A stretch of DNA of 64,000 bases from Cellulomonas palmilytica (GTDB taxonomy: Bacteria > Actinomycetota > Actinomycetes > Actinomycetales > Cellulomonadaceae), in the NCBI RefSeq assembly GCF_021590045.1, contig NZ_CP062221.1, forward strand, positions 310,001 through 374,000, in the 5' to 3' direction. The notes beneath the pieces were generated by a model, which was not told the DNA's origin, searched no databases, and saw only the letters and a program-made list of their open reading frames with translations. The position numbers and the translations under genes are program-made. Position 1 is the stretch's first letter; each line of letters starts with the position of its first letter. Below are positions 1 to 64,000 of this stretch, piece by piece.

Positions 1-297
1 CGGCTCGTGAACACGACCGCGGAGTCGTTCGCCGCCTCGATGCACCGGATGGCGCGCTACACGCGCGAGGTCCGGGCAGCCGAGGACGACGACGAGGCCC
101 TGGACATCGTCCACGCGACGATCGGTGAGCTTCGAGAGATCGACCCGGCGGCCTGGGCTCGACGCCCGGAGCTACTGGCCGGTTGTCGCCGAGCAGATGG
201 AGGCCGGACTGCTCTGATAGCAGAAGCGCTATCGTCCGGTACATGCCCTCTGGATACGGTGCGGAGCTCCGAGCTCGGCGCCTCCGCCTCGGCCTGA
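1..297 (+). CDS. Partial hypothetical ORF at the left edge, probably frameshifted
   Basis: The reading frame is open from the first base, so the 5' end may lie outside the window; a GTG at 7 is the first start inside it. Residues up to about 'GELREIDPAAW' (near 150) look like a real acidic helical protein. Downstream, this frame becomes Arg/Ser-rich and overlaps the next gene. Another frame continues more naturally as 'DARSYWPVVAEQMEAGLL' and stops at 217, which is 26 bases before the next start codon. I therefore suspect a frameshift near 150-165, natural or a sequencing error, with a true end at 217. No family was recognised. The position directly upstream of a toxin-antitoxin-like pair could mean cotranscription. 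Confidence 0.35.
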   Translation, partial: RLVNTTAESFAASMHRMARYTREVRAAEDDDEALDIVHATIGELREIDPAAWARRPELLAGCRRADGGRTALIAEALSSGTCPLDTVRSSELGASASA

Positions 298-701
298 CGC
301 AACGTGAGCTCGCTCGCCTCTCCGGCGTCGCGCAGCCCGTGATCGAGGTCACGGAGACCGGCCGACGCAGCGCGAGCCCTGTCACACGGTCCCGCCTCGA
401 CGCCGCGCTGAGTGTGCGACCGTCCGTCGTGCTGCAGCGTCACCGCGCAGCCGTCCGTGACGCAGTTGCGCGGCACCGGGGTCACGACGCGTACATCATC
501 GGGTCCGTAGCGCGCGGCGACGACACCCCTGCGTCCGACGTCGACCTCATGATCACCTTCGATGACGGCACCGACCTCGTGGACGTCCTCGACCTCACGG
601 ACGAGCTCGAGCAGCTCCTCGGCGCCAAGGTGGATGTGGTCTCGGGGCGGGTCCACGGCACCGTGAGCACCCACGCTCGGCGCGATGCGGTTCCGCTGTG
701 A
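243..701 (+). CDS. HTH-MNT fusion: XRE-type DNA-binding domain with minimal nucleotidyltransferase
   Basis: A protein of 152 aa starting at the ATG at 243. Residues about 5-55 form an XRE-type helix-turn-helix (LRLGLTQRELARLSGVAQPV). Residues about 80-130 form a minimal nucleotidyltransferase domain with the signature GSVARGDDTPASDVDLM, carrying the Gly-Ser and the two catalytic Asp residues (D-x-D). MNT proteins of this kind pair with HepT-like proteins as type VII toxin-antitoxin modules, where the MNT protein adds AMP to HepT to silence it. The next gene is HepT-like and overlaps by four bases (GTGA), so the two are translationally coupled. The N-terminal HTH suggests that the protein also represses its own operon; that part is inference. 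Confidence 0.8.
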   Translation: MPSGYGAELRARRLRLGLTQRELARLSGVAQPVIEVTETGRRSASPVTRSRLDAALSVRPSVVLQRHRAAVRDAVARHRGHDAYIIGSVARGDDTPASDVDLMITFDDGTDLVDVLDLTDELEQLLGAKVDVVSGRVHGTVSTHARRDAVPL

Positions 702-985
702 CCGGTGACGACAAGGTCGCGCGGCTGCTCGACGACCTGGCGACGATGGCGGAAGACGCGGCCCACATCGTCGGCCTGGGCGAGGACGCGTACCTGGCCG
801 ACGACGCCCATGGGCGACTGCTGCGCAACGCGGGCGAGCGCATCGTCATCAAGGTGTCGACCGTGGTGGAGCGCCTCCCTGAGGACTTCAAGGAGCAGTA
901 TCCGGAGATCGAATGGGTCAAGATCCAGCGGATGCGGAACCTCGTCGCGCACCACCATGACAAGGTCCAGGCCGACTTCGTGTGA
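698..985 (+). CDS. HepT-like (DUF86) ribonuclease toxin
   Basis: An all-helical 95-aa protein starting at GTG 698, inside the stop of the MNT gene. The C-terminal part has the HepT/DUF86 signature: an Arg followed by a His cluster in 'RMRNLVAHHHD', matching the R-X4-6-Y/H-X-X-H catalytic motif of HEPN ribonucleases. HEPN toxins of this group cleave RNA and are controlled by AMP addition from the partner MNT protein. The usual Tyr of the motif is replaced by His here ('HHHD'), which matters because that Tyr is the residue normally modified. Family assignment is good; toxin activity is inferred from the pairing. Confidence 0.75.
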   Translation: MTGDDKVARLLDDLATMAEDAAHIVGLGEDAYLADDAHGRLLRNAGERIVIKVSTVVERLPEDFKEQYPEIEWVKIQRMRNLVAHHHDKVQADFV

Positions 986-1157
986 GCAACGCCGGCGCAC
1001 CGCATTCCGCAGCTGGTCGCGATCGTGGTTGGCAGCGCCGGATGAGCGCCGAGGTGCCGTCCGTCTGACGGATCGAGTCTGACGCTCACGGCGCGGCAAG
1101 GAAGTCCTCACGGTTGCAGCGCGTCCGTCCGGGCCTGCCACACCGCGAGCAGGTCCG

Positions 1158-1721
1158 TCAGTCGCGAGCAGGAACCGGAACATCGCTCCCGTACCCGAAG
1201 ACGTGTGCGCTCAACACATCCACCTCGCGCCGCGGTTCCCCGAAGAACGCGGCTAGCCTACGCGCGACCCGCGCGAACGGCCGCTCCCGCGCCTGCCCGG
1301 CCTCGTTCCAGTTCGCTGTCGGCACCACGAGGAACAGATGCTGCGCGTTCTGCGCGATGTGCACCTTCCAGAAGTCCTTGAGATCATGGTTGTTGGTCGT
1401 GGTACCGCCACGCTCGACCTCGGCAATGATCCCGCGACCAGGACTCAAGGCATAGATAAAGTCGGGCCGGGCGCGAGTGACGAACCCGTCCTGGGGAACC
1501 AGGACGACCTCCTCGGCGAAGCCGATCTCCCGTAGCAGATCACCCACGACGTGCTGGACAGCGGCACTCGACGCGCGGTGGACGTGGACCACGTCGATGG
1601 CCGGGCGCTCCGCCTCGAGGTGCGCAACCAGCCGCTGAGCCATTTCGTCCACAACGGCAATCTCGCGCGCGTCAGAGTCGCTCACGGCACTCTTTACAAA
1701 GCGCACATGACGACCGGGCAC
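1158..1721 (-). CDS. Orphan restriction-endonuclease-like protein
   Basis: A protein of 187 aa read from a GTG at 1721. The centre contains 'RPDFIYALSPGRGIIAEVERG', an Asp in a PD pair followed about 15 residues later by E-V-E in a strand. This is the layout of a PD-(D/E)XK nuclease core in which Lys is replaced by Glu, as in BamHI (E-x-E). The segment after it ('TNNHDLKDFWKVHIAQNAQHLFLVVP') resembles the strand-helix continuation of such folds. There is no methyltransferase directly beside it; the nearest cytosine methyltransferase is 12 kb away. It may be a restriction or defence nuclease, or a non-nuclease relative. The family is not recognised beyond this fold-level guess. Confidence 0.55.
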   Translation of the reverse strand: MPGRHVRFVKSAVSDSDAREIAVVDEMAQRLVAHLEAERPAIDVVHVHRASSAAVQHVVGDLLREIGFAEEVVLVPQDGFVTRARPDFIYALSPGRGIIAEVERGGTTTNNHDLKDFWKVHIAQNAQHLFLVVPTANWNEAGQARERPFARVARRLAAFFGEPRREVDVLSAHVFGYGSDVPVPARD

Positions 1722-2660
1722 GACCTCTAGCTTCCGCGGGGGCGCTCCGAGAAGCTAGCTCCGATCGGGCGACATGCGCGTCGCACGCCGCCTCAGGGAG
1801 GGGGCACCGAGCAGTCCGCCCGGTCTCAGCACGACCAGGGACGCTTCCCGCAGGTCACGGCAACCTGAGTCTCGAAGGGGCGCCCGCCTGGCAGAGCGTC
1901 CTGTTCGCGCCAGTCCGGACGGCATGCGGGGGTTGGGTGCAGCGGCAGTTGCTCGTTCCGTGCCGTCGGGAAGACTGTCCGCCTCCTTAACCGCCGACTG
2001 GAGGCCCTCTGGCGGAGCCAACGGGCCGGTGAACGACGATGGCGGCGCGGTCGGCACGCGGCGCAGATCATGTCGAAACGTGCAGGCCATACAAGTGGCG
2101 ATCGCCTGTGACGGAACAATCGTAGTGGCATCCCCTAGCAAACGATCAGTGCCACACCGGATACAAGTTTGCTTGCAAGGCAGTAGCCATCTATGAGATC
2201 CTGCGGCGTTCAGTCGACCCCAATTGCTTAGTCATTGTGGACGCAAGATGCGCTGCCCAAGGCATTATCACGCTTCGCCTGCGATTTGAAACGTGCCGCC
2301 CGCGCCATCGCCAAGATTGGCAAGGAACGGCGCGGTCTCATTGTTCCAGTCAAGCATCCCATGCTACCCGCGCGCCATCACGGCACCTCTAGGAAACGAG
2401 AGCATTCATGCGTGAACTAGGGACACTTGCCGGAACAAGCCTCTTGGTTGCGATCCCAGATTGCTCGCAGCGGCCGCCCGCAAATGCATATCATCGCTGC
2501 GGTTAAGCGCCGCGATCTCCGCGAGACCAGATTCAATACTCGCGGCAAGGTCAGTGTAGTCGCGCCCGGGGGCCTCGTCACGCCCGCGCGGATGAAATCT
2601 TACGGCCGGCCGCCCGTTCGGCCATCATTCCCGGAGAAGAGCGCTAGGTTCGGGCGCACC
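1722..2660. other. Poorly coding, lower-GC stretch before the defence island
   Basis: No convincing gene was found in about 940 bases. From roughly 2090 to 2560 the GC content is visibly lower than on either side. On the minus strand, codons from about 2183 down to 1900 read as a possible zinc-ribbon protein with two Cys pairs ('CIRCG' near 2165-2154, 'CMAC' near 2085), but there is no ATG or GTG start and the tail is Pro/Arg-rich, so it may be a decayed gene. A 61-aa reading frame at 2235-2420 has no family features. The segment probably carries the promoter of the operon starting at 2661, but I could not fix a -35/-10 pair. Confidence 0.4.
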
Positions 2661-4727
2661 ATGGATACGACCGCCGCGGGCGAGGAGCGCTACTCCTGGT
2701 GGAGCGACTCCATCCGCCGTGCATACTTTGACCAAGCGGGCAAACCGTGTGTACTTGCTGTCGACGACGCCGAACTTGGGCGGCTGGCTCCGGACCGTGA
2801 CGACGCAGTGGCTGACCTCGTCCAGGCCGTCCTCCGCGTAGGCGGTGCGCCAACCTCCAGTGACTTCTTCCCTGGCGTCATGGCACGCTTCCAGCGGTGG
2901 AGGATCGGCGGACGAGTTGAGCTCCCCCCGGTGCTGCCCCTTCTTGCGCTCTCTGTGCTGGCCGCTCACCGCATGCACGGGGATGGCACCTATTCCAAGA
3001 GCAACTACTACATCCGGCTCAGCGAGCTCCTGGCAGCAGGGGGCGCACCGGGCGGACCCGAAGAGATCCGTGCGCAGGTTGAGAGGCGCTTTGGGCGGGT
3101 GGCCGAGATGTGGCAGGGCCTCGACGAATATCTCCGAAGGCACCCCGAGCACGGCGAGTCGACGATCCCCGAGCGCCCGAGGCTGACCATCATCGGGTAC
3201 CCGATGTCGCAGGCACTCGTCCGCAGGTCCGACCGAGCTGTGCTCACGCAGTTCTTCTCGAGACTGCGCCTGGGCACTCAGCGCGACATGCCGCGTGACT
3301 TAGTCCTGGCGAACCTCCGCCTGTGGGCAAGCCGGCCCCGCGGCTTCAGTGAGCCCTTCGTCCGTGCGATCAACAGTGCCGACCTCGAGCCCCTGGTTAT
3401 CCCGATCGTGCTCAGCCTCTTGCACTCATGGGACGGCCAGGTTCTTGGCCCGGAAGGACGCACCCAGGTCGCCGCACGGCTCGTGATCGACCCCGATAGG
3501 TGGTCCTCGTCGTGGGTCGTCCAGGCTGCGGCCGACATAGGTGACACTTTCACAGGGACGATCGACAGACGCTCGGTTGAGGTGCAGGTCTTGAGGAGCG
3601 AGGGGGCCTCATACGCCCCGCTCGAAGGCCTCCCGAGCACACCTGGATCTCTCTGCAGGTCAGGATTCGAGCTCCGGGGCGACCAGGCGACCGTTGTCGC
3701 GCGGGGCGCGCGACTGGTGTTCTTCGCCGAGGACCCCGCGCTCGGGGCCTGGCTATCACGAGGCTCCATGTCGCCGTACGAGGAGCACATCGTTGCCGCG
3801 TCAGCGGACATCTCCTCCAGCTTCCGCGAGGCACTCGAGACAGCTGCCGACCCGGGCTGGCGCGAGGTGCGGCAGCGCCCCGAGTCGCCGCTGCTGGTCG
3901 GCTACGTCATCTACCGCAAGGTCCGGTTCTCTCGTGATGCCCCACTGGACAGCACCCTCCAGAAGTTGCCCTCGCTCGCCACGGCCGGCCTGCGGCCCGA
4001 CCACACCGCCCGCGCACGGTTCGTCAACGGCCTCCGCGTAGCCCGCGGCGTGAGCAGCAACTGCTACCTCACGGGCTGCGCACCAGACCTGCTGCTCCCT
4101 TCGGGCGCGGAGTCGCGGCCGGTCATCGTGACTCTCGACGGTGTGAACCAGCAGTTCCGGGCCACGGGGTTCCCCATCCCGCTTCGCCGGGTGTCCGGGC
4201 TCGAGCCTGGCCCGCACAACGTGGAGGTCGAAGGCGAGACACTGACCTTCCACCTGGTGCGCGACGACCCCGCACCGGAGAATGCAACCGGCGCAGAAGG
4301 GCTCGCCTGGGACACTGGAGGAAGCCTCTCGACCGCGACCGTCGATGCCCTCGCACGTGGCGCGGTGGTCGCGGGCGTTGACATCCTCCGGCCCATCTTC
4401 GCCCAGCGGGGGCAGGACGAGTCGGCCGTGATCCACCGCGACGGCCACTGGCAGCGTGTCATCGAGCCTGGGCGGCCCGCCTTCCTGAAAGACCAGGTCA
4501 GCCCGTCCCCCCGCTTCGAGCTCCAGGCCCCGCCATCGGCCGTCTGGCTCGCCCAGCGTCGGGGTGTGCGCTGGCGGGTGCTCAAGCTGGCTGAAGAGGC
4601 ACCGGCCTTCTCAGCCGACTCGTTGTCTGCCTCAGACCGCGACGCCTGGCGCCGCCTCGTCGGCAATGGGCCGGAGCACGACACGCTGTGGTGGGCATAC
4701 CTGCAGGCTGCGGGGGTCGACGCGTGA
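2661..4727 (+). CDS. Large defence-island protein, candidate DruF-like component
   Basis: A 689-aa protein from the ATG at 2661. The frame is open further upstream to 2427, but that part is atypical, while the protein from 2661 ('MDTTAAGEERYSWWSDS') is compositionally uniform. No catalytic motif or domain could be named. It has a helical N-terminal half (about residues 1-240) and a more mixed C-terminal half with several beta-type stretches. It lies first in a tightly coupled operon: its stop overlaps the GTG start of the next gene by four bases, and that gene overlaps the helicase gene the same way. In Druantia type II systems two unannotated proteins (DruF, DruG) accompany a DUF1998 helicase (DruE), which is why this role is proposed. 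Homology was not tested. Confidence 0.6.
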   Translation: MDTTAAGEERYSWWSDSIRRAYFDQAGKPCVLAVDDAELGRLAPDRDDAVADLVQAVLRVGGAPTSSDFFPGVMARFQRWRIGGRVELPPVLPLLALSVLAAHRMHGDGTYSKSNYYIRLSELLAAGGAPGGPEEIRAQVERRFGRVAEMWQGLDEYLRRHPEHGESTIPERPRLTIIGYPMSQALVRRSDRAVLTQFFSRLRLGTQRDMPRDLVLANLRLWASRPRGFSEPFVRAINSADLEPLVIPIVLSLLHSWDGQVLGPEGRTQVAARLVIDPDRWSSSWVVQAAADIGDTFTGTIDRRSVEVQVLRSEGASYAPLEGLPSTPGSLCRSGFELRGDQATVVARGARLVFFAEDPALGAWLSRGSMSPYEEHIVAASADISSSFREALETAADPGWREVRQRPESPLLVGYVIYRKVRFSRDAPLDSTLQKLPSLATAGLRPDHTARARFVNGLRVARGVSSNCYLTGCAPDLLLPSGAESRPVIVTLDGVNQQFRATGFPIPLRRVSGLEPGPHNVEVEGETLTFHLVRDDPAPENATGAEGLAWDTGGSLSTATVDALARGAVVAGVDILRPIFAQRGQDESAVIHRDGHWQRVIEPGRPAFLKDQVSPSPRFELQAPPSAVWLAQRRGVRWRVLKLAEEAPAFSADSLSASDRDAWRRLVGNGPEHDTLWWAYLQAAGVDA

Positions 4728-5653
4728 TTGGCGATCTGCTGCTCTCCTGGATGTCGGCGACCGGTTCTGGTTCCGTCAGGGACCTCCGGCGGCGCGTCCA
4801 GTGGATGGCCCGCACCAGCGACGCAGACCACAGCGCGCGCGCCGCCGCGCGCTGGGTGCGTGACATGACGACCCTCGGCCACTGCGAGGTCGACTGGCAG
4901 GCGGACCGATGGTCCATCGCTCCATCTGCGCTGACCGTGCTGCCCTGCTCAGACGGGCAAGCTGCCCTAGTCGGCTCCCGCCGTGCGGCACTGCTCGAGC
5001 GGCTGGAGGACAGCAACCTCTGGATCGAGCATCTCGTGCAGGAGCCCTCCGGGGACGACCTGCCGATGCCGACAGCCATCCTGGCGAGCTACGACTCGTA
5101 CGACTCGCTCGCGGCCGAGGCCGCGCGCATCGGAGCAGCATTCGCGGGGTGTGCCGCGGTGAGGCTGGCGGCACGGCTGCCGCGGATCGGCCTCGGCCGC
5201 GACGCCGCGCCGCCCTCCTGGTCCAGCACCACGCTAGAGCGGTTCGAGGGCCTGGATCACCCCTACTTCCGGTCGGCCGCGGTCCGCGGCGGAGAGCTCC
5301 TTCCAGACGGTCTGTACCGGACGGAGGTGCTGGGCCGTAACGCCTACCTGCTACTGCGGGACGGCGCCTGGCACCACTGCGGCCGCGGAGAAGGCGTGTA
5401 CCTCGAGTTGGCGCGCTGGGGGGAGACCACGCTCCGCTACCGGTCCGACGCCGTCGGCTACCCGGAGTGCGGGAGCGTCTTCGTCGACTGGGGAGCGCCG
5501 CTGCCGCCACTACAGGCGCGCGCGCTGGTGCTCTGCAGTGGCAAGGTGCCCCGTTTTGGTCAGGCCGGCCAAACGACGATCTATTGCAACGTGCCCATCA
5601 AGGTGGCCCACCTGGTGGCCGACTCACTCATGCAGAAGCTGGTCCTGCTGTGA
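4724..5653 (+). CDS. Defence-island protein, candidate DruG-like component
   Basis: A 309-aa protein beginning at GTG 4724, whose GTGA overlaps the preceding stop. The start is chosen for this overlap. The first 75 residues ('IGDLLLSWMSATGSGSVRDLRRRVQWMA' onward) look like a winged-helix or similar small helical domain; the remainder has alternating short strands and no recognised motif. Its stop again overlaps the GTG start of the helicase, so all three proteins are probably made in fixed ratio and form a complex. Assignment as the DruG position is from gene order only. It could also be a loading or specificity subunit of another helicase-based defence system. Confidence 0.55.
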   Translation: MIGDLLLSWMSATGSGSVRDLRRRVQWMARTSDADHSARAAARWVRDMTTLGHCEVDWQADRWSIAPSALTVLPCSDGQAALVGSRRAALLERLEDSNLWIEHLVQEPSGDDLPMPTAILASYDSYDSLAAEAARIGAAFAGCAAVRLAARLPRIGLGRDAAPPSWSSTTLERFEGLDHPYFRSAAVRGGELLPDGLYRTEVLGRNAYLLLRDGAWHHCGRGEGVYLELARWGETTLRYRSDAVGYPECGSVFVDWGAPLPPLQARALVLCSGKVPRFGQAGQTTIYCNVPIKVAHLVADSLMQKLVLL

Positions 5654-8600
5654 CTGGCGTGAAGCAAGCGGGACGGGGACTCATGGGCAGCACAAGCGGA
5701 GGAGAGCGTCGGCTCAACCCCCTCGGCACCTTCAACAGGCTCCGCGAGGCGTACTTCAAGTATTACGACACGCCCTTCGGGCTCGCGAACCGCCAGCTGG
5801 AGGACGAGCGACGCGAGCTCCTCGACCGTGACGGCGGCGTGTTCCGCAGCCCGCACATCGAGCTCCGCCCGGAGTACGTCACAGCCGACCGTCCTCTGGG
5901 CGAGTCCGTAAGCGCTTCGGGCGCCGCGCCAGAGCTCGAAGCGTTCGCGCAGTGCGGGCTCTTCCCACCTGGAGTCGTCCTGTACCGCCACCAGGAGGAG
6001 GCGCTTGCGGCCGGGGTCGCCCAGGACGGGCACATGGTCATCACGGCGGGCACCGGCTCAGGCAAGACAGAGTCGTTCTTGCTCCCGGTGCTGTCGACGC
6101 TGCTCAAAGAGTCCAGGGGGTGGCAGGGCGGGCCTGCGCCGCAGCAAGCGTCACCTTGGTGGCGGAGCGACACCGAGCCCTTCGCAGCGCAGCGGGAGGG
6201 GGAGCACGGCCGGCGCCAGGCGGTGCGGACGCTGATCCTGTACCCGATGAACGCTCTGGTCGACGACCAGCTCATCCGCCTACGCCGTGCTCTCGACAGC
6301 GATGCGGCCCGGACCTGGCTCGACACCCACCGCAGCGGGCACCGTTTCTACTTCGGGCGCTACACGGGGTCGACGCCTGTCACGGGCGCGCCGGGCAACG
6401 GCCTCGCCGTCAAGGACCTGCGCCACTACCTCAGAGAGACCGAGACCAGGTCGAGCCGCGCAAGGGAGCTTGCTTCGTCTCCCGGGGCGGACCCAGACAC
6501 CCAGTACTTCGTGCCACGGCTCGACGGTGCTGAGATGCGGTCCCGCTGGGACATGTCCGCCGCGCCGCCGGACATCCTCATCACGAACTACTCGATGCTC
6601 AACGTCATGCTCCTCCGGGAGAAGGACGATCTCTTCTTCGAGTCCACCAAGGCGTGGCTGGACGAGGACCCGGACAACAAGTTCACGCTGGTCGTCGACG
6701 AGCTGCACATGTACCGCGGCACGGCAGGCACTGAGGTCGCCTACCTCCTGCGGCAGCTGCGCCACCGGCTAGGGCTCGACAACCGGCCCGGCCAGTTCCG
6801 CGTGCTCGCAGCATCCGCCTCTCTGGACCCCTCGCGCGACCAGGAGTACCTGGCGAGCTTCTTCGACGTCGAGCCAGGCAAGTTCGAGTTCGTGCGAGGA
6901 CATCTTGTGCCCTCACTTCCCGCAGCAGCGAGCACTGTGCCCCCGGCGCAGGTCCTGGACGCCTCCGACGCACCAGCGGCGGCCGCCCTCGCGCGCACCA
7001 CGGGGCTCACCGCCGCCATCAGGGCCGCCCTGCACGAGGGTGAAGGTGGCGGCACCTCCAAGACTGCGGCCGACCTTGCTCAGCGCCTGTTCCCCGGAGC
7101 CCCGCCGGAGGAGGGAGAACAGGCGGTAGGGCGCATCCTCGAGGGCCTCGCAGCCGACCCGGAGCCCGGTGACCCTCGGCTCCGGGTGCACATGTTCTTC
7201 CGTAACGTTCCGGGCATCTGGGCGTGCACCGATCCCGAGTGTGGCAGGGTCCCCCCCGAGCACCGCGAGGGGCGAGGAGTCGGCTGGCTCTACGCCGAGC
7301 CGGTCAGCCGCTGCGGCTGCGGCAACCGCGTGCTCGAGCTGCTCTACTGCCAGAACTGCGGTGACGTGTTCCTCGGCGGCTTCGCGCCGGAGGGCGCCAC
7401 GCAGCGGAGCGCGGTGGACACGACGCTCCTCGCCGACGTGCCAGAGCTCGCGAAGCTTCCCGACCAGGTGTCGCTCGAGCGCACCGCCGCGAACTACGTC
7501 GTGTACTGGCCCGACCCGCGGCCCACCCTCGACCGGCTGGACAAAGCGGTGTGGGGCGCCAAGAAGACGGTCGAGTTCGCGTTCAGGAGGTCCGAGCTCA
7601 AGCCCGGCACCGGCGGCCTGCGCAACACAGAGGCCGGCGCCACGGGCTGGAGCTTCCACGTGACCGCCGCCCCCGGCTCCAAGAACGGCCCGGCCGCTCA
7701 CGAACTCAGCCCGTTCCCAACACAGTGCCCCTCCTGCGGGGACGACTGGGAGATCAAGTTCAGCCACGACCGCAACGGCATGCTCCCCGTGACAGACCCC
7801 CTTCGGAAGCGGTCGCCGATCCGTGCGATGCGCACCGGTTTCGAGAAGATCAATCAGGTTCTCATCACCGAGCTCGCTGGTGACCTCGACGAGGACGACC
7901 GCAAGGTGATCGTCTTCACCGACAGTCGCCAGGACGCAGCGAAGCTGTCCTCAGGCCTGGCGCTGCGTCACTACCAGGACCTACTGCGGCTGCTCCTCGT
8001 CCAGCGGCTCACCGCGGCTGGCGACCCTGCCGATGACGTGCGGCTGGCGAAGGCCCACGTGGTGGGCGGCACGAAGACTGACGCGTCATGGGAGGCGCTC
8101 GACCGGCTCGCGGAGAGGGACCCTGCCACGCTGTCCGAGCTCCGGAGCTACTGGGAAGGCAAGCCGGGTGGGACCGACGAGCTCCTGGCTCGCCTCGAAC
8201 AGCGTCTGGGCTCCCAGCCCAGCATCGCTGAGATCTCAAGTGGACTGGCTAGCGACCTGCTCGCGCTGGGCATGAACCCCGGCGGGCCGCACGCCAACCT
8301 GCAGCAGACAGACGAGATCAAGAACCCACGGCCATGGACGTCCTGCTACGACTGGGACGTCACGCCACCCAAGGAGCGCGGCGGGCTTGCACCAGCACAG
8401 AAGACGCTGGTCCGAGACATCCAGCAGTCCCTGATCAAGGAGCTGCTGGACGGCTTGTTCTCCGGTGCGGGACGCGACTTCGAGTCGCTCGGGCTCGGCT
8501 GGCTCACGCTCGAAGGCGACACCGCCGGGCCCGACATCGACCCGTCCAGCTCTCTCGCGCACGTCCGCGCAGCGCTGCGCGTGCTCGCCGACCAGCGGCG

Positions 8601-11157
8601 GTTCTTCGGGCTCCGGGACGGCAGGCAGGACCCCACCGCTCGGCTCCGGTCGCTGTGGACGGCAGTCGAGCGCGAGGGTGGGCCTGACCAGACTTCGATG
8701 CGGGACCTCGTCCTCGGCAGGGCCGGCGGTGCCATCACCGACTACCTCATCGACCCGGCCAAGGTGATCCTGCGGCGCGGCGGGCAAGAAGGGTGGGCGT
8801 GTCCCAAGTGCAAGCGGACCCACCTCACACGGGGCTGCGCACTGTGCACCAGGTGCGGGACGCCGCTCCCCTCCGAGACTGCACCGATCGACAAGCAGGA
8901 CGACTACTACGCGTGGAAGGCCACCAGCGGTGACGGCCGGTTCCGGCTCCACTGCGCGGAGCTGTCCGGCCAGACCGACCGCGTCGACGCCCAGTCACGC
9001 CAGAGCCGGTTCCAGGGGGTCTTCCTCGACCAGCGGGAGCGGGAACTCCCGGACGGCATCGACCTGCTGTCGGTCACGACGACGATGGAGGCGGGAGTCG
9101 ACATCGGCTCGCTGTCGGTCGTCGTGCTCGGCAACATGCCTCCCACACGCTTCAACTACCAGCAGCGTGTCGGGCGGGCTGGCCGGAGGAGCTCGCCCGT
9201 CGCCGTCGCACTCACCGTCTGCCGCGGCCGCAGCCACGACGAGTACTACTTCGACCGGCCCGAGAAGATCACGAACGAGCCGACGCCGAAGCCTTACCTC
9301 GCCCTGAAGCAGCGGGAGATCTTCGACCGGGCCCTCCGCAGCCACGTCCTGCAGACCGCTATGCGGTCACTCGGCACCCACCTGGACTCCGACCCCGATA
9401 TCGACTTCACGGCGACAGCGAACGTCCATGGCGCCTTCGGCAAGACCTCTCAATGGGAAGCCCTGCGGCCACATCTCGCAGGCTGGCTGGCCGGTCACAA
9501 GGCCGACGTCCGTGCCGGTGCAGTCGCTCTGGCGCGAAGCACTCCGTTCGAGAGCGAAGCCATGGCGATCGCCGACGAGCTGTGCGGCACCCTCGTCCCG
9601 CAGATCGACGAGGCGGTGACGACGGGAGTCCATGAGGACCTCAGCCAGCGGCTCGCTGAGGTGGGGCTGCTCCCCATGTTCGGTTTCCCCAGCAGCGTCA
9701 GGTATCTGCATCTCCGGCGCCCCGACAAGGCCTACCCGTGGCCACCTGCCGCCTCAATCGACCGGGACCTCCCGATGGCGGTCACCCAGTTCGCACCGAT
9801 GAGCGAGATCGTCAAGGACGGCCGCGTCTACACCGTGGTCGGCGTCTCCTCGTTCGAGCCGCGACGGCCGTGGCCTCGCGCCTCTGCCGACCCCCTCGGC
9901 GCGTCACGTGCCCTCGCCGTGTGCCGGGCTTGCTCCTACCTGCACGACGCAGAGGCGGAGGCCAGCGAAGAGCAAGAGGTATGCCCTCGCTGCGGGGCGG
10001 GACCTGACAGCTTCAGGTCGATGCCGCTGCGCGAGCCGCTGGGGTTCCGCGCAAGCGCGAAGGTCCGCGACTTCGACGGCAACTTCTCCTGGACGGCCCG
10101 CGCCATGGCGGCCCGGGCACACACCGACCTCACGGCGCTGAGCCAGCAGCCGACGGGGGCCGGTGTCGTGTACGCCGGCCCGGGCCGCCGGTACGTCATC
10201 AACGACAACGGCGGGAAGCTCTTCGGCTTCGTCGGGACGCCTTCAGGCGGGCAGGACTGGGGTGGCTTCATCTCGACAGATGCGGTCAAGCGTGACCTGG
10301 TGTACGGCAAGGACCCGGTGGGCGAACCATTCGACGTTGCCCTTGGCGCGGTCCAGCCCACGGACTTCCTGTTCTGGGGCCCTGACCAGCCTGTGCGAGC
10401 GAAGGAGGGGGTACGGCTCAACCTCGCCGCCGGGGCTCAGCAGCCGTCGGGTGCACGAGAGTCCGGAGAGGGCCGCCGCGGGGCGTGGTACAGCCTCGCC
10501 TTCCTGCTCAGGACCGCGGCAGCGGCGTGGCTCGACATCCAGCCTGTGGAGCTGACGGCAGGCATCTACTCCGGGCTCGTCGACGACCAGCCCGCGCTCT
10601 TCGCGTTTATCGCAGACACCCTCGAGAACGGCGCGGGCTTCAGCACCTACCTCGGCACGGCGGGGCTCACCGAGTACCAGGAGGCGATTGCCAGGCTCCT
10701 GAAGGAGCTCGAACAGGAGAGCCACGCGCAGGAATGCAGCGCGTCGTGCTACCGGTGCCTGCGGGACTACGGGAACATGGCATACCACGCGCTCCTGGAC
10801 TGGCGGCTGGCGCGGGACCTCTATGGCCTGCTCCAGGGTGGGACGCTGACCGTCGACACTGAGGCCGAGAAGAAGGCGATCGCGCGTTGGTCGGAGTCAT
10901 TCGGCGCGCAGGTCATAGAGGGTGCGCCGGCCGCGACAGCGCACTACGGCCACCCAAAGTTCGGGAGCATCGCCGTCGTGGCCAAGCATCCCCTCGAGGC
11001 GTCGGAGACGACCCTGATCTCGCAGAGGATGCTAGACGCTCAGGTATTCGCAGAGGCCAACCTCGACGACCTTGACGGCGTGGTCTTCGTCGACACGTTC
11101 ACGCTCGACCGCGAGCCACGCCGGGTCCTCGAGATGTGCGAGGAGGTCGAGGGGTAG
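5650..11157 (+). CDS. Giant DEAD/DEAH helicase with zinc clusters and DUF1998 C-terminus (DruE-like)
   Basis: About 1835 aa from GTG 5650 (overlapping the previous stop; ATG 5683 is a possible alternative). Helicase motifs are clear: Walker A TAGTGSGKTES near residue 133, the DExH motif 'VVDELHMY' near 350, 'FTDSRQDAAKL' near 755, and 'TTTMEAGVDIG...QRVGRAGRR' near 1140-1180. Cysteine clusters suitable for zinc occur around 7225-7370 ('CGCGN...CQNCGDVF'), 7729 ('CPSCGDDW'), 8797-8860 ('CPKCK...CTRCG') and 9931-10000. The C-terminus has the DUF1998 signature 'CSASCYRCLRDYGN'. Size and layout match DruE helicases of Druantia and are related to the DISARM DrmA/DrmB pair, here in a single chain. 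It is expected to move on DNA during phage defence; the exact mechanism is not known. Confidence 0.85.
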   Translation: MTGVKQAGRGLMGSTSGGERRLNPLGTFNRLREAYFKYYDTPFGLANRQLEDERRELLDRDGGVFRSPHIELRPEYVTADRPLGESVSASGAAPELEAFAQCGLFPPGVVLYRHQEEALAAGVAQDGHMVITAGTGSGKTESFLLPVLSTLLKESRGWQGGPAPQQASPWWRSDTEPFAAQREGEHGRRQAVRTLILYPMNALVDDQLIRLRRALDSDAARTWLDTHRSGHRFYFGRYTGSTPVTGAPGNGLAVKDLRHYLRETETRSSRARELASSPGADPDTQYFVPRLDGAEMRSRWDMSAAPPDILITNYSMLNVMLLREKDDLFFESTKAWLDEDPDNKFTLVVDELHMYRGTAGTEVAYLLRQLRHRLGLDNRPGQFRVLAASASLDPSRDQEYLASFFDVEPGKFEFVRGHLVPSLPAAASTVPPAQVLDASDAPAAAALARTTGLTAAIRAALHEGEGGGTSKTAADLAQRLFPGAPPEEGEQAVGRILEGLAADPEPGDPRLRVHMFFRNVPGIWACTDPECGRVPPEHREGRGVGWLYAEPVSRCGCGNRVLELLYCQNCGDVFLGGFAPEGATQRSAVDTTLLADVPELAKLPDQVSLERTAANYVVYWPDPRPTLDRLDKAVWGAKKTVEFAFRRSELKPGTGGLRNTEAGATGWSFHVTAAPGSKNGPAAHELSPFPTQCPSCGDDWEIKFSHDRNGMLPVTDPLRKRSPIRAMRTGFEKINQVLITELAGDLDEDDRKVIVFTDSRQDAAKLSSGLALRHYQDLLRLLLVQRLTAAGDPADDVRLAKAHVVGGTKTDASWEALDRLAERDPATLSELRSYWEGKPGGTDELLARLEQRLGSQPSIAEISSGLASDLLALGMNPGGPHANLQQTDEIKNPRPWTSCYDWDVTPPKERGGLAPAQKTLVRDIQQSLIKELLDGLFSGAGRDFESLGLGWLTLEGDTAGPDIDPSSSLAHVRAALRVLADQRRFFGLRDGRQDPTARLRSLWTAVEREGGPDQTSMRDLVLGRAGGAITDYLIDPAKVILRRGGQEGWACPKCKRTHLTRGCALCTRCGTPLPSETAPIDKQDDYYAWKATSGDGRFRLHCAELSGQTDRVDAQSRQSRFQGVFLDQRERELPDGIDLLSVTTTMEAGVDIGSLSVVVLGNMPPTRFNYQQRVGRAGRRSSPVAVALTVCRGRSHDEYYFDRPEKITNEPTPKPYLALKQREIFDRALRSHVLQTAMRSLGTHLDSDPDIDFTATANVHGAFGKTSQWEALRPHLAGWLAGHKADVRAGAVALARSTPFESEAMAIADELCGTLVPQIDEAVTTGVHEDLSQRLAEVGLLPMFGFPSSVRYLHLRRPDKAYPWPPAASIDRDLPMAVTQFAPMSEIVKDGRVYTVVGVSSFEPRRPWPRASADPLGASRALAVCRACSYLHDAEAEASEEQEVCPRCGAGPDSFRSMPLREPLGFRASAKVRDFDGNFSWTARAMAARAHTDLTALSQQPTGAGVVYAGPGRRYVINDNGGKLFGFVGTPSGGQDWGGFISTDAVKRDLVYGKDPVGEPFDVALGAVQPTDFLFWGPDQPVRAKEGVRLNLAAGAQQPSGARESGEGRRGAWYSLAFLLRTAAAAWLDIQPVELTAGIYSGLVDDQPALFAFIADTLENGAGFSTYLGTAGLTEYQEAIARLLKELEQESHAQECSASCYRCLRDYGNMAYHALLDWRLARDLYGLLQGGTLTVDTEAEKKAIARWSESFGAQVIEGAPAATAHYGHPKFGSIAVVAKHPLEASETTLISQRMLDAQVFAEANLDDLDGVVFVDTFTLDREPRRVLEMCEEVEG

Positions 11158-11167
11158 GAGGCCCGCG

Positions 11168-12142
11168 ATGGAGACACCTCACGGATGGCTTGCGCCGTCG
11201 TCGGCTTGGCGGCTGGCTCAGTGCGGCGCGTCCGCCGTGCCGTCTGCCGCGCCTATTGCCCCCACTCCCGGGCACGTCACCAGCGCGGGCTCGGCAGCAC
11301 ACGCGGCTGTGGCCGCCTGGGTGCAGCAAGGGCTGTGGAAGCGTCCGGGGCCTCATCTCGAGCGCCTATACGACGACGTCTGTAGAGCTCATGGCCTTGA
11401 GCCAGAGAGCATCCGTGACGGCCGCCTCACCCGTGGCCGCCTCGGCGCGCGGGAACAGCAGCTCCGCTCGCTGCTGCTCTCTGCGGGCCCCAACCCCCTC
11501 GTCTCGTGCGAGACGCCCGTCCGCGATGACATGCGACGGCTGTGGGGCATCCCCGACCTCGTCGCCCGGGGCACCGCGACGCTGGTGATCGACCTGAAGA
11601 CCGGCACTCGTGCGACGGCTCCTCTGCCCGACCGGGTCAGGGACCAGCTCCTTATGTACGCCCACCTGGTCAGCGTGGAAGACGGGAAGTTTCCAGCCCG
11701 CGCCGTCGTCTTCAGTCTCATCAAGGGCACCATCGAGATCAGCCTGGGCGCGGCAGACTTCGACCGGCTACTGGCCGGCATCGACGCGGCGCGAGCCTCG
11801 CAGCCGAAGGCCCGGCCATCCCCAGATGCGTGCAGGTCCTGCGCACGCCGCCTCACCTGCGGGCCGCACTGGGACGCCGTGCACCTGTGGGACGAGCCAG
11901 ATGGGCTCGAGGGCGAGATCCTCAGAGTCGCCGCAGCAGAGAACGGCGCCGTGTCAGTGCAGCTGTTGACGACGGGCGGGCCAGCCTGGCTCACGCACCT
12001 CGAGCCCAAGATGCTGGGCCGGGATGTAGCTGTGGGGCGCCACGCCCGCGCTGTCCGTGTCGTCCGCCGCACTTCATCACCCGAGACGTGGCGAGCGACC
12101 CGACAGACACAGGTAGCTGCTACCACCTGGCGCAGCGACTAA
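11168..12142 (+). CDS. RecB/Cas4-like PD-(D/E)XK nuclease
   Basis: A 324-aa protein from ATG 11168, preceded by GGAGG; the longer open frame upstream is Ser/Arg noise overlapping the helicase. The N-terminus 'LAPSSAWRLAQCGAS' is the typical first helix of RecB/AddB/Cas4 nucleases. The core 'GIPDLVARGTATLVIDLKTG...DQLLMYAHL' supplies the catalytic Asp, D-L-K and Q-x3-Y motifs. The C-terminal 'CRSCARRLTCG' with the upstream Cys could ligate an iron-sulfur cluster. Such enzymes degrade or resect DNA ends and often act with a helicase. It lies 10 bases downstream of the helicase gene, so it is very likely in the same operon. It is not a named part of the classical Druantia type II set. Confidence 0.8.
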   Translation: METPHGWLAPSSAWRLAQCGASAVPSAAPIAPTPGHVTSAGSAAHAAVAAWVQQGLWKRPGPHLERLYDDVCRAHGLEPESIRDGRLTRGRLGAREQQLRSLLLSAGPNPLVSCETPVRDDMRRLWGIPDLVARGTATLVIDLKTGTRATAPLPDRVRDQLLMYAHLVSVEDGKFPARAVVFSLIKGTIEISLGAADFDRLLAGIDAARASQPKARPSPDACRSCARRLTCGPHWDAVHLWDEPDGLEGEILRVAAAENGAVSVQLLTTGGPAWLTHLEPKMLGRDVAVGRHARAVRVVRRTSSPETWRATRQTQVAATTWRSD

Positions 12143-12193
12143 CGGCATGTGGGTGCGTGGCTTCCAACGCACCACAACCCTCGGAGGCAACAG

Positions 12194-12889
12194 ATGGACC
12201 TCAACTGGCAGGACGACAATCTCGGCACCCGGGTGCGGGTGGCGCTCTGGCTGACGAAGGAAGTGGGCGAGGGTGGCACGTTCCGCAAGCAGCAGCTGCG
12301 TGACGCCATGCCCGGCGTCGAGCAGATCGACCGCCGAATGCGCGACCTCCGGCCCGCCGGGTGGGAGATCCTCACCTACCGTGACCGCGCCGGGCTGGAG
12401 CCTGACGAGCTGCTCCTCAACAAGATCGGGCTGCCGGTGTGGCGGCCCGAGCACCGGGCGGCAGGGCTCCGGGTGATCCCGGCCCGGGTCCGCCAGCAGG
12501 TTCTCGAGCGGGACTCGCACAGGTGCGTGCGGTGCGGGGTCCTCGCTGGTGAGCCGTACGCCGACGACCCCGCAACGACCGCCCGCCTCACCATCGGCCA
12601 CGTCAGCCCGCACAAGTACGGCTCGGCGGCCACGGCCTCGGACCTGGTGACCGAGTGCGCGCGCTGCAACGAGACGGTCAAGCACTTCACGGGCGCACGG
12701 CTGACGAAGGAGCAGGTGTGGGACCGCGTTGTCGACCTGAGCAACCGCGACAAGGTCAAGGTGCTGTCGTGGCTCGAGAAGGGCCGTCGCGAGGCGTCGC
12801 CCGCTGAGATCGCGGCGTCACTGGTGTTCCAGCTCCCCGCAGTCGAGCGTGACGAGATCCGTGACCGGCTCGCGGACGCCGTCGGCTGA
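12194..12889 (+). CDS. HNH endonuclease
   Basis: A 231-aa protein with start ATG 12194, preceded by GGAGG at 12183-12187. The N-terminal 95 residues look like a helical DNA-reading domain ('GGTFRKQQLRDAMPGVEQIDRRMRDLRPAGW'), as found in HNH restriction proteins. The nuclease core at about residues 105-160 has 'RCVRCG', the catalytic His in 'IGHVSPHKYG', and the second Cys pair plus Asn in 'ECARCNETVKH', the H-N-H/zinc-finger arrangement. The gene overlaps the start of the Vsr gene, and a cytosine methyltransferase follows. HNH-Vsr-Dcm sets are common actinobacterial restriction loci, so this may be the restriction enzyme matching that methyltransferase, or an accessory nuclease of the helicase operon. 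Confidence 0.8.
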   Translation: MDLNWQDDNLGTRVRVALWLTKEVGEGGTFRKQQLRDAMPGVEQIDRRMRDLRPAGWEILTYRDRAGLEPDELLLNKIGLPVWRPEHRAAGLRVIPARVRQQVLERDSHRCVRCGVLAGEPYADDPATTARLTIGHVSPHKYGSAATASDLVTECARCNETVKHFTGARLTKEQVWDRVVDLSNRDKVKVLSWLEKGRREASPAEIAASLVFQLPAVERDEIRDRLADAVG

Positions 12890-13328
12890 CCGGCCCGGAG
12901 CGAGCGGATCCTGGGCTTCGACGCCCGGGGTCCGCTCGCGCATGCAGCTCCAGCGGAGCCGCGACACCGCTCCAGAGATGGCGCTGCGCAGGCTCATGCA
13001 CGCGCGCGGCCACCGGTACAGAGTTGACCGTCTGCTCCCACTCGTCGGCGTCCAAAGGCGTGCCGACCTCGTCTTCGGCCCTGCCCGCGTCGCGGTCTTC
13101 GTCGACGGGTGCTTCTGGCACGGCTGCCCGCTCCACGGCAACCCGGCCGTTAAGGCCAACGTCTGGTACTGGCCTGACAAGATCGCCCGCAATCGGGCAC
13201 GAGATGCCGACACAGACCGGCGGCTCCGCGAGATCGGCTGGCTGCCGTTCCGGGCATGGGAGCACGAGACACCGTCGGACGTGGCGGACCGTCTCGAGGC
13301 TGCGCTCCGCAGCCGGAGGCTCAGCTGA
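12849..13328 (+). CDS. vsr: Very short patch repair endonuclease (Vsr)
   Basis: A protein of up to 159 aa. The 5' end is uncertain: GTG 12849, GTG 12861 and ATG 12942 are possible, all but the last overlapping the HNH gene. The conserved core starts at 'STPGVRSRMQLQRSRDTAPEMALRR', matching the usual Vsr N-terminal region, so a start before 12942 is preferred. 'ADLVF...VAVFVDGCFWHGCP' contains the catalytic Asp and the zinc-binding His/Cys residues of the family. Vsr nicks next to T:G mismatches created by deamination of 5-methylcytosine. The gene ends convergently with the cytosine methyltransferase, overlapping by eight bases, which fits the expected functional partnership. Confidence 0.9.
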   Translation: MTRSVTGSRTPSADRPGASGSWASTPGVRSRMQLQRSRDTAPEMALRRLMHARGHRYRVDRLLPLVGVQRRADLVFGPARVAVFVDGCFWHGCPLHGNPAVKANVWYWPDKIARNRARDADTDRRLREIGWLPFRAWEHETPSDVADRLEAALRSRRLS

Positions 13329-14601
13329 TCTGCCGGCGCCTCCCGTGGTCCGCGAAGGCAAGGTGCCGGTCGTGGTCCTCCTGGCCGCGGAACGCCTTGA
13401 AGTCGCCGAGCTTCCAGGCTGTGCTCCCGCCGCGCGGGGCCTCGTGGACCTCGAAGTCGTGCTTGAGACGGCTGATCCTGGCCTCGATTTCGTCGGCGGT
13501 GAGGCGCGATCCCAAGGTGCGCTCGATCCGCGCCGTGGTCATCCAGTCGTCGGCGTCCCGCAGCGCCCGGTAGACCTCGTCGTGCATCTTCCGCTCTGGG
13601 CTACGCTCCGCTGAGCTGGTAGCGGGATCGAAGGCACGGGCGATTGCCTCACCCACGGCGCGGGCGACCGGGGGCGGGAACGCGTTGCCGACCTGCCGGT
13701 AGTGCGACGTCTTGCGGCCGGTGAACGTCCACTCATACTCAGGCCCATGCCAGCCCTGCAACCGCTCCACCATCTCCAGCGTCAGCCGGGGCATGTGGTT
13801 CGGGTCAGTGGTGTTCGGAGGCTCGTTGGCGATGCCCATGCCGTCGACACCGAGCGCAGCCCACGCCCGCTTGGCACGAGTCGGCCCGAGGTCGGCCCCG
13901 CCGTGCTTCTTGCTGCCGCCCACGATGGTGGGGGCGATGCCGGTCGCACGCTCGTAAGCCCACGTGTCTGCGTGCTTCCAGTTCTTCGACATGAGGTCCA
14001 GGAGCGTCGTGCCGACAGTCTCAGACGTCGGCTTCTTCTCCGGCCACTCGAAGCGCGCCGCGTCCTCCGGCCGGAGTGCCACAAGCACGAAGCGTGGCCG
14101 CAGCTGGGGGACGCCGTAGTCCTTGGCCTCGAGCAGCTCCCAGTCGGCGACGTAGCCGAGCTCCTCGAACCGGTCAATGACCGCCTGCCGGTAGCCACCG
14201 AAGCGAGTGGAAGAGAGGCCACGTACATTCTCGAGCATCACAGCACGCGGCTGCATGCGGCCTGCCAGTTCAACCGCCCACGCGAAGAGGTCCCGCTCGT
14301 CATTTGCACCCAGTTGCTTCCCAGCGACACTGAATGGCGGGCACGGCACCCCTCCTGCCAGGAGGTCGATCCCAGCCTGGAACTCTGAGGGATTCCAGAC
14401 CCGCGGATCAGCGACGTCGCCGACAGCAACAAGAGACTCCACGTCGTCACCCGGCTGGAGCCGCCCCAGGTTAGTGCGGAGGGTCGCAGCGGCCGTCGGG
14501 TCGATCTCTACTGCGAGTCTGTGCTCGAACCCCGCGAGGTGGAGCCCTAGTGACTGGCCGCCCGCTCCAGCGCAGATCTCGACGACACTCAGCTTGCTCA
14601 C
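13321..14601 (-). CDS. dcm: DNA (cytosine-5)-methyltransferase
   Basis: A 426-aa protein with all main C5-methyltransferase motifs: I 'EICAGAGGQSLG' (AdoMet binding), IV 'GGVPCPPFS' with the catalytic Cys, VI 'ENVRG', VIII 'QLRPR', and X 'RQVGNAFPPPVARA'. The target-recognition region is about residues 190-290 and the recognition sequence cannot be read from it. A C-terminal extension after motif X (from about residue 335, 'HDEVYRALRDADDWMTTARIERTLG') looks like a winged-helix domain, an addition seen in some stand-alone Dcm proteins. It would protect host DNA from the HNH or helicase-nuclease machinery on the opposite strand. In a Druantia type II reading it takes the DruM position. Confidence 0.92.
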   Translation of the reverse strand: MSKLSVVEICAGAGGQSLGLHLAGFEHRLAVEIDPTAAATLRTNLGRLQPGDDVESLVAVGDVADPRVWNPSEFQAGIDLLAGGVPCPPFSVAGKQLGANDERDLFAWAVELAGRMQPRAVMLENVRGLSSTRFGGYRQAVIDRFEELGYVADWELLEAKDYGVPQLRPRFVLVALRPEDAARFEWPEKKPTSETVGTTLLDLMSKNWKHADTWAYERATGIAPTIVGGSKKHGGADLGPTRAKRAWAALGVDGMGIANEPPNTTDPNHMPRLTLEMVERLQGWHGPEYEWTFTGRKTSHYRQVGNAFPPPVARAVGEAIARAFDPATSSAERSPERKMHDEVYRALRDADDWMTTARIERTLGSRLTADEIEARISRLKHDFEVHEAPRGGSTAWKLGDFKAFRGQEDHDRHLAFADHGRRRQIS

Positions 14602-15242
14602 ACCGACTCCTCAACCCGCCGACTAGGAGCCTGCACTCGGCTCCGAGAGCAGTGTGGCCCATGGCGCAGACACTGATCACGCAGCGGTAGCTTCCCTGTC
14701 GGTCGCCAGTGCGCCCGGCAGCACTCGCGCGATGCTTCAGCTCGGGTGCTCAGTTAGCTCTACGGCCCCAACCGACTCGATCGCCTTACGGGTTGCAGGA
14801 GCGTTGTGACCCGACGAAGCACGCCACAGGCATCATCGGTGCAGCCAGGCTCCCTGCTCACGTGCAGCGTCACGTGGGATCGCGCACATAAGCCGGTACT
14901 GATCGCCCTCAGGCGAGGATAGCCAGGTGGGCGAGTCAGCCCGGCCGCCTCGGCGCTACCGGCTGAGTGCTAGCCACTCGTCAGCGCCTGCTTGAGCGGG
15001 GCTCATGGCCGCCCCGGAACTCTGACCCGCTGTCGATGATGCGCCGCCGCAGCTCATCAGGCGGTCGGCAGCGACTGCACCTCCCGCCGAGGCCGCATGT
15101 GGCCCACGCACCCACCCGGCTAGAGTCCCCCACGTAAGCGGCCCGACGGACTTCCGCCCCGCGCTCTGCGCCCGCGGCGGACATGTCCCCTCCGCACGAT
15201 CCTTCGTGCTGCCAGGGGACGATCTCGGTGGGTGTGAACCGG
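14602..15242. other. Non-coding interval between the methyltransferase and the nuclease-helicase gene
   Basis: About 640 bases separating divergently transcribed genes. I see no convincing gene. GC is somewhat lower near 14650-14900. A stretch around 14735-14810 has tRNA-like words but does not fold into a cloverleaf with paired acceptor ends. The interval should contain the promoters for both flanking genes. No direct repeats or attachment-site-like duplications were recognised. Confidence 0.4.
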
Positions 15243-17126
15243 ATGAGCGCCGACGCGCTCGCCGCCATGACGGACAGTGACTCCTCGGAGATCGAGCGTG
15301 TGCTCGCGGATTACCTCTTCCAGGAAGGTGTCGGCGTCCCGGGCATCGGTGAACGGCGGTCGTGGCGGAGCAGCCTGCCGGTCCTCGCGCGGGACCTGCG
15401 TGACGCAGGGCTGGGCAAGGTCGAGGTGATCCTCGAGCACCGCCTGCCGCTGACCAGCAAGCGCGCGGACGTGGTGCTGGCCGGGGTGCACCCGCGGACC
15501 GGCGCGCCGTCGTACGTCGTCGTGGAGCTCAAGCAGTGGGGCAGGGCCGCACGCTGGGAGACCAGCGACTCGCTCGTCGAGGTGGAGGGCGCTCCCTACC
15601 GTCCGTCGCTGCACCCGTCGCTGCAGGTCGCGGGGTACGTCGACTACCTGCAGGACTTCACGGCGTCGCTCGCCGACGGCCACGCGTCGGTGACCGGTGT
15701 GGCCTACCTGCACAACGCGACGGACCACGGCGTGCAGGACCTGCGGGCGATGCCTGCGTCGTCGTCCGCCCGGCTCGTCACCGGCCAGCGTCGCGGCGAG
15801 CTGCACGACCTGCTGCGGGGTCTGCTCGCGCCGGAGCCTGGGGTCCACGCCGCTGACGAGCTCCTCGGCTCGGCGATCCGCCCGTCGCGGCAGCTGCTCA
15901 GCGTCGCGGCCGCCGAGATCCGCGAGCGCGAGCAGTTCGTCCTCCTCGACGAGCAGCGCGTCGCCTACGAGATGGTGCTGGCGGCCGTCGACGAGGCGCG
16001 GTCGTCGGACACCAAGACGGTGGTCGTCGTGGCCGGTGGTCCCGGCAGCGGCAAGAGCGTGATCGCACTGTCGCTTCTGGGCGAGCTGGCTCGCCAGGGT
16101 CGCACGGTGCTACACGCGACCGGCTCGCGGTCGTTCACGCAGACCTTGCGCCAGGTGGCCGGCAAGGGTTCGACCCGGACCAAGAGCCTGTTCATGTACT
16201 TCAACAGCTTCATGACCGCGGAGAAGAACGGGCTGGACGTGCTCATCCTCGACGAGGCACACCGCCTCCGGGAGAAGTCCGTCAACCGGTACACGCCCAA
16301 GACGTTGCGTGAGCGTGCGCGCGCTCAGGTCGACGAGCTCCTCGACGCCGCCCGCGTCCCCGTCTTCCTGCTCGACCAGCACCAGGTGGTGCGCCCGGGC
16401 GAGCTGGGCAGCGTTCCGGAGATCGAGCAGGCCGCCCGCGCGCGGGGCCTCACCGTGCGGCACGTCGACCTGGGGGCGCAGTTCCGCGCCGGAGGCAGCG
16501 AGCGCTACGTCGAGTGGGTGCAGCGGCTGCTCGGGCTGCACGGCGAAGGACCCGTGCCCTGGGCGGACGAGCCGGGCTTCCGTGTCGATGTCGTCGACAC
16601 GCCACACGAGCTCGAGGCCCGGCTGCGCGCGTACCAGGACGCCGGCTCCAAGGCGCGCATGACCGCCGGCTACTGCTGGCGCTGGAGCGACCCGCGACCT
16701 GACGGCACCCTGGTCCCCGACGTCCAGATCGGCGACTGGTCACGCCCGTGGAACCTCAAGGGCGACCGCGCCACCGGCGGGGCGCCGCCGTCGTCGCTGT
16801 GGGCGACCGACCCCGCCGGCTTCGGACAGGTCGGCTGCGTCTACACGGCCCAGGGCTTCGAGTACGACTGGAACGGCGTGATTCTTGGCCCCGACCTGGT
16901 GTGGCGCGACGGCAGGTTCGTCGCCCGGCGGGACCAGAACCGCGACCCCGACTTCCGCAGCAGGACGAGCGTGGACGACGCCACCTTCGACCGCCTGGTG
17001 CGGCACGTCTACAAGGTGCTGCTCACCCGCGGGATGGTCGGCACGCTGCTGTACTCGCCGGACGAGGAGACCCGCGACGCGTTGCGCGAGCTCGTCAACC
17101 GGCCCGGGGGCCCGCCTGGCAGGTGA
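15243..17126 (+). CDS. PD-(D/E)XK nuclease fused to DUF2075 (Schlafen-group-3-like) helicase
   Basis: About 627 aa from ATG 15243; ATG 15267 and an upstream in-frame ATG at 15183 are alternatives. The N-terminal part has 'RADVVLAG...YVVVELKQW', an Asp followed by E-L-K, which fits a PD-(D/E)XK nuclease. From about residue 240 a P-loop ATPase follows: Walker A 'VAGGPGSGKSV', Walker B 'VLILDEAH', and later 'CVYTAQGFEYDWNGVILG', typical of DUF2075 superfamily 1 helicases. Proteins of this type occur alone in defence islands. It is transcribed away from the methyltransferase and closes the island. Substrate (DNA or RNA) is not evident from the sequence. Confidence 0.85.
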   Translation: MSADALAAMTDSDSSEIERVLADYLFQEGVGVPGIGERRSWRSSLPVLARDLRDAGLGKVEVILEHRLPLTSKRADVVLAGVHPRTGAPSYVVVELKQWGRAARWETSDSLVEVEGAPYRPSLHPSLQVAGYVDYLQDFTASLADGHASVTGVAYLHNATDHGVQDLRAMPASSSARLVTGQRRGELHDLLRGLLAPEPGVHAADELLGSAIRPSRQLLSVAAAEIREREQFVLLDEQRVAYEMVLAAVDEARSSDTKTVVVVAGGPGSGKSVIALSLLGELARQGRTVLHATGSRSFTQTLRQVAGKGSTRTKSLFMYFNSFMTAEKNGLDVLILDEAHRLREKSVNRYTPKTLRERARAQVDELLDAARVPVFLLDQHQVVRPGELGSVPEIEQAARARGLTVRHVDLGAQFRAGGSERYVEWVQRLLGLHGEGPVPWADEPGFRVDVVDTPHELEARLRAYQDAGSKARMTAGYCWRWSDPRPDGTLVPDVQIGDWSRPWNLKGDRATGGAPPSSLWATDPAGFGQVGCVYTAQGFEYDWNGVILGPDLVWRDGRFVARRDQNRDPDFRSRTSVDDATFDRLVRHVYKVLLTRGMVGTLLYSPDEETRDALRELVNRPGGPPGR

Positions 17127-17219
17127 CACGCCCGTGGCCCGTCTGGACCGACCGGCGTGGGCTCCCCCGAAGGTCTGCACAACCGGGCGGTTCGCCCGCC
17201 GCGCGGCTACGGCGGCGGG

Positions 17220-17668
17220 GTGCTGACGAACCGCTCCGCACCGGACGCGCGGGTCGCGCCCGTGCTGATCGTCGCCGACGTCCGCGCCGCGGTCGCCTGG
17301 TACACCGAGGTGCTCGGCTTCGTCGAGCACGTCCGCATCGGCGAGGGCCACCGCGCCCAGCTCGGGCTCCCGGACGGCCCTGCGGCCGAGCTCGTCGTCG
17401 CGGAGGAGCGCCCCGGGCGCGCCGCGTCCCGAATCCTGACGGCCGGTCCCACCAGGTCATCCTCAAGGCCGTCGATGTCGACGCCGTCGTCGCGGCCGCG
17501 CTATCCCGCGGAGCCGTCCTGGTGGACCCGTCGCACGACTGGGAGTACGGCGAGCGCCAGGCCACGCTGAACGACCCGTTCGGCCGCCAGTGGGTGCTCA
17601 CCCAGACGCTCGCGGACGTCGCGCCCGAGCAGTGGGGCGGACGCTCCGTGGTCCCGCGCTCGCCGTAG
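17220..17668 (+). pseudogene. Frameshifted VOC/glyoxalase-family gene
   Basis: Two halves of one vicinal-oxygen-chelate protein lie in different frames. From GTG 17220 the first half reads 'VAPVLIVADVRAAVAWYTEVLGF', a typical VOC opening. Near 17435-17450 this frame turns into Ser/Arg-rich noise, and the family sequence continues in another frame as 'PNPDGRSHQVILKAVDVD', ending with 'DPFGRQWVLTQTL' at 17668. A single indel joins them into a normal ~148-aa protein. It is either a recent pseudogene or a sequence error. Confidence 0.7.
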
Positions 17669-17761
17669 GGTCCCCGTCAGCGCAGGTGCCCCGACGGGCG
17701 ACGCCGACGACCGCCCCGAGGCGCCGAGCGGTGCTGACCGAGGCGTCCGACGCTCGGCCCC

Positions 17762-17863
17762 GTGACCGAGCCCTCCTGGTGGTTGATCCTCGCCGCCGTG
17801 GGACTGTGGTTCGTCGGTCTCGGCGTCGTCGCCTACCACGACCGGAAGCAGGCGGAGGGATAG
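17762..17863 (+). CDS. 33-residue single-pass membrane peptide
   Basis: A short frame with GTG start at 17762 and TAG at 17861-17863. It encodes a hydrophobic segment 'WWLILAAVGLWFVGLGVVAY' preceded by a short Thr/Glu/Pro start and followed by a charged tail (HDRKQAEG). This is the classic layout of a small single-pass membrane protein with a cytoplasmic positive C-terminus. No clear Shine-Dalgarno sequence is seen. It lies between the broken glyoxalase gene and the pdxH stop, with 23 bases to the latter on the opposite strand. Function unknown; a chance frame cannot be excluded. Confidence 0.45.
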   Translation: MTEPSWWLILAAVGLWFVGLGVVAYHDRKQAEG

Positions 17864-17886
17864 ACGACGATCGCGGCGGGCCGCGA

Positions 17887-18555
17887 TCAGGGCTGGCGGC
17901 GGCGGAGCGTCCACGCGTCGGCCGTGTCGAGATCCCCGTCGGCCACGCGGATGAAGACGAGCCGGTCGTGCAGCCGGTCGCGTCGGCCCGCCCACAGCTC
18001 GACCTCGTCGCACGCGATCCGCCAGCCGCCCCACCCGTCGGGGACCGGGACGTCGTCGGGGGACCCGGTGTCCGGGTAGAGCGCGGCGTACCGCTCGTAG
18101 GCGGCGACCAGCGTCGCCCGGTCCGCGACCGGCTGCGACTGGTCCGACGCCCAGGCGCTGATCCGCGACCCCCAGGGTCGCGTCGCGAAGTAGGCGGCAA
18201 TCTCGTCGCGCCTCACGGGGACCGCCCGCCCGCGGAATCGGACCGCGCGGTACATCGCCGGCCACGTGAGGGACGCGGCGACCGACCCCGTGGCGACGAT
18301 CTCCCGGCTCTTGGCGGACCCCAGGTCGGTGACGAAGCCGGGCCCGCGCTCGTCGAGGAACCGCATGAGCACGGTGCGGACGTTCGCGTGCCCGTCGGAG
18401 TCGACCGTCGCGACGGACAGCGCGGTGGGCTCGACGACGTCCCCGAGCTCGGCCTGCCGCGCCTGCGCGTCGGCCACCCACGCCCGGACCTGCCGCAACG
18501 GCGTCGGCGCGACGCCGTCCTCGCTCAGCCCCTCACCTGCGTACTCGCTGCGCAC
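17887..18555 (-). CDS. pdxH: Pyridoxamine 5'-phosphate oxidase
   Basis: A 222-aa protein from GTG 18555. It has the PdxH pattern: 'PTALSVATVDSDGHANVRTVLMRF' (start of the FMN-binding split barrel), 'SREIVATGSVAASLTWPAMYRAVRFRG' and the signature 'PWGSRISAWASDQSQPV', ending with 'RLHDRLVFIR' and 'W...R' near the C-terminus. The enzyme oxidises pyridoxamine or pyridoxine 5'-phosphate to pyridoxal 5'-phosphate with FMN. Length matches the family. The MarR gene lies 15 bases upstream on the same strand, so they may be cotranscribed, although no functional link is evident. Confidence 0.93.
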   Translation of the reverse strand: MRSEYAGEGLSEDGVAPTPLRQVRAWVADAQARQAELGDVVEPTALSVATVDSDGHANVRTVLMRFLDERGPGFVTDLGSAKSREIVATGSVAASLTWPAMYRAVRFRGRAVPVRRDEIAAYFATRPWGSRISAWASDQSQPVADRATLVAAYERYAALYPDTGSPDDVPVPDGWGGWRIACDEVELWAGRRDRLHDRLVFIRVADGDLDTADAWTLRRRQP

Positions 18556-18570
18556 GCCGCCCTCCTTCGC

Positions 18571-19056
18571 TCACTCGTGCTCGATCGCGACCGCGTCCCG
18601 GCCGACCCAGCCGGGCGCGCCCGGGTCCACCGCGGAGTCCCCGACGAGCGTCGCCAGGTCCGCCTCAAGGCGCGCGAGCTGCTCGGCGCCCAGCTTCGCC
18701 TCCCACCGGGCGCGCAGGTCCTCGAAGACTGCTTCGCCCTCGCGCAGGACGTCGAGCCCGCGCGCGGTGACCTGGAGGCGGTTGCGTCGGGCGTCGGACG
18801 GGTCCGGTTCGCTCGACACGTAGCCGCGCGCGACGAGCACCGCGACGGTCTTCGCTGCCGCCTGCTTGGAGACGGACAGACGTCGTGCGACGTCGGACGC
18901 GCTGTCGGCGCCGGCGATGATCGCTCGCATCGCGAACTCGTGGGTCGGGCGGAAGTCGTCGTAGCCGCGGGCGGCGAGCTCGACCATCGCGCCGTCCACG
19001 AGCGTGCGGAACCCGCCGAGCAGCAGCAGGGCGAGGTCGGCGCCGGACCGGGACAT
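18571..19056 (-). CDS. MarR-family transcriptional regulator
   Basis: A 161-aa winged-helix protein from ATG 19056. Upstream in-frame starts (19092) would run into the operator region and are less likely. The recognition helix lies in 'SASDVARRLSVSKQAAAKTVAVL', followed by the wing 'GYVSSEPDPSDARRNRLQVTARG', a MarR hallmark. It is divergent from an alpha/beta-hydrolase gene. Two perfect 15-bp palindromes fill the space between the starts, strongly suggesting that it represses both itself and the hydrolase and is released by a small-molecule ligand. Confidence 0.88.
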   Translation of the reverse strand: MSRSGADLALLLLGGFRTLVDGAMVELAARGYDDFRPTHEFAMRAIIAGADSASDVARRLSVSKQAAAKTVAVLVARGYVSSEPDPSDARRNRLQVTARGLDVLREGEAVFEDLRARWEAKLGAEQLARLEADLATLVGDSAVDPGAPGWVGRDAVAIEHE

Positions 19057-19087
19057 GACGACGAGCCTAGACACCCCGATGGACATG

Positions 19088-19127
19088 GACAACTAGGTTG
19101 TCTACCGTGATGGACAACCACGTTGTC
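19088..19127. promoter_or_regulatory. Twin MarR operator: two perfect GACAAC-N3-GTTGTC palindromes
   Basis: GACAAC-TAG-GTTGTC at 19088-19102 and GACAAC-CAC-GTTGTC at 19113-19127. The centres are 25 bases apart, i.e. somewhat over two helical turns. They sit between the divergent starts at 19056 and 19145. Arms are identical in both copies while spacers differ, which is what selection for a dimer-binding site would give. Confidence 0.85.
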
Positions 19128-19144
19128 TATTTGAGGAGTCGACG

Positions 19145-20026
19145 ATGAGCACCACGCAGGCGACCGTCCCCGCCGTCGAGCACCACACCGCACGGATCAA
19201 CGGTGCGCAGCTCCACTACGTCACCGCGGGGGCCACCGGGTCGCCCCTCCTGCTCGTGCACGGCTTCCCGGAGACCTGGTGGACGTTCCACAAGGTCATC
19301 CCGCTGCTCGCCCGGACCCACCGGGTCGTCGCCGTGGACCTGCGCGGCTTCGGCGACTCCAGCACCGCCGAGGACGGCCACGACAGCACCACCGCCGCGG
19401 CGGACCTGCACGGGCTCATCGAGCACCTCGGCTGGGGGCCAGTGCACGTGACCGCGCAGGACATCAGCGGAGGGGCCGTGTTCCGGCTCGTGGCCGCGCA
19501 CCCGCAGGACATCCTGAGCCTCACGGCGATCGAGATGGGCCTGGCCGGGTTCGGCCTGGAAGGGCTGGCCGACGTCACGCACGGCGGCTCCTGGCACATC
19601 GGCGCCCTGACGGCGGCCGGCATCCCGGAGCTGCTGTTCGCCGGCCGCGAGCGCGAGCTGCTCGGCCAGTGGGCCTTCCCGGGCATGACCGCCGTCGCCG
19701 GGTCCGTCACCGACGCGGACGTGGCCGAGTTCGCCCGCACGTACGCCCGGCCCGGCGGCTGGCGCGGGGCCGTCGGCCTCTACCGCTCGATGCTGGCCGA
19801 GGGCGTCGACCTCAGGGCCTTGGCGGCATCGCGACCGCTGACCGTGCCCGTGCTCGCCGTCGGCGCAGGCGGCGGGCCGTTCACCTCCGCGACGCTCGGT
19901 CAGGTCACGGCGGGTGAGGTCACCGCCGTCCAGCTCGACGGCGTCGGTCACTACGCAGCGCTGGAGGCTCCCGATGCGCTCGCAGCGGCGATCCTCGACT
20001 TCACCAGCTCGGTCGACGCAGCCTGA
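19145..20026 (+). CDS. Alpha/beta-hydrolase, epoxide hydrolase/dehalogenase type
   Basis: A 293-aa protein from ATG 19145, with GAGGAG a few bases upstream. It has 'LLLVHGFPETWWTFHKV' (oxyanion-hole HGFPE), 'VVAVDLRGFGDS', the nucleophile elbow 'VTAQDISGG' with Asp rather than Ser, and the terminal His in 'DGVGHYAALE'. An Asp nucleophile is characteristic of epoxide hydrolases and haloalkane/fluoroacetate dehalogenases, so hydrolysis through an alkyl-enzyme ester is expected; the substrate is unknown. Regulation by the divergent MarR protein suggests a detoxification role. Confidence 0.85.
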   Translation: MSTTQATVPAVEHHTARINGAQLHYVTAGATGSPLLLVHGFPETWWTFHKVIPLLARTHRVVAVDLRGFGDSSTAEDGHDSTTAAADLHGLIEHLGWGPVHVTAQDISGGAVFRLVAAHPQDILSLTAIEMGLAGFGLEGLADVTHGGSWHIGALTAAGIPELLFAGRERELLGQWAFPGMTAVAGSVTDADVAEFARTYARPGGWRGAVGLYRSMLAEGVDLRALAASRPLTVPVLAVGAGGGPFTSATLGQVTAGEVTAVQLDGVGHYAALEAPDALAAAILDFTSSVDAA

Positions 20027-20089
20027 CCCGGGGCGACGGGGCGGCTGCCCGTCTCGCCGCGGGCGCTCGTCGGGCGGGCTCCACGACGA

Positions 20090-20134
20090 CGACGACGGTG
20101 CCCCACGCCCGCTCGGTGTGGGGCACCGTCGTCG
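20090..20134. terminator. Bidirectional terminator-type hairpin
   Basis: A perfect 17-bp stem (20090-20106 with 20118-20134) and an 11-base loop between the convergent hydrolase and GH30 genes. No long T-run follows, which is usual in very GC-rich actinobacteria. Confidence 0.8.
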
Positions 20135-20164
20135 GATGGTCGCGTCCGCCGGACGCTCAGAGGT

Positions 20165-21913
20165 TCAGAGCGTGATGACGACGGTCGAGATGCTCCTGGC
20201 GGGGACGTCGACCGTCACCTGGCTGCCGTTGACGCTCGTGGTCCGCGCCGCGCGGCTCGAGTACTGCGACGTCATCGTCTGGAGCGCGGACCTGACGCCC
20301 TGCGGTGCCTGGATGACGGCGCCGTTCACCGCGCTCGTCGAGCGGTTCAGGATGACGAGCGTGATCTTGCCGTCGCCCTGGTAGGCCGTGACCTCGAGCG
20401 GGGAGGCCTTCGAGCTCTTCGTCAGACCGACCCGCTGGTAGCCGGGGCGGACGTACTTGGAGTACTGCGAGAACGCCCAGCCGCGCTTGAGGACCGCGCC
20501 GCCGGTGGTGCCGTACGCCGACTCGCCGTCGCCGATGAACGAGTAGTAGCGCCGCCCGTACCACCAGACGTACGCGCTCCAGTTGGCCTGCATCGAGCGG
20601 TCCACGGTGTACATGACCTTGTCGAGGGTCTCGTTCCAGGCGGCGGCGTTCGACGGGTCGCCCCAGATGTTCGAGCCGTTGCCGTCGGCCTGGTGGTAGT
20701 TCCACTCGGTCATCCACTGGTTCTTGCCGTACTGCGCGGCCAGCGGGTACGGGGAGAGGTTCGGCCCGTTCTCCTGGCCGTAGATGTGCCCGCCGACGTA
20801 CCCGATGTTGTTGCGGGCGGTCGCGTCGTTGAGCGTCGGGTCGCTGTAGGAGCGGTTGAAGCCGAGCGACTCGGCCACCATGAGCTTGGTGTTCTGGACC
20901 TTGGCGCCCTGGTCGCGCACGAACGTGCGCAGCTGGTCCCCGGTCCAGGCCATGGAGTCGTAGTCGGGGTGCCAGTCGGGCTCGTTCTGCACCGACGTCA
21001 CGTCGATCGTCACGCCCTGGTTGCGCATGTACTGGACGTAGCTGTTGAGGTGGTTCGCGTAGTCGCCGTAGCGGTCGGTCCGCAGCGACCCGCCGTTGAC
21101 GCGGCTGTTGTTCGTCTTCCAGGCCGCGGGCGCGGTCCACGGCGAGGCGAGGATCTTCACGTCCGACCCGTACGACTTCGCGGTCTTCAGGGCGTTGACG
21201 TGGGCGCTCCACTCGCTCGACACCGGCGAGATGCCGGTTCGGATGATCGACAGGCCCAGCTGGTCGTCGCCCATGCCGACGAGCGTCTGGGTGTCGGCCG
21301 TCGACCAGCCGCTGCCCCAGATCGACACGGCGGCGCCGAAGCCGTCGACCGTCTGGTACGTCGTGCCGGTGTTCACGGTGAGGTCCGCCGGCAGGTTCGG
21401 CGTGGGTGTCCGCGTCGGGGTGGACGTGGGCGACGAGGTCGGCGTCGCGGTGGGTGTCGGCGTCGGGGTGGGGCTCGACGTCGGGCCGGTGGTCGACCCG
21501 GTGCAGGTGGTCCCGTTGAGCGCGAACGCGGCGGGGACGGGGGTGGAGCCGCGGTGGCTGCCGTTGAAGCCGAGCTCGACCGTCGTCCCGGTGCCGAGCG
21601 CGCCGTTGTACGACGCGTTCGTCGCGGTCGCCGCGGCGCCGCTCTGGGTGAGGGTCGTGTTCCAGGCCTGCGTCACCGTCTCGCCCGCGGCGAACGTCCA
21701 GGTGAGCTGCCAGCCGCTGAGCGGGTCACCGAGGTTGGTGACCTTGACGTTCGCCGTGAAGCCGTCGTTCCACTGCGACGGGACCGTGTAGTCCACCCGG
21801 CACCCGGTCGCGGCGGTCGCCGCGGGTGCCACGGCCACGGTCATCCCCGTGACCAGCGTCGCCACTGCCAGAGCCGCGGACACGGTCCGCCGGCGCCATG
21901 AAGTTCCTCGCAT
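20165..21913 (-). CDS. Secreted GH30-family xylanase with N-terminal CBM2
   Basis: A 582-aa protein. Residues 1-35 form a twin-Arg-like, Ala-rich signal peptide ending near 'ATAA'. Residues about 37-140 are a family 2 carbohydrate-binding module with terminal cysteines and conserved Trp residues ('QWNDGFTANVKVTNLG', 'GWQLTWTF'). A PT/ST linker (about 140-175) leads to the catalytic barrel. The acid/base Glu is in 'SVQNEPDWHP' and the nucleophile Glu in 'WMTEWNYH', with a C-terminal beta-domain ending 'VDVPARSISTVVITL', as in GH30 glucuronoxylanases/xylanases. It likely cuts xylan while held on cellulose or xylan by the CBM. It is divergent from the CE3 esterase gene, fitting joint attack on acetylated xylan. 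Confidence 0.9.
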   Translation of the reverse strand: MRGTSWRRRTVSAALAVATLVTGMTVAVAPAATAATGCRVDYTVPSQWNDGFTANVKVTNLGDPLSGWQLTWTFAAGETVTQAWNTTLTQSGAAATATNASYNGALGTGTTVELGFNGSHRGSTPVPAAFALNGTTCTGSTTGPTSSPTPTPTPTATPTSSPTSTPTRTPTPNLPADLTVNTGTTYQTVDGFGAAVSIWGSGWSTADTQTLVGMGDDQLGLSIIRTGISPVSSEWSAHVNALKTAKSYGSDVKILASPWTAPAAWKTNNSRVNGGSLRTDRYGDYANHLNSYVQYMRNQGVTIDVTSVQNEPDWHPDYDSMAWTGDQLRTFVRDQGAKVQNTKLMVAESLGFNRSYSDPTLNDATARNNIGYVGGHIYGQENGPNLSPYPLAAQYGKNQWMTEWNYHQADGNGSNIWGDPSNAAAWNETLDKVMYTVDRSMQANWSAYVWWYGRRYYSFIGDGESAYGTTGGAVLKRGWAFSQYSKYVRPGYQRVGLTKSSKASPLEVTAYQGDGKITLVILNRSTSAVNGAVIQAPQGVRSALQTMTSQYSSRAARTTSVNGSQVTVDVPARSISTVVITL

Positions 21914-22092
21914 GATTCGTCCGATCGCCCGGTGGTCGTTCGATGCACGCGGACGACCCCCGCTGGAAGCCGACGGACGGGGATCGGGAGCACCGCTCGG
22001 CGCGAATATCTCGACCCGGATCGGCCTTGTCCAGCGACCCCACCCCTAACCGATTGGGCCGATTTCGGGCAGTCATGCCCGGTGCGAGAGTG

Positions 22093-22123
22093 GGCAGATC
22101 TCTGCCGTGTGAGCGCTCACACG
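22093..22123. promoter_or_regulatory. LacI-type operator upstream of CE3, with adjoining inverted repeat
   Basis: An 18-bp perfect palindrome CGTGTGAGCGCTCACACG at 22106-22123, centred on GCGC as in LacI-family operators of cellulolytic actinobacteria (the CelR site has a similar core, GAGCGCTC). Immediately before it lies GGCAGA-TC-TCTGCC (22093-22106), a second inverted repeat. The site is about 100 bases before the CE3 start and could also serve the divergent GH30 gene. Confidence 0.8.
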
Positions 22124-22224
22124 AACCGAGACGCACGGCGCCCACCGGGCTCGAGGACGTGCCCACCCACCGCGACGCCGCGCTGGGCGGACGGACGCCG
22201 CGCACCCATCTCCAGGAGGCAGAC

Positions 22225-23430
22225 ATGCATCGAATCGGTCGACGGCTGCTGCTCGCCGTCACGCTCTGCGTCGCACTGGCCGGCGGTGTCGCCGCCACCT
22301 CCGTGCCCGCCACCGCCGAGAGCAACGGAGGCACGCGCGTGATGCCCCTCGGCGACTCGATCACCGAGGGGATCGGCTACCCGGGAGGCGGCGGCTACCG
22401 CGTCGGGCTGTGGCAGCGCCTCGCGCAGGGCGGCTACACCACGGACTTCGTCGGCTCGGGCTTCAACGGGCCCTCCAGCCTGTGGGACCACGACCACGAG
22501 GGCCACTCGGGCTGGCGGATCGACCAGATCGACGCCAACGTCGTCAGCTGGGTCCGCACGTACCAGCCGCGCACCGTGCTGCTGCACATCGGCACCAACG
22601 ACATCAGCCAGAACCGCGACCTGGCGAACGCCCCGAACCGGCTCGCCGGCGTCATCGACAAGATCACGAGCACGTCCCCGCAGACCGACGTGTTCGTCGC
22701 GACCCTCATCCCGATCTCGTGGGGCGACTCGCAGGTGCGGTCCTTCAACTCCGCGATCCCCGGCATCGTGTCGAGCAGGGCCGCCGCCGGCAAGCGCGTG
22801 CACCTCGTCGACATGTACCGCGCGCTGAACACCGGTGACCTCAGCGACGGCGTGCACCCCAACCAGAACGGCTACGACAAGATGGCGGCCGCCTGGTACA
22901 GCGCGCTGCTCGCGGTGCCGGGGAGCATCGGCAACGGGTCGGGCGGCACCAACCCGACCCCGACGCCCACGCCGACCCCCGACCCGGGCAACGGCACCGT
23001 CGACACCTCGGCCTGGTACGCGCTCGTCAACCGCAACAGCGGCAAGGCGATCGACGTGTACAACTACGCCACCAACGACGGCGCCCGCATCACGCAGTGG
23101 TCGCGCCACGGCGGGGACAACCAGCAGTGGCAGTTCGTCAGCTCCGGCAACGGCTACTACAGGCTGAAGTCCCGGCTGTCCGGCAAGGTCCTCGACGTCA
23201 GCGGGAACTCCACCGCCGACGGCGCGGCGATCCAGCAGTACGGCGACCACGGCGGCAACAACCAGCAGTTCAGCATCCAGACGATCGACGGCTACATCCA
23301 GCTGATCGCACGCCACAGCGGCAAGGCGGTCGAGGTGCAGGGCGCGTCGACCGCCGACGGCGGCAACATCGTGCAGTACTCCGACTGGAACGGCACCAAC
23401 CAGCAGTGGCAGCTCGTGAAGGTGGGCTGA
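22225..23430 (+). CDS. Secreted SGNH esterase (CE3 acetyl-xylan-esterase type) with ricin-type lectin domain
   Basis: A 401-aa protein from ATG 22225, preceded by AGGAGG at 22214-22219; the open frame upstream is non-coding leader. Signal peptide about residues 1-33. The SGNH hydrolase core has block I 'VMPLGDSITEG' (nucleophile Ser), 'HIGTNDISQN' (block III), and 'DGVHPNQNGY' with the catalytic Asp/His. A short PT linker follows, then about 135 residues with three ricin-B repeats ('NSGKAIDVYN', 'LSGKVLDVSG', 'HSGKAVEVQG', each ending QQW or QQF), a CBM13-like fold. CE3 enzymes remove acetyl groups from xylan, which helps xylanases. A strong LacI-type operator lies upstream. Confidence 0.9.
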   Translation: MHRIGRRLLLAVTLCVALAGGVAATSVPATAESNGGTRVMPLGDSITEGIGYPGGGGYRVGLWQRLAQGGYTTDFVGSGFNGPSSLWDHDHEGHSGWRIDQIDANVVSWVRTYQPRTVLLHIGTNDISQNRDLANAPNRLAGVIDKITSTSPQTDVFVATLIPISWGDSQVRSFNSAIPGIVSSRAAAGKRVHLVDMYRALNTGDLSDGVHPNQNGYDKMAAAWYSALLAVPGSIGNGSGGTNPTPTPTPTPDPGNGTVDTSAWYALVNRNSGKAIDVYNYATNDGARITQWSRHGGDNQQWQFVSSGNGYYRLKSRLSGKVLDVSGNSTADGAAIQQYGDHGGNNQQFSIQTIDGYIQLIARHSGKAVEVQGASTADGGNIVQYSDWNGTNQQWQLVKVG

Positions 23431-23445
23431 GCCCCGCGCACGTCC

Positions 23446-23486
23446 GCCCTCCGCACCGCACGGGACGAGCCCGCGGTGCGGAGGGC
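23446..23486. terminator. Terminator-type hairpin after the CE3 gene
   Basis: A perfect 14-bp stem (23446-23459 with 23473-23486) and a 13-base loop starting 16 bases after the CE3 stop. Confidence 0.75.
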
Positions 23487-23521
23487 AGCACGACCACTAC
23501 GCGCTGTTCGGCCTCGCGGCG

Positions 23522-23884
23522 GTGAGCGCGCTGGGGTTCTGGAGCATCGACGCGCTCACCAAGGTCCACCAGGTGCGCTACTACGCGCGGATGCGTGACC
23601 TCGAGGTCGCGGCGTTCCACCTGAACCGCGTCGACCTGCCGACCGGGCTCGGCGGGTTCTCCTCACCGCGGATCGACGTGTCCTGGTCGTACACGGGCAG
23701 CGTCCCGGACTACCGCGGTGACCCGCCGTGGCGACTCGAGCCCGCCGTCGTCCGGCGCCTGATCCGCCGGTCCTGGCACATGCCGCACGTCGTCCTGCCG
23801 CATGCCGTCGCGGTCGTCGTCGGCGCGGTCCTGTTCGTCCTGGCCGCGGCGGGCGTCGGCGCGCTCGGCGCCATGCAGCCCTGA
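23522..23884 (+). CDS. Hypothetical membrane protein, probably a 5'-truncated remnant
   Basis: A 120-aa frame from GTG 23522 with a C-terminal hydrophobic segment ('AVAVVVGAVLFVLAAAGVGAL'). The coding-like sequence seems to continue upstream in frame ('HDHYALFGLAAV' from 23489), but that region has no ATG or GTG and runs into the terminator of the CE3 gene. No ribosome binding site is seen at 23522. It is best read as the 3' part of a gene whose beginning was lost when the CE3 segment was joined here. The family is not recognised. Confidence 0.45.
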   Translation: MSALGFWSIDALTKVHQVRYYARMRDLEVAAFHLNRVDLPTGLGGFSSPRIDVSWSYTGSVPDYRGDPPWRLEPAVVRRLIRRSWHMPHVVLPHAVAVVVGAVLFVLAAAGVGALGAMQP

Positions 23885-23953
23885 GCGGACGGGCCCGGCA
23901 CCGCCCGCCGAGCGCGCGTCCGACATGTCCGATAGGTTCGCGGCAACCCCCCA

Positions 23954-23967
23954 TGTGAGCGGTCACA
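23954..23967. promoter_or_regulatory. LacI-type operator upstream of the GH3 gene
   Basis: TGTGAGCGGTCACA at 23954-23967 differs at one base from the core of the site before the CE3 gene. It lies about 115 bases before the GH3 start, a comparable distance. Confidence 0.7.
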
Positions 23968-24083
23968 CCATCCGGTGCTGACTTGGTGATGTCCGTCGGG
24001 CGGCGACGACGCCGCCCCTGACCCGTCGTCAGCCGCGCGACGCGCGACAGCCGCCGATCGGTTGACGAAGAACGGATTGCCCC

Positions 24084-27000
24084 ATGGTGAGTTCCTTGCG
24101 CGCGCGCCGGTCGACGACGCGTACCGGCAGAGCACGACGAGCATCCCTGGTCACGTTCGTCGCGACGGCGCTGGTCGGCAGCGGCCTCGTCGTCGGCACC
24201 GGGAGCGCGTCCGCTGCGCCGCCCAGGCCGAAGCCGCCCGCCCACCAGCCGGCCTACACGAACACCGCGCTGCCGTTCAGCGTGCGGGCCGCCGACCTGG
24301 TGTCGCGCATGACCTGGGAGGAGAAGCTCGACCAGCTCCGCGCGATGCAGCCGCACGCGACGTGGGCACCGAAGCCCGCCGCGATCCCGCGGCTGGGCGT
24401 CCGGTCGTACGGGTACTGGGGTGAGGCGAACCACGGGATCTACTTCCCGACCCTCCCGGGGAACGACGAGTACACGCAGTACCCGCAGAGCACGGCGATC
24501 GCCTCGACGTGGAACGCCCCGCTCACGCAGCGCATCGCGGGCGGCATCGCCGACGAGGCTCGGGTCACCTACAACACGTCCTGCCCGCCGGGCAGCGCCG
24601 AGCCCGTCCTCCCCGGAGGGGCCTGCTACGGGCTGACGTACTGGTCGCCGAACCAGAACCTCAACCGCGACCCGCGCTGGGGCCGGGCGGACGAGTCGTA
24701 CTCCGAGGACCCCGAGCTGACGGCGGGCATCGCGAGCGCGTTCGTCAGCGGGTTGCAGGGCGGCTCGTCGTCGCGCCCCGACACGGTCCCGACGAGCGCG
24801 GACGACTACGTCCAGGCGGTCGCGACGCCCAAGCACTACCTGGCGAACAACTCCGAGGCGAACCGGGACTTCGGCACGTCGAACCTCTCCGAGCGCTCGA
24901 TGATGGAGTACTTCGTCCCGCCGTTCGCGGACTCCGTGGGCGAGGCCGGCGCGCGGTCGATGATGACGGCGTACAACGCGGTCAACCTGGTCGAGGACTA
25001 CACGACCGACTACCCGTCGGCCGCGGGATTCCCGACGACGTGGAGCCCGGACGACCGGGTGACGCCCGGCGGCACGCCCGGCACGCCGATGGCAGCGAGC
25101 CGCTACGCGATCGAGACGCTCATGCGCCGCTCGTTCGGCTTCGACGGCTTCGTCGTGTCCGACTGCGGCGGCATCACGCGCGTGCACGCCACCGGGCGGC
25201 AGGGCCACTCGTGGCACCCGGTGCAGCTCGGCGGGGACACGCAGGTCGACAAGGCGACGGGCACCGCGTGGGCGCTGAAGGCCGGCACGGACCTCGACTG
25301 CTTCGGCCCCGACTACCCCGCGCCGGACGGCCTGCCCGCCGCGCAGGACCAGGGGGCCGTGACGGAGGCCGACGTCGACAACGCGCTCGTCCGCGCGTTC
25401 ACCGCGCGCTTCCAGCTCGGCGAGTTCGACCCGCCGGCCGACGTGCCGTGGTCCGACGAGTCGTACTCGCTGTCCGACGAGGGCGACCCCGACGTGAAGC
25501 TCGCGTCCCCCGCCCACCGCGCCGACGCGCACGAGGCGGCGCTCGAGGCACCCGTGCTCCTGAAGAACGAGCGCTCGACGCTCCCGTTCGCCGGCGCCAC
25601 CACGGGCCGGACCGTCGCGCTCGGCCACGTCGACACCCTCAACACGTTCCAGTCGGGGTCGTACTCTGGCCCGACGGCCCTGCGCACCACGTTCGCGCAG
25701 GCGCTCGCCGCGCAGACCGGCGGGGACGCCGCGGACATCACCGCGGGCTCGTCGGACCCGTACCTGTCCGACCACCTGGCCGTGTTCCCGGACGTGCTCG
25801 ACGCGGCCGGCACCGCGATCACCACGTCCACGTGCTCCAGCGACCCGTGCGACCCCGAGCAGGACGCCGACACCGCCGAGTACCGCATCTCGCAGGCCGA
25901 CAACGTGGTCGTCGTCGTCGGGCACCGCAACGACGACGGCGGTGAGGGCACCGACCGCGCCACCGTCACGCTGCCGCGCCTGCAGGCCGAGCTGGTCCGC
26001 GACTCGATCGCGCCGCTCGCGGCGAAGTACGGCAAGAAGGTCGTCGTGTGGATCCAGGCGAAGACGATGGTCGACGTCAGCGCGTTCCAGGACCTGCCCG
26101 CCGTCGGCTCGATCGTGTGGTCGTCGTTCAACGGGATGTACCAGGCCCCCGCGATGGCGGAGCTGCTGTTCAACGACACCGTGACGCTCGAGGACGGCCG
26201 CCGCGCGGTCGCGAACTTCTCCGGGAAGCTGCCGCTGACCTGGTACTCGGACGTCGACGCCCAGCTGGGCGAGGCGACCGCGCCCGAGCTCGCCGTGCAG
26301 GACTACCGGATGACGCAGGCCGAGGGCGCCACGTGCGGCCGCACGTACCTCTACTACCAGGTGGGGGCCGGCTGCGCGCCGCCGGACCACGCGTTCGGCG
26401 CCGGGCTGTCGTACTCGTCGTTCGACTACGGGAAGCCGACCCTGTCGTCGTCGCGGGTCACGCCGAACGACGCCGTGACGGTCTCGGTGCGCGTCTCGAA
26501 CCGCGACGCGCGCCGCCCCGGCAAGGCCGTCGTGCAGGTCTACGCGAAGGCCCCGAGGGGCGCGGACGGCGACGAGCGTCCGCTCAAGCAGCTCAAGGGC
26601 TTCGTCAAGACCGACGTCATCCGAGGGTCCGCGACGGCGAGGGTCACGATCGAGCCCGGTGACCTGTGGTTCTGGGACGACGAGGCGCACCGGAAGGTCT
26701 TCCCGACGGGGCGCTGGACCATCCTGGCGGGCCCGAGCTCGGCGGACGCCGACCTCAAGGCGACGACGCTGCGCGTGACCGGGCACCGCAAGGCCGGCGT
26801 CGAGGTCGTCTCGGCGCAGCCCGACGGCACCGAGCTGCGCCTCGACACCCCGGGCAACCGGATCAACGCGCAGCTGTCCGTCACCAAGCACGACCTGACG
26901 TTCTGGGACCTCGACGACCGTGCGCTCAAGGTCGCATACACGTCGTCGAACCCGAAGGTCGCGACGGTCGACCGCCACGGCACGGTCGCTCCCCGCGGCA

Positions 27001-27452
27001 TCGGCGCCGCGCTCATCACGGCGACCGCCACCGCCCACGGCGAGAAGGAGTCGACGACCTTCCCGGTCGTCGTCACCGCGGGCGCGTTCGCCGCACCCGG
27101 CACCGTGTTCCCCGACGACCACCGGGCCGCCGTGGACTTCGCCGACCGGAGCGTGCCGCTGCGCGAGGCCATCCACCGGGGTGTCCGGCTCTCCGCCCGG
27201 CTCGTCCCGGCGGCCGTCGGCACGACGTACACGTTCCGGATCGCCCCGATGGACACCAACACCGCCGGGGCCTCGGTCACCGCCGCGGGCGTCCTGACCG
27301 CGGCGCGTGCGGGGCACGTGAGGGTCACGGTCACCGCGACCGTGGGCGGCGTGAGCACGTCGGAGTCGGCACTCGTGACCGTGACGGGACCGAAGGGACG
27401 GGGCCCCGGTCCCGGGCCCGGGCCGGGGCATCCGCACCAGGCCGGTCAGTAG
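24084..27452 (+). CDS. Secreted giant GH3 beta-xylosidase/beta-glucosidase
   Basis: A 1122-aa protein with an Arg-rich signal peptide (about residues 1-45, ending 'ASAAP'). The GH3 N-domain shows 'YGYWGEANHG', 'NLNRDPRWGRADESYSEDP', 'ATPKHYLANNSEANR' and the nucleophile Asp in 'FVVSDCGGI'. The C-terminal alpha/beta domain follows ('LLKNERSTLPF', 'NVVVVVGH', 'GKLPLTWY'), then a fibronectin-III-like domain ('VTVSVRVSNRDARRPGKAVVQVYA'). The last ~250 residues contain Big_2-type beta domains and a GP-rich tail, making the protein longer than usual GH3 enzymes. The 'GEANHG' motif resembles xylosidase-type GH3 members. It would release xylose or glucose from oligosaccharides outside the cell. Confidence 0.88.
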   Translation: MVSSLRARRSTTRTGRARRASLVTFVATALVGSGLVVGTGSASAAPPRPKPPAHQPAYTNTALPFSVRAADLVSRMTWEEKLDQLRAMQPHATWAPKPAAIPRLGVRSYGYWGEANHGIYFPTLPGNDEYTQYPQSTAIASTWNAPLTQRIAGGIADEARVTYNTSCPPGSAEPVLPGGACYGLTYWSPNQNLNRDPRWGRADESYSEDPELTAGIASAFVSGLQGGSSSRPDTVPTSADDYVQAVATPKHYLANNSEANRDFGTSNLSERSMMEYFVPPFADSVGEAGARSMMTAYNAVNLVEDYTTDYPSAAGFPTTWSPDDRVTPGGTPGTPMAASRYAIETLMRRSFGFDGFVVSDCGGITRVHATGRQGHSWHPVQLGGDTQVDKATGTAWALKAGTDLDCFGPDYPAPDGLPAAQDQGAVTEADVDNALVRAFTARFQLGEFDPPADVPWSDESYSLSDEGDPDVKLASPAHRADAHEAALEAPVLLKNERSTLPFAGATTGRTVALGHVDTLNTFQSGSYSGPTALRTTFAQALAAQTGGDAADITAGSSDPYLSDHLAVFPDVLDAAGTAITTSTCSSDPCDPEQDADTAEYRISQADNVVVVVGHRNDDGGEGTDRATVTLPRLQAELVRDSIAPLAAKYGKKVVVWIQAKTMVDVSAFQDLPAVGSIVWSSFNGMYQAPAMAELLFNDTVTLEDGRRAVANFSGKLPLTWYSDVDAQLGEATAPELAVQDYRMTQAEGATCGRTYLYYQVGAGCAPPDHAFGAGLSYSSFDYGKPTLSSSRVTPNDAVTVSVRVSNRDARRPGKAVVQVYAKAPRGADGDERPLKQLKGFVKTDVIRGSATARVTIEPGDLWFWDDEAHRKVFPTGRWTILAGPSSADADLKATTLRVTGHRKAGVEVVSAQPDGTELRLDTPGNRINAQLSVTKHDLTFWDLDDRALKVAYTSSNPKVATVDRHGTVAPRGIGAALITATATAHGEKESTTFPVVVTAGAFAAPGTVFPDDHRAAVDFADRSVPLREAIHRGVRLSARLVPAAVGTTYTFRIAPMDTNTAGASVTAAGVLTAARAGHVRVTVTATVGGVSTSESALVTVTGPKGRGPGPGPGPGHPHQAGQ

Positions 27453-27457
27453 CGGCG

Positions 27458-27495
27458 CGCCGGGAGGGCCGGGCACGAGCTCGGCCCTCCCGGCG
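27458..27495. terminator. Bidirectional terminator-type hairpin
   Basis: A perfect 14-bp stem (27458-27471 with 27482-27495) and a 10-base loop between the convergent GH3 and AraC genes. Confidence 0.8.
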
Positions 27496-27525
27496 TCAGA
27501 CCGTCACGTGGCGGCGGGGGCCTGG

Positions 27526-28485
27526 TCAGGCTCGTCGGCTCGCACGACGCCACGCGCCGGGGGACATGCCGTGCGACCGGCGGAACACGCGCGCGAAGTA
27601 CGCGGGGTCCGGGTACCCGACGCGGGTCCCGACGACCCCGACGAGCGCGTCGCCGGACTCGAGCAACCGGCGCGCCTCGGCCATGCGGTACTCGACGAGC
27701 CACTGCTGGACGGTCCGCCCGGTCCGCTGCCGGACGACCGTCGTGACGTGACCCGGGGTCAGCCCGAGCTCGGATGCGACGTCGCGGAGCGACAACGGCT
27801 CGGCGAACCGGCGTGCGAGCACCTCGAACGCGGCGGCGAGGAGCGGGTCGTCCCAGCTCTCCCGTGCGGACGGGGCGTCGACGAGGCGCGCGACGTCGAC
27901 GAGCAGGAGGGTCAGGTGCGCGACCGCGGCCTCCGCGGCCCCCGCCAGACCTTGGGACCCCCGTTCGACCTCGGCCTCGAGGTCCGCCAGGCGGCGCACC
28001 CAGCGGGGTCGCTCGGCCTCCGGCACGCGCAGCAGCCGCACCGTCGTCGTCCCCGGCCCGACGAACGGCAGGAGGAGGGGGTGCCGACGCCAGGAGCGCA
28101 GCGCACCCGGGCTACGACCCTCGATCGCGTCGGGCGGGAAGAACACGGCCCGGACGACCCCGCCGAACACGCCCACGCCCGCGGGCCCGATGTCCTGCCC
28201 GGGCGGCACGACGAGCACGTCGCCGGTCGTGACCTCGAGCTCGACGTCCCCCGACCGGATCCGGTCCCCGCCCCGCTCGACGAACGCGAGCACGAGGAAG
28301 TCGTGCGCGTGCCGGTGCTCGACGGGCACCGTCGGGTCCAGGCTCTCCCGGCCGTGGAAACGCCGCGTGCTGACCGGCGGCCGGCCGGGGTGCCCGACCC
28401 ACCCGTAGACCGGGACGCCGTCCGGCCGGTGGCGGCGCAGGCGCGTGGGCGCGTCGGACGCAGCGGTGCGCGGGTCGGCAGCCAT
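27526..28485 (-). CDS. AraC-family regulator with N-terminal cupin
   Basis: A 319-aa protein. The N-terminal cupin-like sensor is visible in 'VEHRHAHDFLVLAFVERGGDRI...GDVLVVPPGQ'. The C-terminal 100 residues hold two HTH motifs: 'PLSLRDVASELGLTPGHVTTVVRQRTG' and the AraC signature 'VVGTRVGYPDPAYFARVFRRSHGMSPGAWRR'. AraC proteins with this layout bind a sugar or another small ligand and activate nearby promoters. It is convergent with the GH3 gene and may control a carbohydrate gene set, but its own target is not identifiable from the window. Confidence 0.9.
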   Translation of the reverse strand: MAADPRTAASDAPTRLRRHRPDGVPVYGWVGHPGRPPVSTRRFHGRESLDPTVPVEHRHAHDFLVLAFVERGGDRIRSGDVELEVTTGDVLVVPPGQDIGPAGVGVFGGVVRAVFFPPDAIEGRSPGALRSWRRHPLLLPFVGPGTTTVRLLRVPEAERPRWVRRLADLEAEVERGSQGLAGAAEAAVAHLTLLLVDVARLVDAPSARESWDDPLLAAAFEVLARRFAEPLSLRDVASELGLTPGHVTTVVRQRTGRTVQQWLVEYRMAEARRLLESGDALVGVVGTRVGYPDPAYFARVFRRSHGMSPGAWRRASRRA

Positions 28486-28598
28486 CCGAACATCGTCCTA
28501 CTCCTCCCCCTCCGTCGTCATGGCCGAGCGGGCTTGAGCCGTCCACGCTGGGAGAAAGCCGCTCGACCAAGGGCGGACCACCGAGGGGGAGAAGTCCT

Positions 28599-29261
28599 AT
28601 GTCGACCCGAAGCACGGCCACCACAGGCGGGCGCCCCGCGCGACGCGACTACATGCCACCCATGGGCAAGACGTGGCTCCTGCCGCTCTACGACCCGTAC
28701 TCGCGGCTCGTCGGAGCCGAGCGGCTGCACCGGCGCCTGCTCGACGAGGCGGCCCTGCGTCCCGACGAGCAGGTGCTCGAGATCGGCTGCGGCACCGGCA
28801 ACCTGCTGCTGCTCGCCCACCGCCTGACACCGGGCGTCGTCACCACCGGCCTCGACCCGGACCGCGCCGCCCTCGCGCGTGCGGCACGCAAGGCCCGCCG
28901 ACGCGGCGTCGACCTCCGGCTCGACCTCGGGTACGCCGACGCGATGCCCTACCCGGACGAGAGCGTCGACGTCGTCCTGTCGTCGCTCATGCTCCACCAC
29001 CTGCCCGACGAGGTGAAGGTCGCCGCGTTCCGCGAGGTCCGTCGCGTGCTGCGACCCGGGGGCCGGCTCCACCTGTTCGACATCGTCGGCGAGAACCACG
29101 GTCACGGCCTCGCGGCACATCGAGCCCGGCGCAACCGGCAGCGCGACGCGGACGCCGACACGATCCCCGCGCTCGTACGCGCCGCCGGCCTCGACGTCGG
29201 GCACGCGACCCGGCTGCAGACCCGACTGGGCTCCTTCATCCTGGTCGCCGCGACCCGGTGA
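28599..29261 (+). CDS. Class I SAM-dependent methyltransferase
   Basis: A 220-aa protein with a GGGGGAGAAG ribosome site before ATG 28599. Motif I is 'VLEIGCGTGNLLLLA', the acidic residue after strand 2 is in 'TGLDPD', and the methyltransferase-11-type motif is 'VDVVLSSLMLHHLPDEVK', followed by 'EVRRVLRPGGRLHLFDI'. This fits the UbiE/COQ5-like small-molecule methyltransferase group; the substrate is unknown. It is divergent from the AraC regulator gene, with 113 bases between the starts, so that regulator could control it. Confidence 0.85.
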   Translation: MSTRSTATTGGRPARRDYMPPMGKTWLLPLYDPYSRLVGAERLHRRLLDEAALRPDEQVLEIGCGTGNLLLLAHRLTPGVVTTGLDPDRAALARAARKARRRGVDLRLDLGYADAMPYPDESVDVVLSSLMLHHLPDEVKVAAFREVRRVLRPGGRLHLFDIVGENHGHGLAAHRARRNRQRDADADTIPALVRAAGLDVGHATRLQTRLGSFILVAATR

Positions 29262-29287
29262 GACCCGAGCCCGGCCGCTGCTGCGGA

Positions 29288-29307
29288 TGTTGCAAGCATG
29301 TGCAACA
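29288..29307. promoter_or_regulatory. Operator of the AbiE toxin-antitoxin operon
   Basis: Inverted repeat TGTTGCA-N6-TGCAACA (29288-29307), about 75 bases before the antitoxin start. A weaker half-match GTTGCA...TGCTAC follows at about 29353-29370. AbiEi antitoxins are known to repress their operon through inverted repeats. Confidence 0.7.
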
Positions 29308-29379
29308 TTGGCAGCACTTCTGGCACATCCGTCGAACGTGGCTACTGCGTTAGTTGCATCTGGCTGCTACATTCGAAGC

Positions 29380-30369
29380 ATGCCAGCCACGAGTGCGCGG
29401 GTTCTCGCGATCCTCTCCGACCTGGCGGCCGGGCAATGGGGTCTCCTCACCACGGCTCAGGCGGCCCGGGCAGGGGTCACCCGCCTCCAGCTCGCCCGCC
29501 TGGCCGATGCCGCAGTGCTCGAGCGCGTCGCGCAGGGCATCTACGCGACGACAGCGGCACCCGCGGAGCACCGCGAGGTCCGGGCCGCGTGGCTCTCCCT
29601 CGACCCGACCAGCACCGCGGAGGAACGCCTCGCAGACCAGGTCGCCGCCGGAGTCGTCTCCCACACGTCCGCTGCCGCGCTGCACCGCCTGGGCGACCTC
29701 CTCGACGACGAGCCCGAGCTCACCCTCCCCCACCGCAAGCAGTCCCGCCGCGACGTCCGCCTGCACCGGCTAGACCTGACCGAGGACGACGTCACTCTTG
29801 TCGACGGCCTGCCGACCACCACCGTGGAGCGCACGGTCGCCGACCTCCTGCGTGACGGCCACGATCCTGAGCACGTCGCCCAGATCGTCGGACAGGGCGT
29901 ACGCCGGGGGGTCATCGACATGCACGGCCTCGCACAGCACCTCGAGCCGCTCTCACACCGGCACGGGCAGCCCGACGGCCGCACCCTCGTGGAGCACCTC
30001 CTCGATCTCGTCGGTCTCAGCTCAGCGGCACTCGCACGCGAGCTGGCGGCAAGTCCCGCCGGCAAAGAGCTGGTCGCGGCAGGCCGGTACGAAGGCTTCC
30101 TCAGCGCCCTGAACGCGATGTCGACGATCACCGGGCTCCTTCCCGATCTCAACTTCGACCTCTCGCGTCTGCCCGAGCCGTACGCACGAGCGCTCGAGGG
30201 CGTCGACGCCGCGTCGGCGTACCCGGGCCGAGACGTCATGGCGTCGGCCTTCATCCCTGCGATCCAGGTGCTCACCGCGGCTCTGGAAGCGGTCGAGACC
30301 TCGCCGACAGCAGCAGGAGGGACGGCCCGGGACCGATCTGAGGTCGACGACGACGAGCACGACCGATGA
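29380..30369 (+). CDS. abiEi: AbiEi-type antitoxin
   Basis: A 329-aa protein from ATG 29380. The N-terminal winged-helix domain ('GLLTTAQAARAGVTRLQLARLADAAVLERVAQGIYAT') is typical of AbiEi antitoxins, which repress their own promoter. The middle region, with 'VSHTSAAALHRLGDLL' and 'VDGLPTTTVERTVADLL', matches the AbiEi C-terminal domain. The stop overlaps the ATG of the toxin gene by four bases. In type IV systems the antitoxin counteracts the nucleotidyltransferase toxin without direct binding. It is longer than many AbiEi proteins, with an extra helical and acidic C-terminal tail from about residue 210. Confidence 0.85.
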   Translation: MPATSARVLAILSDLAAGQWGLLTTAQAARAGVTRLQLARLADAAVLERVAQGIYATTAAPAEHREVRAAWLSLDPTSTAEERLADQVAAGVVSHTSAAALHRLGDLLDDEPELTLPHRKQSRRDVRLHRLDLTEDDVTLVDGLPTTTVERTVADLLRDGHDPEHVAQIVGQGVRRGVIDMHGLAQHLEPLSHRHGQPDGRTLVEHLLDLVGLSSAALARELAASPAGKELVAAGRYEGFLSALNAMSTITGLLPDLNFDLSRLPEPYARALEGVDAASAYPGRDVMASAFIPAIQVLTAALEAVETSPTAAGGTARDRSEVDDDEHDR

Positions 30370-31310
30370 CCGACCTCCCCCACAGGTACGGCAGCGGTGT
30401 CGCGTTGTGGACGGCGATGACAGCCCGCGCGAAGGCCATGGCCAAGCAGACCGGTGTGGACACCGGTGCGCTGGTCCGCCAGTTCGTGTTCGGACGGTTC
30501 CTCGCCCGCGTGTTCCACGACCACACGGTGCCGTGGGTGCTGAAGGGCGGCACCGCCGTTCTCGCTCGCGTGAGCGACGCCCGGACGACCAAGGATGTCG
30601 ACCTCCTCCTTGAGCTCGGAAGTCTCGACGCCGCGGTCCAGGCTCTTCGGGAGGTCACCGCGATCGACCTCCGCGATCATTTCCGGTTCGTCATCACGGG
30701 CGTCGAGCCCAGCCTCGGGGGCGCGGGGCAGCCGGCCGTGGACGGGTGCCGTGTCAACGTCGACGCCTACTGCGGCGCGATGCGCAAGGACCGGTTCGGT
30801 GTCGACCTCGTGACGGGGTCACTGATGACGGCCGCACCTGACATCCACGTCGATCGTGTCCTGGAGCTGCGGGGCATCGAGCCGCAGCTCATGCGTCTGT
30901 ATCCGGTCGTCGACCACGTCGCCGACAAGCTCTGCGCGACGCAGGCGACGTACGGCGCCGACCGTGACCTCCCCTCCAGTCGAGTACGCGACCTGGTCGA
31001 CCTCGTCGTCCTGGCCCGCTCACAGGATGTCGACGGACCCGCGCTCATCGGCGCCGTGCGCGGCGAGTGGGCCCATCGAGGCCTGCCGGGAGCACCGGTG
31101 TTCGCACCACCGCCTCACTGGGATCGCCTCTACCCGCGCGAGGCACGCAAGACCTCGGCGGTCGCGGACGTGACACGCTTCGAAGACGCGGTCGCGCTCG
31201 TCAGCGCATTCCTCGCTCCTGCACTCGACGGCACGGCATCCGACAGACGGTGGATCGCGAGTGAGCGTCGTTGGACGAACGCCCACTCGGGGGATCTTCG
31301 ACTGCCGTGA
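30366..31310 (+). CDS. abiEii: AbiEii-type nucleotidyltransferase toxin
   Basis: A 314-aa protein starting at ATG 30366 within the antitoxin stop. The nucleotidyltransferase signature is 'LKGGTAVLARVSDARTTKDVDLLLE', carrying the Gly-Gly, Thr and the D-x-D pair. Further family motifs include 'DHVADKLCATQATYG' and 'RVRDLVDLVVLAR', with the conserved Lys and Asp residues. AbiEii toxins transfer nucleotides to RNA (tRNA in characterised relatives) and cause growth arrest, giving abortive phage defence. It forms a complete pair with the gene before it. Confidence 0.87.
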   Translation: MTDLPHRYGSGVALWTAMTARAKAMAKQTGVDTGALVRQFVFGRFLARVFHDHTVPWVLKGGTAVLARVSDARTTKDVDLLLELGSLDAAVQALREVTAIDLRDHFRFVITGVEPSLGGAGQPAVDGCRVNVDAYCGAMRKDRFGVDLVTGSLMTAAPDIHVDRVLELRGIEPQLMRLYPVVDHVADKLCATQATYGADRDLPSSRVRDLVDLVVLARSQDVDGPALIGAVRGEWAHRGLPGAPVFAPPPHWDRLYPREARKTSAVADVTRFEDAVALVSAFLAPALDGTASDRRWIASERRWTNAHSGDLRLP

Positions 31311-31456
31311 CCAAGCGCTCGGTTCGCGGGCCGCTACGAGGGTCGGCTCGGCCGTCGTTGGCGATCTGCGCGGAGAGGGCCGTGGTCGACACCATTCCGC
31401 GGTCGTAGCGAGTCACGGAGGTCCGGACCGTGTTCGCGGGTCCGACGAGCGGGAGG

Positions 31457-32041
31457 TCAGGGGGCGAAGAGGCGGACGAGGGCCTCGACGCGATCGTCGG
31501 TCGCGGCGGAGAGGCGGCCGGCGCGGTGCAGCGAGGCGAGGCCGTGCATCGCGCCCCACAGCATCTCGGCCGTCGTCTCGGGCTCGGCGGGCAGACGCTC
31601 GAGCCGCTGCAGCGTGTCGACGATCGCGGCGAAGCCGGCCTTCATCACCTCCGGGGTGTCGTCCTCGGCGAACGGGACGACGAGCGGCAGCAGGAACATC
31701 GCGTCGTACGTGGCCGGGTTCCGCGCGGCGAAGTCCAGGTAGGCCGTGACGAGTGCCCGGACCCGCTCGTCGTCGGACAGCTCCTCCCCGCGCGACGCGG
31801 GCGCCAGGGCCGCCGCGATCTCCTCGAAGCCCACGAGCGCGACGGCCGTGACGATCTGCGCACGCCCCTGCGGGAAGTGACCGTAGAGCACGGGCTGGCT
31901 GTACTCGATCGCGTCCGCGAGGCGCCGGGTCGTCACGGCCTCCCAGCCCTGCTCCTCGGCGAGGGTGCGTGCTGCGGCGACGATCCGGTCCCGGCGCTCC
32001 TGGACCTCGCGCGCTCGTCGTTCGGCGGCGGGGGTCGGCAT
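31457..32041 (-). CDS. TetR-family transcriptional regulator
   Basis: A 194-aa protein with the HTH at residues about 15-60 ('RIVAAARTLAEEQGWEAVTTRRLADAIEYSQPVLYGHF'). The ligand domain has the 'MLWGAMHGLASLHRAGRL' pattern typical of TetR proteins with a WHG-type C-terminal domain. It is divergent from a DUF1772 membrane protein gene; palindromes with CTAGCA/TGCTAG arms lie between the two starts. It therefore probably represses both. Confidence 0.88.
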   Translation of the reverse strand: MPTPAAERRAREVQERRDRIVAAARTLAEEQGWEAVTTRRLADAIEYSQPVLYGHFPQGRAQIVTAVALVGFEEIAAALAPASRGEELSDDERVRALVTAYLDFAARNPATYDAMFLLPLVVPFAEDDTPEVMKAGFAAIVDTLQRLERLPAEPETTAEMLWGAMHGLASLHRAGRLSAATDDRVEALVRLFAP

Positions 32042-32050
32042 GCGGCGAGC

Positions 32051-32095
32051 CTAGCACCGCTAGATTGTCGGTGCTACCTTGCCTAGCACTGCTAG
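32051..32095. promoter_or_regulatory. Paired TetR operators
   Basis: CTAGCACTGCTAG at 32083-32095 is a perfect 13-bp palindrome, and CTAGCACCGCTAG at 32051-32063 has one mismatch. Both lie between the divergent starts at 32041 and 32132, with their centres 32 bases apart. Confidence 0.75.
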
Positions 32096-32131
32096 ATACT
32101 GCGTTGTCGACTCACGGATGGAGCACATGTC

Positions 32132-32572
32132 ATGGAGTGGTTGCCGATCGTCGCCGTCGTCGTCACCGGCCTGATGGTGGGGGTGGAGCTGTCCGTCGCG
32201 TTCGTCGTCAACCCGATCACCGACGCCTTGCCGGACGACGCCAGGATCCTCGCCCGCGCCCACGGCGGGCGCATGCTCGGGCGTGTCATGCCGTTCTGGT
32301 ACATCGGCTCCACGCTCCTGGCCGCCGCCACGGCGCTCGTCGAGCCCGACGCCGCGGCGCTCGCCTGGACCGCCGCCGGGCTGCTCGTCGTCAGCGTCGT
32401 CCTGTCCGTCACCCTCCTCGTCCCGATCAACGACCGGGCCAAGCAGTGGACGCCCGACACCGCACCCGACGACCACCACGAGCAGGCGCGCCGGTGGGAC
32501 GACCTCCACCTCGTCCGCCTCGCTGTCATCGTCGCCGCGTTCGTGCTGCTCGCGATCGCCTCCGCCCGGTAG
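32132..32572 (+). CDS. DUF1772-family integral membrane protein
   Basis: A 146-aa protein with four hydrophobic segments: 'LPIVAVVVTGLMVGVELSVAFVV', 'MPFWYIGSTLLAAATALV', 'AAGLLVVSVVLSVTLLVPIN' and 'LAVIVAAFVLLAIAS'. The 'VPINDRAKQW' and 'RRWDDLHLVR' elements are typical of the DUF1772 (anthrone-oxygenase-like) family, whose members often lie beside a TetR repressor as here. Molecular role unknown. Confidence 0.8.
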   Translation: MEWLPIVAVVVTGLMVGVELSVAFVVNPITDALPDDARILARAHGGRMLGRVMPFWYIGSTLLAAATALVEPDAAALAWTAAGLLVVSVVLSVTLLVPINDRAKQWTPDTAPDDHHEQARRWDDLHLVRLAVIVAAFVLLAIASAR

Positions 32573-32641
32573 GGCAGGCGACCGTTCTGTGGCGCTGGGG
32601 CCGGGAGGTCCCTGCGGAACTCACCCGGGCACCTGCTCGTC

Positions 32642-33157
32642 TCAGAGCTCCAGGACGGTGAGCAGGCTGCGCCCGTGCTCGGACTCGGCCAGCACGGTGC
32701 CGGTCTCGTGGAATCCGAGCTTGCTCAGGACCCGGCGGGACGCCACGTTCCAGTCCCAGACGCTGGCCCACAGCCGGGCGTAGCCCGCGCCACGCGCCCA
32801 GGAGACCACCGCCAGGCCCGCCTCGGTGGCGTAGCCGTGGCCGTGAGCCGCGCGCAGCAGCTCGAACGCGAGCTCGGGCTCGTCGGGCTCGCGCGCGGTC
32901 AGGCCGCAGTACCCGATGACGTCGCCGGTGTCCCTGAGGTGGACACCGAGGAGGCCCGGCTGCGCGCCGAGGCCCGCGGCGACCTCTGCGACGGTCGGCC
33001 GACCGCCGGAGTCGACGCGCCGGTGCGCGGGCACGCGCGGGTCCCGCTCGGTCCAGAGCCGGCGGTACGTCGCGGCGTCCTCGACCCTGCGCGGTCGCAG
33101 GACGAGGCGCGCGGTCTCGAGCGTGACCAGGTCGATTCCCAGGAATCTACCCACCAT
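32642..33157 (-). CDS. GNAT-family N-acetyltransferase (RimJ/RimL-like)
   Basis: A 171-aa protein; ATG 33157 was chosen because the open frame before it is non-coding. It begins with 'LETARLVLRPRRVEDAATYRRLW' and has the acetyl-CoA loop region 'AFELLRAAHGHGYATEAGLAVVSWA' and 'WDWNVASRRVLSKLGFHETG', typical of GNAT enzymes that acetylate protein N-termini or small amines. The substrate is unknown. It is divergent from the ArsR gene, and a palindrome lies in between. Confidence 0.85.
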   Translation of the reverse strand: MVGRFLGIDLVTLETARLVLRPRRVEDAATYRRLWTERDPRVPAHRRVDSGGRPTVAEVAAGLGAQPGLLGVHLRDTGDVIGYCGLTAREPDEPELAFELLRAAHGHGYATEAGLAVVSWARGAGYARLWASVWDWNVASRRVLSKLGFHETGTVLAESEHGRSLLTVLEL

Positions 33158-33190
33158 CACCAGTCGTCGACCGGGAATCTTCTCCCGGCC

Positions 33191-33212
33191 CTTGACAGGA
33201 TTATTTGTCAAG
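33191..33212. promoter_or_regulatory. Operator-like palindrome before the ArsR gene
   Basis: CTTGACA-N8-TGTCAAG (33191-33212), with perfect 7-bp arms. The left arm contains a consensus -35 box TTGACA (33192-33197), so a bound repressor would block the promoter. The most likely ligand is the ArsR-type protein encoded 15 bases downstream. Confidence 0.7.
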
Positions 33213-33227
33213 GGTGAGGCTCGACGC

Positions 33228-33806
33228 ATGCAGGACGTCGAGGTCATCGAGGACGCGGGCATCGCTGCGGCCGCGCTGGACCCCGTGCGCGCCCGTCTCC
33301 TCGGCGAGCTGCGGGTCCCGGCGTCCGCCGCCGGGCTCGCCGCACGGGTGGGCATCGCACGTCAGAAGGTCAACTACCACCTGCGGTCGCTCGAGGCGCA
33401 CGGCTTGGTGGAGCTGGCCGACGAGCGCCGTCACGGCGGCATCACCGAGCGCGTGCTGCGCGCGACAGCGCGCACCTACGTCGTCTCTCCCGCGGCCGTG
33501 ACCCCGTCGGCGGCCGACCCGTCCACCACCGCCGACCACCTGTCGGCCGGGTACCTGCTCGCGCTGGCAGGGCGGCTCATCCGCGAGGTCGGCACGCTCG
33601 CACGGCGGGCGGGCACGTCCGGCGGTCGGCTGCCGACCATGACGCTCGACACGACGATCGGCTTCCGGTCGGCCGCCGACCGCGCGGCCTTCGCCGAGGA
33701 CCTCACCGCCGCCGTCCTCCAGCTGGCCGCGCGCTACCACCACGACGACGGGCGACCGCACCGGCTCGTCGTCGCCGCCCACCCCGTCCCCGAGGAGGAG
33801 ACATGA
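33228..33806 (+). CDS. ArsR-type winged-helix regulator
   Basis: A 192-aa protein from ATG 33228. 'LDPVRARLLGELRVPASAAGLAARVGIARQKVNYHLRSLEAHGLVELADER' is a complete ArsR/helix-turn-helix-20 domain near the N-terminus. The C-terminal half is helical and lacks the metal-binding cysteines of metal-sensing ArsR proteins. Its stop overlaps the start of an SRPBCC/AHSA1 gene by four bases. Such ArsR-AHSA1 pairs are frequent and are thought to sense a small lipophilic ligand or stress. Confidence 0.87.
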   Translation: MQDVEVIEDAGIAAAALDPVRARLLGELRVPASAAGLAARVGIARQKVNYHLRSLEAHGLVELADERRHGGITERVLRATARTYVVSPAAVTPSAADPSTTADHLSAGYLLALAGRLIREVGTLARRAGTSGGRLPTMTLDTTIGFRSAADRAAFAEDLTAAVLQLAARYHHDDGRPHRLVVAAHPVPEEET

Positions 33807-34609
33807 GCACCACCCCGGACGTCCCGTACCGCCTGCAGTTCAGCGTCGAGGTCCCCGGCACACCGGAGCAGGTGTGGGACGCCATCGCGACGGCGCGGGG
33901 CATGAGCGCGTGGTTCCTGCCCACCGACCTCGACGAGCGCGAGGGCGGCTCACTGCACTTCGCGATGGGCCCCGAGATGGGCTCGGACGGCCGCATCACC
34001 GGCTGGGACCCGCCGCGGCGCCTCGAGTACGAGGAGGACTGGGCCGCGCTCATGGGCAAGGACCCCGCGACGCTCAGCCCGCTCACGTCGGAGTTCGTCG
34101 TCGAGGCGACGTCGGGTGGCACCTGCGTCGTGCGCGTCACCAGCAGCGGCTTCGGGGTGGGCGCCGACTGGGAGCAGGAGTGGTGGGACACGCTCGCGCC
34201 GGGGTGGCTCCCCTCGTTCGACACGCTGCGCGCCTACCTGCGGCACTTCGCCGGGCAGAAGGCCACGCGCCTGGACGTCAGCGCCTCCTTCCCGGGCGGC
34301 GAGGCGGAGCTCTGGTCCACGTTGCGGGACGAGCTGGGCCTCACCACCGAGGGCGCGAGCATCGAGGTGAACGGCACGACCGGCACCGTCGAGCTGATCG
34401 CCGAGCGGCACGCGGTCGTGCGGCTGACCGCACCCGTGCCCGGGCTGCTCAGCATCGGCGTGTGGCCCGACGAGGACGGCTCCGCCCTCGCGATCCTGCG
34501 AGCCTCGCTCTTCTCTGCCGATGCGCCCGACTACGTGCGCCGCGAGGAGACGACCTGGCAGACGTGGCTCGACAGGCTGCCCGTCGCCTCAGCCCGGCTC
34601 GACCGGTAG
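33803..34609 (+). CDS. SRPBCC (AHSA1/START-like) protein
   Basis: A 268-aa protein coupled to the ArsR gene by an ATGA overlap. The AHSA1-type fold occupies residues about 8-150: 'FSVEVPGTPEQVWDAIATARGMSAWFLP', 'RLEYEEDW' and 'GFGVGADWEQEWWDTLAPGWLPSFDTLRAYL'. A second, weaker SRPBCC-like half fills the C-terminus, making it about twice the length of a single domain. These proteins bind hydrophobic ligands in a helix-grip cavity. Its 3' end overlaps the convergent AraC gene by 21 bases. Confidence 0.82.
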   Translation: MSTTPDVPYRLQFSVEVPGTPEQVWDAIATARGMSAWFLPTDLDEREGGSLHFAMGPEMGSDGRITGWDPPRRLEYEEDWAALMGKDPATLSPLTSEFVVEATSGGTCVVRVTSSGFGVGADWEQEWWDTLAPGWLPSFDTLRAYLRHFAGQKATRLDVSASFPGGEAELWSTLRDELGLTTEGASIEVNGTTGTVELIAERHAVVRLTAPVPGLLSIGVWPDEDGSALAILRASLFSADAPDYVRREETTWQTWLDRLPVASARLDR

Positions 34610-35458
34610 CCAGAGCTCCACGGTGGCGGTGCTGAAGTCGTCGGCGCGCTCGAGCACCGCGACCACCTCGGGCCCGGGCCGCAGGCGCCACGGGTTCGAC
34701 GGGAACCACTCGGTCGCCGTGGCCGCCCAGAGCGCCTGCAGGGCGTCCGGGTAGGGCCCGGTCACGCGGAACACGGCCCAGGTCCCGGCGTCGACGGGCA
34801 GGACGTCGAGGTCGTCGGGGACCGTTGCGACGTCGGAGACGGCGACACCGTGCAGGTACGTGAGCTCGGTGCCCTCGCGACGGTCGGGGTCGAGGTCGTC
34901 GCTCACGGCGAGCAGGCCGTGCGGCTCGGTGTCGCCCAGCGCCTTCAGCCGTTGGTGCTCCGGCGGGGTCAGGGATGCGACGTGCTGCTGGATGGCCGGG
35001 TTCACGCCCTCGTGCACGAGGGGCACGCGGGCGGCGTGGCCGACCAGGCGGAACGCGGGTCGGGTGACGAGGCGGACGTCCATGGGGGCTGCTCCTTCGA
35101 CGGTCAGGCGGAACCTGAGGCAGGGCTGGGTGCGGAAGGGGCCGCCGTCGCGCCGGGCCTGGCCGGGGCTGACGCCGTGCACGGACTGGAACGCCCGGCC
35201 GAACGCCTCGGCGGAGCCGTAGCCGTACCGCACGGCCAGGGTCAGCAGGTCGTCCGAGCCGGCCACCAGGTCCGCGGCGGCCGCGGTCATCCGCCTGCGC
35301 CGCACGTACTCCGACAGCGGCATCCCGGCGAGGGCCGAGAACATCCGTCGCAGGTGGTACTCGGTGGTCCCGAGCGTGGCGGCGAGGCGGTCGACACCGA
35401 GTTCCTCGGTGAGGTCGTCCTCGACGAGGTCGACGAGTCGGTTGAGCCAGGCGATCAC
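34589..35458 (-). CDS. AraC-family regulator with GyrI-like effector domain
   Basis: A 289-aa protein from GTG 35458 preceded by AAGGGAG. The DNA-binding domain is at the N-terminus (residues about 5-105, 'DRLAATLGTTEYHLRRMFSALAGMPLSEYVRRRRM' and 'YGYGSAEAFGRAFQSVHGVSPGQAR'). This is followed by a GyrI-like/effector-binding domain of about 155 residues ('MDVRLVTRPAFRLVGHAARVPL...WAVFRVTGPYPDALQALW...PSNPWRLRPGPE'). This order is that of Rob/SoxS-type and BmrR-like drug-responsive activators. It likely senses lipophilic cations or antibiotics. Target genes are unknown. Confidence 0.9.
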   Translation of the reverse strand: MIAWLNRLVDLVEDDLTEELGVDRLAATLGTTEYHLRRMFSALAGMPLSEYVRRRRMTAAAADLVAGSDDLLTLAVRYGYGSAEAFGRAFQSVHGVSPGQARRDGGPFRTQPCLRFRLTVEGAAPMDVRLVTRPAFRLVGHAARVPLVHEGVNPAIQQHVASLTPPEHQRLKALGDTEPHGLLAVSDDLDPDRREGTELTYLHGVAVSDVATVPDDLDVLPVDAGTWAVFRVTGPYPDALQALWAATATEWFPSNPWRLRPGPEVVAVLERADDFSTATVELWLPVEPG

Positions 35459-35645
35459 GGTGCTCCCTTCCGAGCTCGGTTGCGAGCTTCCTTCCGACGA
35501 CCACTGTGGTCTCCTCGCACGCCTCCCGACCCGATCTTCGCGGTCCGTCCCGATCAGTCGTCCGCGGGGCCGGGCCGCCGCTCGGGTGTGCCCCTGCGTC
35601 ACGCCTCGGCGCGAGCACGACGACGACCGGTGCCACCATGGCGGG

Positions 35646-35849
35646 ATGACCGAGCCCGAGCACCCGGCAGACCTGCGCGTGGTCGGGGTGTCGCTGGACT
35701 GCGCGGACCCGGTCGAGCGCGCCCTGGCGCTGGGGGCGCGGCTGGCCGATCCGCAGCCGGACCGCCGGTGGCGCGTGCTGCTGGATCCCGCCGGCCACCC
35801 GTTCTGCATCACCACCGTGGTGCCACCGGACGTCGTCGCGACCACGTAG
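35646..35849 (+). pseudogene. VOC/glyoxalase-like gene with internal deletion
   Basis: A 67-aa frame from ATG 35646. It joins the typical start of a glyoxalase-like domain ('DLRVVGVSLDCADP') directly to its typical end ('ALALGARLADPQPDRRWRVLLDPAGHP', 'FCITT'). The ~50 residues normally lying between, with the first metal ligands and central strands, are missing. The deletion is in frame, so a short protein may still be made, but it cannot form the usual fold. The expected full length is about 110-120 aa. Confidence 0.6.
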
Positions 35850-35970
35850 CCGCCCGTCCGGAGCCGCCCGCCCGGAGCGCGGCACCGACGGGTGTCACCT
35901 GCTAACCGTTACGGCGTCGCCGCCCCGGTGGTCTCGCGCCGCCCCCGCGCGCCACGATGGCGAGCGTCGA

Positions 35971-35984
35971 TGTGAGCGCTCTCA
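35971..35984. promoter_or_regulatory. LacI-type operator upstream of the GH27 gene
   Basis: TGTGAGCGCTCTCA at 35971-35984 matches the sites before the CE3 and GH3 genes except for one base in the right arm. It lies 82 bases before the GH27 start. Confidence 0.7.
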
Positions 35985-36066
35985 TGCAGTCTCCGACCGG
36001 GCGGAGCGCCTGCACCGCAGCGTCGTGGCAGCACGGCCGCGACATCGACCGCACAAGGGAGTGCTC

Positions 36067-37767
36067 ATGAGAACGACACGTCGTCGTCGCTGGTGCGCCG
36101 TACTGGCCACGGCCGCTCTGGTGGCGTCCGGCCTCGCGCTCGGCGCGGGCGCGCACGCCGCCGTCCCCCTGGCCCAGGCGGCCGCGCCCACGGTCGACGA
36201 GCCGGCGCCGCTGCCGCCGCTGGGCTGGAACAGCTGGAACACGTTCTACTGCAACATCGACGAGCAGATGATCCGCCAGACGGCCGACGCGATGGTGAGC
36301 TCGGGCATGGCGGCGGCCGGCTACCGGTACGTCGTCGTCGACGACTGCTGGATGCAGGACACGCGCGACGGCAACGGCAACCTGCGCGCCCGCACGGACC
36401 GGTTCCCGTCGGGGATGAAGGCGCTCGGCGACTACATCCACAGCAAGGGCCTGAAGTTCGGGATCTACCACGCGCCCCGCGAGAAGACCTGCAACCAGTA
36501 CTTCGCGAACCTGCCTGGCACGTCGTCGTACGGGCGTGAGCAGCAGGACGCGAACCTGTTCGCGTCCTGGGGCGTGGACTACGTCAAGCACGACTGGTGC
36601 GACCCGCGCGGCAACGTGCAGGAGCAGGCGCAGGTCTTCAAGCGGTTCGGCGACGCGCTCAAGGCCACCGGCCGGCCGATCGTCTACTCGATCAACCCGA
36701 ACAGCGCGCACTCCAACACCGCCCCGACGTACTCGGGCTGGGGCGCGTTCGCCGACATGTGGCGCACGTCCGAGGACCTGTCCGCGTCCTGGTCGACGGG
36801 CTGCTCACCGTGGGCCGACTGCTTCGTCGGGATCACCGAGGCGCTCGACATCGTCGAGCCCATGCGCGAGTGGACCCGGCCCGGCCAGTACAACGACCCC
36901 GACATGCTGATGGTCGGCGTCCGCAACGCGCTCAGCGCCACCGAGAACCGCGCGCACATGAGCATGTGGGCGATGCTCAGCGCCCCGCTCGTCGCGGGCA
37001 ACGACATCCGGAACATGAGCTCCGACGTGCGGTCGATCCTCACCAACCGCGACGTCCTCGAGATCGACCAGGACCCGCTGGTCCGGCAGGCCGCCCGCGT
37101 GCGCGACGACGGCGACGCCGAGGTGTGGGCGAAGCCCCTGGCGGACGGCTCGGTGGCCGTCGCGCTCCTCAACCGCGGCAACGGCACCCGGCAGATCTCG
37201 ACGACGCTGAACCAGGTCGGGCTCGGCAACGGCACGTACCAGTACCGCGAGGTGTGGACGGGCGCGACGGGCACGACGACGAGCCAGCTCTCCGCACAGG
37301 TGCCGCAGCACGGCGTCGCGCTGTTCCGCGTCCGGACCAGCGACGGCTCCACGCCGGACCCCACCCCGACGCCCACGCCGGACCCGGGCGAGTTCCGGCT
37401 CGCCAGCGCGTCGTCGGGACGCTGCCTCGACGTGCCGAACAGCAACTCGACAAACGGCACCGGCCTGGTGATCTGGGACTGCCACTCGAACGCCAACCAG
37501 CGGTGGACCGCCGGAAGCGACGGCACGCTGCGCGCGCTCGGCAAGTGCCTCGACGCACCGCCGAGCGCCACGGCGGGCACGCGCGTGCAGCTCTGGGACT
37601 GCAACGGCGGCACCAACCAGCAGTGGACACAGCTGGGCAACGGCACGATCCGCGGCGTTCGGTCGGGCCTGTGCCTGGACGTCGACCGCAACCTCACGGC
37701 GAACAACACCGCCGTGCTGCTGTGGACGTGCACGGGCGCGGCCAACCAGGTCTGGACGCGCCGGTAG
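36067..37767 (+). CDS. Secreted GH27 alpha-galactosidase with ricin-type CBM13
   Basis: A 566-aa protein from ATG 36067. Arg-rich signal peptide (about residues 1-35). The GH27 barrel starts with 'LPPLGWNSWNTFYC', the family hallmark. The nucleophile Asp is in 'VDYVKHDWCDP' and the acid/base Asp in 'GQYNDPDMLMVG'. A C-terminal beta-domain ('QISTTLNQVGL') and a PT linker lead to a ricin-B lectin domain of about 125 residues, with QRW/QQW/QVW repeat ends and paired cysteines. It removes terminal alpha-galactose from galactomannan or related glycans. This complements the GH26 mannanase at the other end of the window. Confidence 0.92.
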   Translation: MRTTRRRRWCAVLATAALVASGLALGAGAHAAVPLAQAAAPTVDEPAPLPPLGWNSWNTFYCNIDEQMIRQTADAMVSSGMAAAGYRYVVVDDCWMQDTRDGNGNLRARTDRFPSGMKALGDYIHSKGLKFGIYHAPREKTCNQYFANLPGTSSYGREQQDANLFASWGVDYVKHDWCDPRGNVQEQAQVFKRFGDALKATGRPIVYSINPNSAHSNTAPTYSGWGAFADMWRTSEDLSASWSTGCSPWADCFVGITEALDIVEPMREWTRPGQYNDPDMLMVGVRNALSATENRAHMSMWAMLSAPLVAGNDIRNMSSDVRSILTNRDVLEIDQDPLVRQAARVRDDGDAEVWAKPLADGSVAVALLNRGNGTRQISTTLNQVGLGNGTYQYREVWTGATGTTTSQLSAQVPQHGVALFRVRTSDGSTPDPTPTPTPDPGEFRLASASSGRCLDVPNSNSTNGTGLVIWDCHSNANQRWTAGSDGTLRALGKCLDAPPSATAGTRVQLWDCNGGTNQQWTQLGNGTIRGVRSGLCLDVDRNLTANNTAVLLWTCTGAANQVWTRR

Positions 37768-37797
37768 GAGCGGGCAGGTTCAGCGGGGGCCTGCCGA

Positions 37798-37874
37798 GGC
37801 TCACCGGTTCCGTCCGTCACGCGGACCGGTGAGCCGCCTGGCGGAGGGGTGGGCGCGGGGCCCATCCCTCCGCC
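37798..37874. terminator. Two tandem terminator-type hairpins after GH27
   Basis: First hairpin: GGCTCACCGGT (37798-37808) with its complement at 37825-37835, extended inward with one bulged base. Second: GGCGGAGGG (37840-37848) with CCCTCCGCC (37866-37874). They lie between GH27 and arr. Confidence 0.7.
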
Positions 37875-37937
37875 GGGCGCCCGCTCGTCGCGCGCGTCGG
37901 AGTCGGGCAAGGTGGACGTCGAGGAACGGAGGAACCC

Positions 37938-38366
37938 GTGGCTGACGTCCCCGTGCCGTTCGAGGTGCACCCGTCCGGCGCCTACCTGCACGGCACCAAG
38001 GCGGACCTGAAGGTCGGCGACGTGCTCGTCGCCGGACGGCGGTCGAACTACGGCTCAGGCCGCGACGCGCGTTTCGTCTACGTCTCCCAGACGCTCGACG
38101 CCGCGACGTGGGGCGCCGAGCTGGCGGCGGGCGAGGGGCGCGGGCGGATCTACGTGGTCGAGCCGACGGGCGACCTGGAGGACGACCCGAACGTCACCGA
38201 CCAGCGCTTCCCCGGGAACCCGACCCGCTCGTTCCGGACCCGCGAGCCGGTCCGGGTGGTGGGCGAGATCGAGGACTGGGTGGGCCACCCGGCCGAGCAG
38301 GTGACGGCCATGCGCGCGCACGTCGAGCAGCTCGCGCGCGACGGCGTGGAGGCCGTCGAGGACTGA
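37938..38366 (+). CDS. arr: Rifamycin NAD-dependent ADP-ribosyltransferase
   Basis: A 142-aa protein from GTG 37938, with GGAGGAA upstream. It carries the Arr family pattern almost complete: 'YLHGTKADLKVGDVLVAG' with the catalytic His, the Tyr in 'RFVYVSQTLDAATWGAELA', and 'GRIYVVEPTGDLEDDPNVTDQRFPGNPTRSFR' with the conserved Asp. Arr enzymes transfer ADP-ribose from NAD to the ansa-chain hydroxyl of rifamycins and inactivate them. Length is that of the family. It stands alone with its own likely promoter; intrinsic copies are common in actinobacteria, so no mobile context is implied. Confidence 0.93.
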   Translation: MADVPVPFEVHPSGAYLHGTKADLKVGDVLVAGRRSNYGSGRDARFVYVSQTLDAATWGAELAAGEGRGRIYVVEPTGDLEDDPNVTDQRFPGNPTRSFRTREPVRVVGEIEDWVGHPAEQVTAMRAHVEQLARDGVEAVED

Positions 38367-38377
38367 GCGCCGCCCCG

Positions 38378-38998
38378 TCAGGTGTCGGTGCGCAGGCGGG
38401 CGTGCAGGTGCATGTCGTGGTGCCCGTCCGCGTGCAGCGCGTGGCCGCGGCGCACACCCTCCGGACGGCAGCCGAGCAGCTGCGCCACCCGGCAGGACGC
38501 GGCGTTGCGCGTCGAGTGCTCGACCTCGACACGGTGCAGGCCGAGGTCCTCGAACGCCCAGCGCAGCGCCTCCGTACCGGCGCGCACCGCGACGCGGCGC
38601 CCGCGTGCCTCCGGGACCACCCAGTACGCCATGGCGGCGAACCCCTCGTGCAGGTCGAGGTGTGTGAGCGCGACGCGCCCCACCAGGACGTCCGACGACG
38701 ACGCCACGGAGTGCTCCGGCCCAGCCGGCTCCCCGCGCGGCGCCGTGACCGCCCACTCCGCAGCGCGTTCGTCGCGCCACGCGGCCTTCTTCCCCTCGAT
38801 CCAGGAGCGTGCCTCGTCCTCGTCGGACATCGTGCGCGCGTGCCACACGCGGATCGCGTCGTCGGTGTACGCGGCGCACACCGCAGCGGCGTCGTCGGGA
38901 TGCCACGGGCGCAGCACGAGGCCGTCGGCGACGAGGCTGGGCTGGTCGCGGGAGCCCCAACGACCGGCAGGGACGACGGGCGCGGCGAGGAGAGGCAC
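38378..38998 (-). CDS. GNAT-family N-acetyltransferase
   Basis: A protein of about 206 aa, taking GTG 38998 as start; this is uncertain, since the open frame runs further but without coding character. The GNAT core includes 'LVADGLVLRPWHPDDAAAVCAAYTDDA', 'AMAYWVVPEARGRRVAVRAGTEALRWAF' (acetyl-CoA loop) and 'HRVEVEHSTRNAASCRVAQLLGCRPEG'. This resembles RimJ/RimL-type acetyltransferases. The divergent neighbour is a cytochrome P450 gene. Substrate unknown. Confidence 0.82.
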   Translation of the reverse strand: MPLLAAPVVPAGRWGSRDQPSLVADGLVLRPWHPDDAAAVCAAYTDDAIRVWHARTMSDEDEARSWIEGKKAAWRDERAAEWAVTAPRGEPAGPEHSVASSSDVLVGRVALTHLDLHEGFAAMAYWVVPEARGRRVAVRAGTEALRWAFEDLGLHRVEVEHSTRNAASCRVAQLLGCRPEGVRRGHALHADGHHDMHLHARLRTDT

Positions 38999-39081
38999 AG
39001 GACGAACCTGCCAGGTCCGGGCGGATGAGACCAGTGCGGGCCCGTGACGTCGGACGGCGCACGGAGGGGCAGGATGGAGCG

Positions 39082-40308
39082 ATGACCGACCACACGGCGA
39101 GCGACGAGCTCTCGCCCGACGACCACCTCGGCACGGGCCGCGCACCGCACGACGACGAGGGGCGCACGCCGCGCGCCGACTGGAACCCACGCGGCCCGCG
39201 GGTGCGCCGCGACCCTCTCGCCGCGTACGACGCGCTGCGCACCCACTGCCCCGTGGCGCACGGCCCCGACGGCGCGTGGACGCTGTTCTCGCACGCCGAC
39301 GTGACGGGGACCGCGCTGGACCACAGCACCTTCTCGAACGCGGTCTCCCGGCACCTGCAGGTGCCGAACGGGCTGGACGGTGCGGAGCACACCACGTTCC
39401 GGGCGGTCGTCGACCGCTACTTCACGCCCGAGCGCATGGCGGCGGTCGAGCCGGTCGTCGTGCAGGTCGCGGACGAGCTCGTCGGGACGCTCGACGTGCC
39501 CGGACCCGTCGACGCGGTGGCGCTCGGCGCGCGGTTCGCGGTGCGTGCGCAGAGCGCGTGGCTGGGGTGGCCGGCGGACCTGGAGGAGGAGCTGCTCGCG
39601 TGGGTCGCGGAGAACCGCGCGGCCACGCGCTCGCGCGACCGGGCCCGCACCGCGGCCGTCGCCGCGCACTTCACGCGCATCATCACGGCGCTGACGGCCG
39701 CGCGGCGCGGCGACGAGGCGCCCGACGACGTGACGACCGAGCTCGTGCGCGACCGCGTCGACGGACGGCCCCTCACCGACGAGGAGGTCGTCTCGATCCT
39801 GCGCAACTGGACCGGCGGCGACCTCGCGTCGATGGCGCTGTGCGTCGGCGTGGTCCTCACCTACCTGGCCGACCACCCGGACCTGCAGGCGCACCTGCGC
39901 GCCGGCGTGCCGGACCGCGAGCTGGACCGCGTGCTCGACGAGATCCTGCGCATCGACGACCCGTTCGTCTCCAACCGCCGCATCGCCACGCAGTCCGTCA
40001 CCATCGGCGGGCGGGAGGTCGCGGCCGGCGACCAGGTGCTCGTCCACTGGACCGCGGCGAACCGCGACCCGCGCGTCTTCGGCGACCCGGACGGGTTCGA
40101 CCCCGACGCGCACGCGCCGTACAACCTGGTCTGGGGCATCGGCAAGCACGTCTGCCCCGGACGGCCGCTCGCGACGCTCGAGCTGCGCGCCCTCACCCGC
40201 GCGGTCCTCGCCGCGACGACCGCCGTCGAGCCTGACCCCGCGCGAGCCCGCGAGCGCGAGCGTCCCCCGGCGGGTGGCTGGGCGTCCGCCCCGCTCGTCC
40301 TGCGCTGA
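39082..40308 (+). CDS. Cytochrome P450
   Basis: A 408-aa protein from ATG 39082. Heme-binding loop 'WGIGKHVCPGRPLA' with the Cys ligand; the usual first Phe of FxxGxHxC is Trp here. I-helix 'NWTGGDLASMAL' and the ExxR motif 'EILR'. The acid-alcohol Thr of the I-helix is not in the canonical place (A/G-G-x-D/E-T reads GGDLA), which suggests altered oxygen activation or a non-standard reaction. Bacterial soluble P450 length. No ferredoxin or reductase gene lies nearby, so the redox partners are elsewhere. Confidence 0.88.
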   Translation: MTDHTASDELSPDDHLGTGRAPHDDEGRTPRADWNPRGPRVRRDPLAAYDALRTHCPVAHGPDGAWTLFSHADVTGTALDHSTFSNAVSRHLQVPNGLDGAEHTTFRAVVDRYFTPERMAAVEPVVVQVADELVGTLDVPGPVDAVALGARFAVRAQSAWLGWPADLEEELLAWVAENRAATRSRDRARTAAVAAHFTRIITALTAARRGDEAPDDVTTELVRDRVDGRPLTDEEVVSILRNWTGGDLASMALCVGVVLTYLADHPDLQAHLRAGVPDRELDRVLDEILRIDDPFVSNRRIATQSVTIGGREVAAGDQVLVHWTAANRDPRVFGDPDGFDPDAHAPYNLVWGIGKHVCPGRPLATLELRALTRAVLAATTAVEPDPARARERERPPAGGWASAPLVLR

Positions 40309-40415
40309 GACCGCGCAATCGATTCAGACCTGGAGCGGAACGCGACTTCCACCCCCGGCGTCCGGCGGGCGGGTGCACGCTCGCCCTGACCGTCGTCCAC
40401 CGGGAAGGGATCGTC

Positions 40416-41834
40416 ATGACCAGGCAGGGCATCGTCCGGACGTGGAGCCGCGTGCTCGCGGTGCTGCTGGCGGGAACCGCGCTCGTCGCGGTCCAGTCGC
40501 AGGCGCAGGCTGTGCCCCCGGGAGGCGAGACCGAGCCGGTGACGGGCAACGCCACGTGGTTCGACAACCTCGGCTCGCCGTACGGCGGGTGCGGGCTGCC
40601 GCAGGACCAGCTCGAGACGCAGAACTGGATCGCGCTGAACGTCTACGACACCCCCGGCGACTACACGATGTACCCGCGGCCCATGGCGGCGGACGACCCG
40701 AAGGTCGGCCTGTTCGACAACGGCCGCAACTGCGGGCGCTGGGTGCGGGTCTCGATCGACGACTACTGCACGGGCATCAACGACGGCGCCGCAGGGCAGG
40801 CGTTCTGCCGGGGCGGCCAGTGGGTCGAGGACAAGTACAACGGCGCGACGCTGGACATGCTCGTCGCGGACTCGTGCGGCGACCCGAACGCGTGGTGCCG
40901 CGACGACCCGTACCACCTGGACCTCGCGCACGCGTCGATCAACACGTTCGTCAAGAACGGCGCTCCGGTCGGTGACCTGGAGCCCGCGCACTGGGGCAAC
41001 CGCCACGTGACCTGGGAGTTCATCGAGGCGCCGAACTACTCCGGCGACATCGAGATCGGCTTCATCCAGGGCTCGGAGAAGTGGTGGGCCGGCGTCTCGA
41101 TCAACCACCTGCCGAACGGCATCCACGGCATCGAGCACTTCGCGGACGGCGCGTGGGTGCCGACCCCGATGAACGTCGACATGGGCCAGTCGTTCCTGCT
41201 CAAGCCGACGACCGCGGGCGGCACCGACTACAAGATCCGCGTCAAGGACGTGGACGACGAGTACCTGTTCGGCGGCCGCGAGTACTCGTTCTCCCTGCCG
41301 ACGAGCTGCGGCGGCAAGTGCTCGGCGCCCCGCACGGTCGTCTCGTACACGACGACGGGCGGCACGGACCCGACCGAGGAGCCGACGGACGACCCGACCG
41401 AGGACCCGACGGACGAGCCCACCGAGGACCCCACGGACGACCCGACGGACGAGCCCACCGACGACCCGACGGACGACCCGACCGACGAGCCCACCGACGA
41501 CCCGACGGACGACCCGACCGACGAGCCCACCGACGACCCGACGGGTGACGGCGCCGTCTGCACCGCGACGTTCACGGCCGTGAGCACCTGGCCCGGTGGC
41601 TTCCAGGGGGAGGTCACCGTCAAGGCCGGCTCGTCCGCGCTCTCGTCGTGGACCGTCACGCTGTCCGGCACGTCGCTGGCGACGGTGTGGAACGGCGTCT
41701 CGTCGGCGTCCGGCTCGACCGTGACGGTCCGCAACGCCCCCTACAACGGCGCCGTCGCCGCGGGCGGCTCGACGTCCTTCGGGTTCATCGGCACCGGGAA
41801 TCCCGGCGCTCCTGCTCTGACCTGCACCTCATGA
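40416..41834 (+). CDS. Secreted expansin-like protein with acidic repeat linker and CBM2
   Basis: A 472-aa protein. Signal peptide about residues 1-32. Residues about 40-185 look like an expansin/RlpA-type double-psi beta-barrel ('ATWFDNLGSPYGGCGLPQD', paired cysteines, and 'HLDLAHASINTF' with the conserved Asp). About 185-305 form a second domain, comparable to the expansin C-terminal domain. A Thr-Asp-Pro-Glu-rich repeat linker (about 320-375) leads to a CBM2 with terminal cysteines ('CTATFTAVSTWPGGFQGEVTV'). Expansins loosen cellulose and xyloglucan networks without hydrolysis. GH45 or another barrel family is the alternative. A short palindrome AATCGATT sits at 40317-40324 in the upstream region. 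Confidence 0.75.
   Translation: MTRQGIVRTWSRVLAVLLAGTALVAVQSQAQAVPPGGETEPVTGNATWFDNLGSPYGGCGLPQDQLETQNWIALNVYDTPGDYTMYPRPMAADDPKVGLFDNGRNCGRWVRVSIDDYCTGINDGAAGQAFCRGGQWVEDKYNGATLDMLVADSCGDPNAWCRDDPYHLDLAHASINTFVKNGAPVGDLEPAHWGNRHVTWEFIEAPNYSGDIEIGFIQGSEKWWAGVSINHLPNGIHGIEHFADGAWVPTPMNVDMGQSFLLKPTTAGGTDYKIRVKDVDDEYLFGGREYSFSLPTSCGGKCSAPRTVVSYTTTGGTDPTEEPTDDPTEDPTDEPTEDPTDDPTDEPTDDPTDDPTDEPTDDPTDDPTDEPTDDPTGDGAVCTATFTAVSTWPGGFQGEVTVKAGSSALSSWTVTLSGTSLATVWNGVSSASGSTVTVRNAPYNGAVAAGGSTSFGFIGTGNPGAPALTCTS
41374..41545 (+). repeat. Tandem repeat encoding an acidic DPTD/DEPT linker
   Basis: Short units encoding DPTD, DEPT and EDPT; in the 3' part these form a higher-order 36-base unit (12 residues: DEPTDDPTDDPT) present about three times. 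It is strongly acidic, unlike the neutral PT linkers of the other secreted enzymes in the window. Confidence 0.8.
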
Positions 41835-41923
41835 CTTCCTGACGCCTGAGCGATCCCCCGTGTCAGTGGGGCGGGCGGGGGCGCCGGTGCCAGACTGGCA
41901 GGCACGGCGACCGGGAGGCACCC

Positions 41924-42487
41924 ATGGGCAAGCTGATCTACGCGGCGAACGTCTCCCTCGACGGGTACCTGGAGGACGCGACGGGAGCGTTCGACTGGTC
42001 GGTTCCCGACGAGGCCGTGCACCAGTTCTGGAACGACCACGAGCGCGGCATCGGCACGTCCCTCTACGGCCGTCGCATGTACGAGACGATGCGCGTCTGG
42101 GAGGACGACGACTGGCTGGCCGACGAGCCGGCGGTGGTCCAGGAGTACGCGCAGATCTGGCGTGACGCGGACAAGGTCGTGTACTCGACGACGCTGGAGT
42201 CCGCCCCGACGGCCCGCACCCGGATCGAGCGGACGTTCGACCCGGAGGCGGTCCGGCGGCTCAAGGAGGAGTCGGCGGCGGACCTGAGCATCGGCGGCGC
42301 GATCATCGGCGCCGAGGCGTTCCGGCACGGGCTGGTCGACGAGTGCGTGCTGCTCGTGTGCCCGGTGGCGGTGGGCGGCGGCAAGCCCGCGCTGCCGCTG
42401 GGCGTGCACCTCGACCTGGAGCTGCTGGACCTGCGCCGCTTCGACAACGGCGTGGTCGCCGTCCGGCACGCGGTCCGCCGCTCCTGA
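41924..42487 (+). CDS. Dihydrofolate reductase-family (RibD C-terminal domain-like) protein
   Basis: A 187-aa protein from ATG 41924. It has the RibD_C/DHFR-like fold signature: 'MGKLIYAANVSLDGYLEDATGAFDW', 'LYGRRMYETM', 'DLSIGGAIIGAEAFRHGLVDECVLLVCPVAVGGGKPALP'. Such proteins bind NADPH and reduce small molecules; the actual substrate is unknown. It is a stand-alone gene, convergent with the metal ATPase gene. Confidence 0.87.
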   Translation: MGKLIYAANVSLDGYLEDATGAFDWSVPDEAVHQFWNDHERGIGTSLYGRRMYETMRVWEDDDWLADEPAVVQEYAQIWRDADKVVYSTTLESAPTARTRIERTFDPEAVRRLKEESAADLSIGGAIIGAEAFRHGLVDECVLLVCPVAVGGGKPALPLGVHLDLELLDLRRFDNGVVAVRHAVRRS

Positions 42488-42495
42488 CGCGGCCC

Positions 42496-44412
42496 CTACA
42501 CGGGGGACCCGACCGGCTCGCGATCCGGCTCGGCCACGGGCATGGGGCGGCGCGCGCGGCGCAGCAGACGCATGGCGTTGAGGATGACGATCAGCACGGA
42601 CGCCTCGTGCACGAGCATCCCGACCGTCATGGTCACGCCGCCCGCCAGCACACCGGCCAGCAGGGCCGCGACCGTGAGCAGCGCGAGAGTGATGTTCTGG
42701 CGCATGACGCGCACGGTCCGCCGGGCGAGCGCGAACGCCTCGGGAAGCGTGCGCAGGCGTTCGCCCATGAGCGCGAGGTCCGCGGTCTCGACCGCGACGG
42801 CCGAGCCCGCAGCCCCCATCGCGACGCCGACGTCGGCGGTCGCCAGGGCGGGCGCGTCGTTCACGCCGTCGCCGACCATCGCGACGACGTGCCCCTGACG
42901 CTGGAGCTCGGCGACGGCCTCGAGCTTCTCCTCGGGCAGCAGGCCGGCGTGCACCTCGTCGACGCCCGTCGCCTGCGCGACCGCGTGGGCGACGAGGGGC
43001 GCGTCGCCGGTGAGCATGACGACGCGGTGGATCCCGGCCGCGTGCAGGTCGCGCACCGTCACGGCCGCGTCGGCGCGGACCTCGTCGGCGACCGCGAGCA
43101 CCCCGACGACGTCGTCGTCCACCGCGACGAGCATCGCGGTCCGGCCCGCCGCGGACAGCCGCCGCACCTCGGCCGCCGCGCGCTCGTCGTCGGGACGCCC
43201 GTGCTGCGCGAGCAACGCGGGACTGCCCACGAGGACCCGGCGCCCGTCGACGGTCGCGACGATCCCCTGGCCGGGGACCGGTTGGGCGTCCTCGGGCAGC
43301 CCGCTCACGCGCACCCCCTCGGCCGCGGCGGCCTCGACGACCGGCCGGGCCAGCGGGTGCTCGGAGCCGGCCTCGGCCCGCGCCGCCCACCTCAGCACGT
43401 CGGTGCGGTCCGCCGCGGGGTGCAGGACGACGACGTCGGTCAGCCGCGGCCGCCCCACGGTCAGGGTGCCGGTCTTGTCGAGCGCCACCGCGTCGACCGC
43501 GGCCGACCGCTCGAGGTACTCCCCGCCCTTGACGAGGATGCCGTCCTTGGCGGCCCGCCCGATCCCGGCCACCACGGCGACGGGGACGGAGATGACGAGG
43601 GCGCCCGGGCAGCCGATGACCAGCAGCGTCAGCGCCAGGGTGACGTCGCCCGTGACGATCCCGCCGACGACGGCCAGCGCGACGATCGCCGGGGTGTACC
43701 AGGCGGAGAACCGGTCCATGTACGCCTGGGTGCGGGCCTTGGCGTCCTGCGCCTCCTCGACGCGGTGGATGATGCGCGCCAACGTCGTGTCGGACCCGAC
43801 GCCCGTGGCCCGCACCTGCAGCAGCCCGCCGCGCGACACCGTGCCGGCGAACACCCGGTCGCCGGGCGTCTTCTCCACCGGGATCGACTCCCCGGTGACG
43901 GACGCCTCGTCGAGCGCGCCCGTGCCCGCCACGACCGTCCCGTCGACGGGCACCTTCGCGCCGTTCTTCACGACGACGAGCTCGCCCACGGCCACCGCCG
44001 CGGCCGGGACCTCGACCTGCTCGTCGTCGCGCAGGACGACCGCGACGTCGGGCGCCACGGCGACGAGCTCGGCCAACGCCGAGCGGGTCCGCGTCAGCGT
44101 GGCCGACTCCAGCGCGTGCCCCACGGCGAACAGGAACGTCACCGCGGCGGCCTCCCAGTAGCTGCCGATCACGACGGCACCGAGCGCCGCGACCGACACG
44201 AGCAGGTCGATCCCGACGACCTTGGCCTGCAACGCGCGCAGGGCCTGCACGACGATCCCGGCCCCGGCGACCGCGGCCGCCGCGACCATCAGACCGTCCC
44301 GCACCCGCCCTGCGCCGAACAGCTCGTCGGCCGCGAACGCCGCGACGATCAGCGCTCCCGACACGACGGGCACGACCCACCGGCGGCCCGCCGGCCGCTG
44401 CAGCGTGCTCAT
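42496..44412 (-). CDS. P1B-type heavy-metal-transporting ATPase with CPG motif
   Basis: A 638-aa protein with several membrane helices and the P-type landmarks: 'ASVTGESIPV' (actuator), 'ALDKTGTLTVGRP' (phosphorylated Asp), 'SEHPLA' (nucleotide-binding HP) and 'MVGDGVNDAPAL' (hinge). The membrane metal-binding motif reads 'VIGCPGALVIS', i.e. Cys-Pro-Gly instead of the usual CPC, CPH or SPC, so metal specificity is hard to predict. It has no N-terminal HMA domain; that domain is encoded as a separate 79-aa protein just upstream. With the Crp-type regulator before it, the cluster is probably a Cu/Zn/Cd/Pb-type homeostasis unit. Confidence 0.9.
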   Translation of the reverse strand: MSTLQRPAGRRWVVPVVSGALIVAAFAADELFGAGRVRDGLMVAAAAVAGAGIVVQALRALQAKVVGIDLLVSVAALGAVVIGSYWEAAAVTFLFAVGHALESATLTRTRSALAELVAVAPDVAVVLRDDEQVEVPAAAVAVGELVVVKNGAKVPVDGTVVAGTGALDEASVTGESIPVEKTPGDRVFAGTVSRGGLLQVRATGVGSDTTLARIIHRVEEAQDAKARTQAYMDRFSAWYTPAIVALAVVGGIVTGDVTLALTLLVIGCPGALVISVPVAVVAGIGRAAKDGILVKGGEYLERSAAVDAVALDKTGTLTVGRPRLTDVVVLHPAADRTDVLRWAARAEAGSEHPLARPVVEAAAAEGVRVSGLPEDAQPVPGQGIVATVDGRRVLVGSPALLAQHGRPDDERAAAEVRRLSAAGRTAMLVAVDDDVVGVLAVADEVRADAAVTVRDLHAAGIHRVVMLTGDAPLVAHAVAQATGVDEVHAGLLPEEKLEAVAELQRQGHVVAMVGDGVNDAPALATADVGVAMGAAGSAVAVETADLALMGERLRTLPEAFALARRTVRVMRQNITLALLTVAALLAGVLAGGVTMTVGMLVHEASVLIVILNAMRLLRRARRPMPVAEPDREPVGSPV

Positions 44413-44439
44413 GACGTCTCCCGACTCTCGCGGGCCGCG

Positions 44440-44679
44440 TCAGAACGCCGACGGGCGGGCGACGTACCCGGCCTTGGCGACGGCCGCGACGAGGTCCTCG
44501 ACGCCGACGACGTCCGCGTCGTGGGTGACCTCGATGCGCGCGGAGGCGAAGTGCACGACGACCTCGCTCACGCCCGGCAGCGCGCCGAGCCGCTTCTCGA
44601 TCTTCGCCACGCACGAGGGGCAGGTGAACCCCTCCGCGCGCAGGGTCGTGCGGGTGGTGGTGACAGCGTCGGTGCTCAT
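44440..44679 (-). CDS. Heavy-metal-associated (HMA) domain protein, CopZ-like
   Basis: A 79-aa protein consisting of one HMA domain with the metal site 'GFTCPSCVAKIE' (C-x2-C) and the following 'LGALPGVSEVVVHFASARIEV' strand-helix pattern. Small soluble HMA proteins carry a metal ion to the partner ATPase, whose gene begins 27 bases downstream on the same strand and lacks its own HMA domain. Cotranscription is very likely. Confidence 0.9.
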   Translation of the reverse strand: MSTDAVTTTRTTLRAEGFTCPSCVAKIEKRLGALPGVSEVVVHFASARIEVTHDADVVGVEDLVAAVAKAGYVARPSAF

Positions 44680-44804
44680 GGCTCCGGTGGTCCTTCCTCG
44701 AGTCGCACCCCGGACGGGGTGCTGACCTCGACGTTAGGAAGGCGCTCGGCACCGGACGATGACGCGCATCAATCAACCGCGCACCGGCCGACGACGGCCC
44801 TGCG

Positions 44805-45620
44805 TCACGCGCCGGACGAGGCGACGGCGGTGAGGCGGTCGCGGTCCAGGACCGAGGTCCAGCGGCGACCGGAGTCGATGACGCCGTCCTTGCGCAGCCG
44901 GCTCATGACGCGCGAGACCGACTCGGGCGTGGAGCCCGTCATGCCCGCCAGGTCGTGCCGCGTGAGCGGGACCTGGATGAGGCTGCCGCCGCCGGCGCGC
45001 TCCTGGCCGAACCGGTCCGCGAGGCGCAGGAGCGTGCTCGCGACGCGCTGCGCGACGGTGTCGGTGGACTGCGCCGTCAGCCCGGCCCGCGCCTGCGCGA
45101 GCTGCGCCGCCGTGTCGTCGAGCGCGCGCAGCGCGACCTGCGGGTGCCGCACGAGGATGTCGCGGAACGCGGCGGCGTCGAGCCGCAGCGCGCACGTCGT
45201 CGTCATGGCGCGCACCGTCTCGGCGTACGTCGAGCGGCCCAGGGACTGCAGACCGCCGAACAGGTCGCCGGGCGCGAGGACGTCGACGACGACCTCCTTG
45301 CCTCCGGCGGTCGGGTGGGACGCCTTCGCGCGGCCCGCGGCGAGCACGTAGAGGTGCTCCGCCGGCTCGCCGGCGAGGTAGAGCGGGTCGTCCTGCGCCC
45401 AGGACAGCGCGACGACGTGCTCGTCGATGCTCCGCAGCTCGTCGTCGGACAGGCCTGCGAACAGCGGCACCTGCGACAGCACGCGCATCCGCACGGGCGC
45501 GGGGCAGGCGTGCGGTTCGGCGCACGTGGCACGCAGCGGCACCCGGCGTCGGGCGGCCGGGGCGTCGGCGCGGCTGTCGTCGGCGGGCGTCGTGCCGCCG
45601 GCGAGCGAGGCAGTGGTCAC
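44805..45620 (-). CDS. Crp/Fnr-family transcriptional regulator
   Basis: A 271-aa protein. It has an N-terminal Cys pair region ('CAEPHACP') at about residues 33-40, a cyclic-nucleotide-binding-type beta-roll ('PLFAGLSDDELRSIDEHVVALSW...LYLAGEPAEHLYVLAAGRAKAS...LAPGDLFGGLQ') and a C-terminal HTH ('LTRHDLAGMTGSTPESVSRVMSRLRKDGVI'). It lies upstream of the HMA and ATPase genes on the same strand and probably controls them. A near-palindrome TGACGCGCATCA at 44760-44771 in the gap before the HMA gene could be its site. Signal unknown: metal, redox or oxygen. Confidence 0.87.
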   Translation of the reverse strand: MTTASLAGGTTPADDSRADAPAARRRVPLRATCAEPHACPAPVRMRVLSQVPLFAGLSDDELRSIDEHVVALSWAQDDPLYLAGEPAEHLYVLAAGRAKASHPTAGGKEVVVDVLAPGDLFGGLQSLGRSTYAETVRAMTTTCALRLDAAAFRDILVRHPQVALRALDDTAAQLAQARAGLTAQSTDTVAQRVASTLLRLADRFGQERAGGGSLIQVPLTRHDLAGMTGSTPESVSRVMSRLRKDGVIDSGRRWTSVLDRDRLTAVASSGA

Positions 45621-45757
45621 GGCTCCTCCTCCGCCTCAGGATGTCCGCGCCGTCCGGGGAGTCCGGGCGTCCACCTCCACCATCGCTCCCGCGACGCCTC
45701 CGGACAGCGGACGAAGGTCCGAGGCGCACGGGCGGGTGCGCGCGCGACGCTGCGGTG

Positions 45758-46339
45758 ATGACGTCCGCGGACCTCGCCGGATCCCCGTCCACCACGACGG
45801 TCGGCACCGACCGGCTGCTCCTGCGGCGGTTCACGCCCGACGACGGCGCGCGTCTGTACGCGATCCTGTCCCGGCCCGAGGCCGTGGAGTTCGAGCCGTA
45901 CGGCGTGGAGACGCGCGCGCGGTGCGACGAGCTCGCCGCGGCGCGCGCGCAGGACCCGTCGTTCTGGGCGGTGTGCCTGCGGGACGAGGGCACGCTCGTC
46001 GGGATCGTCTACCTGCACCACGACGACCCGCGCGAGTGGCGCGGCCACACCCTCGGCTACGTGTTCCACCCCGACCACTGGCACCAGGGGTACGCGACCG
46101 AGGCGTGCCGCGCCCTCCTGGACGTGTGCTTCCTGCTGTGGGGCGCGCACCGGGTGTGCGCGCACTGCGACCCGCGCAACGAGGCGTCCTGGCGGCTGCT
46201 CGAACGCCTCGGGCTGCGCCGCGAGGGCCGTCTGCGGCAGGCCGCGTCGTTCTCGACCGACGACGCCGGGCACCCGGTGTGGCACGACGCCTATCTGTAC
46301 GCGGTGCTCGACACCGAGTGGGGCCGCGCGGGCGACTGA
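45758..46339 (+). CDS. GNAT-family N-acetyltransferase
   Basis: A 193-aa protein; ATG 45758 was chosen because the upstream frame is non-coding and lies in the divergent promoter region. RimJ/RimL-like sequence: 'TDRLLLRRFTPDDGARLYAILSRPEAV', 'LGYVFHPDHWHQGYATEACRALLDVCF' (acetyl-CoA loop) and 'CDPRNEASWRLLERLGLRREGRLRQ'. It likely acetylates an amino group on a protein or small molecule. Divergent from the Crp-type gene and convergent with the methyltransferase that ends four bases away. Confidence 0.88.
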   Translation: MTSADLAGSPSTTTVGTDRLLLRRFTPDDGARLYAILSRPEAVEFEPYGVETRARCDELAAARAQDPSFWAVCLRDEGTLVGIVYLHHDDPREWRGHTLGYVFHPDHWHQGYATEACRALLDVCFLLWGAHRVCAHCDPRNEASWRLLERLGLRREGRLRQAASFSTDDAGHPVWHDAYLYAVLDTEWGRAGD

Positions 46340-46343
46340 GCGG

Positions 46344-47165
46344 TCAGGGGGTCGCGACGACGAGGCGCATCGTGCCCACGTACTCGGCCTGCGCGCGCAG
46401 GTGCCCGTGCGCCCGGTCCCACGCCCCGCTCGCGAGGTCGTCCGCGAGCCGGTCGAGCCCGCGGCGCACGGCAACCGGGTCGGTGAGCCCGAAGCCCGAC
46501 GTGGCCGCACGCACCTCCGGGCGCAGGAACGCCTCGGGGCGGCCGTAGAACGCCTCACCGAACCCGTCGACGCAGTCGAGCGGGATGGGCACGGCGTCGA
46601 CGCGAACCTGCCCACCCTCGTCGCCGAGCACGCCGGTGACCTGCTCGATCGTCGGGAAGCGCCCCTCGTCCAGCGCGACGACCTCGGGGAAGTACTCCGC
46701 GAGCCAGTACCGCCGCAGCGCGGGCGCATCGACCGTGAGGACGACGACGGGCCCACGGGCGACGCGCCGCAGCTCGCGCAGCCCACGCTCGACGTCGGAC
46801 CACTGGTGGATCGTCACCATCGCCATCGCGGCGTCGAACGCGTCGTCGTCGAACGGCAGGTGCTCTGCCGTCGCGTCGAGGGCCGGCGCCGCACCGGCGG
46901 GGCGCTGCGCGCGCATCGTCGCCGACGGCTCGACCGCGAGCACGTACCGGTCGGCAGGCTCGTAGGAGCCGGTGCCCGCTCCGACGTTCAGCACCGTGCG
47001 GGCGTCCCCGAGCGCCGCGTGGACCCGGGCCTCGATCCGCGGGTCGGTCCGGCGCACGGTCGCGTACCGGCGGCCGTGCCGCTCGTAGTCGACGTCACCG
47101 GCCCGGCGCTCGCGGGTCACCATGCCGTCGATCCCACACGGACGACCGGCGCGCGGGCCAGTCAT
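46344..47165 (-). CDS. Class I SAM-dependent methyltransferase
   Basis: A 273-aa protein from ATG 47165; ATG 47123 ('MVTRERRAGDVDYERHG') is an equally good start. Motif I is 'TVLNVGAGTGSYEP', then 'VLAVEPSATM' and 'FDAAMAMVTIHQWSDVERGLRELRRVARGPVVVLT', a methyltransferase-11-like pattern. The C-terminal part contains 'FGEAFYGRPEAFL', seen in proteins of this group. Substrate unknown. The preceding gene on the same strand (acetyltransferase) ends 16 bases upstream, so they may be cotranscribed. Confidence 0.85.
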   Translation of the reverse strand: MTGPRAGRPCGIDGMVTRERRAGDVDYERHGRRYATVRRTDPRIEARVHAALGDARTVLNVGAGTGSYEPADRYVLAVEPSATMRAQRPAGAAPALDATAEHLPFDDDAFDAAMAMVTIHQWSDVERGLRELRRVARGPVVVLTVDAPALRRYWLAEYFPEVVALDEGRFPTIEQVTGVLGDEGGQVRVDAVPIPLDCVDGFGEAFYGRPEAFLRPEVRAATSGFGLTDPVAVRRGLDRLADDLASGAWDRAHGHLRAQAEYVGTMRLVVATP

Positions 47166-47181
47166 TTCGGACGCCGTGCTC

Positions 47182-47799
47182 CTAGGGGGTCGGGCGGGCC
47201 TCGTCCGACGAGAGCGCGCGGACCACCCGCGCGGGGTTGCCGGCGACGACGACGTCCGGCGGGACGTCCTTGGTGACGACCGACCCGGCGCCGACGACCG
47301 AGCGCGCCCCGATGGTCACGCCCGGGCACACGACGACGCTGCCGCCGAGCCACACGCCGTCCTCGATGCGGATCGGGTCGACCCGCTCCCAGCCCTGCGG
47401 GCGCAGCTCGGGGTCGAGCACGTGCGTCGGGGTGTAGAGGCGCACGCTCGGGCCGATCAGCACGTCGGCGCCGATGCGGATCTCCCCGCCGCCGAGCGTG
47501 AGGAAGTCCGCGTTGATGAACGTCCGGTCCCCGACGTGCAGGCGGTGCCCGTAGTCCAGGTAGAACGGCGGGCGGAAGTCCACGCCCTCGCCGACGGTGC
47601 CGAGCAGCTCGCGGAACAGCACGTGCGCGGCCTCGCGGTCCTCGTCGTACAGCGCCGTGATCCGGCGGCACGTGCGCTGGGTGGCGGTGGTCAGGTCCGC
47701 GAGCTCGGGGCCGTGGCGGTAGCGGTACCAGTCACCCGCGACCATCTTGTCGTACTCGGTGCGGGCGTCCTCGAGGGCCGCCGCGACGTCCAGGTCCAT
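47182..47799 (-). CDS. Sugar O-acetyltransferase (maltose/galactoside acetyltransferase type)
   Basis: A 205-aa protein from ATG 47799. N-terminal Mac domain ('TEYDKMVAGDWYRYRHGPELADL'), then left-handed beta-helix hexapeptide repeats with 'FINADFLTLGGGEIRIGADVLIGPSVRLYTPTH' (catalytic His) and 'WLGGSVVVCPGVTIGARSVVGAGSVVTKDVPPDVVVAGNPA'. These trimeric enzymes acetylate the O-6 of sugars from acetyl-CoA. Plausibly linked to sugar uptake and detoxification in this saccharolytic organism. Confidence 0.92.
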   Translation of the reverse strand: MDLDVAAALEDARTEYDKMVAGDWYRYRHGPELADLTTATQRTCRRITALYDEDREAAHVLFRELLGTVGEGVDFRPPFYLDYGHRLHVGDRTFINADFLTLGGGEIRIGADVLIGPSVRLYTPTHVLDPELRPQGWERVDPIRIEDGVWLGGSVVVCPGVTIGARSVVGAGSVVTKDVPPDVVVAGNPARVVRALSSDEARPTP

Positions 47800-47893
47800 G
47801 CACGCTCCCGCTCGCTCGTCGTCCCGGCCAGTCTCCCAGCCCACCTGCGCCGCCCAGCGCGACCTTCGGTCCGGGAGCGTCCCGGTCGCATTC

Positions 47894-47909
47894 TTGACCG
47901 ATCTGTCAA
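47894..47909. promoter_or_regulatory. TetR operator (autoregulatory copy)
   Basis: TTGACCGATCTGTCAA at 47894-47909, one mismatch from a perfect 16-bp palindrome, 20 bases before the TetR start. It includes a TTGAC -35-like element. Confidence 0.75.
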
Positions 47910-47929
47910 CTCACCTCTAGCGTGGCGCC

Positions 47930-48523
47930 ATGGCGAGGGACACCCGGGAGCGGCTGCTCACCACCGCACGCGACCTCGTGCACGCGTCGACGTTCGCCGA
48001 CGTCGGCGTCGACGACGTATGCCGCGCGGCCGGGGTCAACAAGGGCAGCCTGTACCACTTCTTCCCCTCGAAGCAGGCGCTCGGGGTCGCGGTCCTCGAC
48101 CGCAACTGGGAGCTGATGCGCGCGCTGCTCGACGAGACGCTCGGGACCCAGGGGCCACCGCTCGACCGGCTGGACGCGTTCCTCGCCGGGTACGCGTCGA
48201 TGATGCGCACCATGCGCGACCACCTGGGCGCGGTCCCCGGCTGCCCGGTGGGCAACCTCGCGGCCGAGCTCTCGGCCCACGAGCCGGTCATGCGCGCCCG
48301 CATCACCGAGGTGCTCATGGCGTGGACCGAGCAGATCGCCTCCGTCGTCCGCGAGGCGCAGGCCCGAGGGGACGTCGAGCCGATGATCGACGCGACGTCC
48401 GCCGCGCGCGCCGTCGTGGCCTGCATCCAGGGCTACAGCGTCCTGGCGAAGGCCGAGGACGACCCGGCCGCGCTCGACCCGCTGCGCCCCCTGGTCCGGA
48501 CGCTCCTGCCCTCCCCTCGCTGA
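47930..48523 (+). CDS. TetR-family transcriptional regulator
   Basis: A 197-aa protein with the HTH 'RERLLTTARDLVHASTFADVGVDDVCRAAGVNKGSLYHFFPSKQAL'. The C-terminal domain contains 'GCPVGNLAAELSAHEPVMRARITEVLMAWTEQI', typical of the TetR_C_16/LmrA-YxaF-like group. The same palindrome occurs before this gene and before the next one, so the protein most likely represses both and responds to a ligand linked with the redoxin-like product. Confidence 0.9.
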   Translation: MARDTRERLLTTARDLVHASTFADVGVDDVCRAAGVNKGSLYHFFPSKQALGVAVLDRNWELMRALLDETLGTQGPPLDRLDAFLAGYASMMRTMRDHLGAVPGCPVGNLAAELSAHEPVMRARITEVLMAWTEQIASVVREAQARGDVEPMIDATSAARAVVACIQGYSVLAKAEDDPAALDPLRPLVRTLLPSPR

Positions 48524-48563
48524 ACGCGGGCCACCCGGCCCGCACTCACTCACGCCCACTCAC

Positions 48564-48579
48564 TTGACCGATCGGTCAA
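48564..48579. promoter_or_regulatory. TetR operator (target copy)
   Basis: TTGACCGATCGGTCAA at 48564-48579, a perfect 16-bp palindrome, 20 bases before the redoxin start. It is the symmetric version of the site at 47894, placed at the same distance from its gene. Confidence 0.82.
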
Positions 48580-48599
48580 CACAACCGAAGGGACCCCTC

Positions 48600-49391
48600 G
48601 TGGCCACGACGTACCTGTTCGACGACCTCCGCACGCGGGATGTGCTCGCCGACATGCGCTACCTCCCCACCGACCCCGCACCCGGCGACCTCATCCCCGC
48701 GTTCGACCTGCCGACTCTCGACGGCGACCGGTTCCGCAGCGACACGCTCGGCCACCGTCCCGTGCTGCTCGTGTTCGGTTCGCAGACCTGCCCCGTGACC
48801 CGCAGCGCGGTGCCGCCCCTGCGGGACCTGCACGACGAGTACGGCGACCGGGTCCGCTTCGTGCTCGTCCAGACCCGTGAGGCGCACCCGGGCGAGCTCC
48901 TGCCGCAGCCGCGCACGGACGAGCAGAAGGCCGCGCACGCGGCGACCATGCGCGACGACCTGCGCGTCCCCTTCGAGGTCGCCGTCGACGACCTGGCGGG
49001 CACGCTCCATCGCGCGGTCGGGCCCAAGCCCAACTCGGCATACGTCCTGCGACCCGACGGGACCATCACCGCGCGCGTCCACTGGGCCAACGACGCGGCC
49101 GCGCTGCGCTCGGAACTCGAGCACGTCCTGCACGGGACTGCAGCACTGCGCCACCGCGGCGGTGCGACCAGTCCCCTGCTCAAGGCGGTCGGGCACCTGC
49201 CTGAGGTCGTCCGCCGCGCGGGCAACAAAGCCGAGCGGGACGTGTGGCGAGCGGTCCCGCCCCTGGCGTTGCTCGGGCGGACCGCCGGTCTCCTTCGCGG
49301 CCTGCCGGTGGACCGTCGTGGGCCTGCGGCCGCCGCAGTCCTCACGTTCCTCGCCCTGGCGGTGACGGCGGGCATCGTCGTGGCATCCTGA
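48600..49391 (+). CDS. Redoxin/iodothyronine-deiodinase-like protein with C-terminal membrane anchor
   Basis: A 263-aa protein from GTG 48600. The thioredoxin-like domain (about residues 20-175) contains 'PGDLIPAFDLPTLDG' and the active-site segment 'VLLVFGSQTCPVTRSAVPPL'. The single Cys after GSxT resembles the position of selenocysteine in deiodinase-like redoxins. 'YVLRPDGTITARVHWAND' completes the fold. The C-terminal ~25 residues are hydrophobic ('AAAAVLTFLALAVTAGIVV'), suggesting tail-anchoring in the membrane. Likely reduces peroxides or another oxidised substrate; induced by loss of TetR repression. Confidence 0.78.
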   Translation: MATTYLFDDLRTRDVLADMRYLPTDPAPGDLIPAFDLPTLDGDRFRSDTLGHRPVLLVFGSQTCPVTRSAVPPLRDLHDEYGDRVRFVLVQTREAHPGELLPQPRTDEQKAAHAATMRDDLRVPFEVAVDDLAGTLHRAVGPKPNSAYVLRPDGTITARVHWANDAAALRSELEHVLHGTAALRHRGGATSPLLKAVGHLPEVVRRAGNKAERDVWRAVPPLALLGRTAGLLRGLPVDRRGPAAAAVLTFLALAVTAGIVVAS

Positions 49392-49572
49392 CGTCGCTGG
49401 CGCCGACGAAAGGTCCAGTCAGGACGCTCCTAGCTCCGGGCGGTGACCAGCACGCACCACGACAACGCGGGCGAAATCTGCCGCGGTCGGGATCGCTGCC
49501 CGATCTGACGCGCATAATGCGTTCTGTCACGATTCGGTGAGTCCCGTTCCGCAGACCGCACGGGAGACCGCC

Positions 49573-52296
49573 ATGCGGGTACGGTCGATCGTCCGAGCAC
49601 TCGTTGCCGTGGTGCTCCTCGGCACAGCGCTGCTGGCAAGCTCCGCCGTGCACGCGTTGACGCAGCCCCGCTGGGAAGACCTCGTCTCAGGTACGGGTGC
49701 CGTCCCCGACGCCGACGGCACCCTCTCCTACTCGGAGTGGTTCGACGCGTTGAATGCCGACGCGAGCAACGAACACCTCGGGTCGGGCGAGGTCGTGGTC
49801 TGCGGCGCCTGCGCCGACAGCGCGTGGACGGTCGTCTACCGGCTCACCCTCCCGTCGGCGTCGCAGATCCTGACGCAGTTCCGCACCCGACCTGCGGTGG
49901 AGACGGGCACGGTGGCCTCGTGGATCGGCGGGCAGGTGTACGTCGACGGGATTCCTCCGAGCCTCAGCCCCGCCACCATCCGGCAGGACGCCCCGGACTC
50001 GCCCGCTCTCGTCGAGGTCCGCGGGCGATGGCGGCTGAGCCCGCGCGCGCCCGTCGATGTCACCTACGACCGCGACGTGGGCGGGCGGCCGTACCCGGCC
50101 GACATCGCCCTCGAGATCGGCACCGGAGCCGGCTGGCTCGTGACGGAGGTGACGGGGGCCCGGCCGACGACGCAGGCCGCGCACAGGGTCACGCTGGACA
50201 GCGCCGGGCGCATCTTCTTCGCGGTGACGCTCGTCGCGCCACACGAGGTCGGGCCGGACGTGGAGGACGCCCCCATGCGGTCGGCGACCAGGTGGCTGCA
50301 GTGGACCGTACAGCCGCTGTGGGTCGGGCTCGTCGCCCTCGCGCCCCTCGCCGTCGTCCTCGCGTTGTTCGCCTACGCCCGTCCTCGCCTCGGAAGATCA
50401 GCTCACACCGGCCCTCTGCACGCCGCGGCAGCGGCCGGTGTCGTCGTCGCCGCTGCGGCGACCGTGGCGACCAGCACGACCTGGAGCCTGTCCGAGCTGT
50501 TCCGGCTCCTGCAGTCCCGCATTCCCGGCGCGGAGACGGGTCCGTGGTTCTTCTCCTACGGGATCGGGTACGGCGCCGCGCTCGTGCTCGCCGCCGTCGG
50601 CCTGCACCACGTGGCCATCTACGTGGGGCAGTTGTCCGAGCCAGGACAGGCGGCACCACTGCGCGCGGCGAGCACTCGGACCGGCTGGTCCGCGCTTGCT
50701 GCGACCGGCGTCGCCGTCCTGGCGACCGCCTGGGCGGTGGCCGCTCTCTCCGACCACGCACCCGACTACCTCGAGCAAACAGTCGTGTCGACCATGCCGA
50801 CGGTGGTGACTGTCTGCATCGTCATCCCGGTGGCGATGGCAGGCGCGGCTGCGGCCGCCCTGGGGCGCGCCGCCGCGCTTCCGGGCGCGGCGGTGGGTGC
50901 GTGGCTCGGGCTGCTCGCGGTCACCATGCCGTGGACGGCGTTCACCGGCGGTACACCGACGGCCGTGCGCTACGCGGCAGTGGGCGCCCTCGTCTTCGTG
51001 GCGCTCTTCGCGGTCGCTCGGATCGGGGTGGTCCTCTACTCAGGGCGCCGGCTCAAGCACCACGGCCGGGCGAAGACCGTGCTCGCCGTGATCGTCGTGG
51101 TCGCGGCCACGCCGTTCCCCGCTGCTGCGACCGCGTACCGGTCGGGCGGCGTCGGGTGGGACGACGCCTGGTCGGTGACGCGTGTGCTCGCCATGGTGCT
51201 TCCGGTCGTCGTTTCCCTCGGAGTCCTGGCTGCGGCGCGGGACCTCCTGGGCCGCAAGAGCAGCGCGAGGTCGGGACCACGGCTCCGGCTCCTCGCCGTC
51301 GCCACCGGCGGGCTGCTCCTGTTCTCGTCGACGGCGCTCACCGCCTACCTGCCGGTCGCCTACGGCACCGCGCTCGCGCTGCTGTGGTGGTTCACCCTGC
51401 CCGGCCGCCGCAGCTCGACCGTCAGCCTCATGACCGTGCCCGAGGCGGGCGTCCGTCCGGAGCTCACGAGCAGGCTCGTCACCGTCCGCGAGGCGGAACG
51501 TGTCGCCGCCCGGCTGCGCCGTGGCTTCGACAGCAAGGTCGAGTCCGGGGACAAGACGTGGGCGGAACGGCAGACCGCGGTCCGTGCGGTGGTCGAGTCC
51601 GCCGACGCCGCGCGTCAGGGCGCGCCGACGAACGGGTTGGATCTCGAGACCGCCGCGCTGGGGACCTACCCCCGCGCGCCATGGAGGTGGGCCGGGCACA
51701 CCACGGTGATCGCGCTCATCGCTGGGCTGCCGTGGATCGCGCTGTCGATCCCTGGGCTCCTGGAGTTCGCGGGTCCGCGCGGCTACGGGCCGCTCACGAC
51801 CGTCCTGGCCGCGTTGCTGACCGCGATCCGGTGGCCGGCGCTCGGACTGCTCTTCGGCCTCGCGTACCCGTTGCTCCGCGGCCGGACCGGGGTCACGAAG
51901 TCACTCACCCTGTTCGTCACCGTCGCCATACCCTCCGCCGTGACCCTGCTGCTGCAGTCGACCGAGCCCGGGGCGTGGCGCTCATTCCTCTACCTCGCGA
52001 GCCAGCAGCTGATCGTCTGCCTGATCCTGGGTGTCGCGACCGAGGCGGAGATCCTGCGGCTCGCCGGGCGCTCGCTCTCCGACGTGACCACCGTGCACAA
52101 CGTCCGGGCGATCGTCGCGTGGGTCTCCGGGCTCGTCGCCGCCGTCGCGGCAGCGGCGACGACCGCGCTCGCCACCGGGGTGACGGCGTTGGTCGTCGGG
52201 ATCCTCGCACCCCAGGGCATCCAGGACCCGAGCCCTCCCGCCCAACCGTCGGACAGCTCGCCCGTCAGCACCTCGTCCCCTGCGCCAGAGCCCTGA
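49573..52296 (+). CDS. Large polytopic membrane protein of unknown function
   Basis: A 907-aa protein from ATG 49573. A signal-anchor segment (residues about 5-30) is followed by an extracellular domain of about 225 residues ('EWFDALNADASNEHLGSGEVVVCGACAD' onward) containing a C-x2-C pair. Then come at least a dozen hydrophobic segments in two blocks (about 250-615 and 710-890), separated by a charged soluble stretch ('LVTVREAERVAARLRRGFDSKVESGDKTWAERQTAVRAVVESADAAR'). The C-terminus is Pro/Ser-rich. No transporter or enzyme motif was recognised. It stands alone, with 181 bases of upstream sequence in which I see nothing specific. Confidence 0.8.
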   Translation: MRVRSIVRALVAVVLLGTALLASSAVHALTQPRWEDLVSGTGAVPDADGTLSYSEWFDALNADASNEHLGSGEVVVCGACADSAWTVVYRLTLPSASQILTQFRTRPAVETGTVASWIGGQVYVDGIPPSLSPATIRQDAPDSPALVEVRGRWRLSPRAPVDVTYDRDVGGRPYPADIALEIGTGAGWLVTEVTGARPTTQAAHRVTLDSAGRIFFAVTLVAPHEVGPDVEDAPMRSATRWLQWTVQPLWVGLVALAPLAVVLALFAYARPRLGRSAHTGPLHAAAAAGVVVAAAATVATSTTWSLSELFRLLQSRIPGAETGPWFFSYGIGYGAALVLAAVGLHHVAIYVGQLSEPGQAAPLRAASTRTGWSALAATGVAVLATAWAVAALSDHAPDYLEQTVVSTMPTVVTVCIVIPVAMAGAAAAALGRAAALPGAAVGAWLGLLAVTMPWTAFTGGTPTAVRYAAVGALVFVALFAVARIGVVLYSGRRLKHHGRAKTVLAVIVVVAATPFPAAATAYRSGGVGWDDAWSVTRVLAMVLPVVVSLGVLAAARDLLGRKSSARSGPRLRLLAVATGGLLLFSSTALTAYLPVAYGTALALLWWFTLPGRRSSTVSLMTVPEAGVRPELTSRLVTVREAERVAARLRRGFDSKVESGDKTWAERQTAVRAVVESADAARQGAPTNGLDLETAALGTYPRAPWRWAGHTTVIALIAGLPWIALSIPGLLEFAGPRGYGPLTTVLAALLTAIRWPALGLLFGLAYPLLRGRTGVTKSLTLFVTVAIPSAVTLLLQSTEPGAWRSFLYLASQQLIVCLILGVATEAEILRLAGRSLSDVTTVHNVRAIVAWVSGLVAAVAAAATTALATGVTALVVGILAPQGIQDPSPPAQPSDSSPVSTSSPAPEP

Positions 52297-52350
52297 CCGC
52301 CGACAGCCGCTCGATCTGCGCGAACCGGGCACGGTGGCTACGTTGCGAAG

Positions 52351-53196
52351 ATGACGCGAACGGTGCGGACGGTGCGGTCCGCGGTCCTGGCGGCGATCGG
52401 TGCGCTGGCCCTCGTCGGGTCGGCCGCGGGCACGGCGTCGGCCGCCCCACCCCCGCCCGCCCCGCCGCCGTCCGTCGTGTACGACGCGCTCGGCGACTCG
52501 TACGCCTCCGGGTACGGGGTGCCGCCGTACGGGGAGTGCGGTCGGTCGGCCAGCGCCTACGCCGTGCAGCTCGACGGGCGCCACCGGCTGCGGCTCGACG
52601 ACTTCGTCGCGTGCGCGGGCGCCACGACGCTGACGCTCGTCGCGGGCGGTCAGCTCGCGGCGCTGGACGCGGAGACGGACCTGGTCACGCTGACCGTCGG
52701 CGGCAACGACGTCAGCTGGTCGACCGCGGTGAACGCGTGCCTCGTCGGCACCGACGCGCAGTGCACGGCGGGAGTCGCGTTCGTCGGGTCCCGGATCGCG
52801 GATGAGCTCCCGGCGCTGCTCGACTCGCTGTACGCGCAGGTCGCCGGGGCCGCGCCGCACGCGCGCGTCGTCGTGACCGGGTACCCGCGGCTGTTCTCGC
52901 CCGAGCACGGCGCGTACCTGGGCGCGTCGCCCGCGGAGCAGCGCGCGCTCAACGGCGCGGCGGACGCGCTCGACGAGACGATCGCCGCCGCGGCCGAGCG
53001 CGCCGGGTTCGAGTTCGTCGACGTCCGCGCGCAGTTCCGCGGTCACGGCGCGAACGCGCCCCGGGCGTGGATCCTCGGCGCGACGGACCCTGGCGCGTTC
53101 CACCCGACGGCCGACGGGTATCGCGCCTACACGGCCGCGGTGCACGCCGCGCTGCGTCATCCCCACCGCGGCTGCTGGCACCACCACCACCACTGA
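52351..53196 (+). CDS. Secreted SGNH-family esterase/lipase with His-rich end
   Basis: A 281-aa protein with a signal peptide (about residues 1-31) and a short Pro-rich linker. Block I 'YDALGDSYASGYGV' (nucleophile Ser), block III 'LTVGGNDVSWS', and the catalytic Asp/His in 'DPGAFHPTADGYRAY'. This corresponds to the GDSL-like lipase_GDSL_2/SEST group of actinobacterial extracellular esterases. The chain ends in 'CWHHHHH', a natural run of five His with a preceding Cys and Trp, which could bind metal or disulfide-link. Substrate unknown (acyl ester or glycan acetate). Confidence 0.88.
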   Translation: MTRTVRTVRSAVLAAIGALALVGSAAGTASAAPPPPAPPPSVVYDALGDSYASGYGVPPYGECGRSASAYAVQLDGRHRLRLDDFVACAGATTLTLVAGGQLAALDAETDLVTLTVGGNDVSWSTAVNACLVGTDAQCTAGVAFVGSRIADELPALLDSLYAQVAGAAPHARVVVTGYPRLFSPEHGAYLGASPAEQRALNGAADALDETIAAAAERAGFEFVDVRAQFRGHGANAPRAWILGATDPGAFHPTADGYRAYTAAVHAALRHPHRGCWHHHHH

Positions 53197-53238
53197 GGAC
53201 GCCGCGTCGGGAGCCGCGGGGCGGGGCACGATGGCGGG

Positions 53239-53982
53239 ATGGACGCCGAGCCGATCACCGCGACCCCACGCCCGTTCCGCGGGCGGCCGGTGCTGCGGCA
53301 GTCGTGGCGCGACCTGACGTTCCTGCACTGGCGCGTCGCGCCGGACGTCGTCGCGCCGCTCCTGCCGCCAGGCACGCGGCCCGACGTGCACGACGGGTCG
53401 AGCTGGGTCGGGCTCGTGCCGTTCCGGATGGTCGGCGCGGGCGCGGCGGTCGGCCCGGGGATCCCGTGGCTCGGGACGTTCCCCGAGACGAACGTGCGCC
53501 TCTACTCGGTCGACCCGCAGGGCCGGCGAGCGGTCGTGTTCCTGACGCTCGAGGCGGCCCGGCTGCCGTTCGTCCTGGGCTCGCGCGCGGCGCTCGCGCT
53601 GCCGTACACGTGGGCGCGGATGCGGGTTCGCGAGGCCGACGGGGTCGTCACCTACTCGTCGCGGCGCCGCTGGCCCGGGCCGCGGGGCGCGACGACGCGC
53701 ATCGCCGTGCGGCCGGGCGAGCCGCTCCCGCCCGGCGACCCGCTGAACGACTTCCTCACCGCGCGCTGGGCGCTGCACACCCGCGCCTTCGGCCGCACGC
53801 TCTACCTCCCGAACCGTCACGAGCCCTGGCCGTTGCGCACCGCGGAGGTGCTGGCGCTCGACGACCACCTGCTCGCCGCGTGCGGCCTGCCGGGCGTCTC
53901 GACCCGCCCGCCCGACTCGGTGCTGTTCTCCCGCGGCGTCCGCACGGTGTTCGGCCCACCCGTGGACGCCACCCGGCCCTAG
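53239..53982 (+). CDS. DUF2071 (YqjF-like) protein
   Basis: A 247-aa protein. It shows the DUF2071 pattern: 'LRQSWRDLTFLHWRVAPDVVAPLLPPGTRPDVHDGSSWVGLVPFRM', 'FPETNVRLYSVDPQGRRAVVFLTLEA', 'LPYTWARMRV' and 'FLTARWALHTRAFGRTLYLPNRHEPWPL'. The family has an acetoacetate-decarboxylase-like beta fold but no proven reaction. It ends convergently with modC, overlapping by four bases. Confidence 0.87.
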   Translation: MDAEPITATPRPFRGRPVLRQSWRDLTFLHWRVAPDVVAPLLPPGTRPDVHDGSSWVGLVPFRMVGAGAAVGPGIPWLGTFPETNVRLYSVDPQGRRAVVFLTLEAARLPFVLGSRAALALPYTWARMRVREADGVVTYSSRRRWPGPRGATTRIAVRPGEPLPPGDPLNDFLTARWALHTRAFGRTLYLPNRHEPWPLRTAEVLALDDHLLAACGLPGVSTRPPDSVLFSRGVRTVFGPPVDATRP

Positions 53983-55124
53983 CCGGGGCCCGGAGCCCCG
54001 CGTGGGCAGCTGCGGCCGGCGCGCACGGGCTGGGCGTACACCTCGATCTCGGTGGCCTTCGCCGACAGCCACACCCGGTCGCCGGGCGCGATCCCGAGCT
54101 CGGCGACCGCCGCGGGCGTGACGTCCACGAGCGCGGACGGCTCGCCCGCGAGGTCGAGTCGCACGCGGTCGGTGAGCATCGTCAGTCCGACGACCGTCGC
54201 GGGCCACGTGTTGCGGACGCTCGAGACGTCGGGCCGGTGCGGGCTCACGACGACCGCGGACGGGCGCAGCGCCACCAGCACCGGGCCGCGCTCGCCGTGG
54301 TCGGGGACGACGAGCGTGCCGCCCCCGTCGAGGCGCACCGCGTCGCCGTCCGCGACGCCCGCGTACAGGTTCAGGCCGACGAGCCGCGCCACGTACTCGG
54401 TCGCGGGCCGCCGCGCGACCTGCGCGGGCGTCCCCGCCTGCACCACGCGCCCGCCCTCGAGGACGAGCAGCCGGTCGGCGAGCATCAGGGCCTCGAGCGG
54501 GTCGTGCGTCACGACGAGGCACGGACCGGCGAAGCCGGCGAGGTGGCGCTTGAGCTCGGACTGGACGTCGAGGCGCGTGCGGGCGTCGAGCGCGGACAGC
54601 GGCTCGTCGAGCAGCAGCAGGTCCGGCGCGCCCGCGAGCGCGCGCGCGAGCGCGACGCGCTGCGCCTGCCCGCCGGACAGGTCGCCCGGTCGTCGGGACG
54701 CCAGGTCGGTCAGGCCGAGCCGGTCGAGCCAGCCGCGCGCGACGTCGCGGGACCGCGCACGGCTCGCACCCCGCACGCGCGGGGAGAACGCGACGTTGTC
54801 GAGCACGCTGAGGTGCGGGAACAGCCGGTAGCTCTGGAACACGAACCCGACGGGCCGGTGCTCGGCCTCGACGAACGTGCCGCCGGTCGCGTCGTCGAGC
54901 ACCCGTCCGTCGAGCCGGACCCGGCCCGCGGTGACGGGGACGAGCCCGGCGACCGCGCCGAGCAGCGTCGACTTGCCCGCACCGTTGGGCCCGAGCACGG
55001 CGACGACCTCGCCGGGCGCGACGCGCACGTCGACGTCGAGCGTGAACGCCCCGCGCGTGACCTGCGCGTCGACGACGAGCCCGTCCGGCGTCCCGACGAG
55101 CGTGCCCGCGCCCGCCGGGCTCAC
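53979..55124 (-). CDS. modC: Molybdate ABC transporter ATP-binding protein
   Basis: A 381-aa protein from GTG 55124, whose GTGA overlaps the modB stop. Walker A 'VLGPNGAGKSTLLGA', Q-loop 'VFQSYRLFPHL', ABC signature 'LSGGQAQRVALARALA', Walker B 'LLLLDEPLSALD', H-loop 'VTHDP'. The C-terminal ~120 residues hold a TOBE/Mop-type domain ('VRNTWPATVVGLTMLTDRVRLDLAGEPSALVDVT'), expected for ModC and binding molybdate or tungstate. It energises uptake through ModB. Last gene of the operon. Confidence 0.92.
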   Translation of the reverse strand: MSPAGAGTLVGTPDGLVVDAQVTRGAFTLDVDVRVAPGEVVAVLGPNGAGKSTLLGAVAGLVPVTAGRVRLDGRVLDDATGGTFVEAEHRPVGFVFQSYRLFPHLSVLDNVAFSPRVRGASRARSRDVARGWLDRLGLTDLASRRPGDLSGGQAQRVALARALAGAPDLLLLDEPLSALDARTRLDVQSELKRHLAGFAGPCLVVTHDPLEALMLADRLLVLEGGRVVQAGTPAQVARRPATEYVARLVGLNLYAGVADGDAVRLDGGGTLVVPDHGERGPVLVALRPSAVVVSPHRPDVSSVRNTWPATVVGLTMLTDRVRLDLAGEPSALVDVTPAAVAELGIAPGDRVWLSAKATEIEVYAQPVRAGRSCPRGAPGPG

Positions 55125-55966
55125 GACGACACCCCGGTGCGCAGCCAGCGGTCGCGCAGCGCGACGAGCACCCCGACGGACACGAGCAGCAGGACGAGGC
55201 TGAGCAGGATCGCGGCGTCCGGGTCGCGCTCGAGCGCCTGGTAGACGGCGATCGGCATGGTCTGCGTGCGACCGGGGAAGCTGCCCGCGAACGTGATGGT
55301 CGCGCCGAACTCGCCGAGCGCCCGCGCCCAGCAGAGCACCGCGCCGGCGACGAGCGACGGCCCGACGAGCGGGAGCGTGACGCGCCGGAACACCGTCATC
55401 CTCGTGGCACCGAGCGTCGCGGCGGCCTCCTCGAACCCGCGGTCCGCCGAGCGCAGCGCCCCCTCGACGGTCACGACGAGGAACGGCATCGCGACGAAGG
55501 TCTCGGCGATCACCACGGCGGCGGGCGTGAACGGCAAGGTGACGCCGAACCACTGGTCGAGGTACTGCCCGACGATCCCGCGCCGCCCGAACGCGAGCAG
55601 CAGCGCGACACCCCCGACGACGGGCGGCAGCACCAGCGGCAGCGTGACCAGCGCGCGCACGAGCCGCTGCCCGGGGAACTGCGTGCGCGCCAGCAGCCAC
55701 GCGAGCGGCACGCCGACCACCAGGCTGATCGCCGTCGCGGTCAGCGAGGTCCACAGCGACAGCCGCAGCGCCGCCCCGGTCGCGGGCGCCCGCAGGACCT
55801 CCCCCGCGTCGCCCCAGGGCGCACGCGCGAGCAGCGCGACGAGCGGCACGACGAGGAACGCGATCCCGACGAGCGCGGGCACCAGCAGCGGCGCGGGCGC
55901 GGACCGCGGTCCGCCGCCGCTCGTCGTGCGGCGCGCCCGCTCCCGCGCGCTCATCGTCGTCGCCAT
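55121..55966 (-). CDS. modB: Molybdate ABC transporter permease
   Basis: A 281-aa protein from ATG 55966; GTG 55972 is possible. It has about six membrane helices and the EAA-type loop 'EEAAATLGATRMTVFRRVTLPLVGPSLVAGAVLCWARALGEFGATI', characteristic of ModB/CysT permeases, with 'LARAPWGDAGEVLR' at the start of the periplasmic part. It forms the channel for molybdate delivered by ModA. Between modA (ends 55977) and modC (overlapping). Confidence 0.92.
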   Translation of the reverse strand: MATTMSARERARRTTSGGGPRSAPAPLLVPALVGIAFLVVPLVALLARAPWGDAGEVLRAPATGAALRLSLWTSLTATAISLVVGVPLAWLLARTQFPGQRLVRALVTLPLVLPPVVGGVALLLAFGRRGIVGQYLDQWFGVTLPFTPAAVVIAETFVAMPFLVVTVEGALRSADRGFEEAAATLGATRMTVFRRVTLPLVGPSLVAGAVLCWARALGEFGATITFAGSFPGRTQTMPIAVYQALERDPDAAILLSLVLLLVSVGVLVALRDRWLRTGVSS

Positions 55967-55976
55967 GCCCACCCCC

Positions 55977-56816
55977 TCACGGTCGCCCGAAGCCGGCCGC
56001 CGCGAGCACGTCGGCTCCGGTGGGGGACAGCACCAGGTCGACGAACGCCGCGGCGAGCTCGGGGCGGGAGGAGGCGGTGAGCGTCGCGATCGGGTACTCG
56101 GTGGTCGCGTTCACGTCGGCCGGGACGACGACGCCCTCGACGTCCGCTCCCGCGGCGAGCACGTCGGTCACGTAGACGAGGCCCGCGTCGACCTCGCCGA
56201 GCCGGACCTTGCTCAGCACCGCTTTGACGTCCGGCTCGAGCGTGACCGGCGTGACGGTCGCACCGGAGCTGGCGAGGACCGCTGCCGCGGCCACCCCGCA
56301 CGGCACCTCCGGCCGGCACAGCGCCACCTTCAGCGCGGGGTCCGCGAGGTCGGCGACGCGTGCGACGCCGCCCGGGTTGCCGGGAGGGACCGCGATCTGC
56401 ACGGTGTTCGTCGCGAAGACGACCGGCTCGTCGGCGTCACCCGTCGCGACGACCTCGTCCATCGTGGTCGCACTCGCCGAGGCGAACACGTCCGCCGGGG
56501 CGCCGTCGGCGATCTGGGCCGCGAGCGCGGTGCTCCCCGCGAAGCCGAACGTCACGTCCACCCCGGGGTGCGCGGCCTCGAACCGCTCGCCGAGCGTCGT
56601 GAACGGCTCGGAGAGGGACGCCGCGGCGAGAACCGTCAGGTCACCCCGCAGCGTGGACGCCGTGCCGTCGAGCCCTCCCGCAAGGTCGTCGGCGGTCCCC
56701 GACCCGCACGCGACGAGCCCGAGGCCGACCGCCGCGACCACCAGCACCCGCCGCACGCGGCGCGCCGTCGTCACCGCGCCCGTCGTCACCGCGCTCGTCG
56801 TCACCGCGCTCGTCAC
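55977..56816 (-). CDS. modA: Molybdate-binding lipoprotein
   Basis: A 279-aa protein. The lipobox is 'LGLVACGSG', with the lipidated Cys at about residue 37. The mature protein has the ModA pattern: 'LTVLAAASLSEPFTTLGERFEAAHPGVDVTFGFAGSTALAAQIADGAPADVFASAS', 'VQIAVPPGNPGGV' and 'EVDAGLVYVTDV', with Ser residues for oxyanion binding. It captures molybdate or tungstate outside the membrane and passes it to ModBC. The N-terminus (before the lipobox) is a repeated TTSAV/VTT stretch and may be partly untranslated. Its start overlaps the regulator stop by four bases. Confidence 0.92.
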   Translation of the reverse strand: MTSAVTTSAVTTGAVTTARRVRRVLVVAAVGLGLVACGSGTADDLAGGLDGTASTLRGDLTVLAAASLSEPFTTLGERFEAAHPGVDVTFGFAGSTALAAQIADGAPADVFASASATTMDEVVATGDADEPVVFATNTVQIAVPPGNPGGVARVADLADPALKVALCRPEVPCGVAAAAVLASSGATVTPVTLEPDVKAVLSKVRLGEVDAGLVYVTDVLAAGADVEGVVVPADVNATTEYPIATLTASSRPELAAAFVDLVLSPTGADVLAAAGFGRP

Positions 56817-57250
56817 CGCGAGCGCGGGATCTCGACGGACACGTTCGTCGCCTTCACCGCCGCGACCGCCAGCACGCCCGGCTCCAGGCCGAGCTCGTCG
56901 ACGGCCTCGCGGCTGAGCAGCGACACGAACCGGTGCGGCCCGGCCTGGATCTCGACCTGCGCCATGACGGTGTCCTTCACGACGCGCGTGACGAGGCCCG
57001 TGAACCGGTTGCGGACGGATGCCGCGGAGAGCTCGCCCGGCGGCGGGGCGGCCTCACGCGCGAGCTCCTCGGCGAACCGCGCGAGCTCGGCACCGTCCAC
57101 GGCGGCCCGCCCGGACGCGTCGGTCGTCGCCGTGAGCCGCCCGCCGTCCGCCCAGCGGCGCACGGTGTCGTCGCTGACGCCCAGCAGGTCCGCCGCCTCC
57201 CGGATCCGGTACGTCGGCACGTGGCCGTCCGGGCGTCCCGCTCGTGCCAT
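56813..57250 (-). CDS. MerR/Xis-type HTH protein with TOBE (Mop) domain, molybdate-responsive regulator
   Basis: A 145-aa protein. The N-terminal HTH is 'TYRIREAADLLGVSDDTVRRWADGGRLTATTDASGRAAVDGAELARFAEE'. The C-terminal ~65 residues form a TOBE/Mop domain ('SVRNRFTGLVTRVVKDTVMAQVEIQAGPHRFVSLLSREAVDELGLEPGVLAVAAVKATNVSVE'), which binds molybdate. This combination serves as a ModE substitute in actinobacteria. It is first in the operon before modA-modB-modC and probably adjusts their expression to molybdate level. Confidence 0.9.
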   Translation of the reverse strand: MARAGRPDGHVPTYRIREAADLLGVSDDTVRRWADGGRLTATTDASGRAAVDGAELARFAEELAREAAPPPGELSAASVRNRFTGLVTRVVKDTVMAQVEIQAGPHRFVSLLSREAVDELGLEPGVLAVAAVKATNVSVEIPRSR

Positions 57251-57378
57251 CGACCCGCTCCTCGTCGTCGCGCTGATGCCCGCACGCTATCCGAGGATGC
57301 GGCTCCAGAGACAGCAGACGTCCGCAGATGCGGTTCGCAGAGACCGATCGACCTGTGTTCGCGGCAGACGCCGTTCTG

Positions 57379-57969
57379 TCAGGAGGGCAGCGCGCCGCGC
57401 TCCTTCCACTGGTCGCGCGTGATCTCGTACTGGAAGCCGCCGAGGTCCGCGCCCTCGACCGCGAGCATGTCCTCGGGCGTCTCGAGCGTCTGCGTCACCG
57501 TCATGCCGACCTTCTCCATGACGCGCTGCGACCCGCGGTTGAGCGCCATCGTCGCGCCCCACACGACGCGCACGTCCAGCTCGGTGAACGCCTTCGTCAG
57601 CAGCGCGTCGGCCACCTCGGTCGCGATCCCCCGGCCCCACGCGGCCCGACGCAGCCGGTACCCGAGCTCGACGTGGTCGAGCGGCCCGTCACGCTCCGGC
57701 CGCAGGCAGAACCACCCGAGGAACTCGCCGCTCGCCGTCTCGTCCGCCGCGAACAGCCCGAACCTGCCGCCCCACCGGTCGTACCCGGCCCGGACGCTCG
57801 GCAGGATCTGGTCGCGCACCACCTCGGGCGCGGTCGGTGCGCCGCCCGACAGGTACCGCACCACCTCGGGGTCGGAGTCGAGCTCGACCAGGAGGTCGGC
57901 GTCGTCGGCGCCGAAGGGACGCAGCGTCACGCGCGCGGTCTGCAGGTAGGGATCCACACCGGTCAGCAT
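57379..57969 (-). CDS. GNAT-family N-acetyltransferase
   Basis: A 196-aa protein; ATG 57969 was preferred over an upstream in-frame start. RimJ/RimL type: 'LQTARVTLRPFGADDADLLVELDSDPEVVRYLSGG', 'VELGYRLRRAAWGRGIATEVADALLTKAF' (acetyl-CoA loop), 'VVWGATMALNRGSQRVMEKVGMTVTQ'. Substrate unknown. Stands alone between the mod operon and the YrdC-like gene; it ends 129 bases before the mod operon start region. Confidence 0.9.
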   Translation of the reverse strand: MLTGVDPYLQTARVTLRPFGADDADLLVELDSDPEVVRYLSGGAPTAPEVVRDQILPSVRAGYDRWGGRFGLFAADETASGEFLGWFCLRPERDGPLDHVELGYRLRRAAWGRGIATEVADALLTKAFTELDVRVVWGATMALNRGSQRVMEKVGMTVTQTLETPEDMLAVEGADLGGFQYEITRDQWKERGALPS

Positions 57970-58023
57970 GACGACGACCGGCGCGGACGCCCACCTCAAT
58001 AAGACGCCCCGCTCGACGAGCCG

Positions 58024-58848
58024 TCAGCCGACCGCGGGCAGCACCGCGCGCTCGTCGTCGTACACCCTCGGCACGAGCCGGGACACGGCCGCCGGGCCGA
58101 CGCGCAGCCCGACCCCGAGCCGGGCCAGCACCTTCGCGACGTCCGCGGCCGCGAGCGAGCCCTGGCGCTCGAGCACCAGGTGCACCCGGCCGTGGAACCG
58201 CTCGGCACGGTGGAACGCCAGGATGCTCGTCGAGACGGGGGTGTGCCGCGGGAACCGCGCCCGCGCCGCGCGCTCGTCCTCGTGCGCCAGCAGCACGAGC
58301 CCGGGCACCCGCAGCTCGGACAGCAGCCCCTCCGCGCGCCAGTGCGCCGGGGCGTCCGCACCGCCCGTGACGTGCCGGGACCGGTTGGCCGACGAGATCG
58401 CGAGCAACCCGTGCGGGACGGCCGCGGCCGCCGCGGTGAGGAACCGCTGCGACGGGCACGCGTCGCCCGGGACGATCACCTGCGTCGTCGTCGTCCCCGC
58501 GTCCGTCGCGGTGAGGTCCGCCGGGACGTGCGCCGCCGCGGGCCCGCGGAACCCGAACGGCCCGAGCCGGCCGAGCGTCGCCACGACGTCCGCGACCATG
58601 GCGCGCGAGACGCCGGGCGGGAGCGCCGCGAGGTCGAACGCGTCGAGGACGCGCTCCGACGGCGCGGTCAGGCTGCCCGTCTGGCCGCGCGGCCGACCCT
58701 TGAGCGCGTTCAGCCGCCGGACGGCGTCGCCGCGCGCCGTCAGCGCGTAGATGTTCCCGAACCCGTGCGCCACGGCTCTCCCCTGCGCGAGGAGCAGCGC
58801 GGCGCGCGCGGCGTCGGCGGGACGGTCGAGGACCAGACGGACGGGCAT
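58024..58848 (-). CDS. YrdC/Sua5-domain protein (threonylcarbamoyl-AMP synthase-like)
   Basis: A 274-aa protein from ATG 58848. It has the YrdC pattern: 'AQGRAVAHGFGNIYALTARGD', the KxR element 'LKGRPRGQTGSLT', and the SxN motif 'LAISSANRSRHVTGG'. Sua5/YrdC proteins make threonylcarbamoyl-adenylate for the t6A modification of tRNA. The 'KGRP' context and the C-terminus differ from standard Sua5, so it is more likely a paralogue with an altered role; the housekeeping enzyme may be elsewhere. Divergent from the eCIS-core protein gene. Confidence 0.75.
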   Translation of the reverse strand: MPVRLVLDRPADAARAALLLAQGRAVAHGFGNIYALTARGDAVRRLNALKGRPRGQTGSLTAPSERVLDAFDLAALPPGVSRAMVADVVATLGRLGPFGFRGPAAAHVPADLTATDAGTTTTQVIVPGDACPSQRFLTAAAAAVPHGLLAISSANRSRHVTGGADAPAHWRAEGLLSELRVPGLVLLAHEDERAARARFPRHTPVSTSILAFHRAERFHGRVHLVLERQGSLAAADVAKVLARLGVGLRVGPAAVSRLVPRVYDDERAVLPAVG

Positions 58849-59043
58849 GCGTGCCTCCCACGCTTCCGGGCGAACACGGTGACAGGACCACGCGAACCCG
58901 CCCCGGATACCGCCGGCGGGTGTCACGCTCGGAGCCGCACCGGTCCTGCTGACGGGTGCCTCTGGACTTGCGTACTGCCTACGGATGCCCCGCGACACGG
59001 GGGACCCGAGGGTGGAGGGATCCGAGTCCACGCCGGAGGCGCC

Positions 59044-60903
59044 ATGCACGAGCTCGCTCGACCGACCCGATCACAGGGCAGCACCGACGCGCGGGTGGAC
59101 CACGACCGCTCCACCGCGGAGCCGTCCGCACGGCTGCGGCCCTCGCCGGTGAGCGCCCTGGCGAGCCAGGGCGAGACCGTCGGAGCGGACGAGCCCGGCC
59201 GACCGCTGCCGCCGCTGCTGCGGGCCGGCCTCGAGGCGATGTCCGGGCTCGCGCTGGGGGACGTCCGCGTCCACGACGAGTCACCGCGTCCCGCGGAGCT
59301 GGGCGCGCTGGCCATGGCGACGGGCGACCAGGTCCACCTCGGTCCGCGGCAGCACGAGCACCTCGCGCACGAGGCGTGGCACGTGGTGCAGCAGCGCCAG
59401 GGTCGCGTCGCGGCCCACGCACCCGGTGCGGTCGTCGCCGACCCGGTCCTCGAGGTGGAGGCCGAGCAGCTGGGCCGGCTCGCGTCGACGGGCTTCCGGC
59501 CCCGAGCTCGCTCCGGGGCCCGGCCCGGCCGCGGCGCAGGACCTGAGGCCACCCAGCTGCTGACGGACGACGAGGTGCGCAGGATGTTCGCGCACCTGCA
59601 GGGCAACCCGTGGCTCGGACACGGCCTGCCCACTGCCCCACAGCTCGTCGCGATGGCCCGGTTCACGCTCGACGAGCTCCAGACGCTCGGCGGACTTCCT
59701 CAGTGCGCGGCTGGTGGGTGGGCCGCGCTCGCGGATCTCGGGGCGATCCCCGCCACCAGGTCGGTCGCCGATATCGCAGCGGTCGCGCAGACCGTGCACA
59801 CCGGCGCGACACCGACCGTGGCGACCGTCGTACGGCTCCTCACCAGGTTCTCGCGGCCGGAGCTGGCCACGCTCGGCACGCTCCCGCAGTGCGCGGCCGG
59901 CGGCTGGGCGAGCCTCGACGCGCTCGTCGGCGTCCCGGCCGCCCGCCCGTTCACCGACATCACGGACCTCGCGACGTCTCGGGCAGGTGGCGTCCTGCCG
60001 GCCGTCGGGACCATCGTCGCGCTCCTGAGGACGTTCACCTACCACGACATCTTCTCGATCGTCACGAGCCCGGCGAACGCCGGCTCGTTCCAGAACAACT
60101 GGGCCGACCTCGAGCACCTCGCCGAGATCCGCGACACGCCCGCGAACCTCGTGACGCTCGGCCAGAACGCGAACCTGGCGACGCACCCCTGGCTCGAGCA
60201 CCAGGTCCACGCCCTGACGCTCCTCCACCACGGCGAGGCGAAGCAGGACGTCAACGGCGTCCTGGACCGGCAGCGCTCCTGCTGGTCGTGGGCGACGCAG
60301 GCCTTCAACGCCCGGGTCCCCGACCTCGACAGCTTCCTGTGGACCTACCTCGGCATGCGCACGGACTACCCGCCGGCGTACGGCATGACGCGGACGCACG
60401 CGCAGGCGCGCGACGCGGCGACCAACGACCCGAACCTGCGCGGCTGGCTCGACACGTCCGCGGTCAGGCTGCAGGGCATCATCAACCAGTTCGCGGCGGG
60501 TCACAGCCCGCACCGCGAGCGCGACGCGCAGCGCGCGATGATGGTGATCATGCTCGAGGCGTCGGGCTTCACGGTCCTCCCGCCCGGCACGCCCAGCCGG
60601 TGGTCCATCGGCATGCACGAGCGGCAGACGAAGATCTCCTGGGAGCACTGGTGGGTCCAGACGCGAACCGGCGGCGTGATCGAGACGTTCCCGTTCCGCG
60701 ACCCGAACGTCCTCAACGCACAGGGCGTGCCGGGCGACGGTGGCGGCGGGACCCTGGCCTTCACGGGCAACCAGAACTCCGGCAACCCTGCCACCGACTT
60801 CACGCACCTCGTCCCCGTGCAGGACCTGCTGCCCGACCAGAAGACGATCATCAAGCGCGCCCTGACCAGGGCGGGGCGTCAGTTCACGGACGACCTGCCC
60901 TGA
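59044..60903 (+). CDS. eCIS-core (DUF4157) protein with repeats and papain-like C-terminal domain
   Basis: A 619-aa protein from ATG 59044, preceded by GGAGG. Residues about 50-130 form a DUF4157 domain: 'LLRAGLEAMSGLALGDVRVHD', then 'HLAHEAWHVVQQRQGRV' with HEAWH at residues 109-113 (HExxH zinc-protease-like). Residues about 200-370 contain three ~60-residue repeats ('ARFTLDELQTLGGLPQCAAGGWAAL' and similar). The C-terminal ~220 residues show 'QRSCWSWATQAF' (Cys 413) and 'WEHWWVQTRTGGVIETFP' (His 535), compatible with a papain-like Cys-His pair. DUF4157 proteins are usually cargo or toxins of extracellular contractile injection systems. No such system is visible in this window, and the protein has no signal peptide. 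Confidence 0.75.
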   Translation: MHELARPTRSQGSTDARVDHDRSTAEPSARLRPSPVSALASQGETVGADEPGRPLPPLLRAGLEAMSGLALGDVRVHDESPRPAELGALAMATGDQVHLGPRQHEHLAHEAWHVVQQRQGRVAAHAPGAVVADPVLEVEAEQLGRLASTGFRPRARSGARPGRGAGPEATQLLTDDEVRRMFAHLQGNPWLGHGLPTAPQLVAMARFTLDELQTLGGLPQCAAGGWAALADLGAIPATRSVADIAAVAQTVHTGATPTVATVVRLLTRFSRPELATLGTLPQCAAGGWASLDALVGVPAARPFTDITDLATSRAGGVLPAVGTIVALLRTFTYHDIFSIVTSPANAGSFQNNWADLEHLAEIRDTPANLVTLGQNANLATHPWLEHQVHALTLLHHGEAKQDVNGVLDRQRSCWSWATQAFNARVPDLDSFLWTYLGMRTDYPPAYGMTRTHAQARDAATNDPNLRGWLDTSAVRLQGIINQFAAGHSPHRERDAQRAMMVIMLEASGFTVLPPGTPSRWSIGMHERQTKISWEHWWVQTRTGGVIETFPFRDPNVLNAQGVPGDGGGGTLAFTGNQNSGNPATDFTHLVPVQDLLPDQKTIIKRALTRAGRQFTDDLP

Positions 60904-60913
60904 CCCACGCCTC

Positions 60914-61618
60914 TCAGGAGGACGACGGCTGCGGCTCGGCGACGCACAGGGCGGCGGTGTTGCCGTCCTGGTCGGCGACGACCGTGATCCCCGGCGGCCG
61001 GCTGTCCTCGGTGACGGTCCCGCCCGCCGCGACGGCCGCGGCGACCCGCTGCTCGGCCGCCTCGGGCGCGACGTAGACCTCGACGTGCCACCGCTGCGCG
61101 GGGGCCTCGCCCTCCTCCAGGTCCCCGAACCACAGGTTCGGGACGCGGCCCGAGGCGTCGCGGACCTCGTCGCTCGGCGACCCGCGGCCCTGGGAGTCCG
61201 CGTCGCCCGTGAGCAGCGCCGCCCACACCGGCGCGACGACGCCGGACCGCGCGGTGTCGAGTCCGAGCTCGACCGACGCGACCGACGCCGGGTCCGCGGT
61301 GAGCCCGTGCTCGGCCGCGACCTGCGCGATCCGCTCGGCCAGGTCGAGGTCCTGCTGCGTCACGTACTCCACGACGTGCTCGACGTCCTCGTCGCGGTAG
61401 ATCGCGTCCGGGCTCACGAGCTTGAGGTCCACCCGGCCGGGGCCGACCGCGGCGGTCAGGTGCGTGCCCACCGCGTCGTCCAGCTCGGCCACCGCCGCGA
61501 GGAACCGCGCCGCGGCACCCAGGTCGTCGACCAGGTAGCGGGTGTGCAGGCCCTGGGCCAGCTTGCGCCAGTCGGGCGGCCGGGCCGCGGCGATCTGGTC
61601 GTCGAAGAGCATGTCCAT
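60914..61618 (-). CDS. Pterin-dehydratase-like domain fused to VOC/glyoxalase domain
   Basis: A 234-aa protein. Residues about 13-115 resemble a 4a-carbinolamine dehydratase fold ('PPDWRKLAQGLHTRYLVDDLGAAARFLAAVAELDDAVGTHLTAAVGPGRVDLKLVS', 'TQQDLDLAERIAQVAAEHGLTAD'). Residues about 118-230 form a VOC-like half ('SVELGLDTA', 'NLWFGDLEEGEAPAQRWHVEVYVAPE', 'GITVVADQDGNTAALC'). This fusion is known in actinobacteria, but its substrate is not. Stand-alone gene, convergent with the eCIS-core gene (10 bases between the ends). Confidence 0.7.
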   Translation of the reverse strand: MDMLFDDQIAAARPPDWRKLAQGLHTRYLVDDLGAAARFLAAVAELDDAVGTHLTAAVGPGRVDLKLVSPDAIYRDEDVEHVVEYVTQQDLDLAERIAQVAAEHGLTADPASVASVELGLDTARSGVVAPVWAALLTGDADSQGRGSPSDEVRDASGRVPNLWFGDLEEGEAPAQRWHVEVYVAPEAAEQRVAAAVAAGGTVTEDSRPPGITVVADQDGNTAALCVAEPQPSSS

Positions 61619-61715
61619 CCTCAGCCCCCATCGGTGGGTCGCGCCCTCGTCGTCGTCGACCCGCCCGACGCTACGGGCGAGCCGTCGGAGCGTCCAGAGG
61701 TCCCCGCGAAGACGC

Positions 61716-61758
61716 GACCGGGGGGGACGACGAGCGCGGCCTCGTCGTCCCCCCGGTC
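61716..61758. terminator. Strong terminator hairpin after GH26
   Basis: Complementary arms GGGGGGACGACGAG and CTCGTCGTCCCCCC (61721-61734 with 61741-61754), extended outward by GACC/GGTC (61716-61719 with 61755-61758) with one bulged G. It lies downstream of the GH26 stop on its strand. Confidence 0.8.
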
Positions 61759-61811
61759 ACCGGGCCGCCTCGTGGGCTGAGCTCAGGCGGCCTGCCGGGG
61801 TGCTCGTCGGG

Positions 61812-63308
61812 TCAGCCGACCTCGCACGGCGTGCCGTTCAGCGTGAAGCCCGCGGGCCTCGGGTTCGCGCTGGTGAACGAGCCGTTGAAGCCGATCTCCG
61901 TCGAGCCACCCGCGGGGATCGTGCCGTTCCACGGGGCGTTGGCGATGGTGACGGCCTGCCCGGACTGGCTGTACGTGCCGGACCAGCCGTTGGTGACGCG
62001 CTGGTCACCGGGGAACGTGAACGCGAGCGACCAGGCGGACAGGCTCGCGCCCGAGCCGTTGGTGATCCGCACCGACGCGGTGAAGCCGCCGGGCCAGTCG
62101 TTCGTCGTGTACCGCACGGTGCACCCGCCGGCCGGCGGGTCAGGCGTGGGGGTCTGCGTGGGCGTCGGGGTCTGCGTGGGCGTCGGGGTCTGCGTGGGCG
62201 TCGGGGTCTCGGTGGGGGTCGGGGTCTGCGTGGGGGTCGGCGTCTCGGTCGGCGTCGGGCCGTCGACGACGGCCGCGAGCTCGGCGCCCGTGCCGCGGAA
62301 GCTGGGCTTGGACGCGCCCGCGACCCACGCCTGGAGCGCCGCGGTGGACGAGGTGATCGCCCACGGCTTCTCCTTGATCGTGTCGAAGTACGTGATCATC
62401 CGGATCCCGGGGTACCGGCCCGCGTCGAGGTCCGCGAACATCGCGCGGAACCACTCGGCCTTGTTGCCGCCGGCCTCGGCGCTCCCGTACTCGGACACGG
62501 AGATCGGCTTGTCCGGCGCGATGCGCAGCGCGGTGCGGTAGGCGTCGCCGATCGTCGCGTCGAACGACGTCCAGTGGTTGACGCCCGGGTCCCACGTGGG
62601 GTCGTCGCCCCAGTTGTAGCCGTCGATGCCGACCCAGTCGACGTACGCGTCACCGGGGTAGGCGCCCGCCGGCATGCTGCTCGCGTCCGCACCGGTGGAG
62701 GAGTTGTTGAACGCCCAGATCCACTGCACGTTCGTCGCACCCTGCGCCTCGACGAGATCGTGCACGCGCCGGTACGCCTGGACGTACAGCGCGCCGCTCT
62801 GGCCGTTCACGCTCGTCGACCAGGGGTACCAGCTGCCGTTGAACTCGTGGCCCCAGCGGACCATCACGGGCGAGCCGACGGACGCGAGCTCGGCGCCGCG
62901 CGCCCGGATGTAGGAGTCCCACTTGCCGTCGACGATGTCCCGCAGCGTGATCTGGCCCGCGTCGCTGATGCCGAGCGACGGGTCCCACGGCTCCCACGTC
63001 CAGTGCGGCAGCACGCCGCGCGCCCACAGGTCCTTGGCCTCCTGCACCGGGAACGCCCGCTTGTTGCTCCACGCCTCGAACCACAGCGCGCTCGCGAGCT
63101 CGAGGCCCGTGTCCGCGCGGTAACCGTCCGCGATGGCCGTGAGCGGTCGTGTCTCCCGGAACACGCCGACGAACGTGCCGTCGTCGGCCGCGGAGGTGGC
63201 GGACTGCGCGCTGGTGGCGCCGAGGCCGAGGGCGCCGAGCGCGACGAGCGCCGACGTCAGCCAGGCCCCGGCGCGGCGCCGTGACGTGTGCACCATGACT
63301 GTCTCCAT
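61812..63308 (-). CDS. Secreted GH26 endo-beta-mannanase with C-terminal CBM2
   Basis: A 498-aa protein; ATG 63296 is a second possible start. Signal peptide about residues 5-38. GH26 catalytic domain: 'VGVFRETRPLTAIADGY', the acid/base Glu in 'MVRWGHEFNGSWYPW', 'YVDWVGIDGYNWGD' and the nucleophile Glu in 'PISVSEYGSAEAG'. A PT/QT repeat linker (about residues 352-391) leads to a CBM2 ('CTVRYTTNDWPGGFTASVRITNGSG...NGTPCEVG'). It hydrolyses mannan or glucomannan chains. With GH27 it would debranch and cut galactomannan. The LacI-type gene directly upstream, on the same strand, is the likely regulator. Confidence 0.92.
   Translation of the reverse strand: METVMVHTSRRRAGAWLTSALVALGALGLGATSAQSATSAADDGTFVGVFRETRPLTAIADGYRADTGLELASALWFEAWSNKRAFPVQEAKDLWARGVLPHWTWEPWDPSLGISDAGQITLRDIVDGKWDSYIRARGAELASVGSPVMVRWGHEFNGSWYPWSTSVNGQSGALYVQAYRRVHDLVEAQGATNVQWIWAFNNSSTGADASSMPAGAYPGDAYVDWVGIDGYNWGDDPTWDPGVNHWTSFDATIGDAYRTALRIAPDKPISVSEYGSAEAGGNKAEWFRAMFADLDAGRYPGIRMITYFDTIKEKPWAITSSTAALQAWVAGASKPSFRGTGAELAAVVDGPTPTETPTPTQTPTPTETPTPTQTPTPTQTPTPTQTPTPDPPAGGCTVRYTTNDWPGGFTASVRITNGSGASLSAWSLAFTFPGDQRVTNGWSGTYSQSGQAVTIANAPWNGTIPAGGSTEIGFNGSFTSANPRPAGFTLNGTPCEVG
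62148..62263 (-). repeat. Tandem 18-base repeat encoding the PTPTQT linker of GH26
   Basis: About six copies of an 18-base unit (6 residues: PTPTQT or PTPTET). The copies are nearly identical at the DNA level, so slippage could change the linker length. Confidence 0.8.
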
Positions 63309-63409
63309 CGAGGTCGTGGGCGGGCGTGCGGGCCCGTGGGTCGAACGCAGGTAAACGTTGTGATCCGCATCGTGGCGTCCCCTCCGCCCGCGCCACCAGG
63401 CCCGCGCGC

Positions 63410-63429
63410 CGACCTAAACCCTTAGGTCG
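63410..63429. promoter_or_regulatory. Palindrome at the end of the LacI-type gene
   Basis: CGACCTAA-ACCC-TTAGGTCG (63410-63429), perfect 8-bp arms covering the stop codon of the LacI-type gene and lying about 100 bases before the GH26 start. It could be an operator for GH26 or a short terminator. Another LacI-like word, TAAACGTT, is at 63352-63359. Confidence 0.5.
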
Positions 63430-64000
63430 CGGTGCTCTCCCGCACGACGAGCGTCGGCTCCAGCTCGACCAGGCCGCGCGGCTCGTCGTCGCCCGCGATC
63501 CGGGCCAGGAGCAGACCGAGCGCGCGCTCGACGATCGCCGACCGGCGCGCGTCGACCGTCGTCAGGCGCGGCGTGGTGAACCGCGCGGTGTGGATGTCGT
63601 CGATCCCCGCGACCAGCACGTCCTGCGGCGTCCGACGACCCGCGTCCAGCAACCCGCGCACCGCACCCAGCGCCAGCGCGTCGTTGAGCCCGAGCACCGC
63701 GTCGAACTCCGCCCCCTCCGCGAGCGCGCGCGTGACCGCCTCGAGCCCGCTCTCGTGGTCCCACTGCACCGTGACCACGTGCCGCACGGCCGCCTGGCCC
63801 GCCGCCGCGAGCGCGGCGCGGTGGCCCGCGAGCCGCTGGACCGCGCTGTCGCTCACGCTCGGGTCGCCCCCGACCGCGAGGATACGTCGGGCCCCGACCG
63901 CGATCAGGTGCTCGGTGGCCAGGCGCGCGGCGGCCGCGTTGTCGAAAACGACCCGGTCGAACGCGCCGACCTGACGCTCGCCCAGCAGCACCACGGGGAA
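63422..64000 (-). CDS. LacI-family transcriptional regulator (5' end outside the window)
   Basis: The last 192 codons of a LacI/GalR-type regulator; the N-terminal HTH is beyond the right edge. The periplasmic-binding-protein-like sensor shows 'VGAFDRVVFDNAAAARLATEHLIAVGARRILAVGGDPSVSDSAVQRLAGHRAAL', 'FDAVLGLNDALALGAVRGLLDAGRRTPQDVLVAGIDDIHTARFTTPRLTTVDA', the expected ligand-domain signatures. It lies immediately upstream of the GH26 mannanase on the same strand and probably represses it in the absence of a manno-oligosaccharide. Confidence 0.9.
   Translation of the reverse strand, partial: FPVVLLGERQVGAFDRVVFDNAAAARLATEHLIAVGARRILAVGGDPSVSDSAVQRLAGHRAALAAAGQAAVRHVVTVQWDHESGLEAVTRALAEGAEFDAVLGLNDALALGAVRGLLDAGRRTPQDVLVAGIDDIHTARFTTPRLTTVDARRSAIVERALGLLLARIAGDDEPRGLVELEPTLVVRESTAT

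Follow-up and report, generated by a model that had tools for sequence, protein, structure and literature searches.

A Druantia type IV locus with DruK and a neighbouring NaeI/NgoMIV-clade methyltransferase in Cellulomonas palmilytica

The window analysed here is a 64,000-nt stretch of the Cellulomonas palmilytica genome (GCF_021590045.1, NZ_CP062221.1, positions 310,001–374,000, forward strand). Four genes lie in the same direction on its plus strand: druF (2661..4727, 688 aa), druL (4724..5653, 309 aa), druE (5650..11157), encoding a YprA-family SF2 helicase, and druK (11168..12142, 324 aa), encoding a predicted PD-(D/E)XK nuclease. GTGA overlaps at 4724–4727 and 5650–5653 link druF to druL and druL to druE, and DruE may start at GTG 5650 (1835 aa) or ATG 5683 (1824 aa), the homology of its relatives beginning near residue 20. 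They are followed on the same strand by the genes for an HNH protein (12194..12889, 231 aa), which scored 27.3 bits against HNH_5, just below the cut-off of 27.5, and for Vsr (12942..13328, 128 aa; Pfam Vsr 60.5 bits, E. coli Vsr structure 1cw0 49.9 bits). A C5-cytosine methyltransferase gene (13321..14601, minus strand, 426 aa; PF00145, 201.6 bits) is convergent with vsr, sharing an 8-base overlap (13321–13328), and is located 2.2 kb downstream of druE, outside the dru operon. All seven frames are open. The sequence-only reading had rightly placed open frames of 689, 309 and 1835 residues, both GTGA overlaps and a methyltransferase nearby, albeit not the latter's position on the opposite strand and outside the operon. 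The first protein counts 688 residues from ATG 2661 (a count of 689 results if the stop codon is included or the start lies further upstream), and druK, the HNH gene and vsr had been overlooked.

The first two proteins had been described as unrecognised, which holds for Pfam and NCBIfam (no match for DruF or DruL at E 0.01), but PADLOC profiles matched them with 691 bits (DruF2; DruF4, 688 bits) and 350 bits (DruL4), so these matches are not due to chance. The helicase was scored at 2458 bits by DruE4, over residues 21–1833, against 2013 bits by DruE2, a difference of 445 bits; Pfam matched DEAD and Helicase_C in it, though not DUF1998 itself, and C1696, C1700 and C1703, zinc-binding cysteines of the DUF1998-type pattern, are kept in 38/38 aligned DruE rows. 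DruK was recognised by its PADLOC family with 334 bits and by PDDEXK_1 with 46 bits. The second protein, anticipated as DruG, is DruL: none of the 12 window proteins searched (7 + 4 + 1, with vsr left out) matched DruG, at E 0.01 for the proteins of 1158–14601 and E 0.001 for four further ones. DrmB, DrmC and DrmE were likewise absent from these 12 proteins, the methyltransferase being judged, for DruG too, on the best 25 of 62 families listed, and DrmA matched DruE over a 64-residue stretch only (37 bits).

An excerpt of Payne et al. (2021; PMC8565338) gives type IV as DruE, DruF and DruL without DruM and DruG, and type II as requiring DruM and DruG. Judged by sequence, the locus is a member of this named, little-studied Druantia type IV family, with DruE, DruF and, instead of DruG, DruL; the PADLOC set DruF–DruL4–DruE4–DruK is the published type IV and not a divergent member or unnamed system, as had been supposed. 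The comparison with Druantia and DISARM profiles proposed earlier came out for Druantia, with type IV in place of type II and no DISARM partner genes. What stood of the former “Druantia type II-like” label was Druantia itself and DruF as the first protein. The locus looked like type II because the methyltransferase matches the DruM2 profile (682 bits). With respect to the absence of DruM from type IV, this gene lies outside the operon and its clade also occurs without DruE4; its proximity blurs the line between types II and IV, and counting it is a matter of definition.

It is very improbable that the locus is a type II Druantia that has diverged, or belongs to a different YprA-helicase system, for instance DISARM. 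The good DruF2 and DruM2 matches would fit such an assignment, as would a similar NaeI-HNH-Vsr-methyltransferase set beside drmA–drmB on Rhodococcus opacus pROB02, but the lead of DruE4 over DruE2, the presence of DruL4, the missing DruG and Drm proteins and the shortness of the DrmA match all speak against it. Among the candidates considered, an unnamed new system was ruled out by the PADLOC scores, type II by the missing DruG and DISARM by the missing partner genes (no DrmB or DrmC; DrmA only as the 64-residue match).

For comparison, 37 DruE loci were obtained by scanning genome contigs with six peptide patterns from this one DruE, which is not a random draw; a further locus of 3.9 kb (L041) was excluded from the locus counts. 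Of the resulting 38 DruE rows, one being that of the window, all retain DELH and QRVGRAGRR, and 36 retain GTG[SA]GKT, the other two having gaps. Residues E1783 and D1815 in the C-terminal part are kept in 37/38 rows, and inspection of the aligned rows by eye revealed no full nuclease motif in this domain. At the same place in types I and II, an inactivated Vsr domain is predicted by Bell et al. (2025; PMC12458937). DruF and DruL profiles each matched 36/37 related DruE loci, weakly or as fragments in L029, L037 and L039; in L024, where DruE is without its first part, neither was found. The predicted fold of DruF (pLDDT 86.9) is helical at the N-terminal end and also includes several beta domains, and DruL has a winged-helix-like start and is the counterpart of the C-terminal region in long DruF2 proteins.

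In DruK, residues H45, E115, D130, D142 and cysteines C19, C222, C225 and C231 are present in all 14 full-length rows and K144 in 13 of them, the broken L003, contig-cut L008 and weak L039 copies having been left out of the alignment. A histidine, D and D-x-K together with four cysteines make up the pattern of Fe-S PD-(D/E)XK nucleases of the Cas4/AddB type, and the DruK residues agree with this Cas4-like pattern. The DruK profile was found at 17/38 loci, including L003 (broken), L008 (cut) and L039 (44 bits), since the profile counts at loci take broken copies as present. A gene for an Hsp70-like protein occurs at 13/38 loci with zero overlap with the DruK loci, and all 13 are also devoid of the methyltransferase clade described below.

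The methyltransferase carries P86-C87 and E124-N125-V126, catalytic motifs found in 20/20 aligned rows, and falls into the M.NaeI/M.NgoMIV clade (24 rows, support 99; 17 Druantia-linked and 7 others). NaeI and NgoMIV both cut GCCGGC. There is no NaeI or NgoMIV gene at the window locus, which has the HNH gene instead, and no restriction enzyme of known specificity was found in the window's genome, where the genome-wide search covered NaeI (0 matches); the window shows no avoidance of GCCGGC. On sequence grounds, the HNH protein may be the restriction enzyme of the methyltransferase-Vsr set, its relatives co-occurring with the same methyltransferase clade in L079–L081 and L084. A role as a plain substitute for NaeI is doubtful because HNH relatives also stand beside NaeI (HNHb in L007, L010, L035 and L037) or NgoMIV (HNHa in L009), and 3/8 aligned relatives, compared by eye, are without the histidine kept in the window copy.

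This methyltransferase clade is recurrently linked to DruE loci. It occurs within ~10 kb at 17/38 loci (37 DruE loci plus the window), counted at a profile score of 480 bits or more with a profile built from the loci themselves, and anywhere in the genome (55% identity or more) in 6/395 other actinobacterial genomes (Fisher p 1.6e-15). In the METHYLTRANSFERASE set, the NaeI cluster is present in 13 loci (PF09126; 360 and 426 bits for the two members scanned) and the NgoMIV cluster in three (PF09015; 368 and 159 bits, again for two members), and NaeI at 13/38 loci compares with 3/396 genomes (Fisher p 9.9e-13). In both tests the rows are related by descent, which the p-values ignore and for which they are too small, while setting whole background genomes against loci is conservative. 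The clade is found in 11 of 17 genera or equivalent groups, Vsr often adjoins its methyltransferase, and 21/38 loci are without it. Other or cut C5 methyltransferases are located at four further loci (L005, L027, L038 and L039), that of L005 being cut by the locus edge; L008 is cut by the contig end. In a genome-wide search for the methyltransferase, covering 21 of the 22 handles whose locus is without it (L011 left out), L008, L013, L017 and L031 yielded copies at 55% identity or more, L012, L016 and L033 gave pieces at 51–57%, and L005, L023, L027, L029, L038 and L039 gave none or distant ones only. Among the genomes of genus code g9 listed from the phylum sample, 2/11 also reach 55% methyltransferase identity.

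The same clade is also found away from type IV Druantia. Six background copies occur together with HNH, NgoMIV or NaeI genes (L079–L084), and DruE4 scores in their genomes did not exceed 76 bits, a distant 1734-residue frame in G385 giving the highest. Four plasmid neighbourhoods were examined of the 17 plasmid records with a relative of the methyltransferase: NgoMIV adjoins it in Paracoccus and Azonexus (~56%) and, by profile, in N. gonorrhoeae (49.5%), and the Rhodococcus opacus pROB02 relative (59.4%) is accompanied by NaeI, HNH and Vsr beside DISARM drmA–drmB. Four plasmid loci with a more distant DruE (L089–L092, from Shinella, Alisedimentitalea, Rhizobium and Deinococcus) had no methyltransferase of this clade, one of them carrying an MvaI/BcnI enzyme instead. 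For Caulobacter, PMC12907096 describes a functional link between a YGCCGGCR cytosine methyltransferase and a Vsr-like protein.

Taken together, we favour, with modest confidence, a Druantia type IV system with DruK that neighbours a type II restriction-modification set (methyltransferase, Vsr and HNH) whose methyltransferase belongs to the NaeI/NgoMIV clade. That the two modules are independent and merely co-travel through the clustering of defence genes, without cooperation, is a serious possibility, though we would not call it probable: the clade exists without a strong DruE4 in the six genomes mentioned, gene order and strand vary across loci, and on the DruE tree (built quickly and with long branches, most notably that of L039) the restriction clade needs eight changes against three for DruK and one for the Hsp70-like gene. 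The nearest relative, L003 of Cellulomonas denverensis, points the same way, having lost the set from the site yet kept druF, druL and druE. However, clustering alone would not favour one clade, whereas among carriers of a C5 methyltransferase this clade (240 bits or more) accounts for 16/20 loci against 6/97 genomes. The genome of L003 has a Vsr-NaeI-methyltransferase set elsewhere, which is compatible both with coupling and with independent systems. Evidence against coupling comes from the 21/38 loci without the clade and from the plasmid loci L089–L092. The 13 loci with an Hsp70-like gene, the want of a restriction enzyme of known specificity, the unsure part played by the HNH protein and the missing GCCGGC avoidance count against the favoured reading as well.

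The type IV locus with its restriction neighbours sits in a variable genomic island of ~19 kb (1..18578, no strand), the left edge of which lies ~386 bases upstream of the window. Both flanks recur in G403, a genome of the same genus, matching the window at -386 and 18578; the intervening 13.6 kb gave no blastn match to the window, and hence the site is variable. DruF was matched in 2/38 relatives, as distant long forms, and a search for tRNA genes in the window and the preceding 19 kb was negative. L003, with 89% identity in DruE, retains the HNH gene as well, but ~0.5 kb is missing from its druK, its vsr is a truncated copy and the site no longer has the methyltransferase. Such decay, together with the lack of a promoter-like site in 1690–2700 (a sigma-70 pattern, weak evidence for an actinobacterium), might suggest that the window locus is intact in sequence but silent or decaying as a defence system. 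We regard this as hardly credible: against it stand the seven open frames and the dN/dS values relative to L003 (0.14 for DruE, 0.20 for DruL and 0.27 for DruF), which indicate purifying selection.

For the favoured Druantia-plus-restriction locus, we infer the following working mechanism. DruF and DruL would form a recognition or adaptor unit, and DruE would be loaded at 3' single-stranded DNA and then travel along it, like type III DruE in vitro. DruK would cut or degrade the DNA loaded with DruE; the nuclease role is given to DruK because the C-terminal domain of DruE is without a full nuclease motif. The methyltransferase would mark host GCCGGC sites as self, Vsr would repair sites that have been deaminated, and ends for DruE and DruK may come from the restriction of phage DNA lacking the mark. 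The restriction set is regarded as an accessory, being absent from many related loci. A closer cooperation, in which type IV works with the GCCGGC specificity such that phage DNA lacking the mark is broken by NaeI, NgoMIV or HNH and the resulting ends pass to DruE and the Fe-S nuclease DruK, is put forward tentatively and seems rather unlikely. If true, “DruM” would serve as the modification subunit in a genuine type II restriction-modification system, the same restriction module would also partner DISARM, a helicase system of the same family, and classical restriction enzymes would be linked to large helicase systems.

A restriction partner of Druantia type IV is notable, and no earlier description was found: a literature search returned no paper naming Druantia together with NaeI or with GCCGGC, and no published mechanism of Druantia types II and IV was found in the open-licence literature. 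The enrichment of one clade offers a testable reason for a cytosine methylase travelling with Druantia, and the locus, with its nuclease encoded separately, is a compact test case from the actinobacteria.

Compared with known systems, the locus shares adjacent, co-directional DruE, DruF and DruL with type IV as outlined in the excerpt of PMC8565338, adding to that outline DruK (a PADLOC-DB family) within the operon and, downstream on the other strand, the DruM2-like methyltransferase. With type II it has DruE, DruF and a nearby cytosine methylase in common, but DruL replaces DruG, DruE4 outscores DruE2 and the methylase is outside the operon. The methyltransferase clade, with a Vsr that is often adjacent, is that of the NaeI/NgoMIV systems, from which the window locus differs by its HNH gene and the want of a NaeI or NgoMIV gene. 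DISARM of pROB02 likewise has a DUF1998-type helicase adjacent to a similar NaeI-HNH-Vsr-methyltransferase set; there, however, DrmA and DrmB, both scanned with PADLOC, are separate proteins, and the 9.2 kb scanned (L130) gave no DruF or DruL profile match. DruK resembles Cas4-like nucleases in its PD-(D/E)XK residues and four cysteines, although the Cas4 profile score is weak (31 bits). Finally, type III Druantia, as far as the extracts of PMC13192584 and PMC13316683 describe it, has a DruE helicase of the same family and a more divergent partner, DruH, where the window has DruF and DruL; its DruE, which prefers 3'-tailed DNA (extract of PMC13192584), bears its own active PLD nuclease domain, unlike the DruE of the window.

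Among the related loci found through DruE, 13 from Streptomyces carry, after DruE, a 580-aa protein, a protein of ~270 aa and an Hsp70-like protein (PF00012, 210 bits), and DruK is absent at all of them. The block lies at 15412-19720 in locus L011, with the same genes in L012-L014, L016, L017, L019, L024, L025, L031, L033, L034 and L036. None of the three proteins was matched by PADLOC profiles, and a Pfam search gave no match for the 580-aa and ~270-aa proteins; by eye, the former ends in a J-domain-like stretch. Nine of the 13 loci (L011, L013, L014, L017, L019, L025, L031, L033 and L036) additionally hold a protein of 400-750 aa (cluster c9) which, by visual inspection, looks like an N6-adenine methyltransferase, lying on the upstream side in eight of the nine.

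A different companion, an AspBHI-type modification-dependent restriction protein (assigned by a Pfam run on the L020 copy), is found near DruE in loci L006, L007, L020 and L021, and all four also carry a methyltransferase of the GCCGGC-type clade. Given that a 5mC-making activity is expected of the latter, the pair may be either in conflict or in partnership.

In the Cellulomonas denverensis locus (L003:15496-16991), the core of druK is deleted and vsr is truncated, with the core genes kept, and a NaeI-Vsr-methyltransferase set is located elsewhere in the same genome. In a Microbacterium metagenome-assembled genome (L037:8989-15398), DruL and DruE are split into several frames, reflecting either decay or an assembly error.

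In the window itself, about 0.9 kb 5' of druF (1722-2660) is without an assigned gene and gave neither an Rfam nor a sigma-70-like match; the GC content before druF is lower, at 62% over 2001-3000. Further to the left, a helix-turn-helix-nucleotidyltransferase protein is followed by a short HepT-like protein (243-985), which together look like a toxin-antitoxin pair. The island also encodes a Schlafen group 3 helicase protein (15243-17126; PF09848, 286 bits) with strong full-length relatives in 6 of the 38 related genomes. To the right of the island, a CBM2-GH30 enzyme, a GDSL-ricin-lectin protein and a GH3 enzyme (20165-27452) are in line with the sequence-only reading of the host as a cellulolytic actinobacterium.

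Plasmids show further arrangements. On one from Alisedimentitalea scapharcae (L090:5961-19119), DruF and DruL are fused into a single protein of 1013 aa; the locus also encodes DruE and a 655-aa protein that weakly matches GajB/NERD-UvrD, followed by a C5 methyltransferase and an MvaI/BcnI restriction enzyme. On plasmid pROB02 of Rhodococcus opacus B4 (L133, 9000-32000), a NaeI-HNH-Vsr-methyltransferase set is adjoined by a DISARM-like drmA-drmB cluster accompanied by a NERD-helicase protein.
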